Source of the DNA: Gammaproteobacteria bacterium
Lineage (GTDB): Bacteria; Pseudomonadota; Gammaproteobacteria; Burkholderiales; Rhodocyclaceae
Length of the DNA stretch: 64,000 bases
Direction of reading: 5' to 3'
Assembly (NCBI GenBank): GCA_018824085.1
Contig: JAHJHI010000032.1
Location: 62,001 to 126,000, forward strand
The notes beneath the pieces were generated by a model. The model ran no database searches and had not been told where the DNA came from. It saw only the letters and a program-made list of their open reading frames with translations. Position 1 is the stretch's first letter. Each line of letters opens with the position of its first letter. Position numbers and translations under genes: made by a program. This document shows, piece after piece, positions 1-64,000 of the stretch.

Positions 1-408
1 GCCATCCTCTATGTCATGGGTATCGAGCGGGACGGCCATCGGGCGCGCGCGAGCTTCCTCGTCTATTTCGGCTGCATCTATCCGGTCGCGTTGCTGGGCG
101 TCGCGGTGTCCGGCCTGCTGAGCGTGTCGCTGCTGCTGCAGGGCCTCGTGCTGGCGCCGCTTTTCCACTATGCAGGGCGCGTCGGCGAGGTGCTTTTCCG
201 CCGCCTTTCGGTGCGCGTCTTCAGGCCGCTGGTGCTCGTTCTGCTGGTGCTTGCCGGCGCGATGGCGGCCTGGCCCGCAGGTGTCGATTCGCGGCACACA
301 GGCGCGCCTGCAAGCGTGGTGCAAGGGCACCTTTGCAGTGCGGCAGTTGCGACGCCAATGTGCGGCACGCCCGATGTGGAAGCTTCTGTTTTCCATATAA
401 AACAATGA
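1..408 (+). CDS. TauE/SafE-type membrane permease, 3' end (partial)
   Basis: The reading frame is open at the window edge, so only about the last 135 residues are seen. They hold two or three hydrophobic stretches, a short loop with Arg residues, and a non-conserved tail ending in HIKQ. The pattern of a glycine-rich hydrophobic segment followed by a GRVGEVLFRRLS stretch resembles the C-terminal half of the TauE/SafE (DUF81) family, whose members export sulfite or organosulfur acids across the inner membrane. Family assignment is moderate because the N-terminal half is missing. It lies upstream of, and in the same direction as, a GntR regulator and a putative organosulfur uptake/redox operon, which fits a sulfur role but does not prove it. 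Confidence 0.55.
   Translation, partial: AILYVMGIERDGHRARASFLVYFGCIYPVALLGVAVSGLLSVSLLLQGLVLAPLFHYAGRVGEVLFRRLSVRVFRPLVLVLLVLAGAMAAWPAGVDSRHTGAPASVVQGHLCSAAVATPMCGTPDVEASVFHIKQ
387..404. promoter_or_regulatory. Inverted repeat upstream of the GntR gene, candidate operator
   Basis: TGTTTTCCATATAAAACA is a perfect 6-6-6 inverted repeat overlapping the 3' end of the permease gene, about 95 bp before the GntR start. Its right half TTCCATATAA-ACA recurs almost unchanged at 4773-4785 in front of the binding-protein gene. Two near-identical copies at the two likely promoters of the cluster suggest a shared regulator site, plausibly for the GntR protein. Function is inferred. Confidence 0.4.
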
Positions 409-458
409 ATTGAAGTATTTGCTGCGATGCGGGAAAAATGGCATCGCGTTTGCTTGAC

Positions 459-470
459 ATGACTCGTCAT
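459..470. promoter_or_regulatory. 12-bp palindrome in the GntR gene leader
   Basis: ATGACTCGTCAT is a 5-2-5 perfect palindrome located 27 bp before the GTG start of the GntR gene and directly after a TTGACA hexamer (454-459). GntR/HutC regulators often autoregulate through short palindromes next to their own start, so this is a second operator candidate. No good -10 element at the right spacing from the TTGACA was seen. Confidence 0.35.
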
Positions 471-497
471 AACAGGTTCTTCACATGGAGCTGATAC

Positions 498-1277
498 GTG
501 GCACCCAACCGCAAACAGATGATCGTGCCTGTGCGCACGGACCCGGCAGACGAGGTGTCGTCGGTGTCGCAGATGCCGCTCTTCACGCAGATCCGCGAAA
601 TCCTGCGCCGGCGCATTCTGGACGGCAGCTATCCGCCGCATTCGCAGATGCCGTCGGAGAGCCAGATGATGACGGCATTCCGGGTCAGCCGCATCACGAT
701 ACGGCAGGCACTGGGCGACCTGCAGAAGGAAGGGCTCATCTTCAAGGTGATGGGCAAGGGCAGCTTCGTCGCAAAGCCCAAGGCGTTCCAGAGCCTGTCG
801 CGACTGCAGGGCTTCGCTGAAGCGATGTCCTCGTCCGGTTACGAAACCTATTCGATGCTGCTCAGCGCCCGCGAGATGCCGGCCAGCAAGATCGTCGCGC
901 AGCGGCTTCAGCTCAGGGCCGATGCGCCGGTGTTCGAGATCCAGCGGTTGCGCTACCTGAACCGCGAGCCGATCTCGGTCGATGTGAGCTACTTCCCGCC
1001 CGCCATCGGCGAGCGGCTGGTGCAGGCCGACCTGGCCACGCGCGACATCTTCGTCATTCTCGAGAACGACCTCGGCCGCAACCTCACGCACGCCGAGCTG
1101 CAGATCGAGGCGATCTCGGCCGACGAGTCGCTGGCCCGGCATCTGGACATCCGCGAGGCCTCGCCACTGCTGCGCATCGAGCGCCTGACCTATGACGACG
1201 GCAAGCCGATCGATTTCGAGTTCCTCTACTACCGCGGCGACGCCTTCCAGTACCGCCTGCGGATTGATCGCAGTTGA
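498..1277 (+). CDS. GntR-family transcriptional regulator, HutC/UTRA subfamily
   Basis: Cytoplasmic one-component regulator of 259 residues. After a 27-residue leader, a winged helix-turn-helix spans about residues 28-95, with the typical recognition segment SRITIRQALGDLQKEG. A UTRA effector-binding domain fills about 110-255, including the family-like DVSYFPP and RIERLTYDDGKP stretches. The GTG start is preceded by GGAG at 7 bp. HutC-type members sense a pathway small molecule and usually repress the adjacent catabolic or transport operon. It sits immediately upstream of, and parallel to, the flavoprotein/ABC/ETF array and is therefore its likely local regulator; the effector is unknown. Confidence 0.88.
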   Translation: MAPNRKQMIVPVRTDPADEVSSVSQMPLFTQIREILRRRILDGSYPPHSQMPSESQMMTAFRVSRITIRQALGDLQKEGLIFKVMGKGSFVAKPKAFQSLSRLQGFAEAMSSSGYETYSMLLSAREMPASKIVAQRLQLRADAPVFEIQRLRYLNREPISVDVSYFPPAIGERLVQADLATRDIFVILENDLGRNLTHAELQIEAISADESLARHLDIREASPLLRIERLTYDDGKPIDFEFLYYRGDAFQYRLRIDRS

Positions 1278-1303
1278 TGCAAAGGCGCGCTGAAAAAGCA
1301 ACG

Positions 1304-1317
1304 ACGAAGTCCTTCGT
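1304..1317. promoter_or_regulatory. 14-bp palindrome before the flavoprotein gene
   Basis: ACGAAGTCCTTCGT is a perfect 6-2-6 palindrome between the GntR stop and the AprA-like start. The loop is too short and no T tract follows, so a terminator is unlikely. A protein-binding site is possible; its sequence differs from the 459-470 palindrome. Confidence 0.25.
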
Positions 1318-1367
1318 TCCCCGCCGGCGCGCCGTTTGACAGAGTGCAGCACCTTCAAGGAGACATC

Positions 1368-3098
1368 ATGAAACGCATCGATATGGAGTTCGACCTCGTC
1401 GTCATCGGCGGGGGTACGGGTGGCCCGATGGCCGCCGTCAAGGCGAAGGAGAAGAATCCGAAGTTGCGGGTACTGCTCATCGACAAGGCCAACGTGAAGC
1501 GCAGCGGCGCGATCTCGATGGGCATGGACGGCCTGAACAACGCCGTCATACCGGGTCACGCGACGCCGGAGCAGTACGTCAAGGAAATCACCATCGCCAA
1601 CGACGGCATCGTCGATCAGGAAGCGGTGATGGCCTATGCCGCCAACAGCTTCGACATGATCAACGAACTGGACCGCTGGGGCGTCAAGTTCGAGAAGGAC
1701 GAAACCGGCGACTACGCGGTGCGCAAGGTGCATCACCTGGGCAGCTACGTGCTGCCGATGCCGGAAGGCCACCACATGAAGAAGATCCTCTACCGCCAGC
1801 TGAAGAAGGCGCGGGTGGAGGTGACCAACCGCGTCGTCGTCACCCGCGTGCTGACCGGCGCCAGCGGCGAGGTCGTCGCCGTCATGGGCTTCGACTGCCG
1901 CACCGCCGACGTCTATGTCATCAAGACACGGGCGGCCGTGATCAGCACCGGCGCGGCCGGGCGCATCGGCCTGCCGGCGTCGGGTTACCTGATGGGCACC
2001 TACGAGAATCCGACCAACTGCGGTGACGGCCACGCGATGGCCTATCACGCGGGCGCCGACCTGGCCAACCTCGAGTGCTTCCAGATCAACCCGCTCATCA
2101 AGGATTACAACGGCCCGGCCTGCGCCTACGTGACCGGCCCGTTCGGCGGCTTCACGGCCAACTCCAAGGGCGAGCGCTTCATCGAATGCGACTACTGGAG
2201 CGGCCAGATGATGATGGAGTTCCACAACGAACTCGAAGGCGGCAACGGCCCGGTTTTCCTCAAGCTCGACCACCTCGCGGAGGAAACGATCCAGGAGATC
2301 GAAACCATCCTGCATACCAACGAACGCCCGAGCCGCGGCCGATTCCACGAGAAGCGCGGCAACGACTACCGCTCGCAGATGGTGGAGATGCACATTTCCG
2401 AGATCGGCTTCTGCAGCGGCCACAGCGCATCCGGCATCCACGTCAATGCGCTCGGTGAAACGTCGGTCGCCGGGCTTTACGCCGCCGGTGACTGTGCCAG
2501 CGTGCCGCACAACTACATGCTGGGTGCCTTCGTCTATGGCCGGTTGTGCGGCGAGAACGCCGCGGCCTACTGCGCGGAGCACGGGCAGGGTGCCGTCGAT
2601 GCCGGAGACGTGGCGGCCGAGGAGGCGCGCATCCTCGCGCCGCTGGGCCGCACCGACGGGCTCACGCCGTTCCAGATCGAATACAAGACGCGCCGCCTGG
2701 TGAACGACTACCTGCAGCCGCCGAAGATCACGCGCAAGTACGAAATCGCGCTGCGCCGCTTCGACGAAATCCGCGAGGACGCCGAAGCGATGTTCGCCGG
2801 CAATCCGCACGAACTGATGCGCGCGATGGAGGCGCATTCGATCCTCGACTGCGCCGAGATGGCCGCGCGCGCGTCGATGTTCCGCACGGAAAGCCGCTGG
2901 GGCCTCTACCACTACTACGTCGATCACCCGGAGCGCGACGACGACAACTGGTTCTGCCACTCGCTGCTGAGCAAGGGCGCCGACGGCGCCATGCAGATGC
3001 GCAAGAAGGCGGTCGAGCCCTACATCGTCGCCATCGACGACGAGGAACGCTCCGCCTACCAGCGCCTGCGTGTCGCACGCAGCGCAGAAGCCGCCTGA
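1368..3098 (+). CDS. AprA-like FAD-dependent oxidoreductase (fumarate reductase/APS reductase flavoprotein family)
   Basis: Cytoplasmic flavoprotein of 576 residues. The FAD-binding Rossmann start VIGGGTGGPMAA lies at residues 12-23, and the second FAD segment GLYAAGDCASVPHNYMLGA near 370-388. The N-terminal RSGAISMGMDGLNN and the C-terminal GHSASGIHV (His352) resemble adenylylsulfate reductase alpha rather than SdhA or NadB, although it is shorter than typical AprA (about 620-660). ATG 1368 is preferred over an upstream GTG (1344) because AAGGAGA stands 5 bp ahead. The next gene encodes an AprB-like iron-sulfur protein, so the two probably form a heterodimer. The substrate is unknown; true APS reduction is not assumed, because no sat, dsr or qmo genes lie nearby. 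Confidence 0.85.
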   Translation: MKRIDMEFDLVVIGGGTGGPMAAVKAKEKNPKLRVLLIDKANVKRSGAISMGMDGLNNAVIPGHATPEQYVKEITIANDGIVDQEAVMAYAANSFDMINELDRWGVKFEKDETGDYAVRKVHHLGSYVLPMPEGHHMKKILYRQLKKARVEVTNRVVVTRVLTGASGEVVAVMGFDCRTADVYVIKTRAAVISTGAAGRIGLPASGYLMGTYENPTNCGDGHAMAYHAGADLANLECFQINPLIKDYNGPACAYVTGPFGGFTANSKGERFIECDYWSGQMMMEFHNELEGGNGPVFLKLDHLAEETIQEIETILHTNERPSRGRFHEKRGNDYRSQMVEMHISEIGFCSGHSASGIHVNALGETSVAGLYAAGDCASVPHNYMLGAFVYGRLCGENAAAYCAEHGQGAVDAGDVAAEEARILAPLGRTDGLTPFQIEYKTRRLVNDYLQPPKITRKYEIALRRFDEIREDAEAMFAGNPHELMRAMEAHSILDCAEMAARASMFRTESRWGLYHYYVDHPERDDDNWFCHSLLSKGADGAMQMRKKAVEPYIVAIDDEERSAYQRLRVARSAEAA

Positions 3099-3135
3099 AC
3101 CCCGAACACCCGCACGCCCATCAAGGAGTCAAGCC

Positions 3136-3369
3136 ATGACCATTGCAGCCACGCCGACCCAGGTGCCGGTGAATGTAGATAACGACAAATGCATCGCCGA
3201 GAAGGGGTGCACCGTATGCGTCGATGTATGTCCGCTGGACGTGCTCGCCATCGACATGCTGACGAAGAAGGCCTTCATGAAGTTCGACGAGTGCTGGTAC
3301 TGCCTGCCGTGCGAAACCGACTGTCCGACCGGCGCCGTCAGCGTGTCCATCCCCTACCTGCTGCGCTGA
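3136..3369 (+). CDS. AprB-like 2[4Fe-4S] ferredoxin subunit
   Basis: Small protein of 77 residues with two complete cysteine sets: Cys19, 25, 28, 32 (the last followed by Pro) and Cys53, 56, 59, 63 (followed by Pro). The spacing of the first set and the ECWYC segment at the second match the iron-sulfur core of the APS reductase beta subunit. The protein stops right after the core and lacks the AprB C-terminal tail that wraps the alpha subunit. The start ATG has AAGGAG 7 bp upstream. It most likely carries electrons between the preceding flavoprotein and a downstream carrier (the 7Fe ferredoxin or the EtfBA pair). Confidence 0.87.
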   Translation: MTIAATPTQVPVNVDNDKCIAEKGCTVCVDVCPLDVLAIDMLTKKAFMKFDECWYCLPCETDCPTGAVSVSIPYLLR

Positions 3370-3379
3370 GGAGACCGCC

Positions 3380-4327
3380 ATGGACATCCAGAACTTTTCC
3401 ATCAGCGAGCGTCTCGGCAGCCTCGACGCCGAAGTCCGTCGCCTCGCGGTGATCGATCTGCCGTACGGCGACGAGGAGGACATCGTGTCGCTGCTGCTGC
3501 CGCGTCTGGCGGACGAGGACGCCGCCGTGCGGACCGAGGCCGTGCGCGCGCTCGAGGGCTACGAAGAGCTCGAAGTGGTGAGCGCGCTGGCGCCGATGCT
3601 GCTCGACGCGGACGACGGCGTGCGCGCGGCGGTCGGTGTCGTGCTGTCCGAACTCAAGGGCAGCGAGTGCGCGCCGCCCTTGTTGCCCTTCCTGCGCGGC
3701 CACACGGCCGAGGTCCGCACGCTGGCGCTGCGCGCGATCCGCGCACTGCGCGTACCGGAAGCCTTCGAACCGGCGATGGAGGCGCTGAAGGACGCCGATG
3801 CCGGCGTGCGCCGCGAAGCGGTCGGCGTGCTGGGCTATCTGCGCATGCCGCAGGCGATCGGTGCGCTGGCCGAAGTGGCGGCGCTCGACGCCGACGCCGA
3901 CGTGCGGCGCATCGCCATCGGCGCCATCGGCTACTCCAGCGAACAGAGCGTGCTGCCGGCGCTCACGCGGGGGCTGGCCGACAACGCGTGGATGGTGCGC
4001 GACGAGGCGGCGCAGACGCTGGGCAAGCTGCGGCTCGGCCTGGCGATACCGGAGCTGGTGCGTGCGATGCAGGACGAGTACTGGCAGGTACGCGTGAAGG
4101 CGGCGCGCAGTCTCGGCCTGCTCAAGGCGGTCGTGGCGCTGCCGGCGCTCATCGATGCGCTGGCCCACCCGATCGGCAACCTGCGCAAGGAGGCCGCGAT
4201 CGCGCTCGGCGAGATCGCCGACCCGCGCGCCATTCCGGCGCTCGAAGGCGCGCTGGAGGACAGCGACCCGGACGTGCGCAAGCTGTCGCGCCTCGCGCTG
4301 ACCGCCATCACGCTGGCTCAGAAGTGA
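3380..4327 (+). CDS. HEAT-repeat protein
   Basis: All-helical repeat protein of 315 residues, about nine HEAT units of roughly 31 residues. Each carries a D-x-x-V-R-x-x-A-x-x-A-L-G type pattern, for example DADAGVRREAVGVLGYL and DNAWMVRDEAAQTLGKL. No signal peptide or membrane segment, so cytoplasmic. The gene begins 10 bp after the AprB-like gene with GAGGAGA-like ribosome binding, and precedes a second ferredoxin. HEAT arrays act as scaffolds or as chaperone/lyase partners. In this position it may assemble or dock the flavoprotein and iron-sulfur subunits, but nothing in the sequence fixes that role. Confidence 0.85.
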   Translation: MDIQNFSISERLGSLDAEVRRLAVIDLPYGDEEDIVSLLLPRLADEDAAVRTEAVRALEGYEELEVVSALAPMLLDADDGVRAAVGVVLSELKGSECAPPLLPFLRGHTAEVRTLALRAIRALRVPEAFEPAMEALKDADAGVRREAVGVLGYLRMPQAIGALAEVAALDADADVRRIAIGAIGYSSEQSVLPALTRGLADNAWMVRDEAAQTLGKLRLGLAIPELVRAMQDEYWQVRVKAARSLGLLKAVVALPALIDALAHPIGNLRKEAAIALGEIADPRAIPALEGALEDSDPDVRKLSRLALTAITLAQK

Positions 4328-4400
4328 GGCGCCCCGATGACATTTTTCCTTTCAATCGAAGCGCGGCCCGGCTGCCGGACCGCGCACCGGGAGGACTGAC

Positions 4401-4736
4401 ATGACCTATGTCGTGACCGAAGCCTGCGTGCGCTGCAAATACACCGACTGCGTCGACGTCTGTCCGGTCGAGTGCTTCCACGAAGGGCCGGATTTTCTGG
4501 TGATCAATCCGGACGGCTGCATCGACTGCGGCGTGTGCGTCACCGAATGTCCGGTCGGTGCCATCTACGCCGACACCGACCTGCCGCCGGCGCAACAGGT
4601 GTTCGTCGAAATCAACGCGCGCCTGAGCACGCAGTGGCCGGTCATCGCCGAAGCGTGCGAGCCGCTGGCCGATGCCGCCGAGTGGGCGGAGGTGAAGGAC
4701 AAGCGCCACTACCTGGACGTGTTGCAGGAGGGCTGA
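4401..4736 (+). CDS. FdxA-type seven-iron ferredoxin ([3Fe-4S][4Fe-4S])
   Basis: Soluble ferredoxin of 111 residues that closely follows Azotobacter FdI/FdxA in length and layout. The cysteine positions are 9, 12, 17, 21 and 25 in the first half and 40, 43, 46 and 50 in the second, with the FdI-like segments RCKYTDCVDVCPV and GCIDCGVCVTECP. The C-terminal 50 residues (INARLSTQWP region) also match the FdI extension. It is a low-potential one-electron carrier. The gene starts after a 73-bp gap and a GGGAGGA ribosome site. In the operon it gives a second electron carrier beside the AprB-like protein. Confidence 0.92.
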   Translation: MTYVVTEACVRCKYTDCVDVCPVECFHEGPDFLVINPDGCIDCGVCVTECPVGAIYADTDLPPAQQVFVEINARLSTQWPVIAEACEPLADAAEWAEVKDKRHYLDVLQEG

Positions 4737-4770
4737 GATGCCCAGGCGGCCGGGCGGGCCGTGCAGGCGG

Positions 4771-4788
4771 ATTCCATATAAGACAAGC
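4771..4788 (+). promoter_or_regulatory. Second copy of the TTCCATATAA motif before the ABC binding-protein gene
   Basis: ATTCCATATAAGACAAGC repeats the 387-404 motif (TTCCATATAA then A or G then ACAA) about 65-80 bp before the binding-protein start. This points to an internal promoter for the transport/ETF half that shares a regulator with the GntR gene. ATATAAGACA-type half-sites are, from memory, found at GntR-family operators in betaproteobacteria; binding is inferred. Confidence 0.4.
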
Positions 4789-4852
4789 GCTCTGAGGCAG
4801 GCGCACCGGGTTTTTCGGTTTTTTCATTGCACTGACAGGGAGAGGTATAGCC

Positions 4853-6298
4853 ATGAACGTACTGAATGAAACAATGGGTCGGGTGGTGTGGAATGCGCGC
4901 ACCGTGGTGTTCGGACTGGCCATGGCGAGTTGTGCGCCGGCCGCGCTGGCGGAAGTCGTGACCGTGGGCATCGGCACGCAGAACACCACCACCAATACGG
5001 TGACCGGCGGCATCGTCATCAAGGAAATGGGCCTGCTTGAGAAGTACCTGCCCAAGACCGGCAAGTACAAGGACATCCAGTTCAGGATGGAGTGGCAGAA
5101 CTTCACGTCCGGCCCGCCGGTGACCAACGGCATGATCGCCAACACGCTGCAGATCGGCATGATGGGCGACTATCCGCTGCTGGTGAATGGCGCCACCTTC
5201 CAGGCCGGCCCGGAAACGAAGAGCCGCCTCATCGCGATGATCGCCTACAACGCCGACGGTGCCGGCAACGGCATCGTGGTGCACAAGGACTCGCCGTACT
5301 ACCAGCTGTCCGACCTGAAGGGCAAGAAGGTGTCCGTGCCCTTCGGTTCGGCCGCGCACGGCATGGTGCTCAAGGCGATGGAAGACAAGGGCTGGAAGGC
5401 CGACTTCTGGGACCTGGCGAGCCAGAGTCCCGAAGTGGGCACGTCCAGCCTGCAGGAGAAGCGCATCGATGCGCACGCCGACTTCGTACCGTTCGCCGAG
5501 CTGCTGCCCTACCGGGGCTTCGCCCGCAAGATTTTCGACGGCGTCGAAACCAAGGTGCCGACCTTCCACGGCGTCGTGGTGCGCGAGGACTTCGCGAAGA
5601 AGTATCCGGAGTTCGTCGTGGCCTACATCAAGGCGCTGATCGAAGCCAATGACTGGGTGCGCAAGAACCCGGTCGAGGCGGCGACGAAGATCGAGGAATG
5701 GACGCGGGTGGAGAAGGAAGTCGCGTACATGTTCCTCGGCCCGGGCGGCGTGCATACGCTGGACCCGACCATCAAGCCGAAGTGGATCGATACGGTGAAA
5801 TATGACCACGGCGTGCTGACCCGCATGGGGCGCGTGAAGCCGCTGGATGCCGATGCGTGGGCGGACGAGAGCTATGTGATGCAGGCCTACAAGGAACTCG
5901 GCCTCGACTATGCCGCGCACAAGGCCAGCTTCGCCAGCTACGAGATCAGCGGTACCGATCCGCTGTGCGGCGGCACGATCGACAAGCCGCGCGAAGCGGG
6001 CGAGGTGTGGATCGATGGCGGCGCGCTGACCGCGTACAAGTCGGCCGAATGCACGCTGGCGGCCGTGAATGCCGCGACCAGGGCGGGCAAGAAGGTCGGC
6101 GTGGCCTTCGTGTTCGATCAGGCCTTCAAGATCAAGCTGTTCGCCGACAAGGCCTTCTATTCGCTGGCGGGCAAGGGCGAATCGGCCACCATCACGCCCT
6201 TCCTGCTGAAGAAGGACGCCGAGGCCCATGCTGCCGCCCACGGCGGCAAGCTGGGCAGCTACGCCGACGCACTGGCGGTCGCAACGGTAAGGAAATGA
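4853..6298 (+). CDS. ABC transporter periplasmic binding protein with C-terminal NosL-like domain
   Basis: Exported protein of 481 residues. A signal peptide of about 33 residues ends at ALA-EV. Residues about 35-355 form an SsuA/TauA/NMT1-like solute-binding domain (VGIGTQNTTTN start, KGKKVSVPFGSAAHG around 160-175, conserved EANDWVRKNPVEAA). Residues about 365-480 are extra for this family and resemble NosL, the copper-binding nitrous oxide reductase accessory protein: DPLCGG with Cys372, a second Cys at 400 in AECTL, and a KAFY...ITPF...HGGKLGSY ending. The NosL Met that follows CG is replaced by Gly. It is followed 3 bp later by the permease. Solute is unknown; taurine, sulfonate or nitrate-like anions are the family norm. 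Confidence 0.85.
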   Translation: MNVLNETMGRVVWNARTVVFGLAMASCAPAALAEVVTVGIGTQNTTTNTVTGGIVIKEMGLLEKYLPKTGKYKDIQFRMEWQNFTSGPPVTNGMIANTLQIGMMGDYPLLVNGATFQAGPETKSRLIAMIAYNADGAGNGIVVHKDSPYYQLSDLKGKKVSVPFGSAAHGMVLKAMEDKGWKADFWDLASQSPEVGTSSLQEKRIDAHADFVPFAELLPYRGFARKIFDGVETKVPTFHGVVVREDFAKKYPEFVVAYIKALIEANDWVRKNPVEAATKIEEWTRVEKEVAYMFLGPGGVHTLDPTIKPKWIDTVKYDHGVLTRMGRVKPLDADAWADESYVMQAYKELGLDYAAHKASFASYEISGTDPLCGGTIDKPREAGEVWIDGGALTAYKSAECTLAAVNAATRAGKKVGVAFVFDQAFKIKLFADKAFYSLAGKGESATITPFLLKKDAEAHAAAHGGKLGSYADALAVATVRK

Positions 6299-6301
6299 GC
6301 C

Positions 6302-7267
6302 ATGGGAACCGCGATGAGGATACAGCCGGTGCATGACGCGCGAGCGTACCCGGCTGCACCGGAGGGGGCGCCGTCGGACGCGCCCGCAGGGGCCGCATCG
6401 GCGACGGCGCAAGCCGTTGCGGTGCGGCCGGTCGCGGCGCCGGCCAGGCCGGTGCCCGCCGTACGCTTCGCACGGCTGATGCGTCGGGAAGGGCCGGGGC
6501 TGTTGCTCGGCGCCTTGTCGATCTGTCTGCTGATCGGCTTCTGGTATCTGGCGACCACGTATCGCTGGAGCTTCTACATCCGGTTCATCAACGTGCCCGG
6601 TCCGGTCGAGGTGTTCCAGGATGCGTCGCGCCTGTTCGGCAACGAGCAGTTCATGACCAACATCACCATCAGCCTGCGACGCATCATGCTGGGCTTCATC
6701 GCCGCAACGGTGCTCGGCGTGACGATGGGGCTGCTGATCGGACGCTATCGCAGGGTGCGTCAGCTGACGTTCCCGGCGATGGAAATCCTGCGCCCGATCC
6801 CGGCCATCGCCTGGGTGCCGATCTCCATCATGCTGTGGCCGACGACCGAAACCAGCATCGTGTTCATCACCTTCATCGGCGCCTTCTTTCCCATCCTGCT
6901 CAACACGATGCACGGTGTGGCGACGATGGACAGCGTGCTGGTGCGGGCGGCGCGCTGTCTCGGCGCAAGCGAGTTCGCGCTGATGACGCAGGTGGTGCTG
7001 CGCGGCGCCATGCCGCACATCTTCACCGGGCTGGCGGTGGGCATGGGCGTGGCCTGGGTGTCGCTGATCGCCGCGGAGATGATTTCCGGGCAGTACGGCG
7101 TCGGCTACTTCACCTGGGAGGCGTACTCCCTGATCGAGTATTCACACATCGTCATCGGCATGCTGGTCATCGGGGTGCTGGGCCTGCTGTGCAGCGGCGC
7201 GATCCGTCTGCTGGCCCGGCTCGTCATGCCCTGGCAGATCGCGGCGGGCAAGGAGAACAACCGATGA
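6302..7267 (+). CDS. ABC transporter permease, SsuC/TauC/NrtB type
   Basis: Inner-membrane permease of 321 residues. A 60-residue Ala/Pro-rich cytoplasmic leader precedes about six transmembrane helices. The cytoplasmic EAA-loop segment (RAARCLGASEFALMTQVVLRG, shortened here) lies near residue 220-240 and contacts the ATPase. The segment LRPIPAIAWVPISIMLWP is characteristic of the sulfonate/taurine/nitrate permease branch. The ATG has AAGGAA upstream; MRIQPVHD at 6314 is an alternative start. It overlaps the ATPase gene by 4 bp, so the two are translationally coupled. Confidence 0.92.
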   Translation: MGTAMRIQPVHDARAYPAAPEGAPSDAPAGAASATAQAVAVRPVAAPARPVPAVRFARLMRREGPGLLLGALSICLLIGFWYLATTYRWSFYIRFINVPGPVEVFQDASRLFGNEQFMTNITISLRRIMLGFIAATVLGVTMGLLIGRYRRVRQLTFPAMEILRPIPAIAWVPISIMLWPTTETSIVFITFIGAFFPILLNTMHGVATMDSVLVRAARCLGASEFALMTQVVLRGAMPHIFTGLAVGMGVAWVSLIAAEMISGQYGVGYFTWEAYSLIEYSHIVIGMLVIGVLGLLCSGAIRLLARLVMPWQIAAGKENNR

Positions 7268-8133
7268 ATGCGACCTCAGCCCCCGGCCGGGGGCATATAG
7301 ACATCCAGGACGTGTGCGTGCGCTTCACGCAGAACGGCGTGCCGCTGGACGCGGTGCAGTCGGTGTCGCTGACCGTCAATCCCGGCGAATTCGTATCCAT
7401 CGTCGGTCCGTCCGGCTGCGGCAAGTCGACCTTGCTCAACATCGTGGCCGGCTTCCTCAAGCCGGACCAGGGCGTGGTCACCGTCGACGGCGCGCCGATC
7501 ACCGGTCCCGGCGCGGACCGTGGCGTCGTGTTCCAGCAGTACTCGCTGTTCCCCTGGCTCAGCGTGCGCCAGAACGTCGAGTTCGGCCTGAAGATGCAGG
7601 GGCTGGGGCGCAGCGCGCGCGAAAGCCGGGCCCGGACGCTGCTCGGTCTGGCCGGGCTGCTGTCGTTCGAGAACCACTATCCGGACCAGCTCTCCGGCGG
7701 CATGAAGCAGCGCGTGGGCATCGTGCGCGCACTCGCCACCAGTCCGCAGGTGATGCTGATGGACGAGCCGTTCGGTGCGCTCGATTCGCAGACGCGCGTG
7801 GTGATGCAGGAAATCCTCACCAATATGTGGCAGCAGCTGCGCCTGTCGGTCCTGTTCATCACGCACGACATCGAAGAGGCGATCTTCCTGTCCGACAAGG
7901 TGTACGTCATGACCGCACGTCCCGGGCGCATCAAGGCGGAGATTCCGGTGCTGCTGCCGCGCCCGCGCACGCCGGACATGATGTCGTCGCCCACTTTCCT
8001 CGCGCTGAACCGCCAGTTGCGGGCGCTCATCCGCGAAGAGAGCCTGGCGGCGATGGGCGGCGAGCTGGGCGAGGGCGGGCTGGCCGGACACGACTGGCAT
8101 GTCGGTGCCGAAGGTGTGGGAGCCATGCTGTGA
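7264..8133 (+). CDS. ABC transporter ATPase, SsuB/TauB/NrtD type
   Basis: Cytoplasmic ATPase of 289 residues. The Walker A is GPSGCGKST (about residue 50-58), the Q-loop is FQQYSLFPW, the signature is LSGGMKQR, the Walker B is VMLMDEPFGALD, and the switch is FITHDIEEA. The order and spacing match the sulfonate/taurine/nitrate importers. The C-terminal 40 residues, rich in Gly and Glu, are variable. Start ATG at 7264 overlaps the permease stop, and the end overlaps the DUF971 gene (GTGA), so the importer and the DUF971 protein are coupled. Confidence 0.95.
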   Translation: MNATSAPGRGHIDIQDVCVRFTQNGVPLDAVQSVSLTVNPGEFVSIVGPSGCGKSTLLNIVAGFLKPDQGVVTVDGAPITGPGADRGVVFQQYSLFPWLSVRQNVEFGLKMQGLGRSARESRARTLLGLAGLLSFENHYPDQLSGGMKQRVGIVRALATSPQVMLMDEPFGALDSQTRVVMQEILTNMWQQLRLSVLFITHDIEEAIFLSDKVYVMTARPGRIKAEIPVLLPRPRTPDMMSSPTFLALNRQLRALIREESLAAMGGELGEGGLAGHDWHVGAEGVGAML

Positions 8134-8423
8134 GCGCGGCCGTGCCGGTGTCCATCACGGTGCGCAGCGCATCCCGCCTGCTGTGCATCGAGTGGGACGA
8201 CAGTGCCGTCAGCGAACTGCCGCATGCGCGACTGCGCGCGCGCTGCCGCTGCGCAGCCTGTACGCATGCCGCGCGCCGCGGCGACACGCCCGGCGACGGC
8301 GCTGACGTGACGCTGACGGCGGTCAATGCGGTGGCCGACGGCGGCCTGAACCTGGTGTTCTCCGACGGGCACGGACGTGGCATCTATCCCTGGGCGTATC
8401 TGCGGGAAATCGGCGCCGCGTGA
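8130..8423 (+). CDS. DUF971 domain protein
   Basis: Protein of 97 residues translated from a GTG that overlaps the ATPase stop. It is an almost complete DUF971 domain (the small domain found at the N-terminus of gamma-butyrobetaine hydroxylases and in stand-alone proteins near iron-sulfur assembly genes). It shows LLCIEWDDSAVSELPHARLR followed by Cys-rich RCRCAACTH and an IYPWAYLREIG end. The CxCxxC group could bind zinc or an iron-sulfur cluster. Its molecular role is unknown. Its place between the importer and the EtfBA genes suggests assembly or regulation of the redox enzymes. Confidence 0.85.
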   Translation: MSAAVPVSITVRSASRLLCIEWDDSAVSELPHARLRARCRCAACTHAARRGDTPGDGADVTLTAVNAVADGGLNLVFSDGHGRGIYPWAYLREIGAA

Positions 8424-8452
8424 CGGCCCGCGAACTGGAAGGAGTGCTGGAC

Positions 8453-9217
8453 ATGAAGGTGCTGGTGGCAGTGAAGCGCGTGGTCGACCACCACGTGAAG
8501 GTGCGCGTGCTCGTGGATGGCAGCGACGTCGACGTCGCCAGCGCGAAGATGAGCGTCAATCCGTTCGACGAGATTGCCGTCGAGGAAGCGGTGCGGCTGC
8601 GCGAGGCCGGGCTGGCGAGCGAGGTGCTTGTCGTGTCGTGCGGCGTGGCGGCCTGCCAGGACACGCTGCGTGCCGCGCTCGCCATGGGCGCGGACCGCGC
8701 CGTGCGCGTCGAAACGGACGTCGCGCTGCAGCCGCTGGCCGTGGCCCGGTTGCTGCACGCGCTGTGCCTGCGCGAACAGCCGGGCCTGGTCATCTGCGGC
8801 AAACAGGCCATCGATGACGACGCGGCGCAGACCGGGCAGATGCTGGCGGCGCTGCTCGGCTGGCCGCAGGCGACCAATGCATCCCGCGTGACGCTGACCG
8901 GCGGGCGGGTCGAGGTCGAATGCGGGATCGACGGCGGCACGGAGGTGCTGAGCCTGTCGCTGCCGGCGGTGCTGACGACGGACCTGCGGCTGAACGAGCC
9001 GCGCTACGCGTCGCTGCCCGGCATGATGAAGGCGAAGAAAAAGCCGCTCGACACGGTGACGCCGGCGCAGCTCGGCGTCGATGTCACGCCGGGCCTGCGC
9101 ACCGTGCGCGTCGCCGAGCCGCCGGTGCGCGAGCCCGGCGTGCGTGTCGCCAGTGTCGAGCAACTGCTCGCGTGCCTGTGCGGCGAGGGCGGCGCACTGC
9201 GGGGAGCCCTGCCATGA
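8453..9217 (+). CDS. etfB: Electron transfer flavoprotein beta subunit
   Basis: Protein of 254 residues beginning MKVLVAVKRVVDHHVKVRV, typical of group I EtfB, with the NPFDEIAVEEAVRLREAG helix, the AMP-binding CGKQAIDDDAAQTGQ segment and the NEPRYASLPGMMKAKKKPLD recognition loop. Start ATG 8453 is favoured by GGAG 8 bp upstream; a GTG at 8420 would overlap the DUF971 stop. EtfB pairs with EtfA and passes electrons from dehydrogenases, usually to ETF-quinone oxidoreductase. It overlaps etfA by 4 bp. The catalytic partner here is probably the AprA-like flavoprotein; no ETF-QO gene is in the window. Confidence 0.95.
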   Translation: MKVLVAVKRVVDHHVKVRVLVDGSDVDVASAKMSVNPFDEIAVEEAVRLREAGLASEVLVVSCGVAACQDTLRAALAMGADRAVRVETDVALQPLAVARLLHALCLREQPGLVICGKQAIDDDAAQTGQMLAALLGWPQATNASRVTLTGGRVEVECGIDGGTEVLSLSLPAVLTTDLRLNEPRYASLPGMMKAKKKPLDTVTPAQLGVDVTPGLRTVRVAEPPVREPGVRVASVEQLLACLCGEGGALRGALP

Positions 9218-10164
9218 AGGCACTGGTCATCGCCGAACACGACAATGAGGCGCTGCAGGCGGGCACGCTGAACACCGTGACGGCCGCGCTGCAGATGGCC
9301 GACGAGGTCGACCTGCTGGTCGCCGGACACGGGTGTGCGGCGGTCGCCGCACAGGCCGCGCGCGTGGCCGGAGTGACGCGGGTTCTGCACTGCGAGGCCC
9401 CGCACTACGGCGAGCAGCTGGCGGAGCCGCTGGCCGCGCTGGTGTGCGGCATCGCCAGCGGCTATACGCATCTGGTCGCACCGGCCGGCGTGTCCGGCCG
9501 CAACCTGATGCCGCGCGTCGCGGCGACGCTGGGCGTGTCGCAGATCAGCGGCATCGTGCGCGTCGATGCCGGCGACACCTTCACCCGCCCGATCTACGCC
9601 GGCAACGCGCTGGCCACCGTGCAGGCGCTCGATTCGCGCATCGTGCTGACGGTGCGCGCCACCGCGTTCGCCCCGGCCGGCGGCGGTGCGCCGGTGCCGG
9701 TCGAACCGCTCGCGCCGGCGCCGGACCCGGCGCTGTCGCGACGGCTCTCGCGCACGCTCGCCGGCGGTGACCGGCCGGACCTCGCCAGCGCGCGCGTCGT
9801 GGTGTCGGGTGGGCGCGCGCTGGGCAGTGCGGAGAACTTCGGTGCGCTGCTCGAACCGCTGGCCGGTTGCATGGGCGCCGCGCTGGGCGCCAGTCGCGCC
9901 GCCGTCGACGCCGGCTACGCGGGCAACGACTGCCAGGTCGGCCAGACCGGCCGCGTCGTCGCGCCGGACCTCTACATCGCCGTCGGCATCTCGGGCGCCA
10001 TCCAGCATCTGGCCGGCATGAAGGACTCGAAAGTCATCGTCGCCATCAACAGCGACCCGGACGCGCCGATCTTCGGCGTTGCCGACTATGCGCTCGTCGC
10101 CGACCTGTTCGATGCCGTGCCCGCGCTCACGCACGCACTCAAGTCTCGTTGCATCCCGCCGTAA
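9214..10164 (+). CDS. etfA: Electron transfer flavoprotein alpha subunit
   Basis: Protein of 316 residues. The N-terminal domain starts [11 protein letters not shown], and the C-terminal FAD domain is well kept: [44 protein letters not shown] and [18 protein letters not shown]. All usual FAD-contact segments of EtfA are visible, so the heterodimer should bind FAD. Translation is coupled to etfB by a GCCATGA junction. A housekeeping etfAB is expected elsewhere in such genomes, so this pair is likely a dedicated copy for the upstream pathway. Confidence 0.96.
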
Positions 10165-10203
10165 CAGGAGCTGCACACATGGCGCACTTGCGCGAGGGAA
10201 GTG

Positions 10204-11154
10204 ATGAGAATCCTGCTGGTCGAAGACAGCCGGGCCGTGGCGGCTGTCATGACCATGCGGCTTGCCGCGTTCGGCTATGAAGTGAGCGTCGCCGCGAATG
10301 GCGAGATTGCCGTTGCGATGTTCGCGACGCTGCCGCCGGATCTGATGCCCGATCTGATCCTGATGGACGTCCAGATGCCGGTCATGAACGGTTTCGAGGC
10401 GTCGGCACGCATCCGTGCGATCGAGGCTACCCGGGACTGGGCGTGGACGCCCATCGTGTTCCTGACGGCGTCGTCGTCACCGGATACGCTGGTGACCGCG
10501 ATCGAGGCGGGCGGTGACGACTTCATCGTGAAATCGGCGCCTGAATCGGTATTGCGCGCAAAGATGAAGGCCATGACGCGCATTGCCGCGCTGCGCGCGC
10601 GGCTTTCGGTCGCCAATCGCCTGCTCAGCGAACAGGCGAGCAGGGACGGCCTGACCGGCCTGCTGAACCGCCGCCACATGGATCTGACGCTCGATCAGGC
10701 GTGGAATGCGGTGTGCGGTCGCGGCCAGCCCTTCGGCCTGATGATGATAGACATCGATCACTTCAAGAAATACAACGACCACTACGGACACCTCGCCGGC
10801 GACGATTGCCTGTGTACCGTGGCGAAGGCCCTGGAGGGCGTGGTGAAACGTTTCAACGCCGATGTCCCCGACAGCGGCGTGTTCGTCGCGCGCTACGGCG
10901 GCGAGGAATTCGCCGTCGTCATGCCAGCGGTGTCGTCGGGCGCCTTCCATGCGACGGCCGGCGCGATCATCGACGCGGTCCGCTCACTGGCCGTGCCGCA
11001 CGAGCGCAACGCCGAGTGGGGCATCGTCACCGCTTCGCTCGGCGGCGTGCACGTCGAGCGTGCCGACGACGATCTGGTCGCGCTGTTCCGCACCGCCGAT
11101 GCGCGCCTCTACCGCGCCAAGGAAGCCGGACGCAACTGCGTGGTGCTCAACTGA
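10204..11154 (+). CDS. Response regulator with GGDEF diguanylate cyclase domain
   Basis: Protein of 316 residues. A CheY-like receiver (about 1-125) has acidic residues in VEDS, the phospho-acceptor Asp in [13 protein letters not shown], Thr in FLTAS and Lys in IVKSA. A GGDEF domain (about 145-310) has [27 protein letters not shown] and the active-site RYGGEEF, so it should make cyclic di-GMP when phosphorylated. No RxxD inhibitory site is seen before GGEEF. It starts 39 bp after etfA and could be co-transcribed. No cognate kinase is adjacent. The 3' end overlaps the convergent ADP-ribosylglycohydrolase gene by 8 bp. Confidence 0.93.
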
Positions 11155-12178
11155 GCGCGAGCCGGCGCAGCGCTTCCACCAGCGGCTGATACTGCGCGTG
11201 CGCATGCAGTCCGCGCACCCATTCGGGCGGCAACGCATCCATGCCGCCGGCCGCGCCCAGCAGCGCACCGAGCACGACGCCACGGTGACAGTTGTCGCCA
11301 CCGGCCCGCACATTGGCCAGCAGTCCGCCGCGTGCATCGTGTTCGTACTTCACGGCCAGATGCAGCGTGGCCGGCAGTGAATCCGCGAGTTTGCAGGCCG
11401 GGCTGAAGCGGTTGCCGATGATGTCGTTGTCGTCCCGTGTGTCCGCCCACTCGTGCCAGGGATGGTCCAGCACGGCGTGCTCCGTGCGCCCGCACTGCGT
11501 CATCGCCTCGTCGATGGTCGAACCGTGCACCAGCGAGAACAGCAAGTCGGCAAAGACGGCGGCGGCCTCGGCGGCAACCGGGCCCTTGTGCGTGAGCGCG
11601 ATGTGCTCGCGCACGACGGCCTGCATGGCGTCGCGGTCGGATGCGTACAGCAGCACCAGCGGCGTGAGCGTCGCCAGGCCACCGATGTTGCTGTCCTCGA
11701 CGCCGCATTCGTCCAGCTCGCGTCCTTCGGCGTAGTGCCGGAAAAAGCTGCGGTGCGACGATTCGACATAGGTGTCGCGATGGCTGCCCGCGGTCAGCAT
11801 GAAGTCGATGTAGCGCCGCGCGAAATCGCTCTGATCGTAGCCGCCGCAGTCGATCAGCGAGTGTGCGAGCAGTGCGGCGATCTGCACGTTGAGCGTGTTT
11901 TCGCCGGCGGCGAGAAACTGGTGGTAGTGGATGTCGGACGGGCCACCCCAGTAGACGGCCTGCTCGTGCAGGATGTCGTCGGTCGCGCCGGTGGCCGTGT
12001 AGCTGGAACGCGACAGCGCGCTGTCCGGGTGCGGATTGTGAGGGGCGACGTAGCCGGTCAGCGTGCCGTAGTCGGTCGCGATGCGCTCGCGTGTGTAATA
12101 CCAGTGCACCGGCATCGCCAGCGCATCGCCGATGAAGCTGCCCCACCAGGCCGCTTCGAAGCGTGAAGGGTCGATCAT
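11147..12178 (-). CDS. ADP-ribosylglycohydrolase family protein
   Basis: Cytoplasmic protein of 343 residues in the ARH/DraG fold family, which removes ADP-ribose from proteins or small molecules using two Mg ions. It has the N-terminal GSFIGDALAMPVHWYY, the metal-site TDD in ATGATDD and the C-terminal GGDNCHRGVVLGALLGAAGG. In this last motif the usual D-T-D metal ligand pair reads D-N-C, as in one eukaryote-like branch of the family, so the substrate may differ from DraG. No nitrogenase genes lie near. Its start overlaps the PAP2 gene stop (ATGA), which ties it to the lipid-phosphate group upstream. Confidence 0.88.
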   Translation of the reverse strand: MIDPSRFEAAWWGSFIGDALAMPVHWYYTRERIATDYGTLTGYVAPHNPHPDSALSRSSYTATGATDDILHEQAVYWGGPSDIHYHQFLAAGENTLNVQIAALLAHSLIDCGGYDQSDFARRYIDFMLTAGSHRDTYVESSHRSFFRHYAEGRELDECGVEDSNIGGLATLTPLVLLYASDRDAMQAVVREHIALTHKGPVAAEAAAVFADLLFSLVHGSTIDEAMTQCGRTEHAVLDHPWHEWADTRDDNDIIGNRFSPACKLADSLPATLHLAVKYEHDARGGLLANVRAGGDNCHRGVVLGALLGAAGGMDALPPEWVRGLHAHAQYQPLVEALRRLALS

Positions 12179-13005
12179 TGCGTGTCTCCGTCAAGGGGAA
12201 ATGGATCGGGGCGTGGCGCGCCGTCCGGGCGCCGGCGCAGCAACTCCTGGCTCATCACGCACAGGCTCAGCCACAGCGTGCCGGACGAGATGCCGGCCAG
12301 CACGTCGCTCGCGAAATGGACCTGCAGCACGACCCGGCTGGCGGCCGTCGACATGGCGATGGTCACCGCGAGCAGCAGCAGCGGCAGATGCCAGCGCGCG
12401 GGCAGCAGGCGCATGAGCACATAGGCCGCCATGCCGTAGGCGACCACGGTGCCGGAGGCGTGCCCGCTCGGAAAGCTCCAGCTCGTCTCTATCGTGTAGC
12501 CATGTTCGTGGATGGGCCGCACCCGTTCGAACATCGATTTCAAGGTCACGTTGAGCAGCGAATTGCCGGCGACGGCGGCAATCCAGCCGGCCGCGAGCAG
12601 GTGGTGTCCGCGCACCAGCAGCAGCGCGGCGAGCGCGACGCACAGGCCGGTCAGCGTCGCCGTGTCGCCGAAATGCGTGACCAGTGCGGCGGCGCGCAGC
12701 GTCTCCGCGGGCTGGGTGGCCTGCAGCGCGGCAGCGAGCGCTTCGTCGAAGGCGACCAGCGCGCCGCGGTGCGACAGCGCGCCGGCCAGCGAGAGGAAGA
12801 GCAGGCCGGCCGGCAGCATGCACGACATGCCGACGGCGAGGATGCGCTGTGGCGTCGGATCGCCGGCGGGGCGAGCAACGCGCCAGGACCATGCAAGGGC
12901 GAGCGCGAGCGCCAGTGCGCCGAGCAGCGTGCTGATGAACAGAGGGAAGGCGTTGGCGGCAACGACTTCCGCCAGCAGTTCGGCATTCGTGAGACTTGAG
13001 TACAT
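12175..13005 (-). CDS. PAP2-family membrane phosphatase
   Basis: Integral membrane protein of 276 residues with about six hydrophobic segments. The three phosphatase motifs are complete: KSMFERVRP (KX6RP), PSGH in SFPSGHASG, and SRVVLQVHFASD (SRX5HX3D). Members dephosphorylate phosphatidate, undecaprenyl pyrophosphate or similar lipid phosphates at the membrane surface. The gene starts 7 bp after the metallophosphoesterase stop and overlaps the next gene by 4 bp. With the lipid kinase two genes upstream it may form a lipid phosphorylation/dephosphorylation unit. The exact substrate is not evident. Confidence 0.92.
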   Translation of the reverse strand: MYSSLTNAELLAEVVAANAFPLFISTLLGALALALALAWSWRVARPAGDPTPQRILAVGMSCMLPAGLLFLSLAGALSHRGALVAFDEALAAALQATQPAETLRAAALVTHFGDTATLTGLCVALAALLLVRGHHLLAAGWIAAVAGNSLLNVTLKSMFERVRPIHEHGYTIETSWSFPSGHASGTVVAYGMAAYVLMRLLPARWHLPLLLLAVTIAMSTAASRVVLQVHFASDVLAGISSGTLWLSLCVMSQELLRRRPDGAPRPDPFPLDGDTQ

Positions 13006-13011
13006 CGGGTT

Positions 13012-13821
13012 TCAATCGGGGTGCGGATCAAGCGTGAGCGCGCTCAGGGCGATCAGTTCGAACTGTCCGGAATGTTCGCGGTAGTCCCAGCGCTCGACGA
13101 CGCACTGGCGGGGGTCGCGCGCATCGATCCGGATCAGGTTCACAGAGTTGCCCGCGTCACGGCGGGTACGCAAGGATACCGAAGTGCCGGCCTGGACGGC
13201 CCAGCCGGTCCGGTTGCCGTCGCCGCGCAGCGCGTGCACGAAGGGCAGATGGATGTGGCCGCCGAAGATGAGATCGGCCCCGCTCTCGACCCACCGGCGC
13301 ACCGCCGCCGCGTGTTTGTGCACGCGGTTGTGCCGCTCGGACGCGCGCGATGCGACGACCGGGTGATGCAGCACCACGGCGCGCAGCACGCCGGGCGGCG
13401 CGTCGCGCAGCTGGCATGCGGTGCGCTCGATCTGCGTGTCCGACAGTTCGCCGTTGATGTGGCGGTAGCGGCGCGTCGAATCGAGGCCGACGACGCGCAT
13501 GTGCGCCGTGTCGATCACCGTGTCGTGCGCCTTGCCGAATGCGCGGCGGTAGGCGCGGTACGGTGCGAACACGCGTGCCGCGACGTTGAACAGCGGGATG
13601 TCGTGATTGCCCGGCAGCACCATCAGCGCCGGCGCCTCCAGACTGTCCAGAAAGCGGCGTGCCGCCGCGAACTGCTCGCCGCGCGCACGCTGCGTGATGT
13701 CGCCCGACGCGGCGACCAGTGCGGGCTTCTGTTCGTGCGCCAGCCGGCGCAGGGCGGTGCACACGGCGCTGCGTTCGACGCCGAAGTGCGGATCCGACAC
13801 CTGCATCATCAGCACGCTCAT
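13012..13821 (-). CDS. Calcineurin-like metallophosphoesterase
   Basis: Protein of 269 residues with the full dinuclear metal set: SDPHFG near the N-terminus, ASGDIT, PGNHD, LHHPV and GGHIHLP. The order and size fit the class III phosphodiesterase (CpdA-like) group. Start ATG 13821 is chosen because it gives the family's MSVLMMQVSDPHFG beginning and overlaps the lipid kinase stop as ATGA. Possible substrates are cyclic nucleotides or a lipid headgroup phosphodiester; the neighbours (lipid kinase, PAP2) favour the latter, as an inference. Confidence 0.92.
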   Translation of the reverse strand: MSVLMMQVSDPHFGVERSAVCTALRRLAHEQKPALVAASGDITQRARGEQFAAARRFLDSLEAPALMVLPGNHDIPLFNVAARVFAPYRAYRRAFGKAHDTVIDTAHMRVVGLDSTRRYRHINGELSDTQIERTACQLRDAPPGVLRAVVLHHPVVASRASERHNRVHKHAAAVRRWVESGADLIFGGHIHLPFVHALRGDGNRTGWAVQAGTSVSLRTRRDAGNSVNLIRIDARDPRQCVVERWDYREHSGQFELIALSALTLDPHPD

Positions 13822-14756
13822 GCCGTGTCGTCCGGCACGATCAGCGGCAGCGGCTGCGGGGCGACGTCGAAGCGCAGCGGCAGCGCCATGCGCCGGATCT
13901 CGCCGTCGGTGGCAACCTTCACCTTTCGGCGCGAGCGGCCCGGATGCAGGCACAGCGAGCGGAAGTCGAAGCGCTGCACCGCATCCGCGTCGCCCAGCCG
14001 ACCGAGCATGCCGCGTGCCATCAGCCACAGCAGCACCAGCCGGCCGGTCGGCGGCAGCATCACGGCGGCGAGCCGGCCGTTGCCGGCCGAGCCATCCTCG
14101 TGCAGGCCGACCTGCGCCAGCTGCAGCGGATTGTTGCCGACGAACAGCGTCATCATGTCCTGCGTGCGCGTGCGTCCTTCGTGTTCGATCTCCAGCGTCA
14201 TGCGCCGGCAACCCCGCAGCAGCGTGGCGAGCCCGGAAAACAGCGCGACGATGCGCTTGCGTCCCAGTTGCCGCTTCCACTCCTCGCGATCCTCCAGTAC
14301 CTCCGGATACAGGCCGATGCTCGCATTGACGAGGAACACCCGGTCATTTACCCGCCCGACCTGTACCGGTTTGATGCGCCCGGTCAACAGCAGTCGCGTC
14401 GCGGCTTCGGTGTCGGACGGAATGCCGTGCTCGCGACTGAAGTAATTGAAGGTGCCCTGCGGCAGTACGCCGAACGGACAGCCGCTGCCGAGCACGGCCT
14501 GCGTGACGGCGTTGATCGTGCCGTCACCGCCGGCCGCGACGACGATGCCGCGCTGCGCCTGTGCGTGCTCGACCGCGTCACGCGCGGTGTCGGCGAGGTG
14601 CTTCGCGTTGCACACCTGCAGGATGGTGTGCGCCCGTCCGGCATCGTGCAGCACCCGGCTGATCGTTGCGCTGGCCTGCGCGGCGTCGCGTTTGCCCGAG
14701 CCGGCATTGAGCACGATGAACAGCGGGGCGTCCGCAAAGGGAGTCGGGTCTGTCAT
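13818..14756 (-). CDS. Diacylglycerol kinase-family lipid kinase (YegS/BmrU-like)
   Basis: Protein of 312 residues. The N-terminal kinase domain has LFIVLNAGSGK, then the nucleotide-binding GGDGTINAVTQAV and GVLPQGTFNYF; the beta-sandwich C-terminal domain contains DGSAGNGRLA and ends with a KVATDGE segment. These enzymes phosphorylate diacylglycerol or related lipids with ATP. Start ATG 14756 yields MTDPTPFADAPLFIV, just ahead of the catalytic domain. It is the first gene of a four-gene run (kinase, metallophosphoesterase, PAP2 phosphatase, ADP-ribosylglycohydrolase) joined mostly by 4-bp overlaps. Confidence 0.93.
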   Translation of the reverse strand: MTDPTPFADAPLFIVLNAGSGKRDAAQASATISRVLHDAGRAHTILQVCNAKHLADTARDAVEHAQAQRGIVVAAGGDGTINAVTQAVLGSGCPFGVLPQGTFNYFSREHGIPSDTEAATRLLLTGRIKPVQVGRVNDRVFLVNASIGLYPEVLEDREEWKRQLGRKRIVALFSGLATLLRGCRRMTLEIEHEGRTRTQDMMTLFVGNNPLQLAQVGLHEDGSAGNGRLAAVMLPPTGRLVLLWLMARGMLGRLGDADAVQRFDFRSLCLHPGRSRRKVKVATDGEIRRMALPLRFDVAPQPLPLIVPDDTA

Positions 14757-14821
14757 GGGATGGCGGGGCGAAAGGGCGGCGAGCCCCGGAGATCCCATGT
14801 TAGGGCGTTCGCATGCACCCG

Positions 14822-15754
14822 TCAGCCGGACGATTCCGACACGCGCTGGGCTTCGTACGCCTGCAGGTGAGACAGCGCGAGGTCGAGCAGCGGCGTGGCG
14901 AGCGCGGCGGCATCGGCGCGGCGAACGAGATCGCCCAGGATGTGGTCCGCCTCGGTCTGCGCGCCGCGCCGCACGTCGCGCAGCATCGACGCGGTCAGCG
15001 TGGACGTGACGTCCGCAAGCTGCGTGCGGTAGTGCGCCATGCGCTGCGGCGACGGCGCGTGCCCGCATGCGCTTGCCACGGCGGCGCTCTCCGCCAGCAT
15101 GCCTTCGATGCAGCGGCGCCCGGCGCGCGTCGCGAGGATGCAGCCTACCGGCGCCCGCATCAGGCAGGTTGCACCGGCCAGCACGCTGATGAACACGAGC
15201 TTGTCCCACATGTCCTGCTCGATGTCGTCCGACACCGAATAGTCGGGCGACATCGCGGCAAGCTGCGCGCCCAGCCAGGCCAGTGGCGGTGGCACGTCCT
15301 GTGCGCGCGCGCCGATGATGAGGCGCCGGGTGGCGTTCAGATGGCGGATGCTGCCGGTTTCGTCGAGCGTGAGCGCGAGGTGGGCGACACCGCCGGCCAC
15401 GCGCCCGCGGCCGAAGCGCGCGTCGAGCCGGTCGAGATGGGCGATGCCGTTGAGCAGCGGCAGCACGACGCTGTCCGGTCCGACGGCCGGCGCGATCGCG
15501 TCGATTGCCGAATCGAGGTCAGGCGCCTTGCACGACAGCAGGACGATGTCGAAGGGCGCCACGCCGGCGACCGAGGTGCGCAACTCCGGCGTCACCTGCA
15601 CGTTGCCGAGCGGGCTGAGCACGCGCAGCCGGTGCTCGCGCAGGCGCTGCGCGCGCGCCGGGCGCACCAGAAAGCACACGTCCGCGCCGGCCTGCTGCAG
15701 GTGCGCGCCGAAATAGCCGCCGATGCCGCCGGCGCCAAGTATGAGGATGCGCAT
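14822..15754 (-). CDS. panE: 2-dehydropantoate 2-reductase family protein
   Basis: NADPH-dependent reductase of 310 residues. The Rossmann motif LGAGGIGGYFGAHL is at the N-terminus and the ApbA C-domain around residue 170-300. The catalytic Lys is kept in WDKLVFIS, but the substrate-contact Asn residues of E. coli PanE that follow are replaced (SVLAGATCLMRAP). That is the pattern of the common ketopantoate reductase paralogues, so pantothenate synthesis is likely but not certain. ATG 15754 is chosen because GGAG lies 9 bp ahead and the protein then begins MRILILG; an ATG at 15772 would add six residues. Confidence 0.82.
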   Translation of the reverse strand: MRILILGAGGIGGYFGAHLQQAGADVCFLVRPARAQRLREHRLRVLSPLGNVQVTPELRTSVAGVAPFDIVLLSCKAPDLDSAIDAIAPAVGPDSVVLPLLNGIAHLDRLDARFGRGRVAGGVAHLALTLDETGSIRHLNATRRLIIGARAQDVPPPLAWLGAQLAAMSPDYSVSDDIEQDMWDKLVFISVLAGATCLMRAPVGCILATRAGRRCIEGMLAESAAVASACGHAPSPQRMAHYRTQLADVTSTLTASMLRDVRRGAQTEADHILGDLVRRADAAALATPLLDLALSHLQAYEAQRVSESSG

Positions 15755-15894
15755 GTCCCGGGTCTCCGTCATCGATGATTCGTCTCTTCCGTACCGCCGC
15801 GGCGGGGGCGCGGGCGATCACCGGGACTATGCACCCGCGGGCGGCGCCGATGGAAGGGGCGGTGCGCGCACGGGTGCGGAGCCGTCAATGTCGC

Positions 15895-17346
15895 TCAGTA
15901 GGCGTGACGGTCCTTCAGCACGCGAAACACCGTCAGGAAGATGATCTTCAGATCGAAGAACAGCGACCAGCGACGGACGTACTCGATGTCGAACTCGATG
16001 CGCTTGGCCATCTTCTCCAGCGTGTCGGTTTCGCCGCGCCAGCCGTTGATCTGCGCCCAGCCGGTGATGCCGGGCTTGACCTTGTGCCGGAGCATGTAGC
16101 CCGGGATGAGGCTGCGGAAGGATTCGTTCAGCGCGACCGGGTGCGGGCGCGGACCGACGATGGACATGCTGCCTTGCAGGACGTTGATGAACTGCGGCAG
16201 TTCGTCGAGCGACGTGCGCCGCAGGAAGGCGCCGAAGGGCGTCACGCGGGCGTCGTTGCGGGTGGCCTGGCGGAACGTGTTCTGGCCGTCCTCGGCCACG
16301 CTCATGGAGCGGAATTTCCAGACCTCTATCGGCTTGCCGTTCAGGCCGTAGCGGCGTTGCCTGAAGATGACCGGACCGGGCGACGTCAGCTTGATGCCGA
16401 TCGCGATCACCAGCATCGGCAATGCGATGAGCAGCAGGATGACGAAGGCGAGCAGCACGTCGGACACCTGCTTGGTCCACCCTTCGACGCCGTTGAACGG
16501 CGACTCGGACACCGTGAGCGTCGGGATGTCGCCGAGATAGGCGATCTGTGACTCCATGAGCCCGAATTCGAGGAAGTCCGGCACCAGATAGACCGACGCC
16601 GTGGTGTCCATCAACTGCATCATCTGGCTGCGGATGCGTTCGACCGCGCGCAGCGGCAGCGCGAGATAGATCACGTCGACCTCGGAGCGGTGCGCCGCCG
16701 CGAGCAGTTCCTCGAAGGTGCCGAGCGGCCGGCCGGACACGCCCTGTTCTTCGCGCGGCGTCAGCCGGTCGTCGAACACGCCGAGCAGGCGCAGGCCCAT
16801 CCATGATGAACGGTTGATCGTATCCACCACCTGTGCCGCCGACGCCGTGTTGCCGACGACGGCTGCGACCCGGTAGTTGCGTCCGGCCATGCGCACGGCG
16901 CGGAAGGCGTGCCGTACGACGATGCGCTGAAGCGACAGCGCGACCGGTGCCAGCACCAGCCACAGCGCAAGCGCGGGCATGTCCGCCAGATCCTGCGTGT
17001 AGCCGCCCATGAGCGCGCCGAGCGACAGGAAGGCCGACGTGATGCCCCAGGAGCTGACCACCTGGCGCAGTTCGGACAGCACGGGCGTCACGCGCCAGGA
17101 GCGGTAGAGGCCGTGACGCGACGCGATGAGCACGAACAGCAGCGTGCCGGTGGAATAGGCGAGCGTGATCGTGTCGTCATGCGGGCCGGTACCTGCGAGC
17201 AAGGTCGACACGTACAGCGCGGCGAGTATCGTGATCGCGTCGGTTATCGTGTAGATCGCCGTCAGGTGGGACGTGATCAGCGGACGCAGGTAGGCGCGCC
17301 CGACGTCGGTACGCGAGCCGGTTTCCTTTTCGAGTTTCACATTCAT
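15895..17346 (-). CDS. wcaJ: Undecaprenyl-phosphate sugar phosphotransferase (exopolysaccharide priming)
   Basis: Inner-membrane protein of 483 residues. Four N-terminal transmembrane helices are followed by a CoA-binding-like central domain (about 135-260, GRNYRVAAVVGN), one more hydrophobic segment, and the catalytic bacterial sugar transferase domain. The latter shows KLTSPGPVIFRQRRYG, KFRSM, MSIVGPRPHP and KPGITGWAQINGWRG. This is the WcaJ/EpsB class that transfers glucose-1-P or another hexose-1-P to undecaprenyl phosphate and starts the repeat unit. It is the last gene on the coding strand of the exopolysaccharide cluster. ATG 17346 gives the usual MNVKLEK beginning. Confidence 0.94.
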   Translation of the reverse strand: MNVKLEKETGSRTDVGRAYLRPLITSHLTAIYTITDAITILAALYVSTLLAGTGPHDDTITLAYSTGTLLFVLIASRHGLYRSWRVTPVLSELRQVVSSWGITSAFLSLGALMGGYTQDLADMPALALWLVLAPVALSLQRIVVRHAFRAVRMAGRNYRVAAVVGNTASAAQVVDTINRSSWMGLRLLGVFDDRLTPREEQGVSGRPLGTFEELLAAAHRSEVDVIYLALPLRAVERIRSQMMQLMDTTASVYLVPDFLEFGLMESQIAYLGDIPTLTVSESPFNGVEGWTKQVSDVLLAFVILLLIALPMLVIAIGIKLTSPGPVIFRQRRYGLNGKPIEVWKFRSMSVAEDGQNTFRQATRNDARVTPFGAFLRRTSLDELPQFINVLQGSMSIVGPRPHPVALNESFRSLIPGYMLRHKVKPGITGWAQINGWRGETDTLEKMAKRIEFDIEYVRRWSLFFDLKIIFLTVFRVLKDRHAY

Positions 17347-17377
17347 CACGGCTGTGTGCTCCGGTTGCCAGAGTGCA

Positions 17378-18403
17378 TCACGCGCGTCGCGCCTGCTTCT
17401 GTGGTTCGCCGAGTTGCGCGGCGCACCATGCGTAGGTCTGCGCCAGCCCCTGCGCAATCGATACGCGGGGTGCCCAGTCGAGCAGCTCGCGGGCCTTCGC
17501 ATAGTCGGCGGCGCGGTCGAGATCGCCCTCCGGCCGGCTGGTGTCGAAGTGGATCCTGATGTTCTTGCCCGACACGCGCACGACCTCTTCCGCAATTTCA
17601 CGGATCGACGTGCTGTAGTCCGGGCCGATCTGGATGACGCCGCGGTTCATGCCGCGTTCGACCACGGCGACCAGCGCGTCGACCGCATCCGACACGTAGA
17701 CGAAGGCGCGTCGCTGCCGCCCCGATCCCCATACGTCGAACGGTTCGAGCGGATAGCGCAGCGCCTTGCGCAACAGCGACGGTATGACCTGTGACTTGGC
17801 CGGCGACATTTCGCAGTGCGGCCCGTACACATTGTGGAAACGCAGCAGCCCGACCTCCATCAGGCCTTCGTTCATCGCGAGTTCGGCGTGGTACTCGCCC
17901 ATGAGCTTGGACCAGCCATAGGACGACTCCGGCTGGGCCGGATAGGCCTCTTCCTCGCGGAACAGCGGCGTGCCTTCGCTGACATCCATCTGGCGGTCGG
18001 TCGGATAGCTGCAGGCCGTGCCGACATAGACGTACTGCGGCACGCGGTTCGCGACCGCCGCCTGCAGCATGTTGGCGTCGATGCGCAGATTGGTGTTGAA
18101 CAGCGAGAACTGGTTGCCGAACACGTAGTTGATGCCGGCCACGACATCCGCGAGGTGATAGACGACGTCGCAGTCGCGGGTGACGATGTCGCAGGCAGCA
18201 GGGTCGGTCAGGTCAACGACGTGCAGCCGGCTGTCGAGATCGATTGCCGGAACGCCGCCCGGCGCCAGATTCTCGCGGTGGCCGCGCCACAGGTTGTCCG
18301 CCACGCTGACGTCCGCGCCGGCGGCCGCCAGCCGGGCCACCAGGTGGGATCCGATCTGTCCGGCACCGCCGGTGACCAGTACCCGTTTTCCATTCCAGTC
18401 CAT
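17378..18403 (-). CDS. NAD-dependent sugar epimerase/dehydratase (extended SDR)
   Basis: Protein of 341 residues. NAD-binding VTGGAGQIGSHL is at residues 10-21, the catalytic pair Tyr/Lys in SYGWSKLMGEYHAELAM, and the active-site Ser/Thr in GTACSYP. The motif set and the HNVYGPHCEMSPAKSQVIP region resemble GDP-mannose 3,5-epimerase and related GDP-sugar enzymes more than UDP-glucose 4-epimerases. AGGAAG stands 5 bp before the ATG. It supplies a nucleotide sugar for the exopolysaccharide; the exact donor cannot be fixed from sequence alone. Confidence 0.88.
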   Translation of the reverse strand: MDWNGKRVLVTGGAGQIGSHLVARLAAAGADVSVADNLWRGHRENLAPGGVPAIDLDSRLHVVDLTDPAACDIVTRDCDVVYHLADVVAGINYVFGNQFSLFNTNLRIDANMLQAAVANRVPQYVYVGTACSYPTDRQMDVSEGTPLFREEEAYPAQPESSYGWSKLMGEYHAELAMNEGLMEVGLLRFHNVYGPHCEMSPAKSQVIPSLLRKALRYPLEPFDVWGSGRQRRAFVYVSDAVDALVAVVERGMNRGVIQIGPDYSTSIREIAEEVVRVSGKNIRIHFDTSRPEGDLDRAADYAKARELLDWAPRVSIAQGLAQTYAWCAAQLGEPQKQARRA

Positions 18404-18431
18404 CACGCTTCCTTTCTGATTGAAGTGTGGT

Positions 18432-20102
18432 TCAGTCATCGCCGTGATCAAGCGCGTCTGCCAGGCGCAATGCCAACGCGACCACGGTCAGCGTGGGATT
18501 GGCATGGCTGCTGGTCGGCAGCGACGACGCGCTGGCGATGAACAGATTGGTCACGCCGTGGACGCGCAGATCCGCGTCCACGACGCCCTTGGCGGGATCG
18601 GCCGACATCCGTGTCGTACCGATGTGGTGTCCGAGCACGGCAGCCGACTCGGCGAGCCGCTCCCGTGCGTCGGGAAGGAATTCGAGCTGCCCCTTGTCCT
18701 GGCGCTGCAGTTCGGAAGCAAGCAATTCATGGGCCCGCCATACGGAATCGATATCCTGAGGCTGCACGCGGAAATCGAGCGCCAGACGCGGCATGCCCAA
18801 TGCGTCAACGCGGGGCAGCAGGCGCACGCGTGCATCGGGATGGGGCACCTGCTCCGACTGGAAGAACAGGTGGAAGCGGTTGTCCCGGCCGTCCGGCACC
18901 AGCGACGGCAGCCGCCGCTTCTGCAGGAAGCGGTTGCGGGCGAAGCCGGGCAGGATGGACACGACTTCCGGCGAACCCGACAGTACGTTGCGCAGATGAC
19001 GCCAGTACAGCGCGTACTTGCCGCTGCCCACGGCGTCGTTGTCGCGCCGCTTCTGGAACAGCTTCTTGGCGAGGAAGGCGGCCGACAGCAGCGCGCTGCC
19101 GTGCGTGGGGTCGTCCAGCAGGGGCCGGTCGAGCAGCAGATAGATGTTCAGCAGTTCGTGTTCGCGCTGCGCCGCTTCCGAAATCCACAGGCGCCGGCGC
19201 ACGAAGACGCCGGCGGCGTCGCGCTCGTAGGCCGACACGACCGGGCGCGGCGTGCGGAACTGCACGCGGGCGATGACGCCGTGGATGTGCGACATGTAGC
19301 CGCGGCCGAGCCAGCCCGAAGCGTCGCCGATGCCCGCGCGGCCGCCCTGGCGGGAGCACATCAGCAGGCGCGTGCTTTCCAGGCCGCCGCCGGTGAGCAC
19401 GACGCGGCGCGGCGTGACCCGGAAGCCGGTGCCGGCCGGTTTGCCGTCGGCCACCGGGCGACGCACCGTGAGCGACGTGACGCGCCCGCCGGCGTCGTCG
19501 GTATGGATTTCCGTGACGACCGCGCCGAGGATGACCCGTACTTGAGGCGATGCGGCGAGTTCGTCGCGATAGACGTCGCCGAAGCGGGTCGGCGGGCTCC
19601 AGCGCTCCAGCGTTCCGGTATCGATCGCGCCGTCGACGAAGCCGTCGATCATCGGCCCGGCGTCCGCGCCGAGCGCCGTGTCGACCCGGTAGGCGGCGTC
19701 GCCGCACTGCAGCCACGCGTGCGCGCTTTCGTAGTACGGGTCGAGCACCTCGGGCGCGAACGGCCAGCCGCTGTGCGGCACCCAGGGACGGTGCGCGAGG
19801 TCGATGCCGTCGTACGGAATGCAGCGACCGCCCCACAGCGACGTCGTGCCGCCGAGCTGGCGGTAGCGGGCCTGGTCGAGCGGCAGATGGCGCCGGCCTT
19901 CGGCGCCGTCATCGACGTCGCCGCGATAGAGCGCCTGCGCGTGGCCCGCGCGCTTCTTGCCGCCGGCCTCCAGCAGCAGCACGCGGTGCCCGCGCCGGGC
20001 CAGCGTCAGCGCCAGCGAAATGCCGGCCGCGCCGGCACCGACGACGCAGATGTCGCACTCGAGCGTGCTGGCGTCCGGGATGTCCTGGCTGTGCTCGATC
20101 AT
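18432..20102 (-). CDS. GMC-family FAD oxidoreductase
   Basis: Protein of 556 residues. FAD-binding VVGAGAAGISLALTLARRGH is near residues 20-39, the GGTTSLWGGRCIPYD loop near 85, and the GMC C-terminal domain holds the active-site HHIGTTRM and the closing NPTLTVVALALRLADAL. It has no signal peptide. GMC enzymes oxidise alcohols or sugars. Such a gene is unusual in an exopolysaccharide cluster; it overlaps the aldo-keto reductase gene by 4 bp, so the pair may oxidise and reduce the same sugar or aglycone in sequence. Substrate unknown. Confidence 0.88.
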   Translation of the reverse strand: MIEHSQDIPDASTLECDICVVGAGAAGISLALTLARRGHRVLLLEAGGKKRAGHAQALYRGDVDDGAEGRRHLPLDQARYRQLGGTTSLWGGRCIPYDGIDLAHRPWVPHSGWPFAPEVLDPYYESAHAWLQCGDAAYRVDTALGADAGPMIDGFVDGAIDTGTLERWSPPTRFGDVYRDELAASPQVRVILGAVVTEIHTDDAGGRVTSLTVRRPVADGKPAGTGFRVTPRRVVLTGGGLESTRLLMCSRQGGRAGIGDASGWLGRGYMSHIHGVIARVQFRTPRPVVSAYERDAAGVFVRRRLWISEAAQREHELLNIYLLLDRPLLDDPTHGSALLSAAFLAKKLFQKRRDNDAVGSGKYALYWRHLRNVLSGSPEVVSILPGFARNRFLQKRRLPSLVPDGRDNRFHLFFQSEQVPHPDARVRLLPRVDALGMPRLALDFRVQPQDIDSVWRAHELLASELQRQDKGQLEFLPDARERLAESAAVLGHHIGTTRMSADPAKGVVDADLRVHGVTNLFIASASSLPTSSHANPTLTVVALALRLADALDHGDD

Positions 20103-21043
20103 GGCTGAGTGTCCGTGGTCGCAGCGGCGCGTTCGAACGCGGCGACGTTCTGCGCGAGGTGGCCCCGGCAGCCCATGCCGGCGAGTGCGACGCCGACCGC
20201 CGGCGCGCGCAGCACGGCGGCCAGCGCCTGCGTGCGCGCCTGCACGTCCGTGGCGAGATGTCCGCCGCCGAACACTTCGCGCGCGATGATGCCGTGTCCG
20301 CGCTGCGCCAGCCCGGCCAGCGTATCCAGCGTGGCGGCGTCCAGCGCGTACTGTCCGTCGCGTACCCGTGGCGTCAGCGGCAGCTGCATGCAGGCAAGTC
20401 CCGACCACGCTGCGAAGGCGCCGGCATGTTCGCAGGCGACGACCGACACGCCGTAGTGCGCGAGCGCGCCTTGCTGGCGCAGGTCGTCCAGCAGGCGCCG
20501 CACGTCGTCGCGCGCGGCGACCTCGACCGGCGGGCTGTGCAGCAGCAGCAGGTCCAGCCGCTCGCGCCGCAGCCGTCGCAGGCTGTCCTCGACGCGCTGG
20601 CGCAGATAGGACGGTTCGAAGCAGGTGCGTTCGGCCTGCCGGCGCATCCGCGTCGTGTGCGCACGCGCGCCGCGCCAGCGGCGCAGCAGCGGTTGCAGCA
20701 GCGGCTTGGCCAGACGGATCACGGACTGCGACTGCGACAGATGCATGCCGACCTTGGTCGCGATGACGAGGTCGTCGTCAGTCGGCGCGAACAGTGCGCC
20801 GAGCAGGCGTTCGCTGTCGCCCTGACCATAGACGTCGGCGGTGTCGAAGAAATTGATGCCGGCGTCGCGCGCGGCGATCAGCGTGGCGCGGACCTCGGAC
20901 GGCGCGTGGCGCGTGCCCAGCGAGGCGATGGTCGAACACCCGAAACCGAGGCGCGACACGCGCAGCCCGCTCGCGCCGAGCGGCACGCGCCGGCCCAGTG
21001 CGCCGGTCGCTGGCGGGGACATGGAAGGCGGCGTCACGCTCAT
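20099..21043 (-). CDS. Aldo/keto reductase
   Basis: NADPH-dependent reductase of 314 residues with the full tetrad: Asp in NFFDTADVYG, Tyr in the same segment, Lys in VIATKVGMH and His in LLLLHSPP. The N-terminal LGASGLRVSRLGFGCS is typical. It lies between the GT4 gene and the GMC oxidoreductase with 4-bp overlaps on both sides, so it is co-translated within the exopolysaccharide operon. A keto-sugar or sugar-derived aldehyde is the probable substrate, by context only. Confidence 0.9.
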   Translation of the reverse strand: MSVTPPSMSPPATGALGRRVPLGASGLRVSRLGFGCSTIASLGTRHAPSEVRATLIAARDAGINFFDTADVYGQGDSERLLGALFAPTDDDLVIATKVGMHLSQSQSVIRLAKPLLQPLLRRWRGARAHTTRMRRQAERTCFEPSYLRQRVEDSLRRLRRERLDLLLLHSPPVEVAARDDVRRLLDDLRQQGALAHYGVSVVACEHAGAFAAWSGLACMQLPLTPRVRDGQYALDAATLDTLAGLAQRGHGIIAREVFGGGHLATDVQARTQALAAVLRAPAVGVALAGMGCRGHLAQNVAAFERAAATTDTQP

Positions 21044-22167
21044 CCCGCCAGCACGTTGCGATAGACCTGTTCGGTCTGCGTCGTCAGCGTGTCCCAGCCC
21101 AGGCGTGCGGCGGTGGCGTCGATGTGCGGCTGCATCGCCGCGCGCGCCGCGTCGTCGCCGAGGATGCGCACCATCGCGGCGGCCAGGCCGTCCGGCTCGG
21201 CCGGCTCGACCAGCAGGCCGTTGCGCCCGTCCTCGACGATCTCGCCGGCGCTCGCGATGCGCGTGGCGATGACCGGCTTGCCATAGCCGAAGGCGACCGG
21301 AATGACGCCGCTGTTCCAGCCGTATTCATAGGGCAGCACGATGACTTCGGCGCGCTCGAACCAGCCGGCCATGCTTTCGAAATCGACGTACTCCGGCACC
21401 AGCGACACGCGCTCGCCCAGACCCTGCTCGGCGATCGCTGCACGCAGTGGCTCAATGTCCATCATCGGCTTGCCGACTATCGCCAGATGGGCGTCGGGCA
21501 GCGCGGCGGCCACCTTCGGGAACGATTTGATGAGCGTCGGGATGCCCTTGCGCGTCTCGATCAGCCCGATGCACAGCGCGAGCTTGCGCCCCGCCGGCAC
21601 CGGCGCCGGGCGGGCGACGACGTCGCGGCGCAGGAACTCCAGCAGGTCGGGCACCGTGGACACCATGCTGTCCGTGACGTCCAGACCGAGCACGTCGCGC
21701 GACATCACGCGGTTTTCCTCGGAATTGAAGAAGGCGTAGGACAGGCGCTTCCAGAACCGGCGCAACGCCGGGTTGTGCCACGAACGGCGATTGTTCGACT
21801 GCAGCTCCTGCGGCGTATAGACGGCACGCGCATGGCGCGCCGGCGTCACGCTGCGCAGCGCGATGTCCAGCAGGTAGAGCAGGTCGGGGTGCTGGCCGCC
21901 CTGGTAGTGGATGATCTGCGGGCGCAGCGTGCACAGCACGCGCAGCAGTTCCATCCACTTTGCCGGATGCGGCTTGAGGCGGTCGATCGCCTGCACCATG
22001 CGGTAGTCGTGCGCGTAGGGCGCGAGCTCGCAGCCGAGGCCGGTGAGCATGGCGACGTCGTGGCCGCGCCGGCCCAGATGCGAGGCGAGGTTGTGGGCGT
22101 ATTGCACGGTGCCGGCGACCGGCGCCGGGCTCACCAGCAATACGCGCAGCGGATTGGCCGTCGTCAT
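21040..22167 (-). CDS. Glycosyltransferase family 4
   Basis: GT-B glycosyltransferase of 375 residues. The C-terminal donor-binding half shows EVIVLPYEYGWNSGVIPVAF and GKPVIATRIASAGEIVEDG, with the E-x7-E type arrangement of GT4. The N-terminal acceptor domain starts VLLVSPAPVAGTVQYAHNLASHL. No membrane segment, so it works at the cytoplasmic face on the undecaprenyl-linked repeat unit. It overlaps the neighbours on both sides by 4 bp. Confidence 0.92.
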   Translation of the reverse strand: MTTANPLRVLLVSPAPVAGTVQYAHNLASHLGRRGHDVAMLTGLGCELAPYAHDYRMVQAIDRLKPHPAKWMELLRVLCTLRPQIIHYQGGQHPDLLYLLDIALRSVTPARHARAVYTPQELQSNNRRSWHNPALRRFWKRLSYAFFNSEENRVMSRDVLGLDVTDSMVSTVPDLLEFLRRDVVARPAPVPAGRKLALCIGLIETRKGIPTLIKSFPKVAAALPDAHLAIVGKPMMDIEPLRAAIAEQGLGERVSLVPEYVDFESMAGWFERAEVIVLPYEYGWNSGVIPVAFGYGKPVIATRIASAGEIVEDGRNGLLVEPAEPDGLAAAMVRILGDDAARAAMQPHIDATAARLGWDTLTTQTEQVYRNVLAG

Positions 22168-23255
22168 GAGCCGGTGCCCCGGTAGGCGGCGAGCTGACCC
22201 AGCGTGACGTCACGCATGTCGGCGCCGGCGGCGTGCGCGAGATACCACTCGACGGTGCGTGCGACGCCGTCGGCGAGGCGCCAGCGCGGCTGCCAGTTCA
22301 GCGCGGTGTGCGCCCGCGTGCAGTCCAGCTTCAGGAAGTGCGCCTCGTGCGGCGCATCGGGCGGCGGGTCGTAGATCACCTGCGCGCCGGCCCAATGCGA
22401 CTGCGTGAGGTCGACCACCTCGCGCACGCTGCGGCAGTCCGCGTCTTCCGGGCCGAAGTTCCAGCCGTCGGCATGGGCGGCCGGCTCGCGCTCCAGCGCT
22501 TCGGCCAGCAGCAGATAGCCGCGCAGCGGCTCGACGACGTGCTGCCAGGGCCGTATCGCGCCGGGCGAGCGCACCACCAGCGCTTCGCCGCGCGAGAACG
22601 CGCGCATCGCGTCCGGCAGCAGGCGGTCCTGCGCCCAGTCGCCACCGCCGATGACGTTGCCGGCGCGCGCCGAGGCGATGGCGCAGGCGCCCGGCTGACC
22701 GAAGAAGGAGCGGCGCATCGCGCTGGTCACCAGTTCGGCGCAGCCCTTGCTGTTGCTGTACGGGTCGTGGCCGCCCATCGCGTCGTGTTCGCGATAGCCC
22801 CAGATCCACTCGCGGTTCTCGTAGCACTTGTCACTGGTCACCAGTACCGCGGCGCGCGCGCTGTCGACGCTGCGCAGCGCTTCGAGCAGATTGACGGTGC
22901 CCATGACGTTGGTGGCGTAGGTGTCGACCGGTTCGGCATAGGAGCGGCGCACCAGCGACTGCGCCGCCAGATGCAGCACGACGTCGGGCCGCGCCGCGAT
23001 CATGGCAGTGCGCAGGGCGTCGAGCTGGCGCACGTCGCCGCTCAGGTGCGTGATGCCTTCGGCCACGCGGGCGAGCGTGAACAGGTTCGGGTCACTCGGC
23101 GGCGCGAGCGAATAGCCGGTGACTTCGGCGCCCATGGATTGCAGCCACAGCGTGAGCCAGGCGCCCTTGAAACCGGTGTGCCCGGTCAGGAATACACGCC
23201 GGCCGCGCCAGAAGGCAGCGTCCGGCATGCGCTGCGGATCGGTGGCGGCACTCAT
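22164..23255 (-). CDS. rfbG: CDP-glucose 4,6-dehydratase
   Basis: Extended SDR enzyme of 363 residues. NAD-binding FLTGHTGFKGAWLTLWLQSMG is diagnostic for RfbG, with the catalytic segment containing GHDPYSNSKGCAELV (Tyr/Lys) and TSDKCYENREWIWGYRE. It converts CDP-glucose to CDP-4-keto-6-deoxyglucose. Start ATG 23255 overlaps the rfbF stop, so synthesis of the two enzymes is coupled. No RfbH dehydratase follows, so the 3-deoxy route to abequose, paratose or tyvelose is not supported here. Confidence 0.94.
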   Translation of the reverse strand: MSAATDPQRMPDAAFWRGRRVFLTGHTGFKGAWLTLWLQSMGAEVTGYSLAPPSDPNLFTLARVAEGITHLSGDVRQLDALRTAMIAARPDVVLHLAAQSLVRRSYAEPVDTYATNVMGTVNLLEALRSVDSARAAVLVTSDKCYENREWIWGYREHDAMGGHDPYSNSKGCAELVTSAMRRSFFGQPGACAIASARAGNVIGGGDWAQDRLLPDAMRAFSRGEALVVRSPGAIRPWQHVVEPLRGYLLLAEALEREPAAHADGWNFGPEDADCRSVREVVDLTQSHWAGAQVIYDPPPDAPHEAHFLKLDCTRAHTALNWQPRWRLADGVARTVEWYLAHAAGADMRDVTLGQLAAYRGTGS

Positions 23256-24025
23256 TCCCACACCTTCCAGGGCGCACGGTTGTCGGACCACTGCGCCTCC
23301 AGCGACTGCTTGTCGCGCAGCGTGTCCATCGGCTGCCAGAAACCTTCGTGCTGGAAGGCCATGAGCTGGTCGTCGGCCACGAGTTTCTCCAGCGGTTCGC
23401 GCTCCAGCGTGCTGTGATCGCCTTCGAGGTAGTCGAAGATGGCCGGCTCGAACACGAAGAAGCCGCCGTTGATCCAGCCGCTTTCGGTGATCGGCTTTTC
23501 GGCGAAGCGCTTGACCGCGCCGTCGTGGATGTCCAGCGCGCCGAAGCGCGCCGGCGGCCGCACGGCCGTGACCGTGGCGACCCGGCCGTGGCTGCGGTGG
23601 AAGGCCAGCAGCGCGCCGATATCGACGTCGGACACGCCGTCGCCGTAGGTGAGCATGAAGGTGCCGCCGTCTATGAGCCAGGGCTTGAGGCGCAGCAGGC
23701 GCCCGCCCGTCAGCGTGTCCAGCCCGGTGTCGATGACCGACACGTTCCAGTCCATGTCACTCGCATTGAGCAGGTGGCGCGTGCCGTCGCGCAGATTGAC
23801 CTGGTAGTCGTTGTGGAAGAGGTTGAAGTTCAGGAAGTAGTGCTTGATCAGTTCGCTCTTGTAGCCGCAGGCGACCATGAATTCCTGCATGCCGTGGTGG
23901 GCGTAGATGCGCATGATGTGCCACAGGATCGGCTTGCCGCCGATCTCGATCATGGGTTTCGGACGCAGGTCCGTTTCTTCGGAAATCCGCGTGCCGCGGC
24001 CGCCTGCAAGCAATACCACTTTCAT
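23252..24025 (-). CDS. rfbF: Glucose-1-phosphate cytidylyltransferase
   Basis: Nucleotidyltransferase of 257 residues. The N-terminal signature AGGRGTRISEETDLRPKPM and the following IGGKPILWHIMRIYAHHG are characteristic of RfbF, as are GYKSELIKHYFLNF and the DVDIGALLAFHRSHG segment. It makes CDP-glucose from CTP and glucose-1-phosphate, feeding the dehydratase encoded just downstream. Length matches the family. Confidence 0.96.
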   Translation of the reverse strand: MKVVLLAGGRGTRISEETDLRPKPMIEIGGKPILWHIMRIYAHHGMQEFMVACGYKSELIKHYFLNFNLFHNDYQVNLRDGTRHLLNASDMDWNVSVIDTGLDTLTGGRLLRLKPWLIDGGTFMLTYGDGVSDVDIGALLAFHRSHGRVATVTAVRPPARFGALDIHDGAVKRFAEKPITESGWINGGFFVFEPAIFDYLEGDHSTLEREPLEKLVADDQLMAFQHEGFWQPMDTLRDKQSLEAQWSDNRAPWKVWE

Positions 24026-24043
24026 AGTCTTCTCCCCTTTAAA

Positions 24044-25342
24044 TCAGAAAACGTACATCAGGCTCACCCGCAGGCGATTCCTGAACATTTCATAGTCGAT
24101 GTCCGGCACTTCGTCGTAGTCGCCCAGATAGCGCAGCATCAGCGACGTGTGCCGGTCGAGTGACTGCGACCAGGTCAGGCTCGGGCGCAGCAGCCGGACG
24201 GTGCTGCCGCCGGCTTCGCGCGGACGGTAGTGCGAGGCCTGCAGGCCGAGCGCCAGCTGCGCGCTGTCGCCGACACGCAGCCGCGCTTCGGCGCCCATGC
24301 GGTTCAGTGCGTACAGGCCGGACAGTCCGCCGATCTCCGTGATGTCGCGCTCCAGGCTCACTTCCCATTGACCGCGCGCGAAGGCGCCGGCCAGCGAGGC
24401 GGTCCCCACGACGGTGCCGCCGCCGCGCGCGTCGGCGTAACCGAGCGAGGCCTGGCCGAGCAGGCGTTGCGACAGGCGCACGTCGGCGGTGGCCCACAGC
24501 GCGGACACGTCGCGCCCCGGTGCCTGTTCGAAGCTGACGTCGCGCTGGCGCGCGCGCAGGCCGAGGCGCTTCAGCGCGTCGGTGCGCCGGCGCCATGCAA
24601 GGTCGATGTCCTGGCGCCAGGTGTCGGTGAACCGGGGGCGCACGGAGCGGTTGTCGGCGCCCGACCAGCGCAGCGAAAGCTCGTCGGCGGCGCCGGCCTG
24701 CCAGTCCAGCGCAACCGACGGCAGGTGGGTCTGCGCCGCATAGCGTCCGGACACGGTGACCGGCGATTGCGCCACCGGTTCGTGGCTGTGGAAATAGACG
24801 TCGAAGGCGCTCAAACCGACCGTTTCGCTCAGACGGTAGTAGGCGTTCACGAACAGCGAGGCGGCATCCAGCGTGTCGCCGTGGTCGAAGCTGTCGAGGT
24901 CGCGCAGCAGGTCGGCCGACGCGTCGACCTCCACGCGGTGGCGGCGTCCGCCGTCGACCCAGTTCGCGCCGGGCACCAGCAGCAGGGCGCTCGTGCTGCG
25001 GCGGTCGCGCGATGCGGCGAGCGCGTTGTCGGTGCTTTCGATCGACACGCTGCTGCGCCACTGCACGCCGTCCTGCGCGCCGCGCGGCGGAATGTCCACG
25101 CGGTTGCCGAGGTTCACCATGCTGCGCGCGGCCAGCGGAACGCGCAGATCACCGTGCCACTGGTCGCCGGAGCGCAGCTCGAATGCGTCGGCACCGGGCG
25201 ACAGGCCGAGCGCGCGGTTCAGCGCCACGTCGCGCTGTTCGCGCACCGGCATTTCGTAGGCGGCGCCATCCGCCTGCGCAGCGCCGTCCGGCGGATGCAG
25301 CAGGAACAGGGGCAGGACGGCCGTGATGGCGCGACGGTTCAT
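24044..25342 (-). CDS. Outer-membrane beta-barrel protein of exopolysaccharide clusters (EpsL-like)
   Basis: Protein of 432 residues with a signal peptide (MNRRAITAVLPLFLLHPPDG, cleavage near AAQA). The rest is rich in alternating aromatic/hydrophobic beta strands and ends in VSLMYVF, a terminal Phe typical of outer-membrane barrels. Similar barrels are found in betaproteobacterial WcaJ-type exopolysaccharide clusters. Its role is probably passage or anchoring of the polymer at the outer membrane. It overlaps the export-protein gene by 4 bp. Confidence 0.8.
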   Translation of the reverse strand: MNRRAITAVLPLFLLHPPDGAAQADGAAYEMPVREQRDVALNRALGLSPGADAFELRSGDQWHGDLRVPLAARSMVNLGNRVDIPPRGAQDGVQWRSSVSIESTDNALAASRDRRSTSALLLVPGANWVDGGRRHRVEVDASADLLRDLDSFDHGDTLDAASLFVNAYYRLSETVGLSAFDVYFHSHEPVAQSPVTVSGRYAAQTHLPSVALDWQAGAADELSLRWSGADNRSVRPRFTDTWRQDIDLAWRRRTDALKRLGLRARQRDVSFEQAPGRDVSALWATADVRLSQRLLGQASLGYADARGGGTVVGTASLAGAFARGQWEVSLERDITEIGGLSGLYALNRMGAEARLRVGDSAQLALGLQASHYRPREAGGSTVRLLRPSLTWSQSLDRHTSLMLRYLGDYDEVPDIDYEMFRNRLRVSLMYVF

Positions 25343-25932
25343 TGCACGATCAGCGTGTCGCCGGGTTCGAGCACCCGGTCGGGAGAGGTGCCGGACGCAA
25401 GATAGGCGGCGTAGTCGAAGGTGCTGCGCGTCTCCTGTCCGGCGGCGTCGCGCCGGATCAGCGTGATCCGGTCGCGTTTCGCGAACGGCGTGAATCCGTT
25501 CGCCATCGCCAGCGCCTGGATCACGCTGACCGGTGCGCGCAGCACGAATTCGCCCGGCCGCAGCACTTCGCCGATGACATAGATGCGGTAGCTGTGCACC
25601 TGGACCAGGCTGACCGTGACGACGACGTCGCGCAGTTCCTTGCCGAGCCCGGCGACCAGCGCCGCCTCGACTTCGTCCAGCGTCTTGCCGGCGACGCTGA
25701 CGCGCCCGGCGAGCGGGTAGTTCATGAATCCGTCCGGGCCGACCGGCAGCTGCATGGACAGCGCCGGCTGCTTCCAGACGGTCACCATGAGCACGTCGCC
25801 GGCGCCGAGCCGGAAGCCGCCCTGCGCCGCGGGGGCGTCGTCCGCCATGGCGGTGGCCGCGTGCACCGTGCCGAAAATGAAGAGCGCCAGCGCGCAGGCG
25901 GCGCGGCGCAGCGAAATGTGCAGATTCGTCAT
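25339..25932 (-). CDS. Polysaccharide export protein (Wza/EpsE-like)
   Basis: Secreted protein of 197 residues. A signal peptide (to about residue 30, ATAMADD) precedes a Poly_export domain (FRLGAGDVLMVTVWKQP) and an SLBB domain (VIGEVLRPGEFVLRAPVSVIQALAMANGF). No Cys for lipidation is seen after the signal sequence, and the long C-terminal Wza helix is absent, as in short EpsE-type periplasmic exporters. It should form the periplasmic part of the export channel with the Wzz-like protein and the barrel. Confidence 0.92.
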   Translation of the reverse strand: MTNLHISLRRAACALALFIFGTVHAATAMADDAPAAQGGFRLGAGDVLMVTVWKQPALSMQLPVGPDGFMNYPLAGRVSVAGKTLDEVEAALVAGLGKELRDVVVTVSLVQVHSYRIYVIGEVLRPGEFVLRAPVSVIQALAMANGFTPFAKRDRITLIRRDAAGQETRSTFDYAAYLASGTSPDRVLEPGDTLIVQ

Positions 25933-25933
25933 G

Positions 25934-26971
25934 TCAATCCTTCCTGGCCAGCGGGTCGGCGCTGAGCACGCGCGGCAGCACCCACAGAAGTCCGGCGCCC
26001 ATGTAGAGCGCGCGCATGAAGATCAGCGCCGGCGCGCTGAGCATGAGATCGGTGCGCCGGTCGCGGATCGCCGCGAGGAAGGGGCGCGTGGTCAGCAGGA
26101 ACAGCACGGCCATGGCGCCGAAGGCGGCCAGCGCCGGCAGCGGCCACACCGGCATCAGCGGCAGCATGCCCACCATCAGCAGTGCCAGCACGATCTGCAG
26201 CTTCAGGCCCTGCGGCGTGTAGCTGTCCTTGACGGCCTTTTCCGGGAAGCGCCGATATACGCAGGCGCGCCAGTAGGCGCGCGAGAACTTCTTGCGCATG
26301 TAGTTGCTGAAGGTGTCCGGATGGCGGTGGTAGACGATGGCGTCGGGCGCGAACTTGATCCGGTGGCCGGCGCCGGAAATCTTCCACGACAGGTCGGTGT
26401 CCTCGTTGTCGGCCTTCGGGAAGCTGGTGTCGAAACCGCCGACCGCGTCGAACACGCTCTTGCGGATGGCGGCTGAATACGAGAACACGACGTCGATGTA
26501 CTCGTGCGCTTCGAGCAGGCAGTAGCGTTCCTCGAATTCGGCCTGGGCGAAGCGCGCCATCAGCGGTTCCTGGCGCGTGCGGTAGGCGCCCTTGACGGCG
26601 GCGATGGAGGGGTCGTCCATCGGCCGGATCATGTTGCGCAGCCACAGCGGATCGAGTTCGCAGTCCGAGTCGGTGAAGATGACGATTTCGCCGAGCGCCT
26701 CGCGTGCGCCGACGTTGCGCGCCGTGGCGGGGCCGCGGTTCTGCGCCTGGCGGAACAGGCGGACCGACGGCGAACCGGCCGGCAGTGCGGCGATGCGCCG
26801 TTCGAGGTGGCTGACGGTGGCGTCGGTCGAGCAGTCGTCGACGAACAGGATTTCGAAGTGCTCGCTGAAGTCGCGCTGGCCCAGCAGGCTGTCCAGGCAG
26901 AGGTCTATCGTCCGCATCGCGTTGTAGGCCGGAATGACGATGGAAATCCGTGGTCTTGATGTCTCTGTCAT
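25934..26971 (-). CDS. Glycosyltransferase family 2 with C-terminal membrane helices
   Basis: Protein of 345 residues. A GT-A domain fills about 1-240: SIVIPAYNAMRTIDLCLDSLL, the metal-binding FTDSDCEL (DxD) and NEDTDLSWKISGAGH (ED near the catalytic base). Two to three hydrophobic helices near 250-320 anchor it in the inner membrane. It adds one sugar to the growing repeat unit. It is separated by 1 bp from the export gene. Confidence 0.92.
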   Translation of the reverse strand: MTETSRPRISIVIPAYNAMRTIDLCLDSLLGQRDFSEHFEILFVDDCSTDATVSHLERRIAALPAGSPSVRLFRQAQNRGPATARNVGAREALGEIVIFTDSDCELDPLWLRNMIRPMDDPSIAAVKGAYRTRQEPLMARFAQAEFEERYCLLEAHEYIDVVFSYSAAIRKSVFDAVGGFDTSFPKADNEDTDLSWKISGAGHRIKFAPDAIVYHRHPDTFSNYMRKKFSRAYWRACVYRRFPEKAVKDSYTPQGLKLQIVLALLMVGMLPLMPVWPLPALAAFGAMAVLFLLTTRPFLAAIRDRRTDLMLSAPALIFMRALYMGAGLLWVLPRVLSADPLARKD

Positions 26972-27023
26972 GTCATGTGCTCCGTTGTGCGTCGTGTCGT
27001 GCGTTGTTCCGCATTGCCGTCAT

Positions 27024-28259
27024 TCACTGTCCGACCGGCACGGCGCTGAGCCGCTGCAGGCGTTCGCGCGCCGCGGCAGGCGCCAGACGTTCGCGGCGCG
27101 AGGCGAGCACCGCGCGGTAGATGTCGGTCGTGCGCCGCGCCATCGCGGCGAGCGTGAAGCGCTCCAGCAGCCGCTCGCGCGCACGCTGGCCGAGCCGGGC
27201 GCGCAGCGCCGCGTCGTCGAGCAGGCGCTGGCACGCATTGAAGATGGCATCGACGTCTCCGGCCGGAATGATGATGCCGCTGTCGTCGGGCACCATCATT
27301 TCGCGGTTGCCGCCGACGTCGGTCGCAATGATGGGCAGCGCCATGCTCATCGCTTCGAGCAGCGAGTAGCTGAAGCTCTCGACGTGCGACGGCGACACCA
27401 GCGCGTCGAGACTGGACAGCACGGCCGGGATGTCCGACGACGGCACGTTGTCGAACACCACGCGCTCCTGCAGGCCGGCGGCCGTGATGGCGTTGCGCAC
27501 CTCGTCGCGGTAGGCCTCCCAGCCCGGAGGCGCGGCGCCGATGATGAGGAAGCGCAGCGACGGGTATTTCGGGCACAGGCGTTTTGCGGCGGCGATGAGC
27601 TCCAGCTGGCCCTTGTTCGGGTGCACCCGGCCGACGGTGCCGAATACGGTCACGTCGCGCTGCCCGAAGAAGCGCTCGCGCAGGTCACCGTGCGCCCCGG
27701 ACGGCTCGAAGCGGCCGGCATCGACGCCGTTGTGCACCACCACCACCGGCGAGCGCCGCGCGCCCGAGCCGGCGAAGCTGGCCATGTAGCCGGAATCGGT
27801 GATGACGGCGTCGGCGCGCGCCTGCACCTTGCGGTCCAGGAAGGCGTACAGGCTGCCCATCGAGAAGCCGCCCGTGAAGTTGGTCCAGCCGAAGAAGGCA
27901 TTGATCAGCGCGCAGTTCTCGGCGCGCGCGCCGCGCCAGCCGACGATGTCGGCGCGATGATCCAGCGTATGCACGATGTCGGCGCCCCAGTCGCGGATGG
28001 CGGCGCGCAGTGCGTGCAGGTCCTGCATGCCGAAGCGCGAATCGACCTCGACCAGCTGCAGCGGCAGGCCGCGTCGCCGCGCCTCGATGATCCACGGCGT
28101 GTCGGTCTGGCCCGGCCGCACGGTGGCCAGCAGGCGGGTTTCGACCTGGGCCGGGTCGAGCGCCTGCATCAGTGCGAAGACGTAGCTTTCGGCGCCGGTG
28201 ACGTCGCTGATGCCGCGTGCATTGCGGAAGTAGAGGATGCGCAGGGGCTTGGAGCTCAT
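27024..28259 (-). CDS. Glycosyltransferase family 4
   Basis: GT-B enzyme of 411 residues. The N-terminal acceptor half begins ILYFRNARGISDVTGAESYVF; the donor half has VFGTVGRVHPNKGQLELIAA and the E-x7-E region SPSHVESFSYSLLEAMSMALP. Start ATG 28259 is placed 4 bp inside the flippase stop (ATGA). A 52-bp gap separates it from the next gene downstream on the strand. Soluble, acting on the lipid-linked intermediate. Confidence 0.93.
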   Translation of the reverse strand: MSSKPLRILYFRNARGISDVTGAESYVFALMQALDPAQVETRLLATVRPGQTDTPWIIEARRRGLPLQLVEVDSRFGMQDLHALRAAIRDWGADIVHTLDHRADIVGWRGARAENCALINAFFGWTNFTGGFSMGSLYAFLDRKVQARADAVITDSGYMASFAGSGARRSPVVVVHNGVDAGRFEPSGAHGDLRERFFGQRDVTVFGTVGRVHPNKGQLELIAAAKRLCPKYPSLRFLIIGAAPPGWEAYRDEVRNAITAAGLQERVVFDNVPSSDIPAVLSSLDALVSPSHVESFSYSLLEAMSMALPIIATDVGGNREMMVPDDSGIIIPAGDVDAIFNACQRLLDDAALRARLGQRARERLLERFTLAAMARRTTDIYRAVLASRRERLAPAAARERLQRLSAVPVGQ

Positions 28260-29554
28260 GGATCGGTCCTGTTCGAAGGTGAAGACGGATGACGCAGTGC
28301 GCGCCATACGAGGACGGCTATCAGCAGCGCCTGGCCGATGCGCGCCGCGCTGCCGGCCATCGCGGCGCCGACCGCGCCGTGCGCCGGAATCAGCCACAGC
28401 GCCAGCGCGCACCACAGCAGCAGGGACGCGATGCCGGTGACGGCGTAGCCGTGCGGACGGTTCTGTGCGTACAGCACGAGGTAGAGCGGGTGCGAGCACA
28501 GCGTCGCGATGAAGCCCGGCAGCAGCCAGCGCATGACCGGTGCCGCGTCGGCGTAGTCGTGGCCGTAGGCCAGCGTGACCAGCCATTCGGCGGCCGGCCA
28601 CAGCAGGCCGAGCGCGCCGCCGGTCAGCAGCAGCTTGGGCGCGATGGCGCCGACGTAGCGGCGCAGGTCCGGCGTGGAACTGATGCGCGACGTGGACGGC
28701 AGGCGCGTCGTCAGCAGCGCGACGGTGAGCTGGTCGATGAACATGAGCAGCGTCGCGGCCGCCGAGTAGAAGCCGGCCTGCGACAGACCTGACCACTGCG
28801 TCAGTGCCGGCAGCGCGAGATAGCTCTGCAGCAGGAAGCACAGGCTGGCCAGCGCGGTCCAGCGGCTGAAGCGCACCAGTTCGACGAAGGTGGCGCGGTC
28901 GGCGCGGCATTGCCGCAGCGGCGCGCGCAGCAGGAACATGCCGACGGCCGCGCCGAGCGCGAAGAACAGCGCGTGCGTCCACATCAGCGCGTCGAGCGTG
29001 AGCAGCCCGGCCAGCCACAGCAGGGGCAGCGCGGCCAGGCGCAGCGCATTGACCAGCGGTGTGAGCAGCGCGTAGGCGAAGAAGCGCTCGGAGGCCTGGA
29101 GCACGGCCAGCGACAGCGTGGCGAGGCTGGCAGCGGCCGCGGTCAGCGCGGCCAGGCGTATTGCGTGGCCGACGGCTTCTTCGTTGGCGAACGACGACAG
29201 CAGCCAGAACAGCGCCGCCATCGGCAGCAGCAACAGCAGGCGCAGTACCAGCGCGGCGCCGAGGATGTCGCCCGCGCGCTGCGTGTCCTGTGCCTGGCGG
29301 CGCGCATACAGCCGCACCACGCCCGGGTCGAATCCTTCGCCGACGAGGTTGTGCGCCCAGATCGTCGCTGCCGTGAAGGTGGCGAGCACGCCGAAGTCCT
29401 CGGGCCCGAGCACGCGCGCGACGACCAGGCCGAGCACGAAGGCGAAGCCGGAGCGCGTCATGTTGGCGCCGAACACCAGCAGCGCCGGGCTGGCGAGCCG
29501 GCCGAGCCAGGCCGGCAGGCGCGCGGGCGCGAGGGCGTCGCTGCGGCCGGTCAC
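28256..29554 (-). CDS. Wzx-type polysaccharide flippase
   Basis: Inner-membrane protein of 432 residues with about 12 transmembrane helices and the MATE/Wzx-fold N-terminus FGANMTRSGFAFVLGLVVARVLGPEDFG. It translocates undecaprenyl-pyrophosphate-linked repeat units to the periplasm. The start is a GTG at 29554 overlapping the previous stop (GTGA), with GAAGG upstream; no ATG lies close to the fold start. It works with the Wzy-like polymerase at 31838-33283. Confidence 0.9.
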   Translation of the reverse strand: MTGRSDALAPARLPAWLGRLASPALLVFGANMTRSGFAFVLGLVVARVLGPEDFGVLATFTAATIWAHNLVGEGFDPGVVRLYARRQAQDTQRAGDILGAALVLRLLLLLPMAALFWLLSSFANEEAVGHAIRLAALTAAAASLATLSLAVLQASERFFAYALLTPLVNALRLAALPLLWLAGLLTLDALMWTHALFFALGAAVGMFLLRAPLRQCRADRATFVELVRFSRWTALASLCFLLQSYLALPALTQWSGLSQAGFYSAAATLLMFIDQLTVALLTTRLPSTSRISSTPDLRRYVGAIAPKLLLTGGALGLLWPAAEWLVTLAYGHDYADAAPVMRWLLPGFIATLCSHPLYLVLYAQNRPHGYAVTGIASLLLWCALALWLIPAHGAVGAAMAGSAARIGQALLIAVLVWRALRHPSSPSNRTDP

Positions 29555-31077
29555 CGGAAACCTTCGGGGATGGCGACGACGCGCATCAGGCGGAAGTCGG
29601 CGTTGGCGTACTGCTGCTGCAGCGCGTGCGGAAAGCGCGCGGCAAAGCGGGCGAGGTCGTCCGGATGTTCGTAGTCCATGTCCGTGGCGAGATCGCCCAG
29701 ACCGATCATCACGTGGCTGACGCGGTTGTCGCGGATGAGCCGCCACAGTTCGGCATCGCTGCGATAGCCGTAGGGCGACAGGCTGGTCCGTTCGGCGTAC
29801 AGCGCCACGGCGCGCGCGCGCCCGGACAGCACGACGGCATCGGTTGGCGTGTGCAGGCGGATTTCCGCCAGCAGCGCCTGACCGCCGGGGCTGGTCAGGC
29901 CCGGATCGATCGGGCCGCGCGGCGCGTTCAGGTGGCCCGACAGATAGCCGATGGCCAGCGCCACGGCCAGCGCGCCGCCGAGGCCCGCGCCGACGCGCGA
30001 GGGCAGCCGCCCGCACAGCCACTGCAGGCCGGTCCATGCGTAATACAGGTAGATCGGGAACAGCGGCAGCATGTAGCGCTGCTGGATCATCGTGCCGATC
30101 CAGTACATCGACAGCGGCACCATGTAGAGCGGCGTGAACACTTCGAGCACGGACACACCGCGTCGCAGCCGCAGCACGTAGCCGATCACGGCGAATACCG
30201 ATGCGGCGAGGAAAAGCGCTGCGCGCAGCGCGGTGTCGAAGGGCGCGGGCAGGCCGTTCTTGAACAGCACCGACAGGCTGAGCACATAGGCCTTTGCATT
30301 GCTCAGGATGGACGGCGCGTCGAAGCGGATCAGGTGGGCGTAGCCGCCGTCGCCGTGCAGCGTCAGCGACTGCACGACGGCGAATGCGAGCGCGACGGCG
30401 GCGGCAACCATGCTGACGGTGCCGGGGCGGCGCCGGGTCAGCAGTTCGCAGGCCAGCACGGCCGGCAGGATGACGATGCCGACGCTGCGCGTTCCGTACG
30501 CGAGATAGGCCACGACGCCGAGTGCGATGCCCTGCGCGACGAGCTGCGCGTTCCACCGCAACCGTCCGTTGCACCAGCGGTCGGCGAGCCAGAGTGCGAT
30601 CAGCGTGAGGAAGAGAAAGACGGTGTCCGGCCGGGCTTCGTCGCGGAAACCGACGAAGTACGGACTCAGCGCGACCAGCGCCATGATGGCCAGCGCCGCG
30701 CGGTCACCGACACGTCCGCGCAGCAGCAGCACGCCGGCACAGGCCGACGCGCACAGCATGACGACGCCGAGCAGCTTCAGCATGTGCAGGTCGGCGCCCC
30801 AGAGCGCGATCAGCGGCGCGATCAGCAGCGGATAGACCGGCGGGTAGGTGGCGGGACCGGGAATCGCCCACGGATTGGCGATGTAGCCGATGTCGCCGTA
30901 AGGGCGGCTGGCGATCAGGTTCAGCGCGTGTGAAATGTACTGCGCGATGTCGTCGCTCCAGTCGTGGCCGCTGCGCAGGAAAGGCGCATGGACACACCAG
31001 ATGACGACGCACAGCAGGACGAGTGCGAGCGCGAGCGCGCGCCCCGTCAGCAGCCTGGTACGGACCGGCGTGTTCAT
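29551..31077 (-). CDS. ArnT/GT39-like membrane glycosyltransferase
   Basis: Polytopic membrane protein of 508 residues with about 11 helices. The first periplasmic loop contains the paired acidic residues SGHDWSDDIAQY typical of the GT-C superfamily (PMT/ArnT), and a PPVYPLLIAP segment follows. Such enzymes transfer a sugar from an undecaprenyl- or dolichyl-type phosphate donor in the periplasm. It overlaps flanking genes by 4 bp and lies next to a dolichol-phosphate-sugar synthase-like GT2, which could make its lipid-linked donor. Confidence 0.82.
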   Translation of the reverse strand: MNTPVRTRLLTGRALALALVLLCVVIWCVHAPFLRSGHDWSDDIAQYISHALNLIASRPYGDIGYIANPWAIPGPATYPPVYPLLIAPLIALWGADLHMLKLLGVVMLCASACAGVLLLRGRVGDRAALAIMALVALSPYFVGFRDEARPDTVFLFLTLIALWLADRWCNGRLRWNAQLVAQGIALGVVAYLAYGTRSVGIVILPAVLACELLTRRRPGTVSMVAAAVALAFAVVQSLTLHGDGGYAHLIRFDAPSILSNAKAYVLSLSVLFKNGLPAPFDTALRAALFLAASVFAVIGYVLRLRRGVSVLEVFTPLYMVPLSMYWIGTMIQQRYMLPLFPIYLYYAWTGLQWLCGRLPSRVGAGLGGALAVALAIGYLSGHLNAPRGPIDPGLTSPGGQALLAEIRLHTPTDAVVLSGRARAVALYAERTSLSPYGYRSDAELWRLIRDNRVSHVMIGLGDLATDMDYEHPDDLARFAARFPHALQQQYANADFRLMRVVAIPEGFR

Positions 31078-31841
31078 TGTGTGACCGGCAGGTATTTGTC
31101 GCAGCGCTGCAGGCCGGTGCGATGCAGTGCGTACTCGCCCAGCACGCCGAGTATCGAGAAGCCGGTGCGCCAGATGTTCAGGTGGTTGTCCTCGTCGCCG
31201 TAGTGGGTCGGGATCGGCACTTCCACCACGCGCAGCCCGAACACGCGGCACTGGATCAGGATTTCCACGTCGAAGTGGTAGTAGCCGGCATTGCGTTCGA
31301 GCGGAAGCCTGGCCAGCGCGTCGCAGCGGTAGGCGCGGTAGCCGGAATGGAACTCGGTCAGGTTCCAGCCGAGCAGCAGATTGGCCAGTCCGGTCAGGAA
31401 CTTGTTGCCGAGCAGCCGGTGCATCGGCATGTTGCCGGCCAGAGGGTCACCGGCCAGGCGCGAGCCGAAGCTCATGTCGGCGGCGGCGCCGCTGCACAGC
31501 GGCTCGACGATGGTGTCCAGCAGTTCGGGTGCGTACTGGCCGTCGGCGTGCAGCATGACGACGATGTCGTGTCCCTGGCGCAGGCAGTGCGCATACGCGA
31601 TCTTCTGGCTGCCGCCGTAGCCCATGTTCTGCTCGTTGCGGATGACGGTGAAGGTCAGGCGCCGGTCGAGGCCGAGTTCCTGCGCGGTGCGTCGCGCGAT
31701 GCCGGACGTGTCGTCCGTGCTGGCGTTGTCGACGACGATGATTTCGGCCGTGCGGGCGAGGAAGTCCTCGGGAATGCGGTGCAGCACGCCGGGCAGGAAG
31801 CGTTCCGCGTTGTAGGCGGGAATGTAGATGGCGATCTTCAT
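31074..31841 (-). CDS. Glycosyltransferase family 2, polyprenyl-phosphate sugar synthase-like
   Basis: Protein of 255 residues. GT-A start IAIYIPAYNAERFLPGVLHRI, nucleotide-binding IIVVDNASTDDT, and the metal-site LHADGQYAPE (DxD equivalent is DGQ, as in DPM1-type enzymes). No transmembrane segments. DPM1-like members transfer a sugar to polyprenyl phosphate, which would suit the adjacent GT-C enzyme. ATG 31841 overlaps the polymerase gene stop. Confidence 0.9.
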   Translation of the reverse strand: MKIAIYIPAYNAERFLPGVLHRIPEDFLARTAEIIVVDNASTDDTSGIARRTAQELGLDRRLTFTVIRNEQNMGYGGSQKIAYAHCLRQGHDIVVMLHADGQYAPELLDTIVEPLCSGAAADMSFGSRLAGDPLAGNMPMHRLLGNKFLTGLANLLLGWNLTEFHSGYRAYRCDALARLPLERNAGYYHFDVEILIQCRVFGLRVVEVPIPTHYGDEDNHLNIWRTGFSILGVLGEYALHRTGLQRCDKYLPVTQ

Positions 31842-33283
31842 GGCGGAAATGGAGGGGCGGAAGAGGTGACCGGAGAGGCGCGGCGCACGGGCGCGGGCGT
31901 GATCCGCGCCTGGATGATGTGACCCATGGCCGCGGCAAGCGCCAGCGTGAACCACATGTCACGCACCATCGGCGTGAAGGCGAGAAAGGCGAGCTGGCCG
32001 ATGAGCGCGATGAACAGCGCGCGCGCGTAATCGGACAGCTCGGGATCGTTCCAGCTGCGCCGGATCGAGCGCAGCGCGATGAACCACAGGCCCAGCAGCG
32101 GCACCAGACCGAGCAGGCCTTCTTCGGCGGCAACTTCGATGAAGGAGTTATGGATCGCCTCGGGGTGGATTTCGCTGAACGCCCAGTCCGGCAGGTAGGG
32201 CATGTAGTTGAAGCGCGCCTGGCCGAGCCCGACGCCGGTGAGCGGGTGCGCAAGGAAGAGGTTGAGGCCGCCGGCCCACGATTCCAGCCGGAACTGGAAC
32301 GAGCCGGCGCTGGAATACAGTTCGCCGCTCTTGAAGGCGGCGCCGACGCCGCGGATCTGTTCGATCGAGCGCGCAAGTTCCGGAAAGCTCCAGCCGTGCG
32401 CGGCGAGGATGGCGAGGAACACGATCGCGCCGCCGACCAGCGGCGCGCGCGACGCCTTCCACCACAGCCACGCGGCGGCCACGGCCATCAGCGCCATGCC
32501 GATGAAGGAACTGCGCGAATAGGTGCTGAACCAGGCGTAGAGCAGCAGCACGAAACAGCCGGCCAGCACCGGGCGCAACAGCCCGCGCGCGCGCCAGATC
32601 ATCAGCGCAAGAAACGGCAGCACCATCTGCAGGAAGCCGGCCAGGAAGATGGGATGCGGCGTCGTGCCTTCAGCCCGGAAGCCGTCGGTGCTGACGTCGA
32701 TCTTGGACTGCGCGGCGGCGCGCCAGTCGCCCGGGAGAACGAAGCGGAAATGCACCTGCGCGATGGTGATCAGCGCCTCGGCGATGCTGACCGCGACGAG
32801 TACCCACAGCACGTGGCGGATGTCGCGCGCCGATTTCACCATGGACAGCGTGACGAAGAACAGCACGAAGCGCGTGAGGTAGCCGGACGCTTCCTTGGTC
32901 AGGCTTTCCGCGTCGAACACGCGGGCGTTCGACAGTGCGACACCGGCGACGACGGCCAGCATGAAGAACAGCGCGGTACGCCCCGCGTCGGTGGCGAACG
33001 GGTTGGGCCACGGACAGCGCTCGGCCGCCGCGTTGAAGAAGATGGCGGCAAGCACCGGCGGCAGCACCATGCGGGTGACGGTGAGGCCGCCGCCGAAGTC
33101 GATCGTCACCGGGATGACGGCGATGAGTACCCACAGGCACACTTGCGGACGGATCAGCAGCACGAGGAAAAGCGGCAACGCCAGGATGGCGAGGAAAGCT
33201 TTTGTTCCGGCGATCGCAATGACCGCGCCCAGGATGAGGGCGGCGGCCAGCAGCGGTAGCGGAATCGGCGTCGTGCGCAGCAT
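31838..33283 (-). CDS. O-antigen ligase/Wzy-type polymerase
   Basis: Inner-membrane protein of 481 residues with about 11-12 helices and a large periplasmic loop around 300-400. The loop holds the Wzy_C signature HNSFIEVAAEEGLLG. This family polymerises lipid-linked repeat units or ligates them to acceptors. In a cluster with a flippase and a chain-length protein, polymerase is the more likely role. It is read in the same coupled run as the two downstream transferases. Confidence 0.9.
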   Translation of the reverse strand: MLRTTPIPLPLLAAALILGAVIAIAGTKAFLAILALPLFLVLLIRPQVCLWVLIAVIPVTIDFGGGLTVTRMVLPPVLAAIFFNAAAERCPWPNPFATDAGRTALFFMLAVVAGVALSNARVFDAESLTKEASGYLTRFVLFFVTLSMVKSARDIRHVLWVLVAVSIAEALITIAQVHFRFVLPGDWRAAAQSKIDVSTDGFRAEGTTPHPIFLAGFLQMVLPFLALMIWRARGLLRPVLAGCFVLLLYAWFSTYSRSSFIGMALMAVAAAWLWWKASRAPLVGGAIVFLAILAAHGWSFPELARSIEQIRGVGAAFKSGELYSSAGSFQFRLESWAGGLNLFLAHPLTGVGLGQARFNYMPYLPDWAFSEIHPEAIHNSFIEVAAEEGLLGLVPLLGLWFIALRSIRRSWNDPELSDYARALFIALIGQLAFLAFTPMVRDMWFTLALAAAMGHIIQARITPAPVRRASPVTSSAPPFPP

Positions 33284-33303
33284 GGTCAGGGGTGCGCGCG
33301 GGT

Positions 33304-33747
33304 TCAGGCCGGAGATGGCGCCGGATCGAGCAGCGTGATGCGCTGTTCGTCCGGGGCGTCGTAATCGTAGGGGTCGTCCGCGTAGGCGAACAGCATCATC
33401 GGACCGCTGCCGTTGTTGCGGAAGGCGTGTGCGACGCCGGGTGCGACTTCGATGATGCAGGGGCGCTCGGCGGACAGCTCGGTCAGCGCGGACTCACCGG
33501 TTTCCATGACGCGGGTCGCCATCTGGGCGCTGCCCTGCAGCACGCAGAACCACTCGGTGGCGCGCTCGTGGAAGTGGTTGCCCTTGACCTGGCCGGGCGT
33601 TGCCGTCGTGACGTAGATTTCGCCGAACTCGAGCGGTCCTTCGATGTGTTCGCGCATCAGCAGCTTGAGCAGCCAGCCGCGTTCGTCTTCGCGCCGCGTC
33701 AGTTGGCGAACGCGGACGCCGGGAAGCAATGGAGTGAATTCGTGCAC
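33304..33747 (-). CDS. Cupin of the dTDP-sugar epimerase/isomerase-like (WxcM/RmlC-related) group
   Basis: Single-domain cupin of 147 residues. The two cupin motifs are visible: KGNHFHERATEWFCVLQG and PGVAHAFRNNG. The overall pattern (ERGWLLKLL, GEIYVTTATPGQVKGNHFH) resembles sugar-nucleotide 3,5-epimerases and 3,4-ketoisomerases lacking the full RmlC length (about 180). The start is GTG with GAGGA 8 bp ahead, overlapping the preceding SDR stop region. It probably isomerises a 4-keto-6-deoxy sugar made by RfbFG; this is inferred from context. Confidence 0.82.
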   Translation of the reverse strand: MHEFTPLLPGVRVRQLTRREDERGWLLKLLMREHIEGPLEFGEIYVTTATPGQVKGNHFHERATEWFCVLQGSAQMATRVMETGESALTELSAERPCIIEVAPGVAHAFRNNGSGPMMLFAYADDPYDYDAPDEQRITLLDPAPSPA

Positions 33748-33757
33748 GTTGGTGTCC

Positions 33758-34753
33758 TCAGGTCGGTGGTGAGGTCAAGGCGCCGCTTTGCAGTGCGTCG
33801 CGATACCAAGGAATGACGGCGGCGATGCCGTCGGCGAATTTCACGACCGGATTCCAGTCGAGCATGGCCCGGGCGCGCGTGGCGTCGCCACAGCTGCGCC
33901 ACAGTTCGGCCTGGCGGTAGGGCAGGGCGCCGAACAGCGCGTGCCCCTTGCTGTCCGCCAGCCTGAAGATGAGGTCGACGGCGTTGCGTACCGACGTTTC
34001 CTCCCCGCTGCTGAGGTTGAACACCTCGCCTTCGACGCCCGGCACGACGGCGGCGCGCAGATAGCCTTCGACGATGTCGTCGATGTGCGTGAACTCGCGC
34101 GTCTGCTCGCCCAGCGTCATCGGGAATTCTCGGTTCGCCAGCGCTGCCAGGATGGCCTGCGGAATCAGCCGCACCGCTTCCTGCTCCGGGCCGTAACAGA
34201 GGAAGGGGCGGATCGTCGTGACCGGGATGCCGCGCGTGCGATGCACCATCTCGCACCACATCGTCGCGGCGGCCTTGGACACCGAATACGGCGACACCGG
34301 GTGCAGCGCGTCGGCTTCGGCGGCCGGCACGTCGCGGTCTCCGTATTCCTCGCAGCTGCCGGAATTGACGATGCGCTGCACGCCGGCGTCGGCGAGCGCA
34401 TTGAGCAGGCGCACGGTGCCGACGAGGTTCACCATGATGGCGCGTTCGTCGTTGTCGCGGTCGCGCCCGACGTTGGTATAGGCGGCCATGTGGAAGGCGT
34501 AGCGCGGCCGGATCTCGGCGATCGTCGCCGGCAGCGCGACCGCGTCGCCGAGGTCGGCGCGCAGGATGCGGATGCGATCGCCCAGCGGATCGAGCTTGCT
34601 GCTGCTCGATTCCGGGCGCAGCAGCACGTGGACGTCGGCGCCGAGCGCGACCAGCCGTCGCGTCAGGTGGGCGCCGATGAAGCCCGAGGCGCCGGTGACG
34701 AGCACCGGCTGACCGCGCAGCGCATCGACCGGATCGGCAAGGGGCGCGTTCAT
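33758..34753 (-). CDS. NAD-dependent epimerase/dehydratase (extended SDR)
   Basis: Protein of 331 residues. NAD-binding VTGASGFIGAHLTRRLVALG, active-site Ser in IVNSGSCEEYG, and the catalytic Tyr/Lys in SPYSVSKAAATMW. It has the EFTHIDDIVEGYLRA segment of extended SDRs. It is the probable 4-keto reductase or epimerase that acts with the cupin next to it. Start ATG 34753 overlaps the stop of the GH26-like gene. Confidence 0.9.
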   Translation of the reverse strand: MNAPLADPVDALRGQPVLVTGASGFIGAHLTRRLVALGADVHVLLRPESSSSKLDPLGDRIRILRADLGDAVALPATIAEIRPRYAFHMAAYTNVGRDRDNDERAIMVNLVGTVRLLNALADAGVQRIVNSGSCEEYGDRDVPAAEADALHPVSPYSVSKAAATMWCEMVHRTRGIPVTTIRPFLCYGPEQEAVRLIPQAILAALANREFPMTLGEQTREFTHIDDIVEGYLRAAVVPGVEGEVFNLSSGEETSVRNAVDLIFRLADSKGHALFGALPYRQAELWRSCGDATRARAMLDWNPVVKFADGIAAVIPWYRDALQSGALTSPPT

Positions 34754-36048
34754 TTCGGTGCTCCTGTCTTCGGGCGGAACACATAGGCGGGGTTGCCGCC
34801 CACGGCGCGCCGCCAAGTGTCGATCTCCTCGGTGTGCGGATTGCCGAGGCGCGGCATCTGGCAGCAGATCTCGGCGATGAGGAAGTCGGCGAGCGTCACC
34901 GCGCGCACGCGCGGCATGGACGGCAGCACATGGGTCATCACGTTGTCGAGGACCGCTGAACGGTTCACCTTCATGTCGCCGACCGGGCCGAATTCGGGCA
35001 GGAAGATCGGCCGTTGCGTCACTTCGCCCCACGCCGCGTAGCCGGCGCCGAGCGCACGGTCTATCGTGCTGGCGTCCTTGCTGACCACCTGCGTCCACTT
35101 CGGATCGACGAAATAGGCACTCTGGCCGACCCAGTCCATGTATTCGTCACCCGGATAGAAGAAGCGCGGATGCAGCCAGGGACTGAAGTCCTTCGCCTTC
35201 GGATCCATGTAGCCGCTGTTGGCGTACATGAACCAGGTGACGTTCTTGACGCCTTCGTTCCGGAAAATGTCGATGACATGCCGGTGCACGTCGCGGATGC
35301 GTTCCGGGCCGTCCGGCCATGCGGGGTCGCCGTACTGGCCGCAGATGTCGTCCACGCGGGATATCGCGCTCGTGCCGTCCTTGCCGAAGGCGAACGCGCC
35401 CTGCCAGTTGAATTCGGCAAACAGGCTCAGCATGATGGGGCTGCCGAGCGACTTGGCCTGGCGTGCGACTCGTCGGATGTATTCGTCATATTCTCCGCGC
35501 AGCACCTTGGGCACGGTGACTTCCGCCTCCTTCAGGCCGAACCACCAGGCGTAGGACGAGAATTCGCAGCATTGCAGTGCCCAGGTGAGCGCCAGTACAC
35601 CGCCATCCTTCGATACCTGGCGCGCGAGTTCGAGCGCGCTGATGCCCTTGTCTTCCATCTCCGCGTTGAGGTCGCGCAGCGTGGGATTGGACTTCATGAC
35701 CTCGTCGTCGATGACCCAGTCGTGGAAGCTGAACACGATGGCCGGAGGCTGCTGCGTCTTGCGCTTGAACTCGGCGATGTCGGCACGCGTGGTGCCGATG
35801 GAGTAGACGCCGGCATAGATGCCGCGATCCGACGGCAGCACCTTGATCGCGTCCGCCGCTTCGTGCGTGCGTGCCGGCGGCGCCTTGACGTCGTTGCGGC
35901 AGCTCGCCGCGGCGGCGGCGTCCTTCAGCCGGAACTCGTTCTTGTCGGCGGCGCTCAGCGGTGCCGCGATCAGGGCCGCCAGCAGTGCGATGCAACCGCC
36001 GCGCAGCCGCCGGCGCAGCGCATGAGAGGACATACGGTCGCCCATCAT
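34750..36048 (-). CDS. Secreted GH26-like glycoside hydrolase
   Basis: Protein of 432 residues with a signal peptide (LRGGCIALLAALIAAPLSAADK). The (beta/alpha)8 catalytic domain shows Glu212 in SLFAEFNWQG as a candidate acid/base and Glu352 in FLPEFGPVG as a candidate nucleophile, matching the spacing of family 26 endo-mannanase-like enzymes. Hydrolases in exopolysaccharide clusters trim or recycle the polymer in the periplasm or at the surface. Start ATG 36048 is preferred because it overlaps the methyltransferase stop; ATG 36033 is a possible later start. Confidence 0.78.
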   Translation of the reverse strand: MMGDRMSSHALRRRLRGGCIALLAALIAAPLSAADKNEFRLKDAAAAASCRNDVKAPPARTHEAADAIKVLPSDRGIYAGVYSIGTTRADIAEFKRKTQQPPAIVFSFHDWVIDDEVMKSNPTLRDLNAEMEDKGISALELARQVSKDGGVLALTWALQCCEFSSYAWWFGLKEAEVTVPKVLRGEYDEYIRRVARQAKSLGSPIMLSLFAEFNWQGAFAFGKDGTSAISRVDDICGQYGDPAWPDGPERIRDVHRHVIDIFRNEGVKNVTWFMYANSGYMDPKAKDFSPWLHPRFFYPGDEYMDWVGQSAYFVDPKWTQVVSKDASTIDRALGAGYAAWGEVTQRPIFLPEFGPVGDMKVNRSAVLDNVMTHVLPSMPRVRAVTLADFLIAEICCQMPRLGNPHTEEIDTWRRAVGGNPAYVFRPKTGAPK

Positions 36049-36809
36049 TTTTCCGCGCGGTCGAACTGGACGATCAGGAAGTAACCGTATTCGCGCACCA
36101 CGGGAATCTTCTGGCACAGCGCGTCGAGCTTGCGCAGCAGCCATGACAGCGGTGCGGCGCGACGCCGCAGGATGTAGAAGTCGATGAGCCGGAAGAACAC
36201 GAATTCCGGATGGTGGATCGTCACCTTGCCGTCGAAGTTGCGGGTCATGGCGTCGAAGTCGCCCTGGCGCAGCGGATGTTCGTCGTCGTCGCCGTAGCGC
36301 GGGATGCCCATCGAGCCGACCATCTTCCGGCGCGCGAACATGAGCAGCGGATTGCGTGCCGAGTTCTCGACGAACACGGCGCGCGCGCCCGGCTTCATGA
36401 CGCGCGATAGTTCGCGCATGGCCTGCGGGATGTCGACGTGGTGCAGCACGCAGGCGCCGAAGGCCAGGTCGAAGCGGGCGTCGGGATAGTCCAGCTTCTC
36501 GAACACCATTTCCTTGTGCTCGACCGTGACGCCGTTCGACGCGGCCAGCCGGCCGGCGATGGCGAGGTCGGGGCCGGAGGCGTCGAACGCCTCGACCCGG
36601 GCACCGCGCTTGGCCAGCATGACCGATGTGTGGCCCTTGCCGCAGCCGCAGTCGAGCAGGCGCTTGCCCCTGACGTCGCCCAGCTTGTCGAGACTGAAGG
36701 CGTAGAGGCCGTACAGGCCGCACAGCGACAGCCAGTAGTCGTGCGGCTGGTACCAGCCGTCTTCGCCGACCCAGTCGGGGTTGTTCGAACTCAATGTGCT
36801 AGCGCTCAT
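36045..36809 (-). CDS. SAM-dependent class I methyltransferase
   Basis: Protein of 254 residues. The SAM-binding motif I LLDCGCGKGHTSVMLAKRGA starts near residue 48, and motif post-I acidic VEAFDASGPDL follows; later GACVLHHVDIP fits motif II. AGGAG precedes the ATG. It probably methylates a sugar of the repeat unit or the lipid-linked chain, as do other methyltransferases in exopolysaccharide clusters, but the target is not specified. Confidence 0.9.
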   Translation of the reverse strand: MSASTLSSNNPDWVGEDGWYQPHDYWLSLCGLYGLYAFSLDKLGDVRGKRLLDCGCGKGHTSVMLAKRGARVEAFDASGPDLAIAGRLAASNGVTVEHKEMVFEKLDYPDARFDLAFGACVLHHVDIPQAMRELSRVMKPGARAVFVENSARNPLLMFARRKMVGSMGIPRYGDDDEHPLRQGDFDAMTRNFDGKVTIHHPEFVFFRLIDFYILRRRAAPLSWLLRKLDALCQKIPVVREYGYFLIVQFDRAEK

Positions 36810-36866
36810 GACGGGCTCCTGTGTGCGGTTGTCGGTTGTCGATGGTGGAAGAGCGGGGCGCGCGTG

Positions 36867-38870
36867 TCACGCGTGCATGGACTGGCGTGGAGACAGCAGC
36901 CAGCCATAGACCCAGTCCGGAATGAAGTAGCGTCGCCGGTTCAGCACGACGCCGAGCACCTTGCCGCCGGCCGCGTCGATGGCGCGCAGCGCGCCGGTGG
37001 CGCGCAGTCCCGTCGTGCGTTCGGCCTCGACGACGAGGATGATACGGTCGGCCCGGCGCATGTCGATGTCTTCGCTGTTCGCGTCGGACAGCGCGCCGCC
37101 TTCTATCAGCATCAGCCCGGATGCCGCCGGTTCGGCAGCTGCGTCGATGCGCGCCTGGCCGGCGGAGTCGGTTTCGGTGACCGCCACGCCGTGCCCGCGC
37201 AGATAGGCGGCGACGGCGTCTATCGTGCTGCTGCGTCCTTCGCCGCGATGGCAGCTCACGAACAGGAAGCGGGTGCAGCCGTGGTCGCGTTGTTCGCGCA
37301 GCAGCGACTCGCCGAGTCCGCGCGCCTCGATCTTGTTGACGGTGGCGGCGGGACCGCCCTGGTTGCGGTCCATGAAACTGGCCAGTACCTGGATGCCGAG
37401 CTGCTCTTCGGCTTCTTCCCGCGTGGTGAAGGTGCGGCGGAAGTATTCGGCGAGATAGGCCAGCATCAGTCCGGCGACGAGGCCGCCGCCCAGGCCCAGA
37501 CCGAGGTTGAGCCACTTGCGCGGCCCGCTCGGGCGGTCCGGCACCATGGCGCGCTCGATCGGCGTGACGTCACTGATGTGCTTGCGATTGAGCAGGCTGC
37601 CGAGGCTTTCCTCTTCCTGCTTCTTCAGCGAAATGCGCAACGCCTCTTCCTTCAGGTCGACGTCGCGCGTGAGCTCGCGCATCACGGCCTCGATCTCGTC
37701 GAGCCGCGCCAGCTCCTTGCGGTAGCTGTCGAGCTGGCGGCCGAGTTCGACGCGCGACTGCGTGCCGCTGAGTTTGGACTGATCCAGTGCGAGCTCGCGC
37801 TCCATCTCCTGATAGGTGTTGTCCGGGCCGGAGATCTGGCTTGACGCGACCTTCTCTTGTTCACCGCGCAGACGCGTGCGCAGCTGTGCAATGTCGCGAT
37901 CAAGCGTCCTGCCGGCCGAGCTGTCAGGCTGATACTGCGCACGTTCCGCCTCGAGTTCGGCGAGCTGCGTGCGCAGCGCGTCGATCAGCGGGTTGCGGCT
38001 GACCGTGCTCTGCAACTGGACATTGGCCGGGCGGCGCGCGATCTGGCGCCTGGTTTCGGCGATGCGGCTGCGCGCCTCCACGCGATCGATGTCGACTGCG
38101 TGCAGCGCCGCCTCCGCGTCGCTGATCCGCTGCAGCAGCAACTGCTTCTGGGTTGCCGGCGACACGACGCCGGTGTCGGCCTTGAGCTTCTGCAGGTGCA
38201 TCGTGGCTTCGCGCAGGTCCGCCTGCAGGCGTTCGGTTTCCGCTGCGAACACGCCCGACGACAGCGCACCCTGGCGGATTTCGAGGTGATGGGTCAGGTA
38301 GGCGTCGAGCAGCGTGTTGACGGCGCGCGCGGAAAATTCCGGGTTCGGCGACACGATGCCGATCGCGAACACGTCGGTCTCGCGCACCGGCATCGCCGCG
38401 AGATGCGCCGAGAGCTTGCGCATGGCGAGCTGTTCGGGCGTCATCGGCGCACCCGAGCCTTCGTCCATGAACGGTTTCAGCAGGGCATCGCGCAGCCCGT
38501 TGTAGATGTCCATCGGCAGGTCGCGCAGCCAGTCCCAGCGCCAGCGCATCTGGTCGAGCACGAGTTCGGGGCCGAGCGCGTTGACGGCCTTCTGCAGCAC
38601 GACCGGGCTCAGGAAGATTTCGACCTCGGTGCGCACCTGGTCGTGGCCATTGAGCTGCGGGAAGGAGTCGCCGGTGCTGAAGGTGCTGCCGATGCGCGGC
38701 TGCGCCCGGTTCTGCTGGACGAGAATGCGTGCCGAACTTTCCCACTGCTTCGACTGCAGCAGGCTCACGCCGAAACTCGCGGCACCGGCAAACAGCGCAA
38801 CGCAGACGATGGAGCGCTTGTGGCGGAACAGCGTGGTCAGATTTTCACGCAATCCGAAATGCTTGCTCAT
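36867..38870 (-). CDS. Wzz/Wzc-like polysaccharide co-polymerase with degenerate kinase domain
   Basis: Inner-membrane protein of 667 residues. A transmembrane helix near residue 20-40 and a Wzz domain open the protein, then a long coiled-coil periplasmic region (about 170-420), a second helix near 450, and a C-terminal BY-kinase-like domain. In that domain the P-loop reads GEGRSST (543-549): the catalytic Lys of GxGK[S/T] is replaced by Arg546. No C-terminal tyrosine cluster is present. It should control chain length and export but probably lacks autokinase activity. The ATG 38870 is chosen; a TTG at 38873 is alternative. Confidence 0.9.
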   Translation of the reverse strand: MSKHFGLRENLTTLFRHKRSIVCVALFAGAASFGVSLLQSKQWESSARILVQQNRAQPRIGSTFSTGDSFPQLNGHDQVRTEVEIFLSPVVLQKAVNALGPELVLDQMRWRWDWLRDLPMDIYNGLRDALLKPFMDEGSGAPMTPEQLAMRKLSAHLAAMPVRETDVFAIGIVSPNPEFSARAVNTLLDAYLTHHLEIRQGALSSGVFAAETERLQADLREATMHLQKLKADTGVVSPATQKQLLLQRISDAEAALHAVDIDRVEARSRIAETRRQIARRPANVQLQSTVSRNPLIDALRTQLAELEAERAQYQPDSSAGRTLDRDIAQLRTRLRGEQEKVASSQISGPDNTYQEMERELALDQSKLSGTQSRVELGRQLDSYRKELARLDEIEAVMRELTRDVDLKEEALRISLKKQEEESLGSLLNRKHISDVTPIERAMVPDRPSGPRKWLNLGLGLGGGLVAGLMLAYLAEYFRRTFTTREEAEEQLGIQVLASFMDRNQGGPAATVNKIEARGLGESLLREQRDHGCTRFLFVSCHRGEGRSSTIDAVAAYLRGHGVAVTETDSAGQARIDAAAEPAASGLMLIEGGALSDANSEDIDMRRADRIILVVEAERTTGLRATGALRAIDAAGGKVLGVVLNRRRYFIPDWVYGWLLSPRQSMHA

Positions 38871-38914
38871 CAATTTCCCTTGTGGATGTCATCGAGTCCG
38901 CGCGGACCCGTGTG

Positions 38915-39904
38915 TCAGGCGTGCTGGCCGCTCAGCAGCCGGTCGAAGTACTCGATGGTGCGCGCCAGCCCGGTTTCCAGGTGGACGGCCGGTTCCCAGC
39001 CCAGTACGGACTTCGCACGCGAAATGTCCGGGCAGCGCTGCAGCGGATCGTCCTGCGGCAGCGGGCGGTAGACGATGTCCGATTTCGAGCCGGTCATCGA
39101 CACGATGCGCTCCGCCAGTTCGCGGATCGTCGTTTCCACCGGATTGCCGATGTTGATCGGCCCGATCACGTCGTCCGGACTGTTCATCAGCCGCTGTGCG
39201 CCGGCGATCAGGTCGTCGACATAACAGAAGGAGCGTGTCTGCGAACCGTCGCCATAAAGGGTGATGGGGTCGCCGCGAAGGGCCTGGACGACGAAGTTCG
39301 ATACCACCCGGCCGTCGTCCGGGTGCATGCGCGGCCCGTACGTGTTGAAGATGCGCATGACCTTGATGCGCAGCTGGTGCTGGCGGTGGTAGTCGAAGAA
39401 CAGCGTTTCGGCGCAGCGCTTGCCCTCGTCGTAGCAGGAGCGGTAGCCGGTCGGGTTGACGTGTCCCCAGTAGTCCTCCGTCTGCGGGTGGACTTTGGGG
39501 TCACCATACACTTCACTGGTCGATGCCTGAAGTATCTTGGCCTTCACGCGCTTGGCGAGGCCCAGCATGTTGATTGCGCCGTGAACGCTCGTCTTCGTGG
39601 TCTGCACCGGGTCGTGCTGGTAGTGCACCGGTGACGCCGGGCAGGCCATGTTGTAGATCTCGTCGACTTCCACGTAGAGCGGAAACGTGACGTCGTGGCG
39701 GATCACCTCGAAGCGCGGATGATCGAGCAGGTGAGCGATGTTGCGGCGCGAGCCGGTGAAGAAGTTGTCGACACAGATCACTTCATGGCCCGCATCGAGC
39801 AGCTGCTCGCACAGGTGCGAGCCTAGAAAACCGGCGCCGCCGGTGACGAGGCTCGTGTGGCTGAGCTTGACGCGTTGTCCGTTGCTGCCGCTTCCCGAAT
39901 CCAT
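38915..39904 (-). CDS. uxs: UDP-glucuronate decarboxylase (UDP-xylose synthase)
   Basis: Extended SDR of 329 residues. [19 protein letters not shown] carries the NAD site. [42 protein letters not shown] (Tyr/Lys) and [22 protein letters not shown] are diagnostic for UXS rather than UDP-glucose epimerases. It makes UDP-xylose from UDP-glucuronate, so xylose or a derivative is likely in the polymer. GGGAG precedes the ATG. A 131-bp gap separates it from the acyltransferase gene. Confidence 0.93.
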
Positions 39905-40035
39905 TTCTTATGCTCCCTTTTTCAAGATTGTGCCTGCCGGTCTGACCCCGACCCGTTTCAATGCTGCGCCGCCGCAGGCGATTCAGGTCAGAAACGTCCC
40001 GCCTGGCGCCCGATGCATTCGGGTATTGACATTGT

Positions 40036-41283
40036 TTAACGCCACCGGGTGGCGGGCGCCGTATTGCGACCGGTGCGCGGTGCGCGGCGCCGTTCTCCCC
40101 AGCGATGCTGAGCAAACGCGCGCGCAAAACGCTGGCCGGGAATCTCGATGAAACGGCGACTCAGCATGCTGACGCCGATCACCAGCAACAGCATTGCGAG
40201 GTAGGCGAGCGTGCCGGTGACGGCGTCGTCCGCGATGAAACGCGTCGGTACCGGCGAACCCGCGTCGAGCCGGGTCAGTGGCACGCCGCTCATTTTCTCG
40301 AATGCGAATGCACATTTGATGAACAGGTACTGCAGCGGCATGTGGATCATGTATATCGAGTACGACAGCTCGCCCAGTCTCGTCATGGAGCGTGTCGCGA
40401 GCATCCGGCTGATGACGCCGCGTTCGCGTGCGAACACGGCCACCGCGACGGCAAACAGCGGCGCTGCGACAAAGCTCGCGCGGGTGTCACCCGCCCAGGC
40501 CACGAAGGCAAGAACGGCAAGAATCATTCCTGCTTCCTGCAGCCAGGCGGCGGCCGGTGCCTGTTCGTCCGCGCTGCCGGGCGTGCGGCTGACCATGCGG
40601 TGCACCAGGACTCCGGCGGAAAACCCGGCGACGCAGCGCAGTACGCCCCAGCCGTAGAGCACGTCCATATCGGGTCCGGCGAACAGCGCCAGCGCGACAA
40701 TCGCCAGTGCGGCCATGCAGGCCAGCCGGCGGTGCGACAGCAGCCCCAGCATGGCGGCCAGCGCAAATGCGACATAGGCGAAGAACTCGATGGCGATGCT
40801 CCAGCTCGGAATGTTCCACGTGTTGTAGAAACCGAAGCCGTTGAGCAGTGCGAGATTGGCGAGCACCGAGTCCATGCCGCGCCACGGTGGTGCAAATGCG
40901 GGGGTGACAGGCACCATCGACGTGCCCATCGAGGCGAGGAGCTTCAGCGATTCGAGCGCCAGCAACAGGAACAGCATCATCAGATGCAGCGGATAGATGC
41001 GTCCGAAGCGCAGGCACAGGAACATCTTGATCTGCCGCGGTGTTTCGAGCCGGTGGCCGTAGCTGTGCGCGATGACGAAGCCGCTGAGGACGAAGAAGAA
41101 ATCCAGCATCAGGTAACTGTGGCGTATCAGCGGACTGTCGAATACCGGTCCGCTCGACGGAAAGTGCATGAGGGCGACCAGGCACGCGCACAGTCCGCGC
41201 AGGCTGTCGAGCGTCGCATAGCGGCTGCCTGACGCTGCGGGGTGCGCGCCGGCACCGGATACCTGGTCTGCTGGTGTTAACAT
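40036..41283 (-). CDS. Acyltransferase 3 family membrane protein
   Basis: Inner-membrane protein of 415 residues with about 10 helices. The family start [21 protein letters not shown] (Arg-Gly and catalytic His) lies near residue 25-45, followed by [15 protein letters not shown] and the later SIYMIHMP. It adds acetyl or another acyl group to sugars of the exopolysaccharide, or to a lipid. ATG 41283 is preferred to an upstream ATG at 41436 because the extra residues are not membrane-like. It is the first gene of the exopolysaccharide region on this strand. Confidence 0.88.
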
Positions 41284-41508
41284 CGGCAACGGGCCCGTGA
41301 TCGGCGGGTTGATGCCAAAAGCATTTGGCTCCGCCCCGCTGGTCAATATCTGAAGTGGCCGTATTGTCGATGGACGTGCTGCGCGGGTGGCATGCGCCAC
41401 GTCACGCCTGAAGGGCAAAATCCCCCTGATAATCACGGCGCGTGAGTATTGTCACGTCGCCGCAACAGCTGCTTGCAATTTTAACAATTGAAGGCAGGCG
41501 GCCACCCC

Positions 41509-44500
41509 TCAACCGGTGAGTTTTTTCATCAGTTCGCGCACGGCGGCGACTCGCGCATCCAGATCCACGCTGCTCTTTTTCCACGACAGGCGGTCCTGAC
41601 CGGCCAGCTTGAAGCTGCGGTCCTTCTGCACGAGCTGGATGATGCGGATCGGCTCGATCGGCGGGTTCGGCATGAAGGTGACGAGGATCTGCGTGTCGTG
41701 CGCCTCGATTTTCACGATGCCGAGAGGCTTTGCGGCGATGCGCAGGCGGTGCGTTTCCAGCAGCGCGCGCGTCTGGTCCGGCATCTGTCCGAAGCGATCG
41801 ATGAGTTCTTCGCGCAGCTCTCCCAGTTCGTCTGCGGTGTCGCAGTTCGCGAGCCGCTTGTACAGCGTGAGCCGCTCATGCACGTCGGGGCAGTAGTCGG
41901 TGGGCAGCAGCGCGGGCGTGTGCAGATTGATTTCAGACACCACGTCGAGCGGTTGCGTGAGGTCGGCCTCCTTGCCTTGCTGCAGCGCCTTGACCGCGCT
42001 CTTGAGCATTTCGGTATAGAGGTTGAAGCCGATCTCCTGCATTTCGCCGGACTGTGAATCGCCCAGCACCTCGCCGGCGCCGCGGATTTCCAGATCGTGC
42101 ATCGCGAGGAAGAAGCCGGAGCCCAGCTCCTCCATCATCGTGATGGCTTCGAGACGGCGCCGGCCCTGTTCGGTCGGCTTGGCATGCGCGTCGGTCAGCA
42201 GGTAGGCGTAGGCCTGGTGGTGGCTGCGGCCGACCCGGCCGCGCAGCTGGTGCAGCTGCGCCAGGCCGAAGCGGTCGGCGCGGTTGATGATGATGGTGTT
42301 GGCGTTCGGGTTGTCGATGCCGGTTTCGATGATGGTCGTACACAGCAGCACGTTGTGCCGGCGCTGCGTGAACTCTCGCATCACGCGCTCCAGTTCGCGT
42401 TCCGGCAACTGCCCGTGGCCGACGACGATGCGTGCCTCGGGCAGCAGGTCGGAGAGCCGGCCGCGCATTTCCTCGATGGTGTCGACCTCGTTGTGCAGGA
42501 AGTACACCTGGCCGCCGCGCTTGAATTCGCGCAGCACCGCTTCGCGGATGAGCCCGCGCGACCACGGGCTGACGAAGGTCTTGATGGCGAGCCGCTTCTG
42601 CGGGGCGGTGGCGATGACCGAGAAGTCGCGGATGCCTTCCAGCGACATCGCCAGCGTGCGCGGGATGGGCGTCGCGGTCAGCGTCAGCACGTCGACCTCG
42701 GCGCGCAGCGATTTGAGCGCCTCCTTCTGACGCACGCCGAAACGGTGTTCCTCGTCGATGATGACCAGGCCGAGCCGCGCGAACTTCACGTCCTTCTGCA
42801 GCAGGCGGTGCGTGCCGATCAGCACGTCGATCCTGCCGTCGGCCGCCTCTTTCAGCGCCTGCGCCTGTTCCTTCGCGCTCTTGAAGCGCGAGATCTCGGC
42901 GATGCGGGCCGGCCACTCGTGCGCCACCTGCGCGAAGCGGTCGGTGAAGGTCTGGTAGTGCTGTTCCGCCAGCAGCGTGGTCGGCGCCAGCACCGCCACC
43001 TGCTTGCCGTCGGCGACGGCGACGAAGGCGGCGCGCAGCGCGACCTCGGTCTTGCCGAAGCCGACGTCGCCGCATACCAGGCGATCCATCGGACGGCCGG
43101 ACGTCATGTCGGACACCACGGCATTGATCGCGCCGAGCTGGTCCGGCGTCTCTTCGAAGCCGAAGCCTTCGGCGAAGGCGTCCATGTCGTGCTGCTTGAA
43201 GCCGAAGGTGTGGCCGCGGCGCGCCGAGCGCTGCGCGTACAGCGCGAGCAGTTCGGCCGCGGTGTCGCGCACCTGGGCGGCGGCCTTTTTCTTCGCCTTT
43301 TCCCACTGACCGGAACCGAGCTTGTGCAGATGCACCTGGTCGCCGGGTGCGCCGCTGTAGCGGCTGATCTGGTGCAACTGCGACACCGGCACGTAGAGCT
43401 TGTCACCGTCGGCATATTCCAGATGCAGGAATTCGGTTTCGCCTTCACCCAGATCCATGTGCATCAAGCCGATGTAGCGGCCGATGCCGTGCTGCAGGTG
43501 AACCACCGGATCGCCGATCTTCAGTTCGGTCAGGTCGCGCAGGAAGTTTTCCGCGGTGACCTTGCGCCCGTCGCGCTTGCCGCGTGAACGCGCCTGCGAC
43601 GGATAGAGCTCGGTTTCCGTGATCAGCGCGAGCGCAGGCGCATCCAGTGCAAAGCCTTCGGCCAGCGGGCCGACCGCGATGAGCAGCGGTGCGTCACTGC
43701 CGAGCGCGGCGTCGAAACTGTCGCAGGGGGCGTTGGCGATACCGTATTCGGCGAGGTAGTCGGTCAGCGTTTCGCGCCGCCCGGCCGACTCCGCGACCAG
43801 CAGCACGCGTTGCGCGCCGGCCAGCATGCGCAGGCGGAACAGCGGATCGGCCGCCTTGCGCTCGACCGCGAGGTCGGGCAGGCCCGACGCGCCGCTGGCC
43901 GTGTCGCCCCGGCCCATGCGGACGATGGCGCGGTTGGCAAGCGACAGGTGGAACTGCTCTTCCGACAGGAACAGGTCGGCAGGCGGCAGGATGGGGCGCA
44001 TCCGCTCGCCCTTCATCAGGTCGAAACGGCTCTTGGTGTCGCGCCAGAATTCGCCGATCGCGTCATTCACCTCGGCTTCGAGCGCGACCACGGCGTTGGC
44101 CGGCAGGTAGTCGAACAGCGTGTCCGTGTGTTCGAAGAACAGCGGGATGTAGTACTCGATGCCGGCGCTGGGCACACCGCTGGATACGTCCTTGTAGATG
44201 ACGGATTTCAGCGGGTCGCCTTCAAAAGCCTCGCGAAAGCGCGAGCGGAACGCGGCGCGGGCCTTGTCGTCCATCGGAAATTCGCGCGCCGGCAGCAGGC
44301 GGATTTCCTTCGTCGGAAACACCGTACGCTGGGTGTCGACGTCGAAGGTGCGGATGCTCTCGACCTCGTCGTCGAACAGGTCGATGCGATAGGGCAGCGC
44401 GCTGCCCATCGGATACAAGTCGACCAGGCCGCCGCGCACGCTGTATTCGCCCGGCGCCACCACCTGGGTGACCGTGCTGTAGCCGGCCACGGTGAGTTGC

Positions 44501-44949
44501 AGGCGCAGGCGCTCGACGTCGAGCTTTTCGCCCTGCTTCACGAAGAAGGTATGTGCCGCCAGATATTCGCGCGGCGCCAGGCGGTACAGCGCGGTCGAGG
44601 CGGGCACCACGAGCACGTCCAGCTCGCCGCGCATCAGCGTGTACAGCGTCTCCAGTCGTTCCGATACCAGATCGCTGTGCGGCGAGAACTGGTCGTAGGG
44701 CAGCGTTTCCCAGTCCGGCAGCTGATGCGTGCGCAGTGCCGGCGCAAACCAGCGCAGTTCGTCGACCAGGCGCTGCGCGTCCATCGGCCGTGCGGTGACG
44801 ACGACCAGCGGCGCATCCGCGCCGCTTGCCACGCCGGCCAGCGCGAGGGCCTGGGCGCCACCGGGCAGGCGTGGCCAGTCGATGCGGCTGGCGGCGCGCG
44901 GGCGAGGCAGGTGGTCGAGCAGCGATGCGGCGGAGAGCGGTGCGGTCAT
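41509..44949 (-). CDS. mfd: Transcription-repair coupling factor
   Basis: Protein of 1146 residues, the usual Mfd length. UvrB-homology domains are followed by the RNA-polymerase-interacting domain (GDPVVHLQHGIGRYIG, EFLHLEYADGDKLYVPV). The helicase motor contains Walker A GDVGFGKTEVALRAAF, DEEH (IIDEEHRFG), TLTATPIPRT, and the QRR of LHQLRGRVGR. The C-terminal TRCF domain closes the protein (KEADLTQPLDVVSEI region). It releases stalled RNA polymerase and recruits UvrA. ATG 44949 begins MTAPLSAAS, while an in-frame ATG further upstream would add an unlikely leader. It is divergent from the PQQ dehydrogenase gene. Confidence 0.97.
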   Translation of the reverse strand: MTAPLSAASLLDHLPRPRAASRIDWPRLPGGAQALALAGVASGADAPLVVVTARPMDAQRLVDELRWFAPALRTHQLPDWETLPYDQFSPHSDLVSERLETLYTLMRGELDVLVVPASTALYRLAPREYLAAHTFFVKQGEKLDVERLRLQLTVAGYSTVTQVVAPGEYSVRGGLVDLYPMGSALPYRIDLFDDEVESIRTFDVDTQRTVFPTKEIRLLPAREFPMDDKARAAFRSRFREAFEGDPLKSVIYKDVSSGVPSAGIEYYIPLFFEHTDTLFDYLPANAVVALEAEVNDAIGEFWRDTKSRFDLMKGERMRPILPPADLFLSEEQFHLSLANRAIVRMGRGDTASGASGLPDLAVERKAADPLFRLRMLAGAQRVLLVAESAGRRETLTDYLAEYGIANAPCDSFDAALGSDAPLLIAVGPLAEGFALDAPALALITETELYPSQARSRGKRDGRKVTAENFLRDLTELKIGDPVVHLQHGIGRYIGLMHMDLGEGETEFLHLEYADGDKLYVPVSQLHQISRYSGAPGDQVHLHKLGSGQWEKAKKKAAAQVRDTAAELLALYAQRSARRGHTFGFKQHDMDAFAEGFGFEETPDQLGAINAVVSDMTSGRPMDRLVCGDVGFGKTEVALRAAFVAVADGKQVAVLAPTTLLAEQHYQTFTDRFAQVAHEWPARIAEISRFKSAKEQAQALKEAADGRIDVLIGTHRLLQKDVKFARLGLVIIDEEHRFGVRQKEALKSLRAEVDVLTLTATPIPRTLAMSLEGIRDFSVIATAPQKRLAIKTFVSPWSRGLIREAVLREFKRGGQVYFLHNEVDTIEEMRGRLSDLLPEARIVVGHGQLPERELERVMREFTQRRHNVLLCTTIIETGIDNPNANTIIINRADRFGLAQLHQLRGRVGRSHHQAYAYLLTDAHAKPTEQGRRRLEAITMMEELGSGFFLAMHDLEIRGAGEVLGDSQSGEMQEIGFNLYTEMLKSAVKALQQGKEADLTQPLDVVSEINLHTPALLPTDYCPDVHERLTLYKRLANCDTADELGELREELIDRFGQMPDQTRALLETHRLRIAAKPLGIVKIEAHDTQILVTFMPNPPIEPIRIIQLVQKDRSFKLAGQDRLSWKKSSVDLDARVAAVRELMKKLTG

Positions 44950-45160
44950 GGAGTACTGGAAGGCTTGGCGCGGGTGTTCCGGCGCGCCCGGATGACGACG
45001 GAGGGCATGATTATCCCGAAAAGCGGCGCGCGGTAGTGATTGCATGCCTTTCGAGATGCGGGCCGGCGTGGGATTTGCCCGCCCGGATGCGGGAGCGATC
45101 CGGTGGACCGCCCGTGCGCTCGCGTCGAGCATGAACGCCTTTCGATACGTTGGAGGCAGC

Positions 45161-46939
45161 ATGCGTACCCGCTCCCGGACATCTTCCTTCGCTGCGCTTG
45201 CGCGTGGCGCCGTCGCCGGCACGCTGGCCGTGCTGCAGCTTCACGCCGTCGCCGCGGATGCGCCGGCGGCCGACTGGCCCTGGCACGGGCTGAATGCGGC
45301 CGCCACGCGCTATGCCTCGCTGGACCAGATCAATGCCGGTAACGTGCATCGCCTGAGCGAGGCGTGGACCTTTCATTCAGGCATCAAGGCCACGTTCCAG
45401 ACGACGCCGGTCGTCGTGGGCGAGCGCATGTACGTGTCGCTGCCGTTCAGCCACGTGGTGGCACTGGACGCGACGAACGGCCGCGAACTGTGGCGCTACA
45501 CGCACGAACGCGGCAGCGGCAAGCTGTGCTGCGGTCCGGCCAGCCGCGGCGTGGCGGTGGCGCAGGGCCGGGTGTTTGTCGGTACCGTCGACGCCCGTCT
45601 GGTCGCGCTCGACGCCGATACCGGACGGGTGTTGTGGAACGTGGCGGTGCGTGATGAAGCGGGGGGCGCCGGCGCGGCGACGGCGGCGCCGGCAACGTCA
45701 GGCATGAACCGCGCAGATGCGGTCGCCGCACAACCGGTCGTCGGGGCCAGCGGCGTCGGCGTCGCGATGGCGCCGCTGGTGGTGGATGGACTGGTGCTGG
45801 TCGGCGTCAATGGCGTCGGCTATGGCGTGCATACGCGCGACGCCGTGGTCGGCCTCGCGGACACGCCGACGCGTTCCGGTTTTCTGGCCGCCTTCGACCT
45901 GCACACCGGCGCGCGGCGCTGGCAGTTCGACGTGACCGGCCCCGGCTGGGCCGGGCCGATGGCGCAGGCGGGCGTCGACGGTTTGCCGGCCTGGCGCGAC
46001 CTGGCGCAAGAAAAGGCGGCGCTGGCGCAGCATGCCGACGCCTGGCGGGCCGGCGGCGGCTCCATCTATTCCACGCCTGCGCTGGACCGCACGCGTGGCC
46101 TCGTGTTCTTCGGCACCGGCAATCCGTCGCCGATCATGGAAGACAGTACGCGACCGGGCGACAACCTCCACACGTCCTCGCTGGTGGCACTCGACGTGCG
46201 CACCGGCAAGCGTGTCTGGCATTACCAGCAGGTGCCGCACGACCTGTGGGGCCTGGACGTCAGCAGCCCGCCGGTGCTGTTCGATCTGCAACAGGAGGGG
46301 CGGAGCATTCCCGCGCTGGCACAACCAAGCAAGCTCGGCTGGGTATATGTGCACGACCGGCGCGACGGACGCCTGCTGTTCCGTTCATCGCCCTTCGTGC
46401 CGCAGCAGAACCTCCTGAGCGTGCCGACCGCACAGGGCGTGCTGATGGCGCCGGGCATCGCCGGTGGCGCGAACTGGTCGCCGTCCGCCTATGACCCGGC
46501 GCAGGGCACGCTGTTCGTGCCGGGCATCGACATGCCGACCCGCTATCGCGTACAGGACGGCGAGGACGGACGGCCCTATGTCGTGGGCGAGCCGGAGGGC
46601 CGCCGCGACGGCACGCTGACCGCGCTCGACCTGCAGAACGGTGGCGCGATCCGCTGGCAGCGACAGATCGGCGAGCCGGCGATCGGCGGCGTGCTCGCCA
46701 CCGCGGGGCACCTGCTGTTCAGCGGCCTGGGCGGGCAGACGTTCGGTGCGCTGGACAGCCGCACCGGTCAGACGCTGTGGCAGACCCGCTGCGACGCGGG
46801 TGTCAATGCGCCGCCCATCACCTATGCCGTCGGCGGCACGCAGTATGTGGCCGTCGCGGTCGGCGGCAACGCGCTGTTCGGCTTCACGCAGGGCGACGAG
46901 CTGAAGGTGTACCGTCTGGCGGCACCGGCGCGCGACTGA
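45161..46939 (+). CDS. PQQ-dependent dehydrogenase (quinoprotein)
   Basis: Periplasmic protein of 592 residues. The signal peptide ends near LHAVAADAP. The eight-bladed propeller repeats include the vicinal Cys-Cys in KLCCGPASRGVAV that sits over PQQ in alcohol dehydrogenases, the RPGDNLHTSSLVALD segment, and HDLWGLDVSSPPVLFD. No cytochrome c domain follows the propeller. GGAGG lies 6 bp before ATG 45161. A primary alcohol, aldehyde or sugar is the expected substrate. No cytochrome or pqq synthesis gene is adjacent, so electron acceptor and cofactor come from elsewhere. Confidence 0.9.
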   Translation: MRTRSRTSSFAALARGAVAGTLAVLQLHAVAADAPAADWPWHGLNAAATRYASLDQINAGNVHRLSEAWTFHSGIKATFQTTPVVVGERMYVSLPFSHVVALDATNGRELWRYTHERGSGKLCCGPASRGVAVAQGRVFVGTVDARLVALDADTGRVLWNVAVRDEAGGAGAATAAPATSGMNRADAVAAQPVVGASGVGVAMAPLVVDGLVLVGVNGVGYGVHTRDAVVGLADTPTRSGFLAAFDLHTGARRWQFDVTGPGWAGPMAQAGVDGLPAWRDLAQEKAALAQHADAWRAGGGSIYSTPALDRTRGLVFFGTGNPSPIMEDSTRPGDNLHTSSLVALDVRTGKRVWHYQQVPHDLWGLDVSSPPVLFDLQQEGRSIPALAQPSKLGWVYVHDRRDGRLLFRSSPFVPQQNLLSVPTAQGVLMAPGIAGGANWSPSAYDPAQGTLFVPGIDMPTRYRVQDGEDGRPYVVGEPEGRRDGTLTALDLQNGGAIRWQRQIGEPAIGGVLATAGHLLFSGLGGQTFGALDSRTGQTLWQTRCDAGVNAPPITYAVGGTQYVAVAVGGNALFGFTQGDELKVYRLAAPARD

Positions 46940-46958
46940 CGTCGTGGCCAGCGGCGGG

Positions 46959-47321
46959 TCAGTCGTACTCGGTGTATTTGCGTGCGTCGCCGCGCACCCG
47001 CTCTGCCGGATACTTCTCGCGATTGAGCTGCATCTTGTCGGCAACGGCGGCCGGAAGGTCGATCTCCAGCGTGTCGGCCAGGCGCACCAGATAGACGAGC
47101 ACGTCGGCCAGCTCGTGGCCGACGGCCAGGCGCCTGGCCTCATCCAGTTCCCGGCCGGTGGGCAGCCACTGGAAGTGTTCCATCACTTCCGCGGCCTCGA
47201 TGCTCATCGCCATCGCGAGGTTCTTTGGCGTGTGGAACTGCGCCCAGTCGCGTTCGTCGACGAACTGCCTGATGAGGTCGCGCAGCGTGCGCAGGTCGGA
47301 GGTGTCGTGGTGTGCCGGCAT
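46959..47321 (-). CDS. MazG-like nucleoside triphosphate pyrophosphohydrolase
   Basis: Protein of 120 residues, all helical. The Mg-binding ExxE...ExxD pattern is seen in SIEAAEVMEHFQW and HELADVLVYLVRLAD. Size and the RDLIRQFVDERDWAQFHTPKNLAMA start match the dCTPase (RS21-C6/DCTPP1-like) branch rather than full MazG. It would hydrolyse dCTP or modified nucleotides to the monophosphate. It is convergent with the PQQ dehydrogenase gene, 19 bp apart. Confidence 0.9.
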   Translation of the reverse strand: MPAHHDTSDLRTLRDLIRQFVDERDWAQFHTPKNLAMAMSIEAAEVMEHFQWLPTGRELDEARRLAVGHELADVLVYLVRLADTLEIDLPAAVADKMQLNREKYPAERVRGDARKYTEYD

Positions 47322-47393
47322 GGGACGCGTCGGTGCGGTGGATGGAAGAGGGCAAAAGTATCGCCTGCGACGGAAAGCATGGCGAGTCAAGAC

Positions 47394-47422
47394 TTGATCT
47401 TGCCAATGTTGCAGCGCAGTAT
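47394..47422 (+). promoter_or_regulatory. Possible sigma-70 promoter of kup
   Basis: TTGATC (47394-47399) and CAGTAT (47417-47422) are spaced by 17 bp and lie about 60 bp before the kup start. The -10 match is weak. Only a suggestion. Confidence 0.28.
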
Positions 47423-47484
47423 CCGCGTCACCTCCGTTCGCGATGCGCGCCTGCTGTCGCTGCCAACTTCCCGCCCGCCTGCCC

Positions 47485-49362
47485 ATGAACCCAGCCCCCC
47501 AGGAATCGAAGGCGCAATTGCCGCTGATGCTGCTCGCGCTCGGTGTCGTGTTCGGCGACATCGGTACCAGTCCGCTCTATGCCTTCAAGGAGGCATTCAC
47601 GGGCACACACGGACTGGCGCTGTCGGAAGCCAATGTGCTGGCGACGCTGTCGTCGCTGTTCTGGGCGGTCACGCTCATCATTTCGTTCAAGTACGTGTTC
47701 ATCGTGCTGCGCTTCGACAACGACGGCGAGGGCGGTGCGCTGGCGCTGGCGTCGCTCGCGCAGCGCGCCGCCCGGGTCGGCACGCGCCGCCGCGTTGCTG
47801 CGGTGACCGCGGCGGGCGTGTTCGCGGCAGCGATGTTCTATGGCGACGCGGTGATCACGCCCGCCATTTCCGTGTTGTCCGCGGTCGAAGGCCTGTCCGT
47901 CGTCGCGCCTTCGCTGGAAGGGGCGATCGAGCCCGTCACCATCGCCATCCTGGTGTTGCTGTTCTGTGTGCAGCGCAAGGGCACGGCGACGGTCGGCCGC
48001 TTTTTCGGGCCGGTGACCATCGTGTGGTTCTCGGTGCTGGCGCTGCTCGGCGTGCACAGCATCATGCAGACGCCGCAGGTGCTGGTGGCGCTCGATCCGT
48101 CGTACGCGATCGAATTCGCGCTCGAACATCCGGCACAGGCCTTCTTGCTGCTCGGCGCGGTGTTCCTGGCGCTGACCGGCGGCGAGGCGCTCTACGCGGA
48201 CATGGGGCACTTCGGCGCCGGCCCGGTGCGCCGGGCCTGGTACTTCGTCGTGTCGCCGGCGCTGCTGCTGAACTACTTCGGCCAGGGCGCGCTGGTGCTG
48301 CGTGCGTCGGAAACGGTGAGCAGTCCGTTCTTCATGCTGGCGCCGGAGGCGCTTCGCCCCGCGCTCGTGCTGCTGGCGACGCTGGCGACGGTGATCGCGT
48401 CGCAGGCGACGATCTCCGGCGCGTTCTCCATCACGGCGCAGGCGTCGCGCCTGGGCTACCTGCCGCGACTGCGCCAGCTGCATACGTCGGATACCGAACG
48501 CGGGCAGGTCTACATTCCATCGGTCAACTGGCTGATGCTGATCGCCGTGGTCGTGCTGGTGATCGAGTTCGACACGTCGAGCGATCTCGCCGCTGCGTAT
48601 GGCATCGCCGTGTCGGGCGACATGATCATCACGACCCTGCTGATGCTGTTCATCACGTCGGTTTCGAACCGGCGGATGAAGGTTGTCCTGTTCGGCGTGC
48701 TCGGCATGTTCCTCATCGTCGAGGTGCTGTTCTTCGCATCCAATCTGACCAAATTCATGGCCGGTGGCTGGCTGCCGATGCTGCTGGGCGCGGCGCTCTA
48801 CATCATGCTAACGACATGGAAGCGCGGCAGCGAATTCCTTGCGCGGGAACGCAGGCGCATCAACATCCCGATGGCCGATTTCATCAGCGGTCCGGCGCCG
48901 GACGCGCCGCGCGTATCCGGCACGGCGATCTACCTCACGTCGGATCCCGACACGGTGCCCAGCGCGCTGTTCCACAACCTCAAGCACTTCAAGGTGCTGC
49001 ACGAGCGGGTGCTGTTCCTGCACGTGACCATCGAGGACGTACCCCAGGTGCCGGACATCGACCGGGTGGAGCTGCACCGGCTGGGCGCGGAGACCTATGC
49101 CATCGAAGTGCGCTACGGATTTCGCGAGGAGCAGGACATCCCGCTTGCGCTGGAAGCACTGGGCGCGCTGGGGCTGACGCTGGAGCCGATGGAGACGACC
49201 TACTTCGTGGCGCGTTCGACCGTGGTCGATGGTGGCGAGGCGATCAAGTCCTGGCGCCGCGCACTGTTCGGCTGGATGATGCGCCAGTCCGAAGGCACGG
49301 CGAATTACTATCGCCTGCCGCCGAATCAGGTGGTCGAGCTCGGCACGCAGATCAGCGTTTGA
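47485..49362 (+). CDS. kup: Kup-type low-affinity potassium transporter
   Basis: Inner-membrane protein of 625 residues with 12 predicted helices in the first 430 residues and a cytoplasmic C-domain. The family signature GVVFGDIGTSPLYAFKEAF is at the N-terminus, followed by GGEALYADMGHFG and TSDPDTVPSALFHNLKH in the C-domain. It imports K+ with H+. ATG 47485 (MNPAPQES) is chosen over an upstream ATG because the leader before it is basic and cysteine-rich. It is followed by a strong hairpin, then cytochrome b561. Confidence 0.96.
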   Translation: MNPAPQESKAQLPLMLLALGVVFGDIGTSPLYAFKEAFTGTHGLALSEANVLATLSSLFWAVTLIISFKYVFIVLRFDNDGEGGALALASLAQRAARVGTRRRVAAVTAAGVFAAAMFYGDAVITPAISVLSAVEGLSVVAPSLEGAIEPVTIAILVLLFCVQRKGTATVGRFFGPVTIVWFSVLALLGVHSIMQTPQVLVALDPSYAIEFALEHPAQAFLLLGAVFLALTGGEALYADMGHFGAGPVRRAWYFVVSPALLLNYFGQGALVLRASETVSSPFFMLAPEALRPALVLLATLATVIASQATISGAFSITAQASRLGYLPRLRQLHTSDTERGQVYIPSVNWLMLIAVVVLVIEFDTSSDLAAAYGIAVSGDMIITTLLMLFITSVSNRRMKVVLFGVLGMFLIVEVLFFASNLTKFMAGGWLPMLLGAALYIMLTTWKRGSEFLARERRRINIPMADFISGPAPDAPRVSGTAIYLTSDPDTVPSALFHNLKHFKVLHERVLFLHVTIEDVPQVPDIDRVELHRLGAETYAIEVRYGFREEQDIPLALEALGALGLTLEPMETTYFVARSTVVDGGEAIKSWRRALFGWMMRQSEGTANYYRLPPNQVVELGTQISV

Positions 49363-49441
49363 TCGCGCGCGGCGCCGGATGGCGGTTGCGCCGCAGCTTC
49401 CACCGGAACCGCAGCGCGGAGAAAATGACGAAGCATCGTGT

Positions 49442-49473
49442 GGCGGCGCCCGGCCTCCGGCCGGAGCGCCGCC
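49442..49473. other. Strong GC-rich RNA hairpin between kup and cytochrome b561
   Basis: GGCGGCGC pairs with GCGCCGCC and CCGGCC with GGCCGG across a TCC loop, with only one unpaired A. The hairpin has 14 pairs. No T tract follows, so it is not a standard intrinsic terminator. It may separate or stabilise the two transcripts. Confidence 0.6.
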
Positions 49474-49504
49474 CGCATCGGACCCTCTCACAGGAAAAAC
49501 AACA

Positions 49505-50029
49505 ATGCGCTACACCCGTACCGCAATCACGCTGCACTGGCTGATTGCCCTGATGCTGTTCGGCATGTTCGGACTGGGCCTCTACATGGCCGATCTGCCG
49601 TTGTCACCGACCAAGCTCAAGCTGTACTCGTATCACAAGTGGGCCGGTGTCACGGTGTTCCTGCTGGTGCTGCTGCGTCTGGGCTGGCGCATCACGCATC
49701 CGGCACCCGCGCTGCCGCCGGGCATGCCGTCATGGCAGGCGAGGGCGGCGTCGGCTGGCCATCACCTGCTGTATCTGCTGATGGTGATCGTGCCGATATC
49801 GGGCTGGCTGATGAGCTCGGCCAAGGGATTCCAGACGGTGTGGTTCGGCGTGCTGCCGCTGCCCGACCTGCTGGACAAGAACGAGGAACTCGGCGACGCA
49901 CTGCTGCTGGCGCACCGCCTTCTGAACTACCTGTTCATGGCGGTCGTCGCGGGTCACGTGGCCGCCGCGCTGAAACACCAGTTCATCGATCGCGACGGCC
50001 TGATCATGCGCATGCTGCCGGGGCGCTGA
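49505..50029 (+). CDS. Cytochrome b561
   Basis: Inner-membrane diheme cytochrome of 174 residues with four transmembrane helices. The heme-ligand His residues are seen in TLHWLIALMLFG, YHKWAGVTVF, GHHLLYLLMVI and AHRLLNYLFMAVVAGHVAAAL. YceJ/CybB-like members carry electrons between quinol and periplasmic acceptors or act as superoxide:quinone oxidoreductases. ATG 49505 gives the family start MRYTRTAITLHW. Its stop is directly abutted by the convergent rhodanese stop. Confidence 0.93.
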   Translation: MRYTRTAITLHWLIALMLFGMFGLGLYMADLPLSPTKLKLYSYHKWAGVTVFLLVLLRLGWRITHPAPALPPGMPSWQARAASAGHHLLYLLMVIVPISGWLMSSAKGFQTVWFGVLPLPDLLDKNEELGDALLLAHRLLNYLFMAVVAGHVAAALKHQFIDRDGLIMRMLPGR

Positions 50030-50611
50030 TCACGGTTCGCCGGACACGTAGGCCTGCGAGCGTTCGAGCACATAGGACCACGGCAGCCCCGCGTTCTTCC
50101 AGCCGTTGACGGTGCGCTTTCCCGCGTTCGCGCCATCGCCGGCCGGATCGCCCTCGAAGCCATCGATGACGGTCCAGACGCGGGTGTAGCCGGCGGCGGC
50201 GAGCGCATTGACGGCACGCGCGGTGCGATCACCCGAACGGCAGATCAGCACGATGTCTGCGTTGCGGTCCAGCCCCTTTGACTGCAGGCGCTCGCCGATG
50301 CGCTTCACGAAGTCGGGATTCTTGTGCAGCGCGAAGCGGCGGGCCTTCGGGTCGAAGTAGTCGAAGTCGACGAGCATGAAAGGGACGTTGGCATCCATGC
50401 CCGCGGGTGCGCCGACATAGCTCACTTCAGCCTGGGTGCGCACGTCGATGAACAGCGTGTCGTGCGCGCGGCCCGACAGCATCTGCCAGGCTTCGCCTGC
50501 GGTGAGATAGCGATCGAGCACGGTGCGCTTGTCCGGCTCGACGTCCTTCACGTCGATGGCGAATGACGTGCCGTGCAGGCACAGCATGAACGCCAGCAGG
50601 GCTGTGCGCAT
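50030..50611 (-). CDS. Periplasmic rhodanese-like protein
   Basis: Protein of 193 residues with a signal peptide (MRTALLAFMLCLHGTSFA). A single rhodanese domain contains the catalytic Cys124 in VLICRSGDRTARAVN, a six-residue loop of sulfurtransferase type. ATG 50611 is preferred because AGGA lies 7 bp upstream, whereas the ATG at 50617 has no spacing. It may handle sulfur or cyanide-type substrates in the periplasm. Role is inferred from the family. Confidence 0.92.
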   Translation of the reverse strand: MRTALLAFMLCLHGTSFAIDVKDVEPDKRTVLDRYLTAGEAWQMLSGRAHDTLFIDVRTQAEVSYVGAPAGMDANVPFMLVDFDYFDPKARRFALHKNPDFVKRIGERLQSKGLDRNADIVLICRSGDRTARAVNALAAAGYTRVWTVIDGFEGDPAGDGANAGKRTVNGWKNAGLPWSYVLERSQAYVSGEP

Positions 50612-50663
50612 GGGCATTTCCTTTGCATGTCGGGTGCTGCGCGATGGCGCAGCGCTCAGGCGA

Positions 50664-53273
50664 TCAGGCTACGCTCAGCCGCGGCCGGCCGCCAGCGCGG
50701 CTGCGCACCGGCAGCGTGAGATCCGCCAGCTTGCTGCGCAGCGCGTCCATCAACGCGTCGCGCGACACCGATTTCGACACGAAGCAACTGGCGCCCGCCT
50801 CGACGGCGGCACGTTGCCAGTTCGGATCTTCGATGCCGGACAGCAACACGATGATGAGCTGTTCGGCCGAGTAGTGTTCGCGCAGTGCGCGGCAGGTCGC
50901 GATGCCGTCCATGCCCTGCATCAGGCCATCGAGCAGCAGCACGTGCGGGCACTGCTGCCCGACCATCAACAGCGCCTGTTCGCCGCTTTCCGCTTCACGG
51001 ATGCCAGAGCAACCGGCGTTTTCGAGCGAGCGGCGCATCAGGAAGCGTTCCGCCTCGTCGTCATCGACGATGAGGATGTCGAGCGCCTCCGGCAGCAGCG
51101 CGCTGCTGCTGCCCACGCTGCATTCGGTGACACGCCGGACCGATTCGAGCTGCATGCGGCAGGCGATCGGCACCAGGGAGTTCATCAGCGGCCAGTCCTT
51201 TTCAATGGCAGCGGCTTCGAGCCGGCGCATCGTGTCGTGCAGGTCAAAGGCCTGCGCGTGGACCGCCAGCGATTTCAGCGTGTGGGCAGCACGGCGCAGC
51301 GTGCTGTCGTCGCGCTCGCGCAGCGCCTCCTGCAGCGCGAGCACGTTGCGCTGCGACTCCTTGTCGTACAGCGCGGCAAAACGCGCACGGTCCGGCTGGC
51401 TGATGGCCTCGATCGAAATCGTCTGCGTGCCGGACACCGAATTGTCGGGCAGCCACTTGCGCACGATGGCGTACAGGTCGTCCTCGCGGAAGGGCTTGGC
51501 CAGATAGTCATCCATGCCGGCTGCGATGCAGCTGTCGCGGTCGCCGTCATTGGCGCCGGCAGTCAGCGCGACCAGCGGGGTGGCCGGCAGGCCGACCAGA
51601 CGTTCGCGGTCGCGGATGCGTTCGCATGCTTCGAAACCGTCCATGCCGGGCATCTGGCAGTCCATCAGCACGACGTCGAAGCGCGCGTGCTCCAGTTCCT
51701 GCAGCGCCTGGCGACCGTCACGGGCCAGCGTGCAGCGCAGGCCGAAGGCTTCAAGCATGTGGGCGGCGACTTCGGCGTTGACCGGACTGTCCTCGACCAG
51801 CAGCACATTGCCCGACAGGCGCGGCAGATTGGGCAGGGACAGGCTGTTCTGCGCGTCTTCCATGCCGGTGCTGACGACCTTGCACGGCAGCGACAGCGTG
51901 AAGGTGGAGCCGATGCCGTGTGCGCTGCGCAATGCGATGGAGCCGCCGAGCATTTCGGCCAGCTGACGCGAGATGGCCAGACCGAGTCCGGTCCCGCCGA
52001 AGCGGCGCGACGCGGTGTTGTCCGCTTGCGCGAAGGCGTCGAAGATGCGCGACTGGTCGTCTTCCGCAACGCCGATGCCGGTGTCCCGCACCGACATGAC
52101 CATGCGCACGGCGCCGCTGGATGGGCGATGCTGCAGCATCAGGTCGTCGTCCATCGAATGCACGCGCAGCGCGACGAAGACGCCGCCGTGCTCGGTGAAC
52201 TTGATCGCGTTGCCGATGAGGTTCACGGCGATCTGGCGCAGGCGGCCCGGATCGCCCTCGATGCGACCCGGCACGGCGTCATCCACGTCCATCGCCAGGG
52301 TCAGTCCCTTTTCCCGCGCCTGTGCGCCGAGCAGTTCGGTGACTTCGCGCAGCGTGCGGCGCGGATCGAATTCGCTGCGCACGAGATCGAAACGGCCGGC
52401 TTCGATCTTGGACAGGTCGAGAATGTCGTTGAGCAGGTCGAGCAGGTTCTCGCCGGAGCGGTAAAGCGTTTCGAGGTATCGCCGCTGATCGGTGGTGAGT
52501 TCGCTGCGCAGCAGCAGCTGCGCCATGCCCAGCACGCCATTCATCGGCGTGCGGATCTCATGGCTCATGTTGGCGAGGAACTGGCTCTTCGCCTGATTGG
52601 CCTGTTCCGCCGCTTCCTTCGCTTCCTCGTTCTCCTTGGCGACGTGGGCGTGATGCAGACGCAGGCGGATGAATTCGGCCGTGTTGCGCTGGAAGCGGCG
52701 CGCGTTGACGATGGCGATCATCGCGAAGAGCAGGATGAAACCGCCGAGTACCTCGCGTTCGGGTTCCGGCGAGCGCAGATAGAAAAAGGCCGTGGGCAGC
52801 AAGGTGGGCAGCGCCATCAGTACGTAGGCCTTCCACATGCCGGTCAGCGAGAACAGTCCGACGGCGGATACGGCAACGAGGCAGAGCGGAATCACCATCT
52901 CGTATGGATGGCCGGGCGGCGGCATCAATGCGACGCCGAGCGCACCCCAGCCGCAGCCGGCGGCGAGCACGCCGAGCATGAACAGCCACTTCCAGATCAG
53001 GGTTTCATTGACGCCGGGCACGACGTGCCGCCAGGCGAGGATGAGGCCGTAGCGGCCGGCGTTGATCGCCACCATTACGCCCAACCAGATCGTCAGCCCC
53101 CGCGGGTCGACGACCTTGTGCAGCACGCCCCAGATGAGGCCGGCCAGCACGATGGCCATCAACAAGGTGAAGGGTGTCAGGCGATAGGCGAGCGCGACCA
53201 GTTCCGCCTCGACCTGGCGTTCGGTATGTTCATTGCGCGGTGTTGTGCCGTGTGTAAGAAGATTTGGGGGCAT
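50664..53273 (-). CDS. Hybrid sensor histidine kinase, HK-REC-HPt-REC
   Basis: Inner-membrane kinase of 869 residues. About six N-terminal helices (30-190) form the sensory part; no periplasmic domain is evident. HisKA has His238 in [12 protein letters not shown], and HATPase_c has [10 protein letters not shown] and [22 protein letters not shown]1 phospho-acceptor is Asp538 in [13 protein letters not shown]. HPt His664 lies in [16 protein letters not shown] second receiver follows with Asp782 in [13 protein letters not shown] and a conserved Lys. The order REC-HPt-REC is unusual, since HPt is normally the last module. The signal and any output are unknown. Confidence 0.94.
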
Positions 53274-53388
53274 GACCGTGCTCGGTTTCAGGAACGTGTG
53301 GCCACCGGCCGACGCTGCCGGGGGCTGTCAGGGTTCACGGTCCCGGACATCGAATCTTTAACCTGCGGGCGCGCCGTTTGCGGGATGC

Positions 53389-54018
53389 TCATTGGCCGTA
53401 ATCCCCGAACTTCGCGATGACCCGCTGCATCTCACCGTCGTCGAGCCGTTTCGGGGTGCCGATCTGCAATGCGCGCACGTAGTGTTCGCACAGGGTTTCC
53501 AGTTCCACCGCCAGCGCGACGGCGTCGTGGAGGTCGCGTCCGTGCACGAGCATGCCGTGGTTCGCCATCAGGCAGGCCCGGCGTCCATCCAGCGCTTCCA
53601 GTACCGCGTCGGACAGTGCCTGCTCGCCGAATGTGGCGTAGCGCGCGCAACGCACCGTAGCGCCGCCGAAGCGCGCGATCATGTAGTGGAAAGGCGGAAT
53701 GTCGTCGCCGATGCAGGCGAGGGCGGTGGCGAACGGCGAGTGGGTATGCACGACGGCACCGGCGTCCGGTCGGGCGCGATAGATGTCGCGGTGGATGCGC
53801 CACTCCGAAGATGGCTTGAGCGCGCCGCTCCAGTGGCCGTCGAACGCAACCGTCACCATGCCGGACGCGTCACACCGGTCGGGTTCGAGCCCGCTGGGTG
53901 TGATGAGGAAGGCGTCACCGACGCGCGCGCTGACGTTACCCGCCGCGCCACGATTCAGCCCGTGCGATTCCATCCGGCGCGCTGCGTTGTGCACATCGGC
54001 GCCGCTGACCTCGTTCAT
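53389..54018 (-). CDS. Class II aldolase, fuculose-phosphate aldolase-like (DHAP-shunt Ald2 candidate)
   Basis: Zn-dependent aldolase/adducin-fold protein of 209 residues. GLNRGAAGNVSARVGDAFLI, then ITPSGLEPD, the zinc ligands in VVHTHSPFA, and the later MANHGMLV match L-fuculose-1-P aldolase rather than MtnB. MtnA lies 160 bp upstream on the same strand. In the DHAP shunt of methylthioadenosine salvage such an Ald2 cleaves 5-methylthioribulose-1-P to dihydroxyacetone phosphate and methylthioacetaldehyde. That assignment is inferred from neighbours. A sigma-70-like promoter precedes it. Confidence 0.82.
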   Translation of the reverse strand: MNEVSGADVHNAARRMESHGLNRGAAGNVSARVGDAFLITPSGLEPDRCDASGMVTVAFDGHWSGALKPSSEWRIHRDIYRARPDAGAVVHTHSPFATALACIGDDIPPFHYMIARFGGATVRCARYATFGEQALSDAVLEALDGRRACLMANHGMLVHGRDLHDAVALAVELETLCEHYVRALQIGTPKRLDDGEMQRVIAKFGDYGQ

Positions 54019-54053
54019 CAGGGTGTGTCCCCTGTCTTGTGGATTAACGGTGG

Positions 54054-54081
54054 ATTATCCTCACCAAGACCGAGAATTCAA
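54054..54081 (-). promoter_or_regulatory. Sigma-70-like promoter of the class II aldolase gene
   Basis: On the minus strand TTGAAT (54076-54081) and GATAAT (54054-54059) are 16 bp apart, with the ATG about 36 bp further on. Both hexamers match the consensus at 4-5 positions. The aldolase may therefore be read separately from mtnA. Confidence 0.45.
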
Positions 54082-54180
54082 GCGGGTTTACATTAAAAAT
54101 TGGCGATGGCGCCCCGGTTCCGCGTTGCAGCATGATGGCGACGCGCGCCGGTGCTGGGTTTCACGTATCTAGAAACAACG

Positions 54181-55242
<1,062 letters not shown>

Positions 55243-55297
55243 TGCGCCATCGTTGAACGGGAAGGGGTGAAGCATAATCTCGCACCACTGTTTTTCC

Positions 55298-56464
55298 ATG
55301 TCAGTCATGCGCGACTACACCGGACACCTGCGATCGAAACTGCCCGACGTCGGTACCACGATTTTCACCGTCATTTCACGCGAGGCGCAGGCCTGCGGCG
55401 CGGCCAATCTGGCGCAGGGCTTCCCGGATTTCACCGCCGGGCCGGCGCTGTTCGATGCGGTGGCCGCCCACATGCGCGCCGGTCGCAACCAGTATTCGCC
55501 GATGGCAGGGCAGCCGGCGCTGCGCGAGGCGGTGTCGCGCAAGATGATGGACGTGTACGGCGCGCGGTACGACCCGGAAAGTGACATCACCATCACGGCC
55601 GGTGCAACGCAGGCCATCCATACGGCGATCACCGCCTTCGCCGGTCCGGGCGACGAGGTGATCGTGTTCGAGCCGGCGTTCGACAGCTATTTGCCGGGCA
55701 TACGCCTGGCCGGTGCGACGCCGGTTTTCGTGCGGCTCGACGCGCCGCGCTTCCGGCCCGACTGGGATGAGGTCGCGCGCCGCGTCACGCCGCGCACGCG
55801 ACTCATCATCACCAATACGCCGCACAATCCGAGCGGTGCCGTGTGGACGCCGGACGACCTGCGTGCGCTGGCGGCGCTGTGCGAGCGACACGACATTCTC
55901 GTTCTGTCGGACGAGGTGTATGAGCACATCGTGTTCGATGGCCGCAGCCACGCCAGCGCGGCGCGCCTGCCGGAACTGGCGCAGCGCACCGTGCTGGTTT
56001 CAAGCTTCGGCAAGACCTTTCACGTGACCGGCTGGAAGATCGGCTTCGTCTGCGCGCCACCCTCTCTGAGCGCCGAATTCCGGCGCGTGCACCAGTTCAG
56101 CGTGTTCGCGGTGAACACGCCGTGCCAGCTCGGACTGGCCGACTACATGGTGGAACCCGGGCGCTACCTCGGACTGGCGGCCTTCTATCAGGCCAGGCGC
56201 GACGACTTCCGGCGCCGCATGGCGGATTCCCGCTTCGAACTGCTGGACTGCGCAGGCACCTATTTCCAGCTGGCGCGCTATGACGCGATCAGCGACGAGG
56301 CAGACACCGTGTTCGTGCGCAGCATGATGCGCGATGCCGGCGTGGCCGCGATTCCGGTGTCCGCCTTCCACCACGACGGCTTCGATGCGAAGCTTGTCCG
56401 ATTCTGTTTCGCCAAGAGCGAGGCGCTCATCGCACAGGCCTGCGCGCGCCTGTGCGCACTTTAG
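55298..56464 (+). CDS. Methionine aminotransferase (YbdL-like, class I PLP enzyme)
   Basis: PLP-dependent aminotransferase of 388 residues. GATQAIHTAITAF, NTPHNPSGAVW, SDEVYEHI and the PLP Lys in SSFGKTFHVTGWKIG are all conserved, and the N-terminal FTVISREAQACGAANLAQGFPDF is typical of YbdL/KAT-type enzymes. YbdL prefers methionine, and the last step of methionine salvage is transamination of KMTB, which fits the adjacent mtnA. It is divergent from mtnA; the start ATG 55298 has no strong ribosome site. Confidence 0.88.
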   Translation: MSVMRDYTGHLRSKLPDVGTTIFTVISREAQACGAANLAQGFPDFTAGPALFDAVAAHMRAGRNQYSPMAGQPALREAVSRKMMDVYGARYDPESDITITAGATQAIHTAITAFAGPGDEVIVFEPAFDSYLPGIRLAGATPVFVRLDAPRFRPDWDEVARRVTPRTRLIITNTPHNPSGAVWTPDDLRALAALCERHDILVLSDEVYEHIVFDGRSHASAARLPELAQRTVLVSSFGKTFHVTGWKIGFVCAPPSLSAEFRRVHQFSVFAVNTPCQLGLADYMVEPGRYLGLAAFYQARRDDFRRRMADSRFELLDCAGTYFQLARYDAISDEADTVFVRSMMRDAGVAAIPVSAFHHDGFDAKLVRFCFAKSEALIAQACARLCAL

Positions 56465-56472
56465 GGAATTCC

Positions 56473-56685
56473 ATGCAGAACCAGACATTCACGCTCACCG
56501 GTGACTACGTGGCGCTGTGCGACCTGCTGAAGCTGGCGGGCATCGTCAGCAGCGGCGGCGAAGGCAAGATACGGGTCGCGCAGGGCGACGTGCGCGTGGA
56601 CGGCAAGCCCGAGTCCCGCAAGACGGCGAAGATCCGCGCCGGTCAGGTGGTCGAGTGTGACGGCGTGCGCGTGACCGTCAGCTGA
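56473..56685 (+). CDS. Small S4-domain RNA-binding protein (YbcJ-like)
   Basis: Protein of 70 residues that is one S4 fold: DLLKLAGIVSSGGEGKIRV, then GDVRVDGKPESRKTAKIRAGQVVE. The domain is known from ribosomal S4 and heat-shock Hsp15-like proteins, and the stand-alone form binds RNA. It begins 9 bp after the aminotransferase stop and may be co-transcribed with it. Confidence 0.9.
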   Translation: MQNQTFTLTGDYVALCDLLKLAGIVSSGGEGKIRVAQGDVRVDGKPESRKTAKIRAGQVVECDGVRVTVS

Positions 56686-56689
56686 GGCG

Positions 56690-57994
56690 TCAGCGTCCGG
56701 CTATCCGCGCGGCCGCCGCCGTGCCGCTGCGCACGGCGGCTTCAATCGTCGCGGGATAGTCGTCCAGCAGGTAGTCGCCCGCGATGGCGATACGCGCGTC
56801 GTCCGGCTGCCCGATCGACGTGCGCCCCGGCGTGCAGCGGAAGGTGGCGCGCCGTTCGGTGATGGTGCGCACCCACAGCGGTTCTCCCAGCACCGGATGA
56901 TGCGTGCGCAGCGCGTGCAGCACGGCGCGCTCCGACTGTTCGCGACCGCCGTCGGGCAGTGCGGCCACGGCGGAGATGACGCTCGCCGTCAGACCCTGCG
57001 GGCCGCCGAGCGCGCCGCGGTCGAACACCCAGTGCGGCAGGCCGGCCGCGAAGCCGGTCATCGCGGCCGGCAGACGGGTGTGCGCGTCGAAGGCGGCATA
57101 GACGGTGGTGATCGGCTCGTAGCCGAGCGCGGCGACCCGCCGGGCGATCGCCTCGAGCGCCGGCAAGTCGCGCAGCAGCGCGGGCAGATGATGCGGGCTG
57201 GTGGCGAACACGACGCGGTCGAAGCACGGCTGGGCGTCGCCCGTGTCCAGTGTGAAGCCGTCACCCTGCGCGCGCACCGAGCGCACGCGCGTGCCGCGCT
57301 GCGGCGCGTGGCCGCGTGCGGCAAGCCAGGCGGCGGCCGGTTCGGGAAACAGCTGGCCGAGGTCGGCCTGCGGCAGCAGCAGGTCGGCGTCACCGGCGGC
57401 GCCGTTCAGCGATTCGCGCAGCACGCACGCGAACACGCGCGCACTGGCCTGCGCGACCTCGGTGTTCAGCGCGGCGATGCACAGCGGTGCCCACAGATGG
57501 CGGACCGTGTTGCCGGTCTGGCCGGTGCGCACGAGCATCGCCGCGACGGTTTCGTCCGCGTCCGGCGTGTGCTTGATGGCGCGCATCATGCGCAGCGCGG
57601 CCAGTCGGTCGTGCCAGCCGAGCGAACGGCAGCACAGGAAGGCAATGGCCAGTGCGGCGCGGCTGCCCGAGCGTGCGCGCAGTTCGAATCCGTCGCTGTA
57701 GCGCAACGCGAGCGGCTGGCGTCGCAACAGGACATCGGGGTCGGCGCCGACGTGGCGCATGGCGCGCAGCGTGTCGTGATAGGCACCGATGAGGATGTGC
57801 TGGCCGTTGTCCAGCCGCAGGCCGTCGAATTCCACGGTGCGGGCACGCCCGCCGACCTGCGGGGCGGCTTCGAATACCGTGGGCCGCAGTCCGCGCTGGA
57901 CGCATTCGACGGCGCAGGCGAGGCCGGCCCAGCCGCCACCGATGATGGCGACGGTGGCGCTCAAGTGCGCAGCCAGGTTTTCCACGCCAGCCAC
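56690..57994 (-). CDS. hpnE: Hydroxysqualene dehydroxylase
   Basis: FAD amine-oxidase-type protein of about 430 residues. The Rossmann segment TVAIIGGGWAGLACAVECVQRG and RARTVEFDGLRLDNGQHILIGAY match HpnE, which finishes squalene from hydroxysqualene with FADH2. The gene is last in hpnC-hpnD-hpnE. The start is uncertain: GTG 57994 or 57985, or TTG 57964, which would overlap the hpnD stop by 4 bp as the upstream hpnC/hpnD junction does. The protein fold begins at about the TTG, so the upstream residues may not be translated. Confidence 0.92.
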   Translation of the reverse strand: MAGVENLAAHLSATVAIIGGGWAGLACAVECVQRGLRPTVFEAAPQVGGRARTVEFDGLRLDNGQHILIGAYHDTLRAMRHVGADPDVLLRRQPLALRYSDGFELRARSGSRAALAIAFLCCRSLGWHDRLAALRMMRAIKHTPDADETVAAMLVRTGQTGNTVRHLWAPLCIAALNTEVAQASARVFACVLRESLNGAAGDADLLLPQADLGQLFPEPAAAWLAARGHAPQRGTRVRSVRAQGDGFTLDTGDAQPCFDRVVFATSPHHLPALLRDLPALEAIARRVAALGYEPITTVYAAFDAHTRLPAAMTGFAAGLPHWVFDRGALGGPQGLTASVISAVAALPDGGREQSERAVLHALRTHHPVLGEPLWVRTITERRATFRCTPGRTSIGQPDDARIAIAGDYLLDDYPATIEAAVRSGTAAAARIAGR

Positions 57995-58794
57995 AGCTTG
58001 CGCAGCGGCGTCAGTGCGATGCGCCGGTCAAGCACGCGGCAGCCGTCGCGCTCGATCTCGTCCAGCAAGGTACGGTAGATCGCCGCCATCACGAGGCCGG
58101 GGCGTTGTGCCGCGCGATCCTCGTCCGGCAGCGCTGCCATCGCCTGCTCGTAGAACTGGCGCGCGCGGGCGATCTGGAACTCCATCAGTTGCTGGAACGC
58201 GGGACTGTAGCGGGCGTTCAGGATGTCGGCCGCGCGCACGTCAAAGCGTTGCAGTTCTTCCACCGGCAGATAGATGCGGCCGCGTCGCGCGTCCTCGCCG
58301 ACGTCGCGGATGATGTTGGTGAGCTGAAAGGCGATGCCCAGGTCGTGCGCGTATTTTTGCGTCTCGCGCCGGGTCGAGCCGAAGATCTGCGACGCCAGCA
58401 GGCCGACCACCGACGCCACGCGGTAGCAGTAGAGCTGCAACCCCTTGAAATCGAGGTAGCGCGACTGGTCGAGGTCCATTTCCATGCCGTCGATGATCTC
58501 CAGCAGCTGTTCGCGCGGCAGGCCGTAGTCGCGGATGGCCGGCTGCAGCGCGAGGCACACCGGATGTTCCGGCGTGCCGTCGAAGCAGGCGGCAACCTGC
58601 GCGCGCCACCAGGCAAGCTGGGTGCGGGCGACGCCGATGTCGGTGCATTCGTCGACGACGTCGTCGACCTCGCGGCAGAAGGCGTACAGCGCCGTGATCG
58701 CGCGGCGGCGCGGCGGCGGCAGGAACAGGAAGCTGTAATAGAAGGACGAACCGCTCTTTGCTGCGCGGTCCTGACAGTATTCGTCGGGCGTCAT
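57961..58794 (-). CDS. hpnD: Presqualene diphosphate synthase
   Basis: Prenyl-synthase fold protein of 277 residues. The first Asp-rich motif is REVDDVVDECTD and the second is NIIRDVGEDARRGRIYLP, both needed for Mg-diphosphate. It couples two farnesyl diphosphates to presqualene diphosphate in the bacterial HpnCDE route to squalene. It overlaps hpnC by 4 bp. Hopanoid or sterol products would need a cyclase not seen in this window. Confidence 0.94.
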   Translation of the reverse strand: MTPDEYCQDRAAKSGSSFYYSFLFLPPPRRRAITALYAFCREVDDVVDECTDIGVARTQLAWWRAQVAACFDGTPEHPVCLALQPAIRDYGLPREQLLEIIDGMEMDLDQSRYLDFKGLQLYCYRVASVVGLLASQIFGSTRRETQKYAHDLGIAFQLTNIIRDVGEDARRGRIYLPVEELQRFDVRAADILNARYSPAFQQLMEFQIARARQFYEQAMAALPDEDRAAQRPGLVMAAIYRTLLDEIERDGCRVLDRRIALTPLRKLWLAWKTWLRT

Positions 58795-59624
58795 GGGTAG
58801 AGGAGGGTACGCAGGCCGATCACCGGCCAGTCGAGTCGCTGGAGTTGGGGGCGGCGGCGGAATACATCGTAGTCGACCTGTTCGATGCGTTGCAGGACGC
58901 GCAGCCCGCCCTGGACGACGAGGCGCAGCTCCCAGCCGACGCGGCCGGGCAGACGGCGTGCCAGCGGCATGCCTTCATGCATCAGGCGGCGGGCATCATC
59001 GACCAGATGCTTCATCAGCGCGCGGAAGGCATCGTCGCAGCGCGAGTCGCGCAGGTGTCCGTCCGTCACGCCGAAGCGCGCCATCGTGTCGCGCGGGATA
59101 TAGACGCGGCCGGGCGGCACGCCGTCGGCGTTCTTGCGCCAGTCGACGGCGATGTCCTGCCAGTGGTTGATCAGCTGCAGCGCGCTGCAGATGGCGTCCG
59201 AGCGAGACAGGCTGAGCGCGTCGTCAACACCGTACAGGCACAGCAGCAGACGCCCGACCGGATTGGCCGAGCGGCGGCAGTAGTCGAGCAGGGCGGCATT
59301 GTTTGCGTAGCGCGTCGTGACGACGTCCTGCGAAAAGGCGTCGAGCAGATCGTGGAACAGCGGCAGCGGCAGCGACCACTGGCGGATCACGTGGGCAAGG
59401 CGGCGATGGATCGGGTCGTCAGGCAGGCCGCCGCGTTCGATCAGGCGCAGCTGTTCGCGGCAATGTTCGAGCGCGGCGAGGCGGGCATCAGGCGCTGCGT
59501 CGCCTTCGTCGGCGATGTCGTCGGCATTGCGCGCGAACCAGTAGATGGCCGCCACCGGTTCCCGCAGCGCGGGCGGCATCAGTCGCGATGCGACCGGAAA
59601 GTTTTCGTAGTGTTCGACCGCCAT
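58791..59624 (-). CDS. hpnC: Hydroxysqualene synthase
   Basis: Prenyl-synthase fold protein of 277 residues. The Asp-rich motifs are NADDIADEGD and NHWQDIAVDWRKNADGVPPG, with the HpnC-like start VEHYENFPVASRLMPPALRE. It turns presqualene diphosphate into hydroxysqualene before HpnE removes the hydroxyl. ATG 59624 gives the family start; a tRNA gene is divergent 56 bp upstream. First gene of the three-gene run. Confidence 0.94.
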   Translation of the reverse strand: MAVEHYENFPVASRLMPPALREPVAAIYWFARNADDIADEGDAAPDARLAALEHCREQLRLIERGGLPDDPIHRRLAHVIRQWSLPLPLFHDLLDAFSQDVVTTRYANNAALLDYCRRSANPVGRLLLCLYGVDDALSLSRSDAICSALQLINHWQDIAVDWRKNADGVPPGRVYIPRDTMARFGVTDGHLRDSRCDDAFRALMKHLVDDARRLMHEGMPLARRLPGRVGWELRLVVQGGLRVLQRIEQVDYDVFRRRPQLQRLDWPVIGLRTLLYP

Positions 59625-59663
59625 GGGGCGAGGAGTATACCGGCCGCTTGCCGTCCTGCCTGC

Positions 59664-59669
59664 TAGAAT
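59664..59669 (+). promoter_or_regulatory. -10 element of tRNA-Leu promoter
   Basis: TAGAAT sits 11 bp before the tRNA start and is followed by a GC-rich discriminator, the arrangement usual for stable-RNA promoters. No clear -35 hexamer was found at 17 bp. Confidence 0.5.
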
Positions 59670-59680
59670 CCGGCCCGCAT

Positions 59681-59765
59681 GCCCAGGTGGCGAAATTGGT
59701 AGACGCACTGGATTTAGGTTCCAGCGCCGCAAGGTGTGGAGGTTCGAGTCCTCTCCTGGGCACCA
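59681..59765 (+). tRNA. tRNA-Leu (anticodon UAG)
   Basis: The 7-bp acceptor stem GCCCAGG pairs with CCTGGGC, then discriminator A and an encoded CCA. The anticodon stem CTGGA/TCCAG encloses the loop TTTAGGT, giving anticodon TAG (UAG). A long variable arm (GCCGCAAGGT region) is typical of leucine tRNA. The T-arm GGTTCGAGTCC is intact. Its 3' 56 bases are duplicated downstream, which marks it as an integration target. Confidence 0.97.
59710..59765 (+). repeat. attL: 56-bp direct repeat, 5' copy
   Basis: This copy is the 3' part of the intact tRNA, from the anticodon loop to CCA. It matches 60969-61024 at all 56 positions, and the identity stops exactly at both ends (the following base is C here, T in the other copy). 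Confidence 0.92.
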
Positions 59766-59802
59766 CGGCCACCAGCAACAGTTTGCGGCTCATCATGCTG
59801 AA

Positions 59803-60259
59803 TCACGCGGCGGTTTTTCTTTTCGAATGGCGGGACTTCGTGGCGGGACTCGCGCCAAGTTTCGCCATCGCCTCACGCTTGTTGTCCTCGACCAGATGCG
59901 CGTAGCGCGCCGTCGTCTGCGGGCTGCTGTGCCCGAGAATCGCGCCGATGACCTGCAGGCTCACGCCGGCCTGCGCGAGCAGCGACGCGGTGCTGTGCCG
60001 CAGGTCGTGCAGGTGCATGTCGGGCCGACCGATAGCTGTGGCGGCTGCTTTGAATCGCGTCTGCAGAGTGCGGCGGGCCATCGGAAACGGCAGGCGCTTG
60101 ATGTGCTCTCGGATGGGCCCGGCAATCGGCACGCTTCGCGCCTTGGCGGTCTTCGTGTCTGCGCTGGTGATGATGCGTGCCGGAGCGGTATCCGTGATCG
60201 ACCAGCGGAAAGCGCTCGCGGCGCTGGATGCCCACCATGGGCCGCAGGGCTGAAATCAT
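59803..60259 (-). pseudogene. Tyrosine recombinase (integrase) remnant, truncated and frameshifted
   Basis: The C-terminal catalytic half remains: KTAKARSVPIAGPIREHIKR, then HDLRHSTASLLAQAGVSL with the His-x-x-Arg pair, LGHSS, and the nucleophile Tyr in TTARYAHLVEDNKR. Upstream in the same frame a TGA appears near 60252. The segment GIQRRERF, which resembles the first catalytic-Arg region TGLRRGE, is found only in a different frame, so a frameshift lies near 60205-60215. The N-terminal arm- and core-binding domains are absent. The longest uninterrupted piece (59803-60132) encodes 109 residues. It is unlikely to be active. Confidence 0.82.
59828..59850 (+). repeat. Paired arm-type repeats near attL
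   Basis: TGGCGGGACT occurs at 59828-59837 and 59841-59850, 13 bp apart, inside the integrase 3' end. The same motif is paired near the other end of the element, as expected for integrase arm-binding sites. Confidence 0.65.
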
Positions 60260-60632
60260 CGGCCGCGCGGCCGACTGGTCCGGTGTTGAGTGGGACGTGC
60301 GTGAGCGCAGGCCATCTCGTCACGGATTTGACGTCATGATCGGCTGGCCGCATGGTGAGCCGCGTGGGCAGGGCGGCAGGGGAGTGGCGGTCATCCTGAC
60401 CGTCGAGCTTGCGCGCTACTTGATCGACACCAGGCCGCGCGAGATCGATCTGCCGATAGGTCTTACTGCAGCCAAGCGCCTGCGCCGCGTGCTCGGCGTG
60501 TCATGGTCATGGGACGACTGGTGGCAGGCCCGCAGCGGCGATCTGTTGTCGATGACGCTGGAGGCGTTTGCCGCTCGACACGGGTGCTCAACCGGCGCAG
60601 CCTCGCAGCGCCGCAAGGAGATGTCTGCATGA
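60228..60632 (+). CDS. Hypothetical protein of the relic element
   Basis: Protein of 134 residues, no recognised family. The N-terminal half is basic, and the C-terminal half has DDWWQARSGDLLSMTLEAFAARHGCS, which could be a DNA-binding helix pair. No signal peptide or membrane segment. It starts divergently over the integrase remnant and overlaps the HTH gene by 4 bp (ATGA), so the two are a phage-style gene pair. ATG 60237 is an alternative start. Confidence 0.6.
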   Translation: MPTMGRRAEIIGRAADWSGVEWDVRERRPSRHGFDVMIGWPHGEPRGQGGRGVAVILTVELARYLIDTRPREIDLPIGLTAAKRLRRVLGVSWSWDDWWQARSGDLLSMTLEAFAARHGCSTGAASQRRKEMSA

Positions 60633-60868
60633 TCCCTGACCCAACGCCAGAAACAATTTCCACCGAACGCAAGCAAGCCGGACACACACAGTCGCAGGCC
60701 TCCGCTGCAGTCGGCGTGACGGCACGCGCGTGGCAGCAGTACGAGTCGGGTGACCGCTCGATGCCGGACGCCGCGTGGTGGCTCTATCTGCTTCGCGTCG
60801 GGCGCATCACGCTCGCCGACTTACCGGCGATCCCAGAGCGGCAGCGGGCTGCCGTGCGGGGAAGATAG
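60629..60868 (+). CDS. Small XRE-like helix-turn-helix protein
   Basis: Protein of 79 residues. HTQSQASAAVGVTARAWQQYESGDR is in the form of an XRE-type helix-turn-helix (quoted in part: QASAAVGVTARAWQQYESG). A short tail LADLPAIPERQRAAVRGR follows. It may be a transcription regulator or DNA-binding partner of the relic element. Start ATG 60629 overlaps the previous stop; AAGGAG lies 9 bp upstream. Confidence 0.7.
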   Translation: MIPDPTPETISTERKQAGHTQSQASAAVGVTARAWQQYESGDRSMPDAAWWLYLLRVGRITLADLPAIPERQRAAVRGR

Positions 60869-60908
60869 TGGCGGGACTTCTGGCGGGACTTTCTGTCCGG
60901 TCCCGCCA
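60869..60908 (+). repeat. Paired arm-type repeats plus inverted copy near attR
   Basis: TGGCGGGACTT is present at 60869-60879 and 60881-60891, and the inverse GTCCCGCCA at 60900-60908. These match the repeats at 59828-59850 and suggest the arm-type sites of the element's integrase. Confidence 0.65.
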
Positions 60909-60968
60909 TTTTCTGACCGTTCCACGCTATCTAAGACATTGGTTTATATATACGCCTGCCAGTGCGTC

Positions 60969-61024
60969 GGATTTAGGTTCCAGCGCCGCAAGGTGTGGAG
61001 GTTCGAGTCCTCTCCTGGGCACCA
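60969..61024 (+). repeat. attR: 56-bp direct repeat, 3' copy (partial tRNA-Leu)
   Basis: Displaced 3' end of the original tRNA-Leu gene, identical to 59710-59765. It lacks the 5' half, so it cannot make a tRNA. Confidence 0.92.
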
Positions 61025-61037
61025 TGCACACGACGCT

Positions 61038-61664
61038 TCAGGGTGTCTTGCGCGCCACCATGCCGATCAGCGCTGACCGGCCGCGATGCGCGCAGCCTTC
61101 TTCCAGCATGTCTTCGTATTCCGACAGGTATCCGATGTCGAAATCGCCGAAGGCGTCGCGCAGCAGCGCCCCGGTGTAGAGGTTTTCGACCGCTGACGGC
61201 CCGCCGGTACGGTATTCGAGCTGTTTCGGCGTGTAGCCCTGCAGCACGATGTACCCGCCTGGCTTGACGGCCTTCTTCATGTTCTCGAACAGCGTCCGGC
61301 GCTCGGCCGGTGCCGCGAACTGGATGAAGACGGCGATCACGACGTCGTACCGATCTTCCGGATAGTCCCAGCGAAGTGCGTCCGCGAGCAGGAAGTCGAC
61401 CGTCACGCCGCATGCTCCGGCCAGCGAACGCGCCTTGTCGAGCGCGACCGGAGACAGTTCGGTCGCCGTCACCGCCAGCCCCTGCGAGGCCAGCCACACT
61501 GCGTTGCGGCCTTCGCCGTCGGCAATGCTCAGCGCGCTCATGCCGGGGACCAGCAGACCGGCACGTGTGGCGAGGAAGCGGTTGGGCGCCGTGCCGAACA
61601 GGTAGTCGCTGCCCGCGGCGCGATACCTGTCGGACCAGAAGTCCTGCGCGTCGGCGTGGCTCAT
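61038..61664 (-). CDS. SAM-dependent methyltransferase (TehB/tellurite-resistance-like)
   Basis: Protein of 208 residues with the class I fold. SALSIADGEGRNAVWLASQG is the SAM-binding motif I, VTATELSPVALDKA motif post-I, and YDVVIAVFIQFAAPAERRTLF the acceptor-strand region. The start FWSDRYRAAGSDYLFGTAPNRFL is typical of small TehB-like thiol or metalloid methyltransferases. ATG 61664 lies 8 bp from the ribA stop, and the two are probably co-transcribed. Confidence 0.88.
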   Translation of the reverse strand: MSHADAQDFWSDRYRAAGSDYLFGTAPNRFLATRAGLLVPGMSALSIADGEGRNAVWLASQGLAVTATELSPVALDKARSLAGACGVTVDFLLADALRWDYPEDRYDVVIAVFIQFAAPAERRTLFENMKKAVKPGGYIVLQGYTPKQLEYRTGGPSAVENLYTGALLRDAFGDFDIGYLSEYEDMLEEGCAHRGRSALIGMVARKTP

Positions 61665-61672
61665 GTGCGAAG

Positions 61673-62356
61673 TCAGTCCTGGATGTGGCCCATGCGATGA
61701 GCCTTGGTCGCGAGGTAGCGGTGGTTCAGCGGATTGGCGCCGGCGTGCAGCGGAATGCGCTCGACCACGGCGATGTCCAGCGCTTCGAGCGCGCGGACTT
61801 TCAGCGGATTGTTGGTGAGCAGGCGCGCACGGTGGATGCCGAGGGCGCGCACGATGTCGGCCGCGAAACCGTAGTTGCGCGCATCGTCGGCGAAGCCGAG
61901 CATCCGGTTGGCGTCCACCGTGTCGGCGCCGGAGTCCTGCAGCGCGTAGGCGCGGATCTTGTTGATCAGCCCGATGCCGCGGCCTTCCTGACGCAGATAG
62001 ACGAGTGCGCCGCGCCCTTCGGCCGCGATGGCCCGCAGCGACGCTTCGAGTTGCGGCCCGCAGTCGCAGCGCAGGCTGAACAGCGTGTCGCCGGTCAGGC
62101 ACTCCGAATGCAGGCGCAGCAGCACCGGCGCGCCGTCGGTGAAGTCACCCAGCGTCAGCGCCACGTGCTCGCGCCCGGTAGCCGGGTCGGCAAAGCCGTG
62201 CAGCGTGAAATCGGCCCAGCGCGTGGGCAGGTGGCACGCCACGACGGACGGGGTGTTCGGCGCCGGGGGCGCGTCGACGGGGTGGTGTTCAGTGCCGTCG
62301 CACTGGGGCAGTTGTCCCACCGCGCGGTACTTCTTTTCACTGGATTGCGAATTCAT
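61673..62356 (-). CDS. ribA: GTP cyclohydrolase II
   Basis: Protein of 227 residues. The zinc cysteines are in [17 protein letters not shown], and the GTP site [20 protein letters not shown] and the C-terminal [12 protein letters not shown] motif are complete. It opens the riboflavin pathway by converting GTP to a diaminopyrimidine. The N-terminal 45 residues are variable. It is a stand-alone form, not fused to RibB, and the rest of the pathway is outside the window. Confidence 0.95.
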
Positions 62357-62489
62357 GAGCTGCTTTGCAGTAGAGGCCCCACAGCGGGGATGTCACGCCG
62401 GCGGCAAGGGGCACAAGTATGGCCCATGTCCGCCGGCCCTTGGTGCCGTGACACGGGTTTCGGGCGTTCGAAGCGTGCTGGCAATGTGC

Positions 62490-63212
62490 CTAGCCTAACC
62501 AGTTCACGGCGATCGGCACGACGATGGATGTGACGACACCGTTCAATCCCATTGCAAGGGCGGAGAAGGCGCCTGCCGTCTCGCTGAGCTGGAAGGCGCG
62601 CGCGGTGCCGATGCCGTGCGCGCACATGCCGATCGCGAAGCCCTGTATCGCGTCGTCGCGGATGCCGCTCGCCCGCAGCAGCGACGGCGCGATGATGGCA
62701 CCCGTGACACCGGTGAGAATGACCAGTACGGCGGTAAAGGAGGGCAGGCCGCCGATCTTCTCGGAAATGCCCATGGCGATGGGCGTGGTGACCGATTTCG
62801 GCGCAAGCGACAGCAGTGTCTGGCGCTGAGCGCCCAGCGCCTGTGCGATGTACCAGACCGATATGACGGAAGCGACCGATCCGGCGGCCAGCGCCAGCAT
62901 CGACGCGCCGAAGAGCTTCTTCAGTCGTGGCCATTGCGCGTACAGCGGAACCGCGAGCGCCACCGTGGCCGGACCGAGCAGGAAGTGCACGAATTGGGCG
63001 CCTTCGAAATAGACTGCGTAGGGGGTGCCTGTGAACGTCAGGATGGCGACGATCAGCGCCACGGCGAGCGCCACCGGGTTGGCCAGCGGATGCGAGCCGA
63101 GCTTCAGGTAAAGCGCGTGCGCGATCTGGTAGGCGAGCAGCGTCAGCGTCAGGCCCAGCAGCGGCGACGTGGATAGGTAAACCCAGATGTCGCGGAAATC
63201 CGGCGTGCTCAT
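62490..63212 (-). CDS. lrgB: LrgB-family membrane protein
   Basis: Inner-membrane protein of 240 residues with about seven helices. LAPKSVTTPIAMGISEKIGG and the C-terminal CAHGIGTARAFQLSETAGAFS are typical of LrgB/CidB. These proteins work with LrgA in holin-like control of murein hydrolases or in export of pyruvate-type metabolites. It overlaps lrgA by 4 bp. Confidence 0.92.
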   Translation of the reverse strand: MSTPDFRDIWVYLSTSPLLGLTLTLLAYQIAHALYLKLGSHPLANPVALAVALIVAILTFTGTPYAVYFEGAQFVHFLLGPATVALAVPLYAQWPRLKKLFGASMLALAAGSVASVISVWYIAQALGAQRQTLLSLAPKSVTTPIAMGISEKIGGLPSFTAVLVILTGVTGAIIAPSLLRASGIRDDAIQGFAIGMCAHGIGTARAFQLSETAGAFSALAMGLNGVVTSIVVPIAVNWLG

Positions 63213-63544
63213 CTTCCGGCTCCCATGCGCATGACTCCGGCCGTGACGAGCACGGTGATCGCGGTGCTCAGCAGGATGGCGACCGTTGTCGGCAACCACT
63301 CGGTGGCGAACAGGCCGAGGTGGGTCATGACGCCGACGCCGGCCGGAACGAACAGCAGGGACAGGTGCTGCAACAGCGTGTTGGCCGTGTCGCGCAGCGC
63401 AGCCGGTGCGCCACCGCGCACGATCAGCACGATGAACAGCAGCAGCATGCCCAGTACCGGCCCCGGTACCGGCAGGCCGAACCACTGGACAAGGACTTCG
63501 CCGGCAAGCTGGAACAGCAGCAGGGCAGTGATGGAGGCGAGCAT
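63209..63544 (-). CDS. lrgA: LrgA/CidA-family holin-like protein
   Basis: Membrane protein of 111 residues with four helices; the family segment LPVPGPVLGMLLLFIVLI and the later FVPAGVGVM are conserved. It is the partner of LrgB and the first gene of the pair. ATG 63544 is used, with no strong ribosome site visible. Confidence 0.92.
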   Translation of the reverse strand: MLASITALLLFQLAGEVLVQWFGLPVPGPVLGMLLLFIVLIVRGGAPAALRDTANTLLQHLSLLFVPAGVGVMTHLGLFATEWLPTTVAILLSTAITVLVTAGVMRMGAGR

Positions 63545-63664
63545 TTCGGGAATGGCGTCCGTCAGGTGAACCGCGGCATTCTAGGGCCGTTGGCAGCGCT
63601 TCGGCACGTGGGCGCCCGGCAGGCCGTGCCGTGCTGAGCGCTCACGCGCCGTCAGGTGAACGCG

Positions 63665-63697
63665 AAAGGCCCCGCGCCTGTTTGGCGCGGGGCCTTT
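63665..63697. terminator. Rho-independent terminator hairpin
   Basis: A 14-bp stem (AAAGGCCCCGCGCC with GGCGCGGGGCCTTT) closes a TGTTT loop and is flanked by short A and T runs on each side. It lies 20 bp past the stop of the binding-protein gene and ahead of lrgA, so it most likely ends the former. Confidence 0.8.
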
Positions 63698-63717
63698 TCA
63701 CGCGCGTTGCGTTCCGC

Positions 63718-64000
63718 TCAGCGGTAGCCGGCTCGGTCAAACACCTTTTGTGCTTGCGCGGTCGTGCGGGCCAGTTCGCCGACGTTCAGCGTGTCTGCCT
63801 TGAAGTCGCCCAGCGACTTGAGCTCGGGGTTGGACACGACGGCCGACTTGACCACCGGCCACTCGTTGTTGCCGTTGGCGAAATAGGCCTGGGCTTCATC
63901 GGACGCCAGGTACTCGAGGAACTTGACGGCGGACGCCTTGTTCGGTGCCGTTTTCAGCATGCCGCCGCCGGAGATGTTGATATGGGTGCCGAAGCTCGAC
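63718..64000 (-). CDS. Iron(III)-type ABC binding protein, C-terminal end (partial)
   Basis: The frame is open at the window edge; about 94 residues are seen. The visible part has FGTHINISGGGMLKTAPNKA, then SAVKFLEYLASDEAQAYFANGNNEWPV and a closing KVFDRAGYR. This matches the C-terminal lobe of FbpA/AfuA-like periplasmic ferric-ion binding proteins. The N-terminal lobe, signal peptide and metal Tyr residues lie outside the window, so iron specificity is likely but not shown. Confidence 0.85.
   Translation of the reverse strand, partial: SSFGTHINISGGGMLKTAPNKASAVKFLEYLASDEAQAYFANGNNEWPVVKSAVVSNPELKSLGDFKADTLNVGELARTTAQAQKVFDRAGYR

Follow-up and report, generated by a model that had tools for sequence, protein, structure and literature searches.

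Introduction

The dissimilatory APS reductase AprBA combines an FAD flavoprotein with a two-cluster ferredoxin subunit, and AprA works through a flavin-sulfite adduct. A short flavoprotein and a ferredoxin are likewise paired in the Ilyobacter cysC/cysD cluster, where they sit with sulfate-activation genes. The genes of taurine dissimilation (tauABC, tauXY, xsc, tauE and tauZ) provide a TauA-like importer and exporters for sulfite and sulfate (PMC5320631); their regulator is of the MocR type. In this study we analysed a 64,000-nucleotide stretch of DNA (the window), which carries an operon that resembles these systems in part. Like AprBA, it encodes an FAD flavoprotein (A) and a ferredoxin with two 4Fe-4S motifs (B); unlike AprBA, its B has only 77 aa, and genes for an importer, a HEAT-repeat protein (H) and a DUF971 protein (D) belong to the operon. 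It shares with taurine dissimilation the type of importer and exporters, whereas its redox enzyme is different, its regulator is of the GntR/UTRA type and the Xsc of the host is below cut-off. Our tentative proposal, to which we give slightly less than an even chance, is that the operon imports a sulfonate-type anion and that its flavin/Fe-S enzyme then releases sulfite from this anion, with no known desulfonase involved.

Results

Organisation of the locus

Eleven genes occupy positions 498-10164 of the window, all on the + strand, and the whole run listed in the initial annotation, from the GntR/UTRA regulator to EtfA, was confirmed. The gene order is not a matter of chance, since it recurs in relatives and in distant phyla. 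The first gene (498..1277) encodes the GntR/UTRA transcriptional regulator (Pfam UTRA 134 bits, GntR 61 bits), which may sense a compound of the pathway. Many 4-bp overlaps had been reported. Those between the permease gene (P, 6302..7267) and the ATPase gene (T, 7264..8133), between T and the DUF971 gene (8130..8423; PF06155, 75.5 bits) and between EtfB (8453..9217) and EtfA (9214..10164) are firm, whereas an overlap of DUF971 and EtfB depends on the start chosen: it requires GTG at 8420, and the better-fitting start is the ATG at 8453, which is preceded by a run rich in purines. The window opens inside a TauE/SafE-family permease gene, of which it holds the 3' portion (1..408, + strand); the match to this gene starts about 482 bases before position 1. 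Beyond it, and likewise upstream of the window, lie a YeiH gene, matched from -1717 to -764, and, on the opposite strand, a LysR gene (match -2735 to -1863). Relatives show the same order for these three genes. An Rfam scan of positions 1-11000 returned zero matches, and in a promoter/terminator scan the numbers obtained (0 and 4) did not exceed the chance expectation (0.9 and 4.7, respectively). No sat, dsr or qmo gene was present among ten Pfam-scanned ORFs at 15.9-53.3 kb, two of which had no match.

The flavoprotein forms a clade next to AprA

The A protein (1368..3098, + strand) exceeds the curated cut-off of NCBIfam family NF006131 (PRK08275; 1054.5 vs. 587 bits) and falls below that of the AprA model TIGR02061 (160 bits, cut-off 642). 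NF006131 is an annotated family, for which we found no described function in the literature; the name that the A family carries is taken from fumarate reductase. In our tree, A members form their own clade (support 99/96) adjoining AprA and a PAPS-reductase-like protein, and lie outside the SdhA/FrdA/NadB clade (100/100). The initial annotation had proposed to test for a separate clade and named placement within AprA or SdhA/NadB as one result that would speak against its system; the tree recovers the former and not the latter. The Asn, His, Lys-Asp and Arg-Trp positions are common to AprA and A, the Asn and His being those of the AprA site. The sulfate-binding Arg of AprA (Arg265 in A. fulgidus) is conserved in 8/8 AprA-clade rows and replaced by Leu in all 26 A members compared. 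In the same 26 members, the functional His of the QxHPT motif of SdhA/FrdA/NadB is Asn, and A has four new invariant cysteines. The sub-cut-off model scores, the separate clade and the Arg to Leu change rule out a true AprA, as the tree position and the Asn in place of His do for SDH or NadB. The nearest solved chain is the archaeal PAPS reductase of Methanothermococcus (8a8o, 242 bits), with AprA next; unlike A, both this enzyme and the Ilyobacter protein keep the Arg. We dropped the adenylylated (APS-like) substrate suggested earlier because of the Leu in 26/26 members and the sulfonate type of the binding protein described below. A predicted structure of A had a mean pLDDT of 62.5, with low values at residues 235-354, and was therefore left unused.

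Redox genes and importer are inherited together

Genes for A, B and H occur together in 111/111 loci from three phyla. B (3136..3369, + strand) is below the cut-off of the AprB model TIGR02060 (35 vs. 136 bits), and H (3380..4327, + strand) matches the fusion model NF010374; in Tsukamurella, H is fused to A. The importer accompanies the redox genes at 87/111 loci, as the initial annotation had expected of a co-conserved system, and A, B, H, X (the substrate-binding protein) and P are found together at 86/111, again in three phyla. Across these 86 loci, X, P and T diverge in proportion to A (correlation of distances, r 0.71-0.74, 0/999 permutations). The locus counts given here and below are not phylogenetically independent. 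We thus regard it as scarcely credible that importer and redox genes are chance neighbours with different tasks, which the correlated divergence over three phyla argues against, even though 24/111 loci have no X above 200 bits in the fetched stretch (one of them, L061, is a short contig) and the importer forms a separate unit in several alphaproteobacterial and cyanobacterial loci. In the loci of these two groups, importer and A-B-H are often separated by a gene for a regulator, or the importer is transcribed divergently. The A family is above cut-off in 21/398 sampled Pseudomonadota genomes, host included, and plasmids of cyanobacteria, actinobacteria and rhizobia carry members too. Among public genomes, at least 549 of the 592 pattern stretches listed code for a relative, where one gene may count twice.

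A sulfonate-type binding protein and neighbouring putative exporters

X (4853..6298, + strand), which has a NosL-like part at its C-terminus, has TauA and SsuA as its closest relatives in sequence, and the top eight matches in a fold comparison are TauA/SsuA chains. All 30 X members compared match both models, SsuA and TauA, at E 1e-10. From a set of 31 prepared X rows, two were omitted in a subsequent step: L083 and L117, the latter containing a stop. The window X is below the subfamily cut-off for SsuA (TIGR01728; 117 bits, cut-off 163.5) and for TauA (70 bits). Judged by these similarities, X is a sulfonate-type binding protein with a predicted sulfonate ligand. The ATPase and permease are related to those of the Sec-assisted organometallic (SAO) system (reviewed in PMC13188914), and an ETF-beta model from this NCBIfam series was matched as well. 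In contrast to a true SAO system, all scores are below cut-off: T gives 267 of 360 bits to SaoA, its best NCBIfam match, with TauB close (257 of 357); P gives 144 of 295 to SaoP and 149 of 209 to NrtB; X gives 21 of 300 to SaoX. We find no support for cysteine-based metal binding in the NosL-like part of X, as the C-terminal cysteine is present in 6/20 rows only.

YeiH is found near A on the same strand at 29/110 loci, in three positions and two phyla, and TauE at 17/110; leaving out three repeats, recognised by their equally long contigs (L042/L051, L035/L103, L036/L090), gives 28/107 and 16/107. The 40 named genomes contain 42 YeiH copies overall, and in 17 of these genomes YeiH is within 10 kb of A. 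Within the host genus, YeiH occurs in 9/9 genomes that encode an A of this kind and in 0/4 that do not. The fetched Pseudomonas, Burkholderia, Paraburkholderia, Caballeronia and Ralstonia loci have no YeiH near A. At the family level, YeiH and TauE/SafE are putative sulfite/sulfate exporters, and together with the TauA/SsuA-type binding protein they uphold the sulfur theme of the initial annotation. The SaoA, NrtB and SaoP matches, the NosL-like part of X, the new cysteines in A and the many loci without YeiH could instead point to a non-sulfur substrate, i.e. an organometal, a phosphonate or another small anion that is imported and oxidised or reduced, with the exporters moving another weak acid. 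We consider this improbable given the sub-cut-off Sao scores, the preference of X for the SsuA and TauA models over SaoX, its poorly conserved cysteine and the recurrence of YeiH and TauE in two phyla.

The search for host desulfonases covered SsuD, TauD and Xsc: SsuD and TauD were not found, and Xsc was not above cut-off (309 bits of 676). Xsc is above cut-off in 1/30 genomes with loci of this group, a set in which G006 and G710 are one genome. AprA had no match in the host genome at E 1e-60. With a desulfonase encoded elsewhere, A might act on sulfite itself, producing sulfate without AMP for export by YeiH. The flavin-sulfite adduct of AprA and the retained Asn and His would fit such a role; we nevertheless judge it very unlikely, as the sulfate-binding Arg is lost and the host lacks SsuD and TauD and has a sub-cut-off Xsc in a search limited to these three enzymes.

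Candidate electron partners and direction

The FdxA-type ferredoxin (4401..4736, + strand; NF045490, 156 bits, cut-off 135) is optional, being present at 37/110 other loci. EtfBA, previously seen as part of the core, is likewise an optional partner: it occurs at 9/110 loci only, which rules out a core role. The window EtfB and EtfA are 72% and 64% identical to another EtfB and EtfA of the genome and look canonical by motifs; ETFs of the canonical type normally accept electrons from dehydrogenases. The host also encodes an ETF:quinone oxidoreductase. Ferredoxin-NADP reductase (Fpr) is found at 20/110 loci and an FAD/NAD(P)-type oxidoreductase of ~1150 aa at 5/110 (4/107 without repeats). These enzymes, and a PAPS reductase as the nearest solved relative, would suit reductive cleavage of the same class of substrate, in which electrons pass from NADPH via Fpr and FdxA to B, and the reduced FAD of A releases sulfite by cutting an S-C, S-N or S-S bond, in analogy to the action of PAPS reductase on PAPS. 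This alternative is unlikely in our view, if still a serious one; the seemingly canonical window ETF and the quinone oxidoreductase speak against it, an argument that is weak because 6/9 ETF loci also have Fpr. We lean slightly towards the oxidative direction. In four cyanobacterial loci, an Mrp/NBP35 ATPase replaces DUF971.

Discussion

We return to import and cleavage of a sulfonate as the preferred reading. It draws on the position of the A clade beside AprA, the affinity of X to TauA/SsuA, the YeiH and TauE neighbours, the correlated divergence of importer and A, the ETF:quinone oxidoreductase of the host and its lack of SsuD and TauD with a sub-cut-off Xsc; counted against it are loci without nearby YeiH or X, the separate importer units and Fpr, which would equally suit a reductive enzyme. 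X-P-T would import a sulfonate-type organosulfur anion, and an A-B flavin/Fe-S complex, with H as a structural partner, would cleave it in the cytoplasm to sulfite and a desulfonated carbon compound, with no need for a known desulfonase. The FAD of A and ferredoxin B would exchange electrons, with FdxA next in line where present; the onward route may differ by lineage, with ferredoxin-NADP reductase linking to NADP, or EtfBA and ETF:quinone oxidoreductase linking to the quinone pool. Surplus sulfite or sulfate may exit via TauE/SafE and YeiH, and DUF971 (or Mrp) probably assists Fe-S cluster insertion. The main uptake-and-redox idea of the earlier interpretation thus survives, without its adenylylated substrate and its core ETF.

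The available portions of PMC8305402, PMC9355187, PMC6971185, PMC8557817 and PMC5373536 do not name an A-B-H module; PMC8305402 describes an operon for a sulfonate transporter that is NifA-dependent, which we do not connect to the A family. We rejected a connection to the methyltransferase gene clusters described in PMC10418091, as a term search of its text returned no flavoprotein, ETF or ferredoxin.

Overall, the operon seems to belong to a widely shared gene set for import and processing of a sulfonate-like compound by an enzyme distinct from its sulfate-reduction relatives. It is possible, if rather doubtful, that it represents a desulfonation route that works independently of dioxygen and is found in cyanobacteria as well as in aerobic and facultative bacteria. 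The AprA lineage would then have a third functional branch next to the APS and PAPS reductases, one in which sulfite is freed from a sulfonate by means of FAD, Fe-S clusters and active-site cysteines; this branch would have a dedicated importer and exporters and would be spread on chromosomes and plasmids. If the family does cleave sulfonates, it would contribute an enzyme for desulfonation to organic sulfur cycling in soil and freshwater and in plant symbionts and cyanobacteria, and would offer a natural comparison of how AprA-type chemistry changes upon loss of the sulfate-binding arginine.

The flavoprotein module and its conserved core

The + strand of the window (contig C31, 62001-126000, of a 4.28 Mb genome) carries, in order, a GntR/UTRA regulator (R), an AprA-like FAD flavoprotein (A), a 77-aa two-cluster ferredoxin (B), a HEAT-repeat protein (H), FdxA, a TauA/SsuA-like binding protein (X), an ABC permease (P) and ATPase (T), a DUF971 protein (D), EtfB and EtfA; gene and domain checks recovered every gene listed in the initial annotation. 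A scores 1054 bits against model NF006131 (cut-off 587) and falls far under the AprA, SdhA and NadB cut-offs, and is therefore a member of an already annotated family, whose name derives from fumarate reductase. An open-access literature search found no publication on this family or on the module.

We compared 111 loci: 14 from relatives, 80 named, 16 on plasmids, and the window. A 112th, L185 (Ilyobacter polytropus plasmid pILYOP02), served as outgroup and is without H; its PAPS-reductase-like pair lies with cysC, cysD and a DASS anion symporter (6940-13709). A, B and H are present in all 111 loci (tblastn), and A is the sole clear catalytic protein in the core. A, B, H, X and P occur together in 86/111; X above 200 bits is absent from the fetched stretch in 24/111 (tblastn), including a Ralstonia and Burkholderia-type group with R-A-B-H-D only, and D and R were missed in 22 and 13 of the 111, respectively. 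In Tsukamurella, A and H are fused into a single 893-aa protein, the arrangement of model NF010374. Across the 86 loci, distances correlate with those of A for B (r 0.86), H (0.91), X (0.71), P (0.74) and T (0.72), and permutation tests of divergence tracking A gave 0/999 for each of the five. A single common transcript is not general, since a Crp/Fnr or LysR regulator gene often separates the importer from A-B-H in alphaproteobacterial and cyanobacterial loci, and the Methylocystis importer is divergently oriented. In the window, a terminator-like hairpin with a T run lies between fdxA and the importer (4805-4819), although such sites are not above chance in this region.

In plants, the Fe-S carrier HCF101 has DUF971 as its third domain. 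Together with an Mrp/NBP35 ATPase beside the core in four cyanobacterial loci (the one protein scanned shows ParA and FeS-assembly domains but lacks DUF971), this suggests an Fe-S delivery role for DUF971/Mrp. A possible cue to the substrate comes from Nostoc edaphicum plasmid pNe_5, where genes for two HAD hydrolases, two GNATs, a methyltransferase, a VOC protein and an amidase are interspersed among the core genes (8980-18411). Directly 3' of etfA, on the same strand, 10201-11154 encodes a response regulator with a GGDEF-type end, as read from its translation; its cluster has members in six loci, window included. Further along, 15895-38870 holds genes of polysaccharide type, for a sugar transferase, a glycosyltransferase, a Wzy-like ligase and a Wzz protein, together with one for a GMC oxidoreductase.

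A separate clade with an altered predicted pocket

In a midpoint-rooted tree with long branches at L018 and L185, 26 A sequences form a separate clade (support 99/96) that adjoins a group of AprA, the PAPS-type protein and L018 (97/86), apart from SdhA/NadB-type sequences (100/100). A and AprA share Asn57, Lys245-Asp246, Glu345, His352, His381 and Arg510-Trp511 (A numbering, from the ATG at 1368). An Arg found in 8/8 AprA sequences is Leu243 in A (26/26), and the SdhA/NadB His is Asn241; on these residues, the predicted substrate pocket is neither of APS-reductase nor of fumarate-reductase type. Cys237, Cys252, Cys349 and Cys495 are invariant in 111/111 aligned members and Cys274 is present in 96%; these cysteines may take part in the chemistry.

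Importer, putative exporters and a probable link to sulfur

X is closest to TauA and SsuA in sequence, and the top eight fold-search matches to its model (mean pLDDT 82.6) are all TauA/SsuA chains; it scores under the SsuA-family cut-off (117 vs 163.5). Its C-terminal part is NosL-like, at 28.8 bits in Pseudanabaena and 19.3 in the window (cut-off 24), and solved NosL 7og7 matches X with an E of 0.005. A cyanobacterial 666-aa LysR regulator (L152, 6664-8661, minus strand) has a weak NMT1-like, i.e. binding-protein-like, C-terminal match (21.1 bits, cut-off 24.7), consistent with a possible role in sensing the imported ligand.

Our host desulfonase search, which covered SsuD, TauD and Xsc, found neither SsuD nor TauD, and a best Xsc score of 309 of 676 bits, under the cut-off. 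Xsc exceeds its cut-off in 1/30 genomes carrying loci of the module's group.

YeiH (PF03601), which we take to belong to the TauZ family, lies near A in 29 of 110 loci and is on the same strand as A in all 29. Upstream copies, 0.9-2.2 kb from A, are those of Methyloversatilis, Azoarcus, Limnobacter and their relatives; downstream copies lie at 4.9-6.5 kb in loci such as those of Polaromonas and Roseateles, and at 2.5-3.9 kb on three cyanobacterial plasmids. The 40 named genomes hold 42 YeiH genes, and in 17 of these genomes a copy is no more than 10 kb away from A, vs about 0.2 genomes expected at random by our own arithmetic, kinship ignored. Within the host's genus, probably Methyloversatilis, YeiH is beside A in 9/9 genomes with FdxA-type A and wholly absent from four (three without A over the cut-off, one with only the other A type); Fisher's test puts this association at 1 in 715, again without regard to kinship. 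TauE/SafE is likewise on the same strand in 17/17 cases, including three cyanobacterial loci and two without FdxA. For taurine pathways, PMC5320631 gives TauE as sulfite exporter and TauZ as sulfate exporter. Counting against a sulfur link, no YeiH was found near A in the Pseudomonas, Burkholderia, Paraburkholderia, Caballeronia or Ralstonia loci fetched.

Beside the module, Sinorhizobium fredii has LLM or NtaA-type flavin monooxygenases, M20 and GNAT proteins (L183, 17302-21445), and Cupriavidus pinatubonensis an acyl-CoA-dehydrogenase-like protein and a second SsuA-type importer (L186, 15269-19719). Organosulfur-scavenging islands have gene sets like these.

Electron partners and proposed mechanism

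EtfBA had been proposed as the electron route to quinone; as the sole route this is too narrow. Among 110 loci, FdxA is present in 37, a ferredoxin-NADP reductase (Fpr) in 20, EtfB in nine (six of them also with Fpr) and an FAD oxidoreductase roughly 1150 aa long in five; with each in only part of the loci, EtfBA is one among several partners. Three etf pairs (six PF01012 matches) are encoded in the host genome, along with a single ETF:quinone oxidoreductase. EtfB and EtfA of the window are 72 and 64% identical to a pair on host contig C36 and, judged by their motifs, look canonical.

Composition, co-inheritance, clade and residue changes are the demonstrated part of the mechanism. Beyond these, a sulfonate would be taken up and sulfite would be the product, with two-electron flavin chemistry delivering electrons to B and onward, either through FdxA to NADP or through ETF to quinone. 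We lean towards the oxidative direction because a canonical-looking ETF can join the other partners; a reductive direction is somewhat less likely, although Fpr and the relatedness to PAPS reductase would fit it. The module is real, widespread and coherent, with no described function among the open-access literature searched, and A is a variant, with a putative substrate only, inside the AprA-like flavoenzyme kind.
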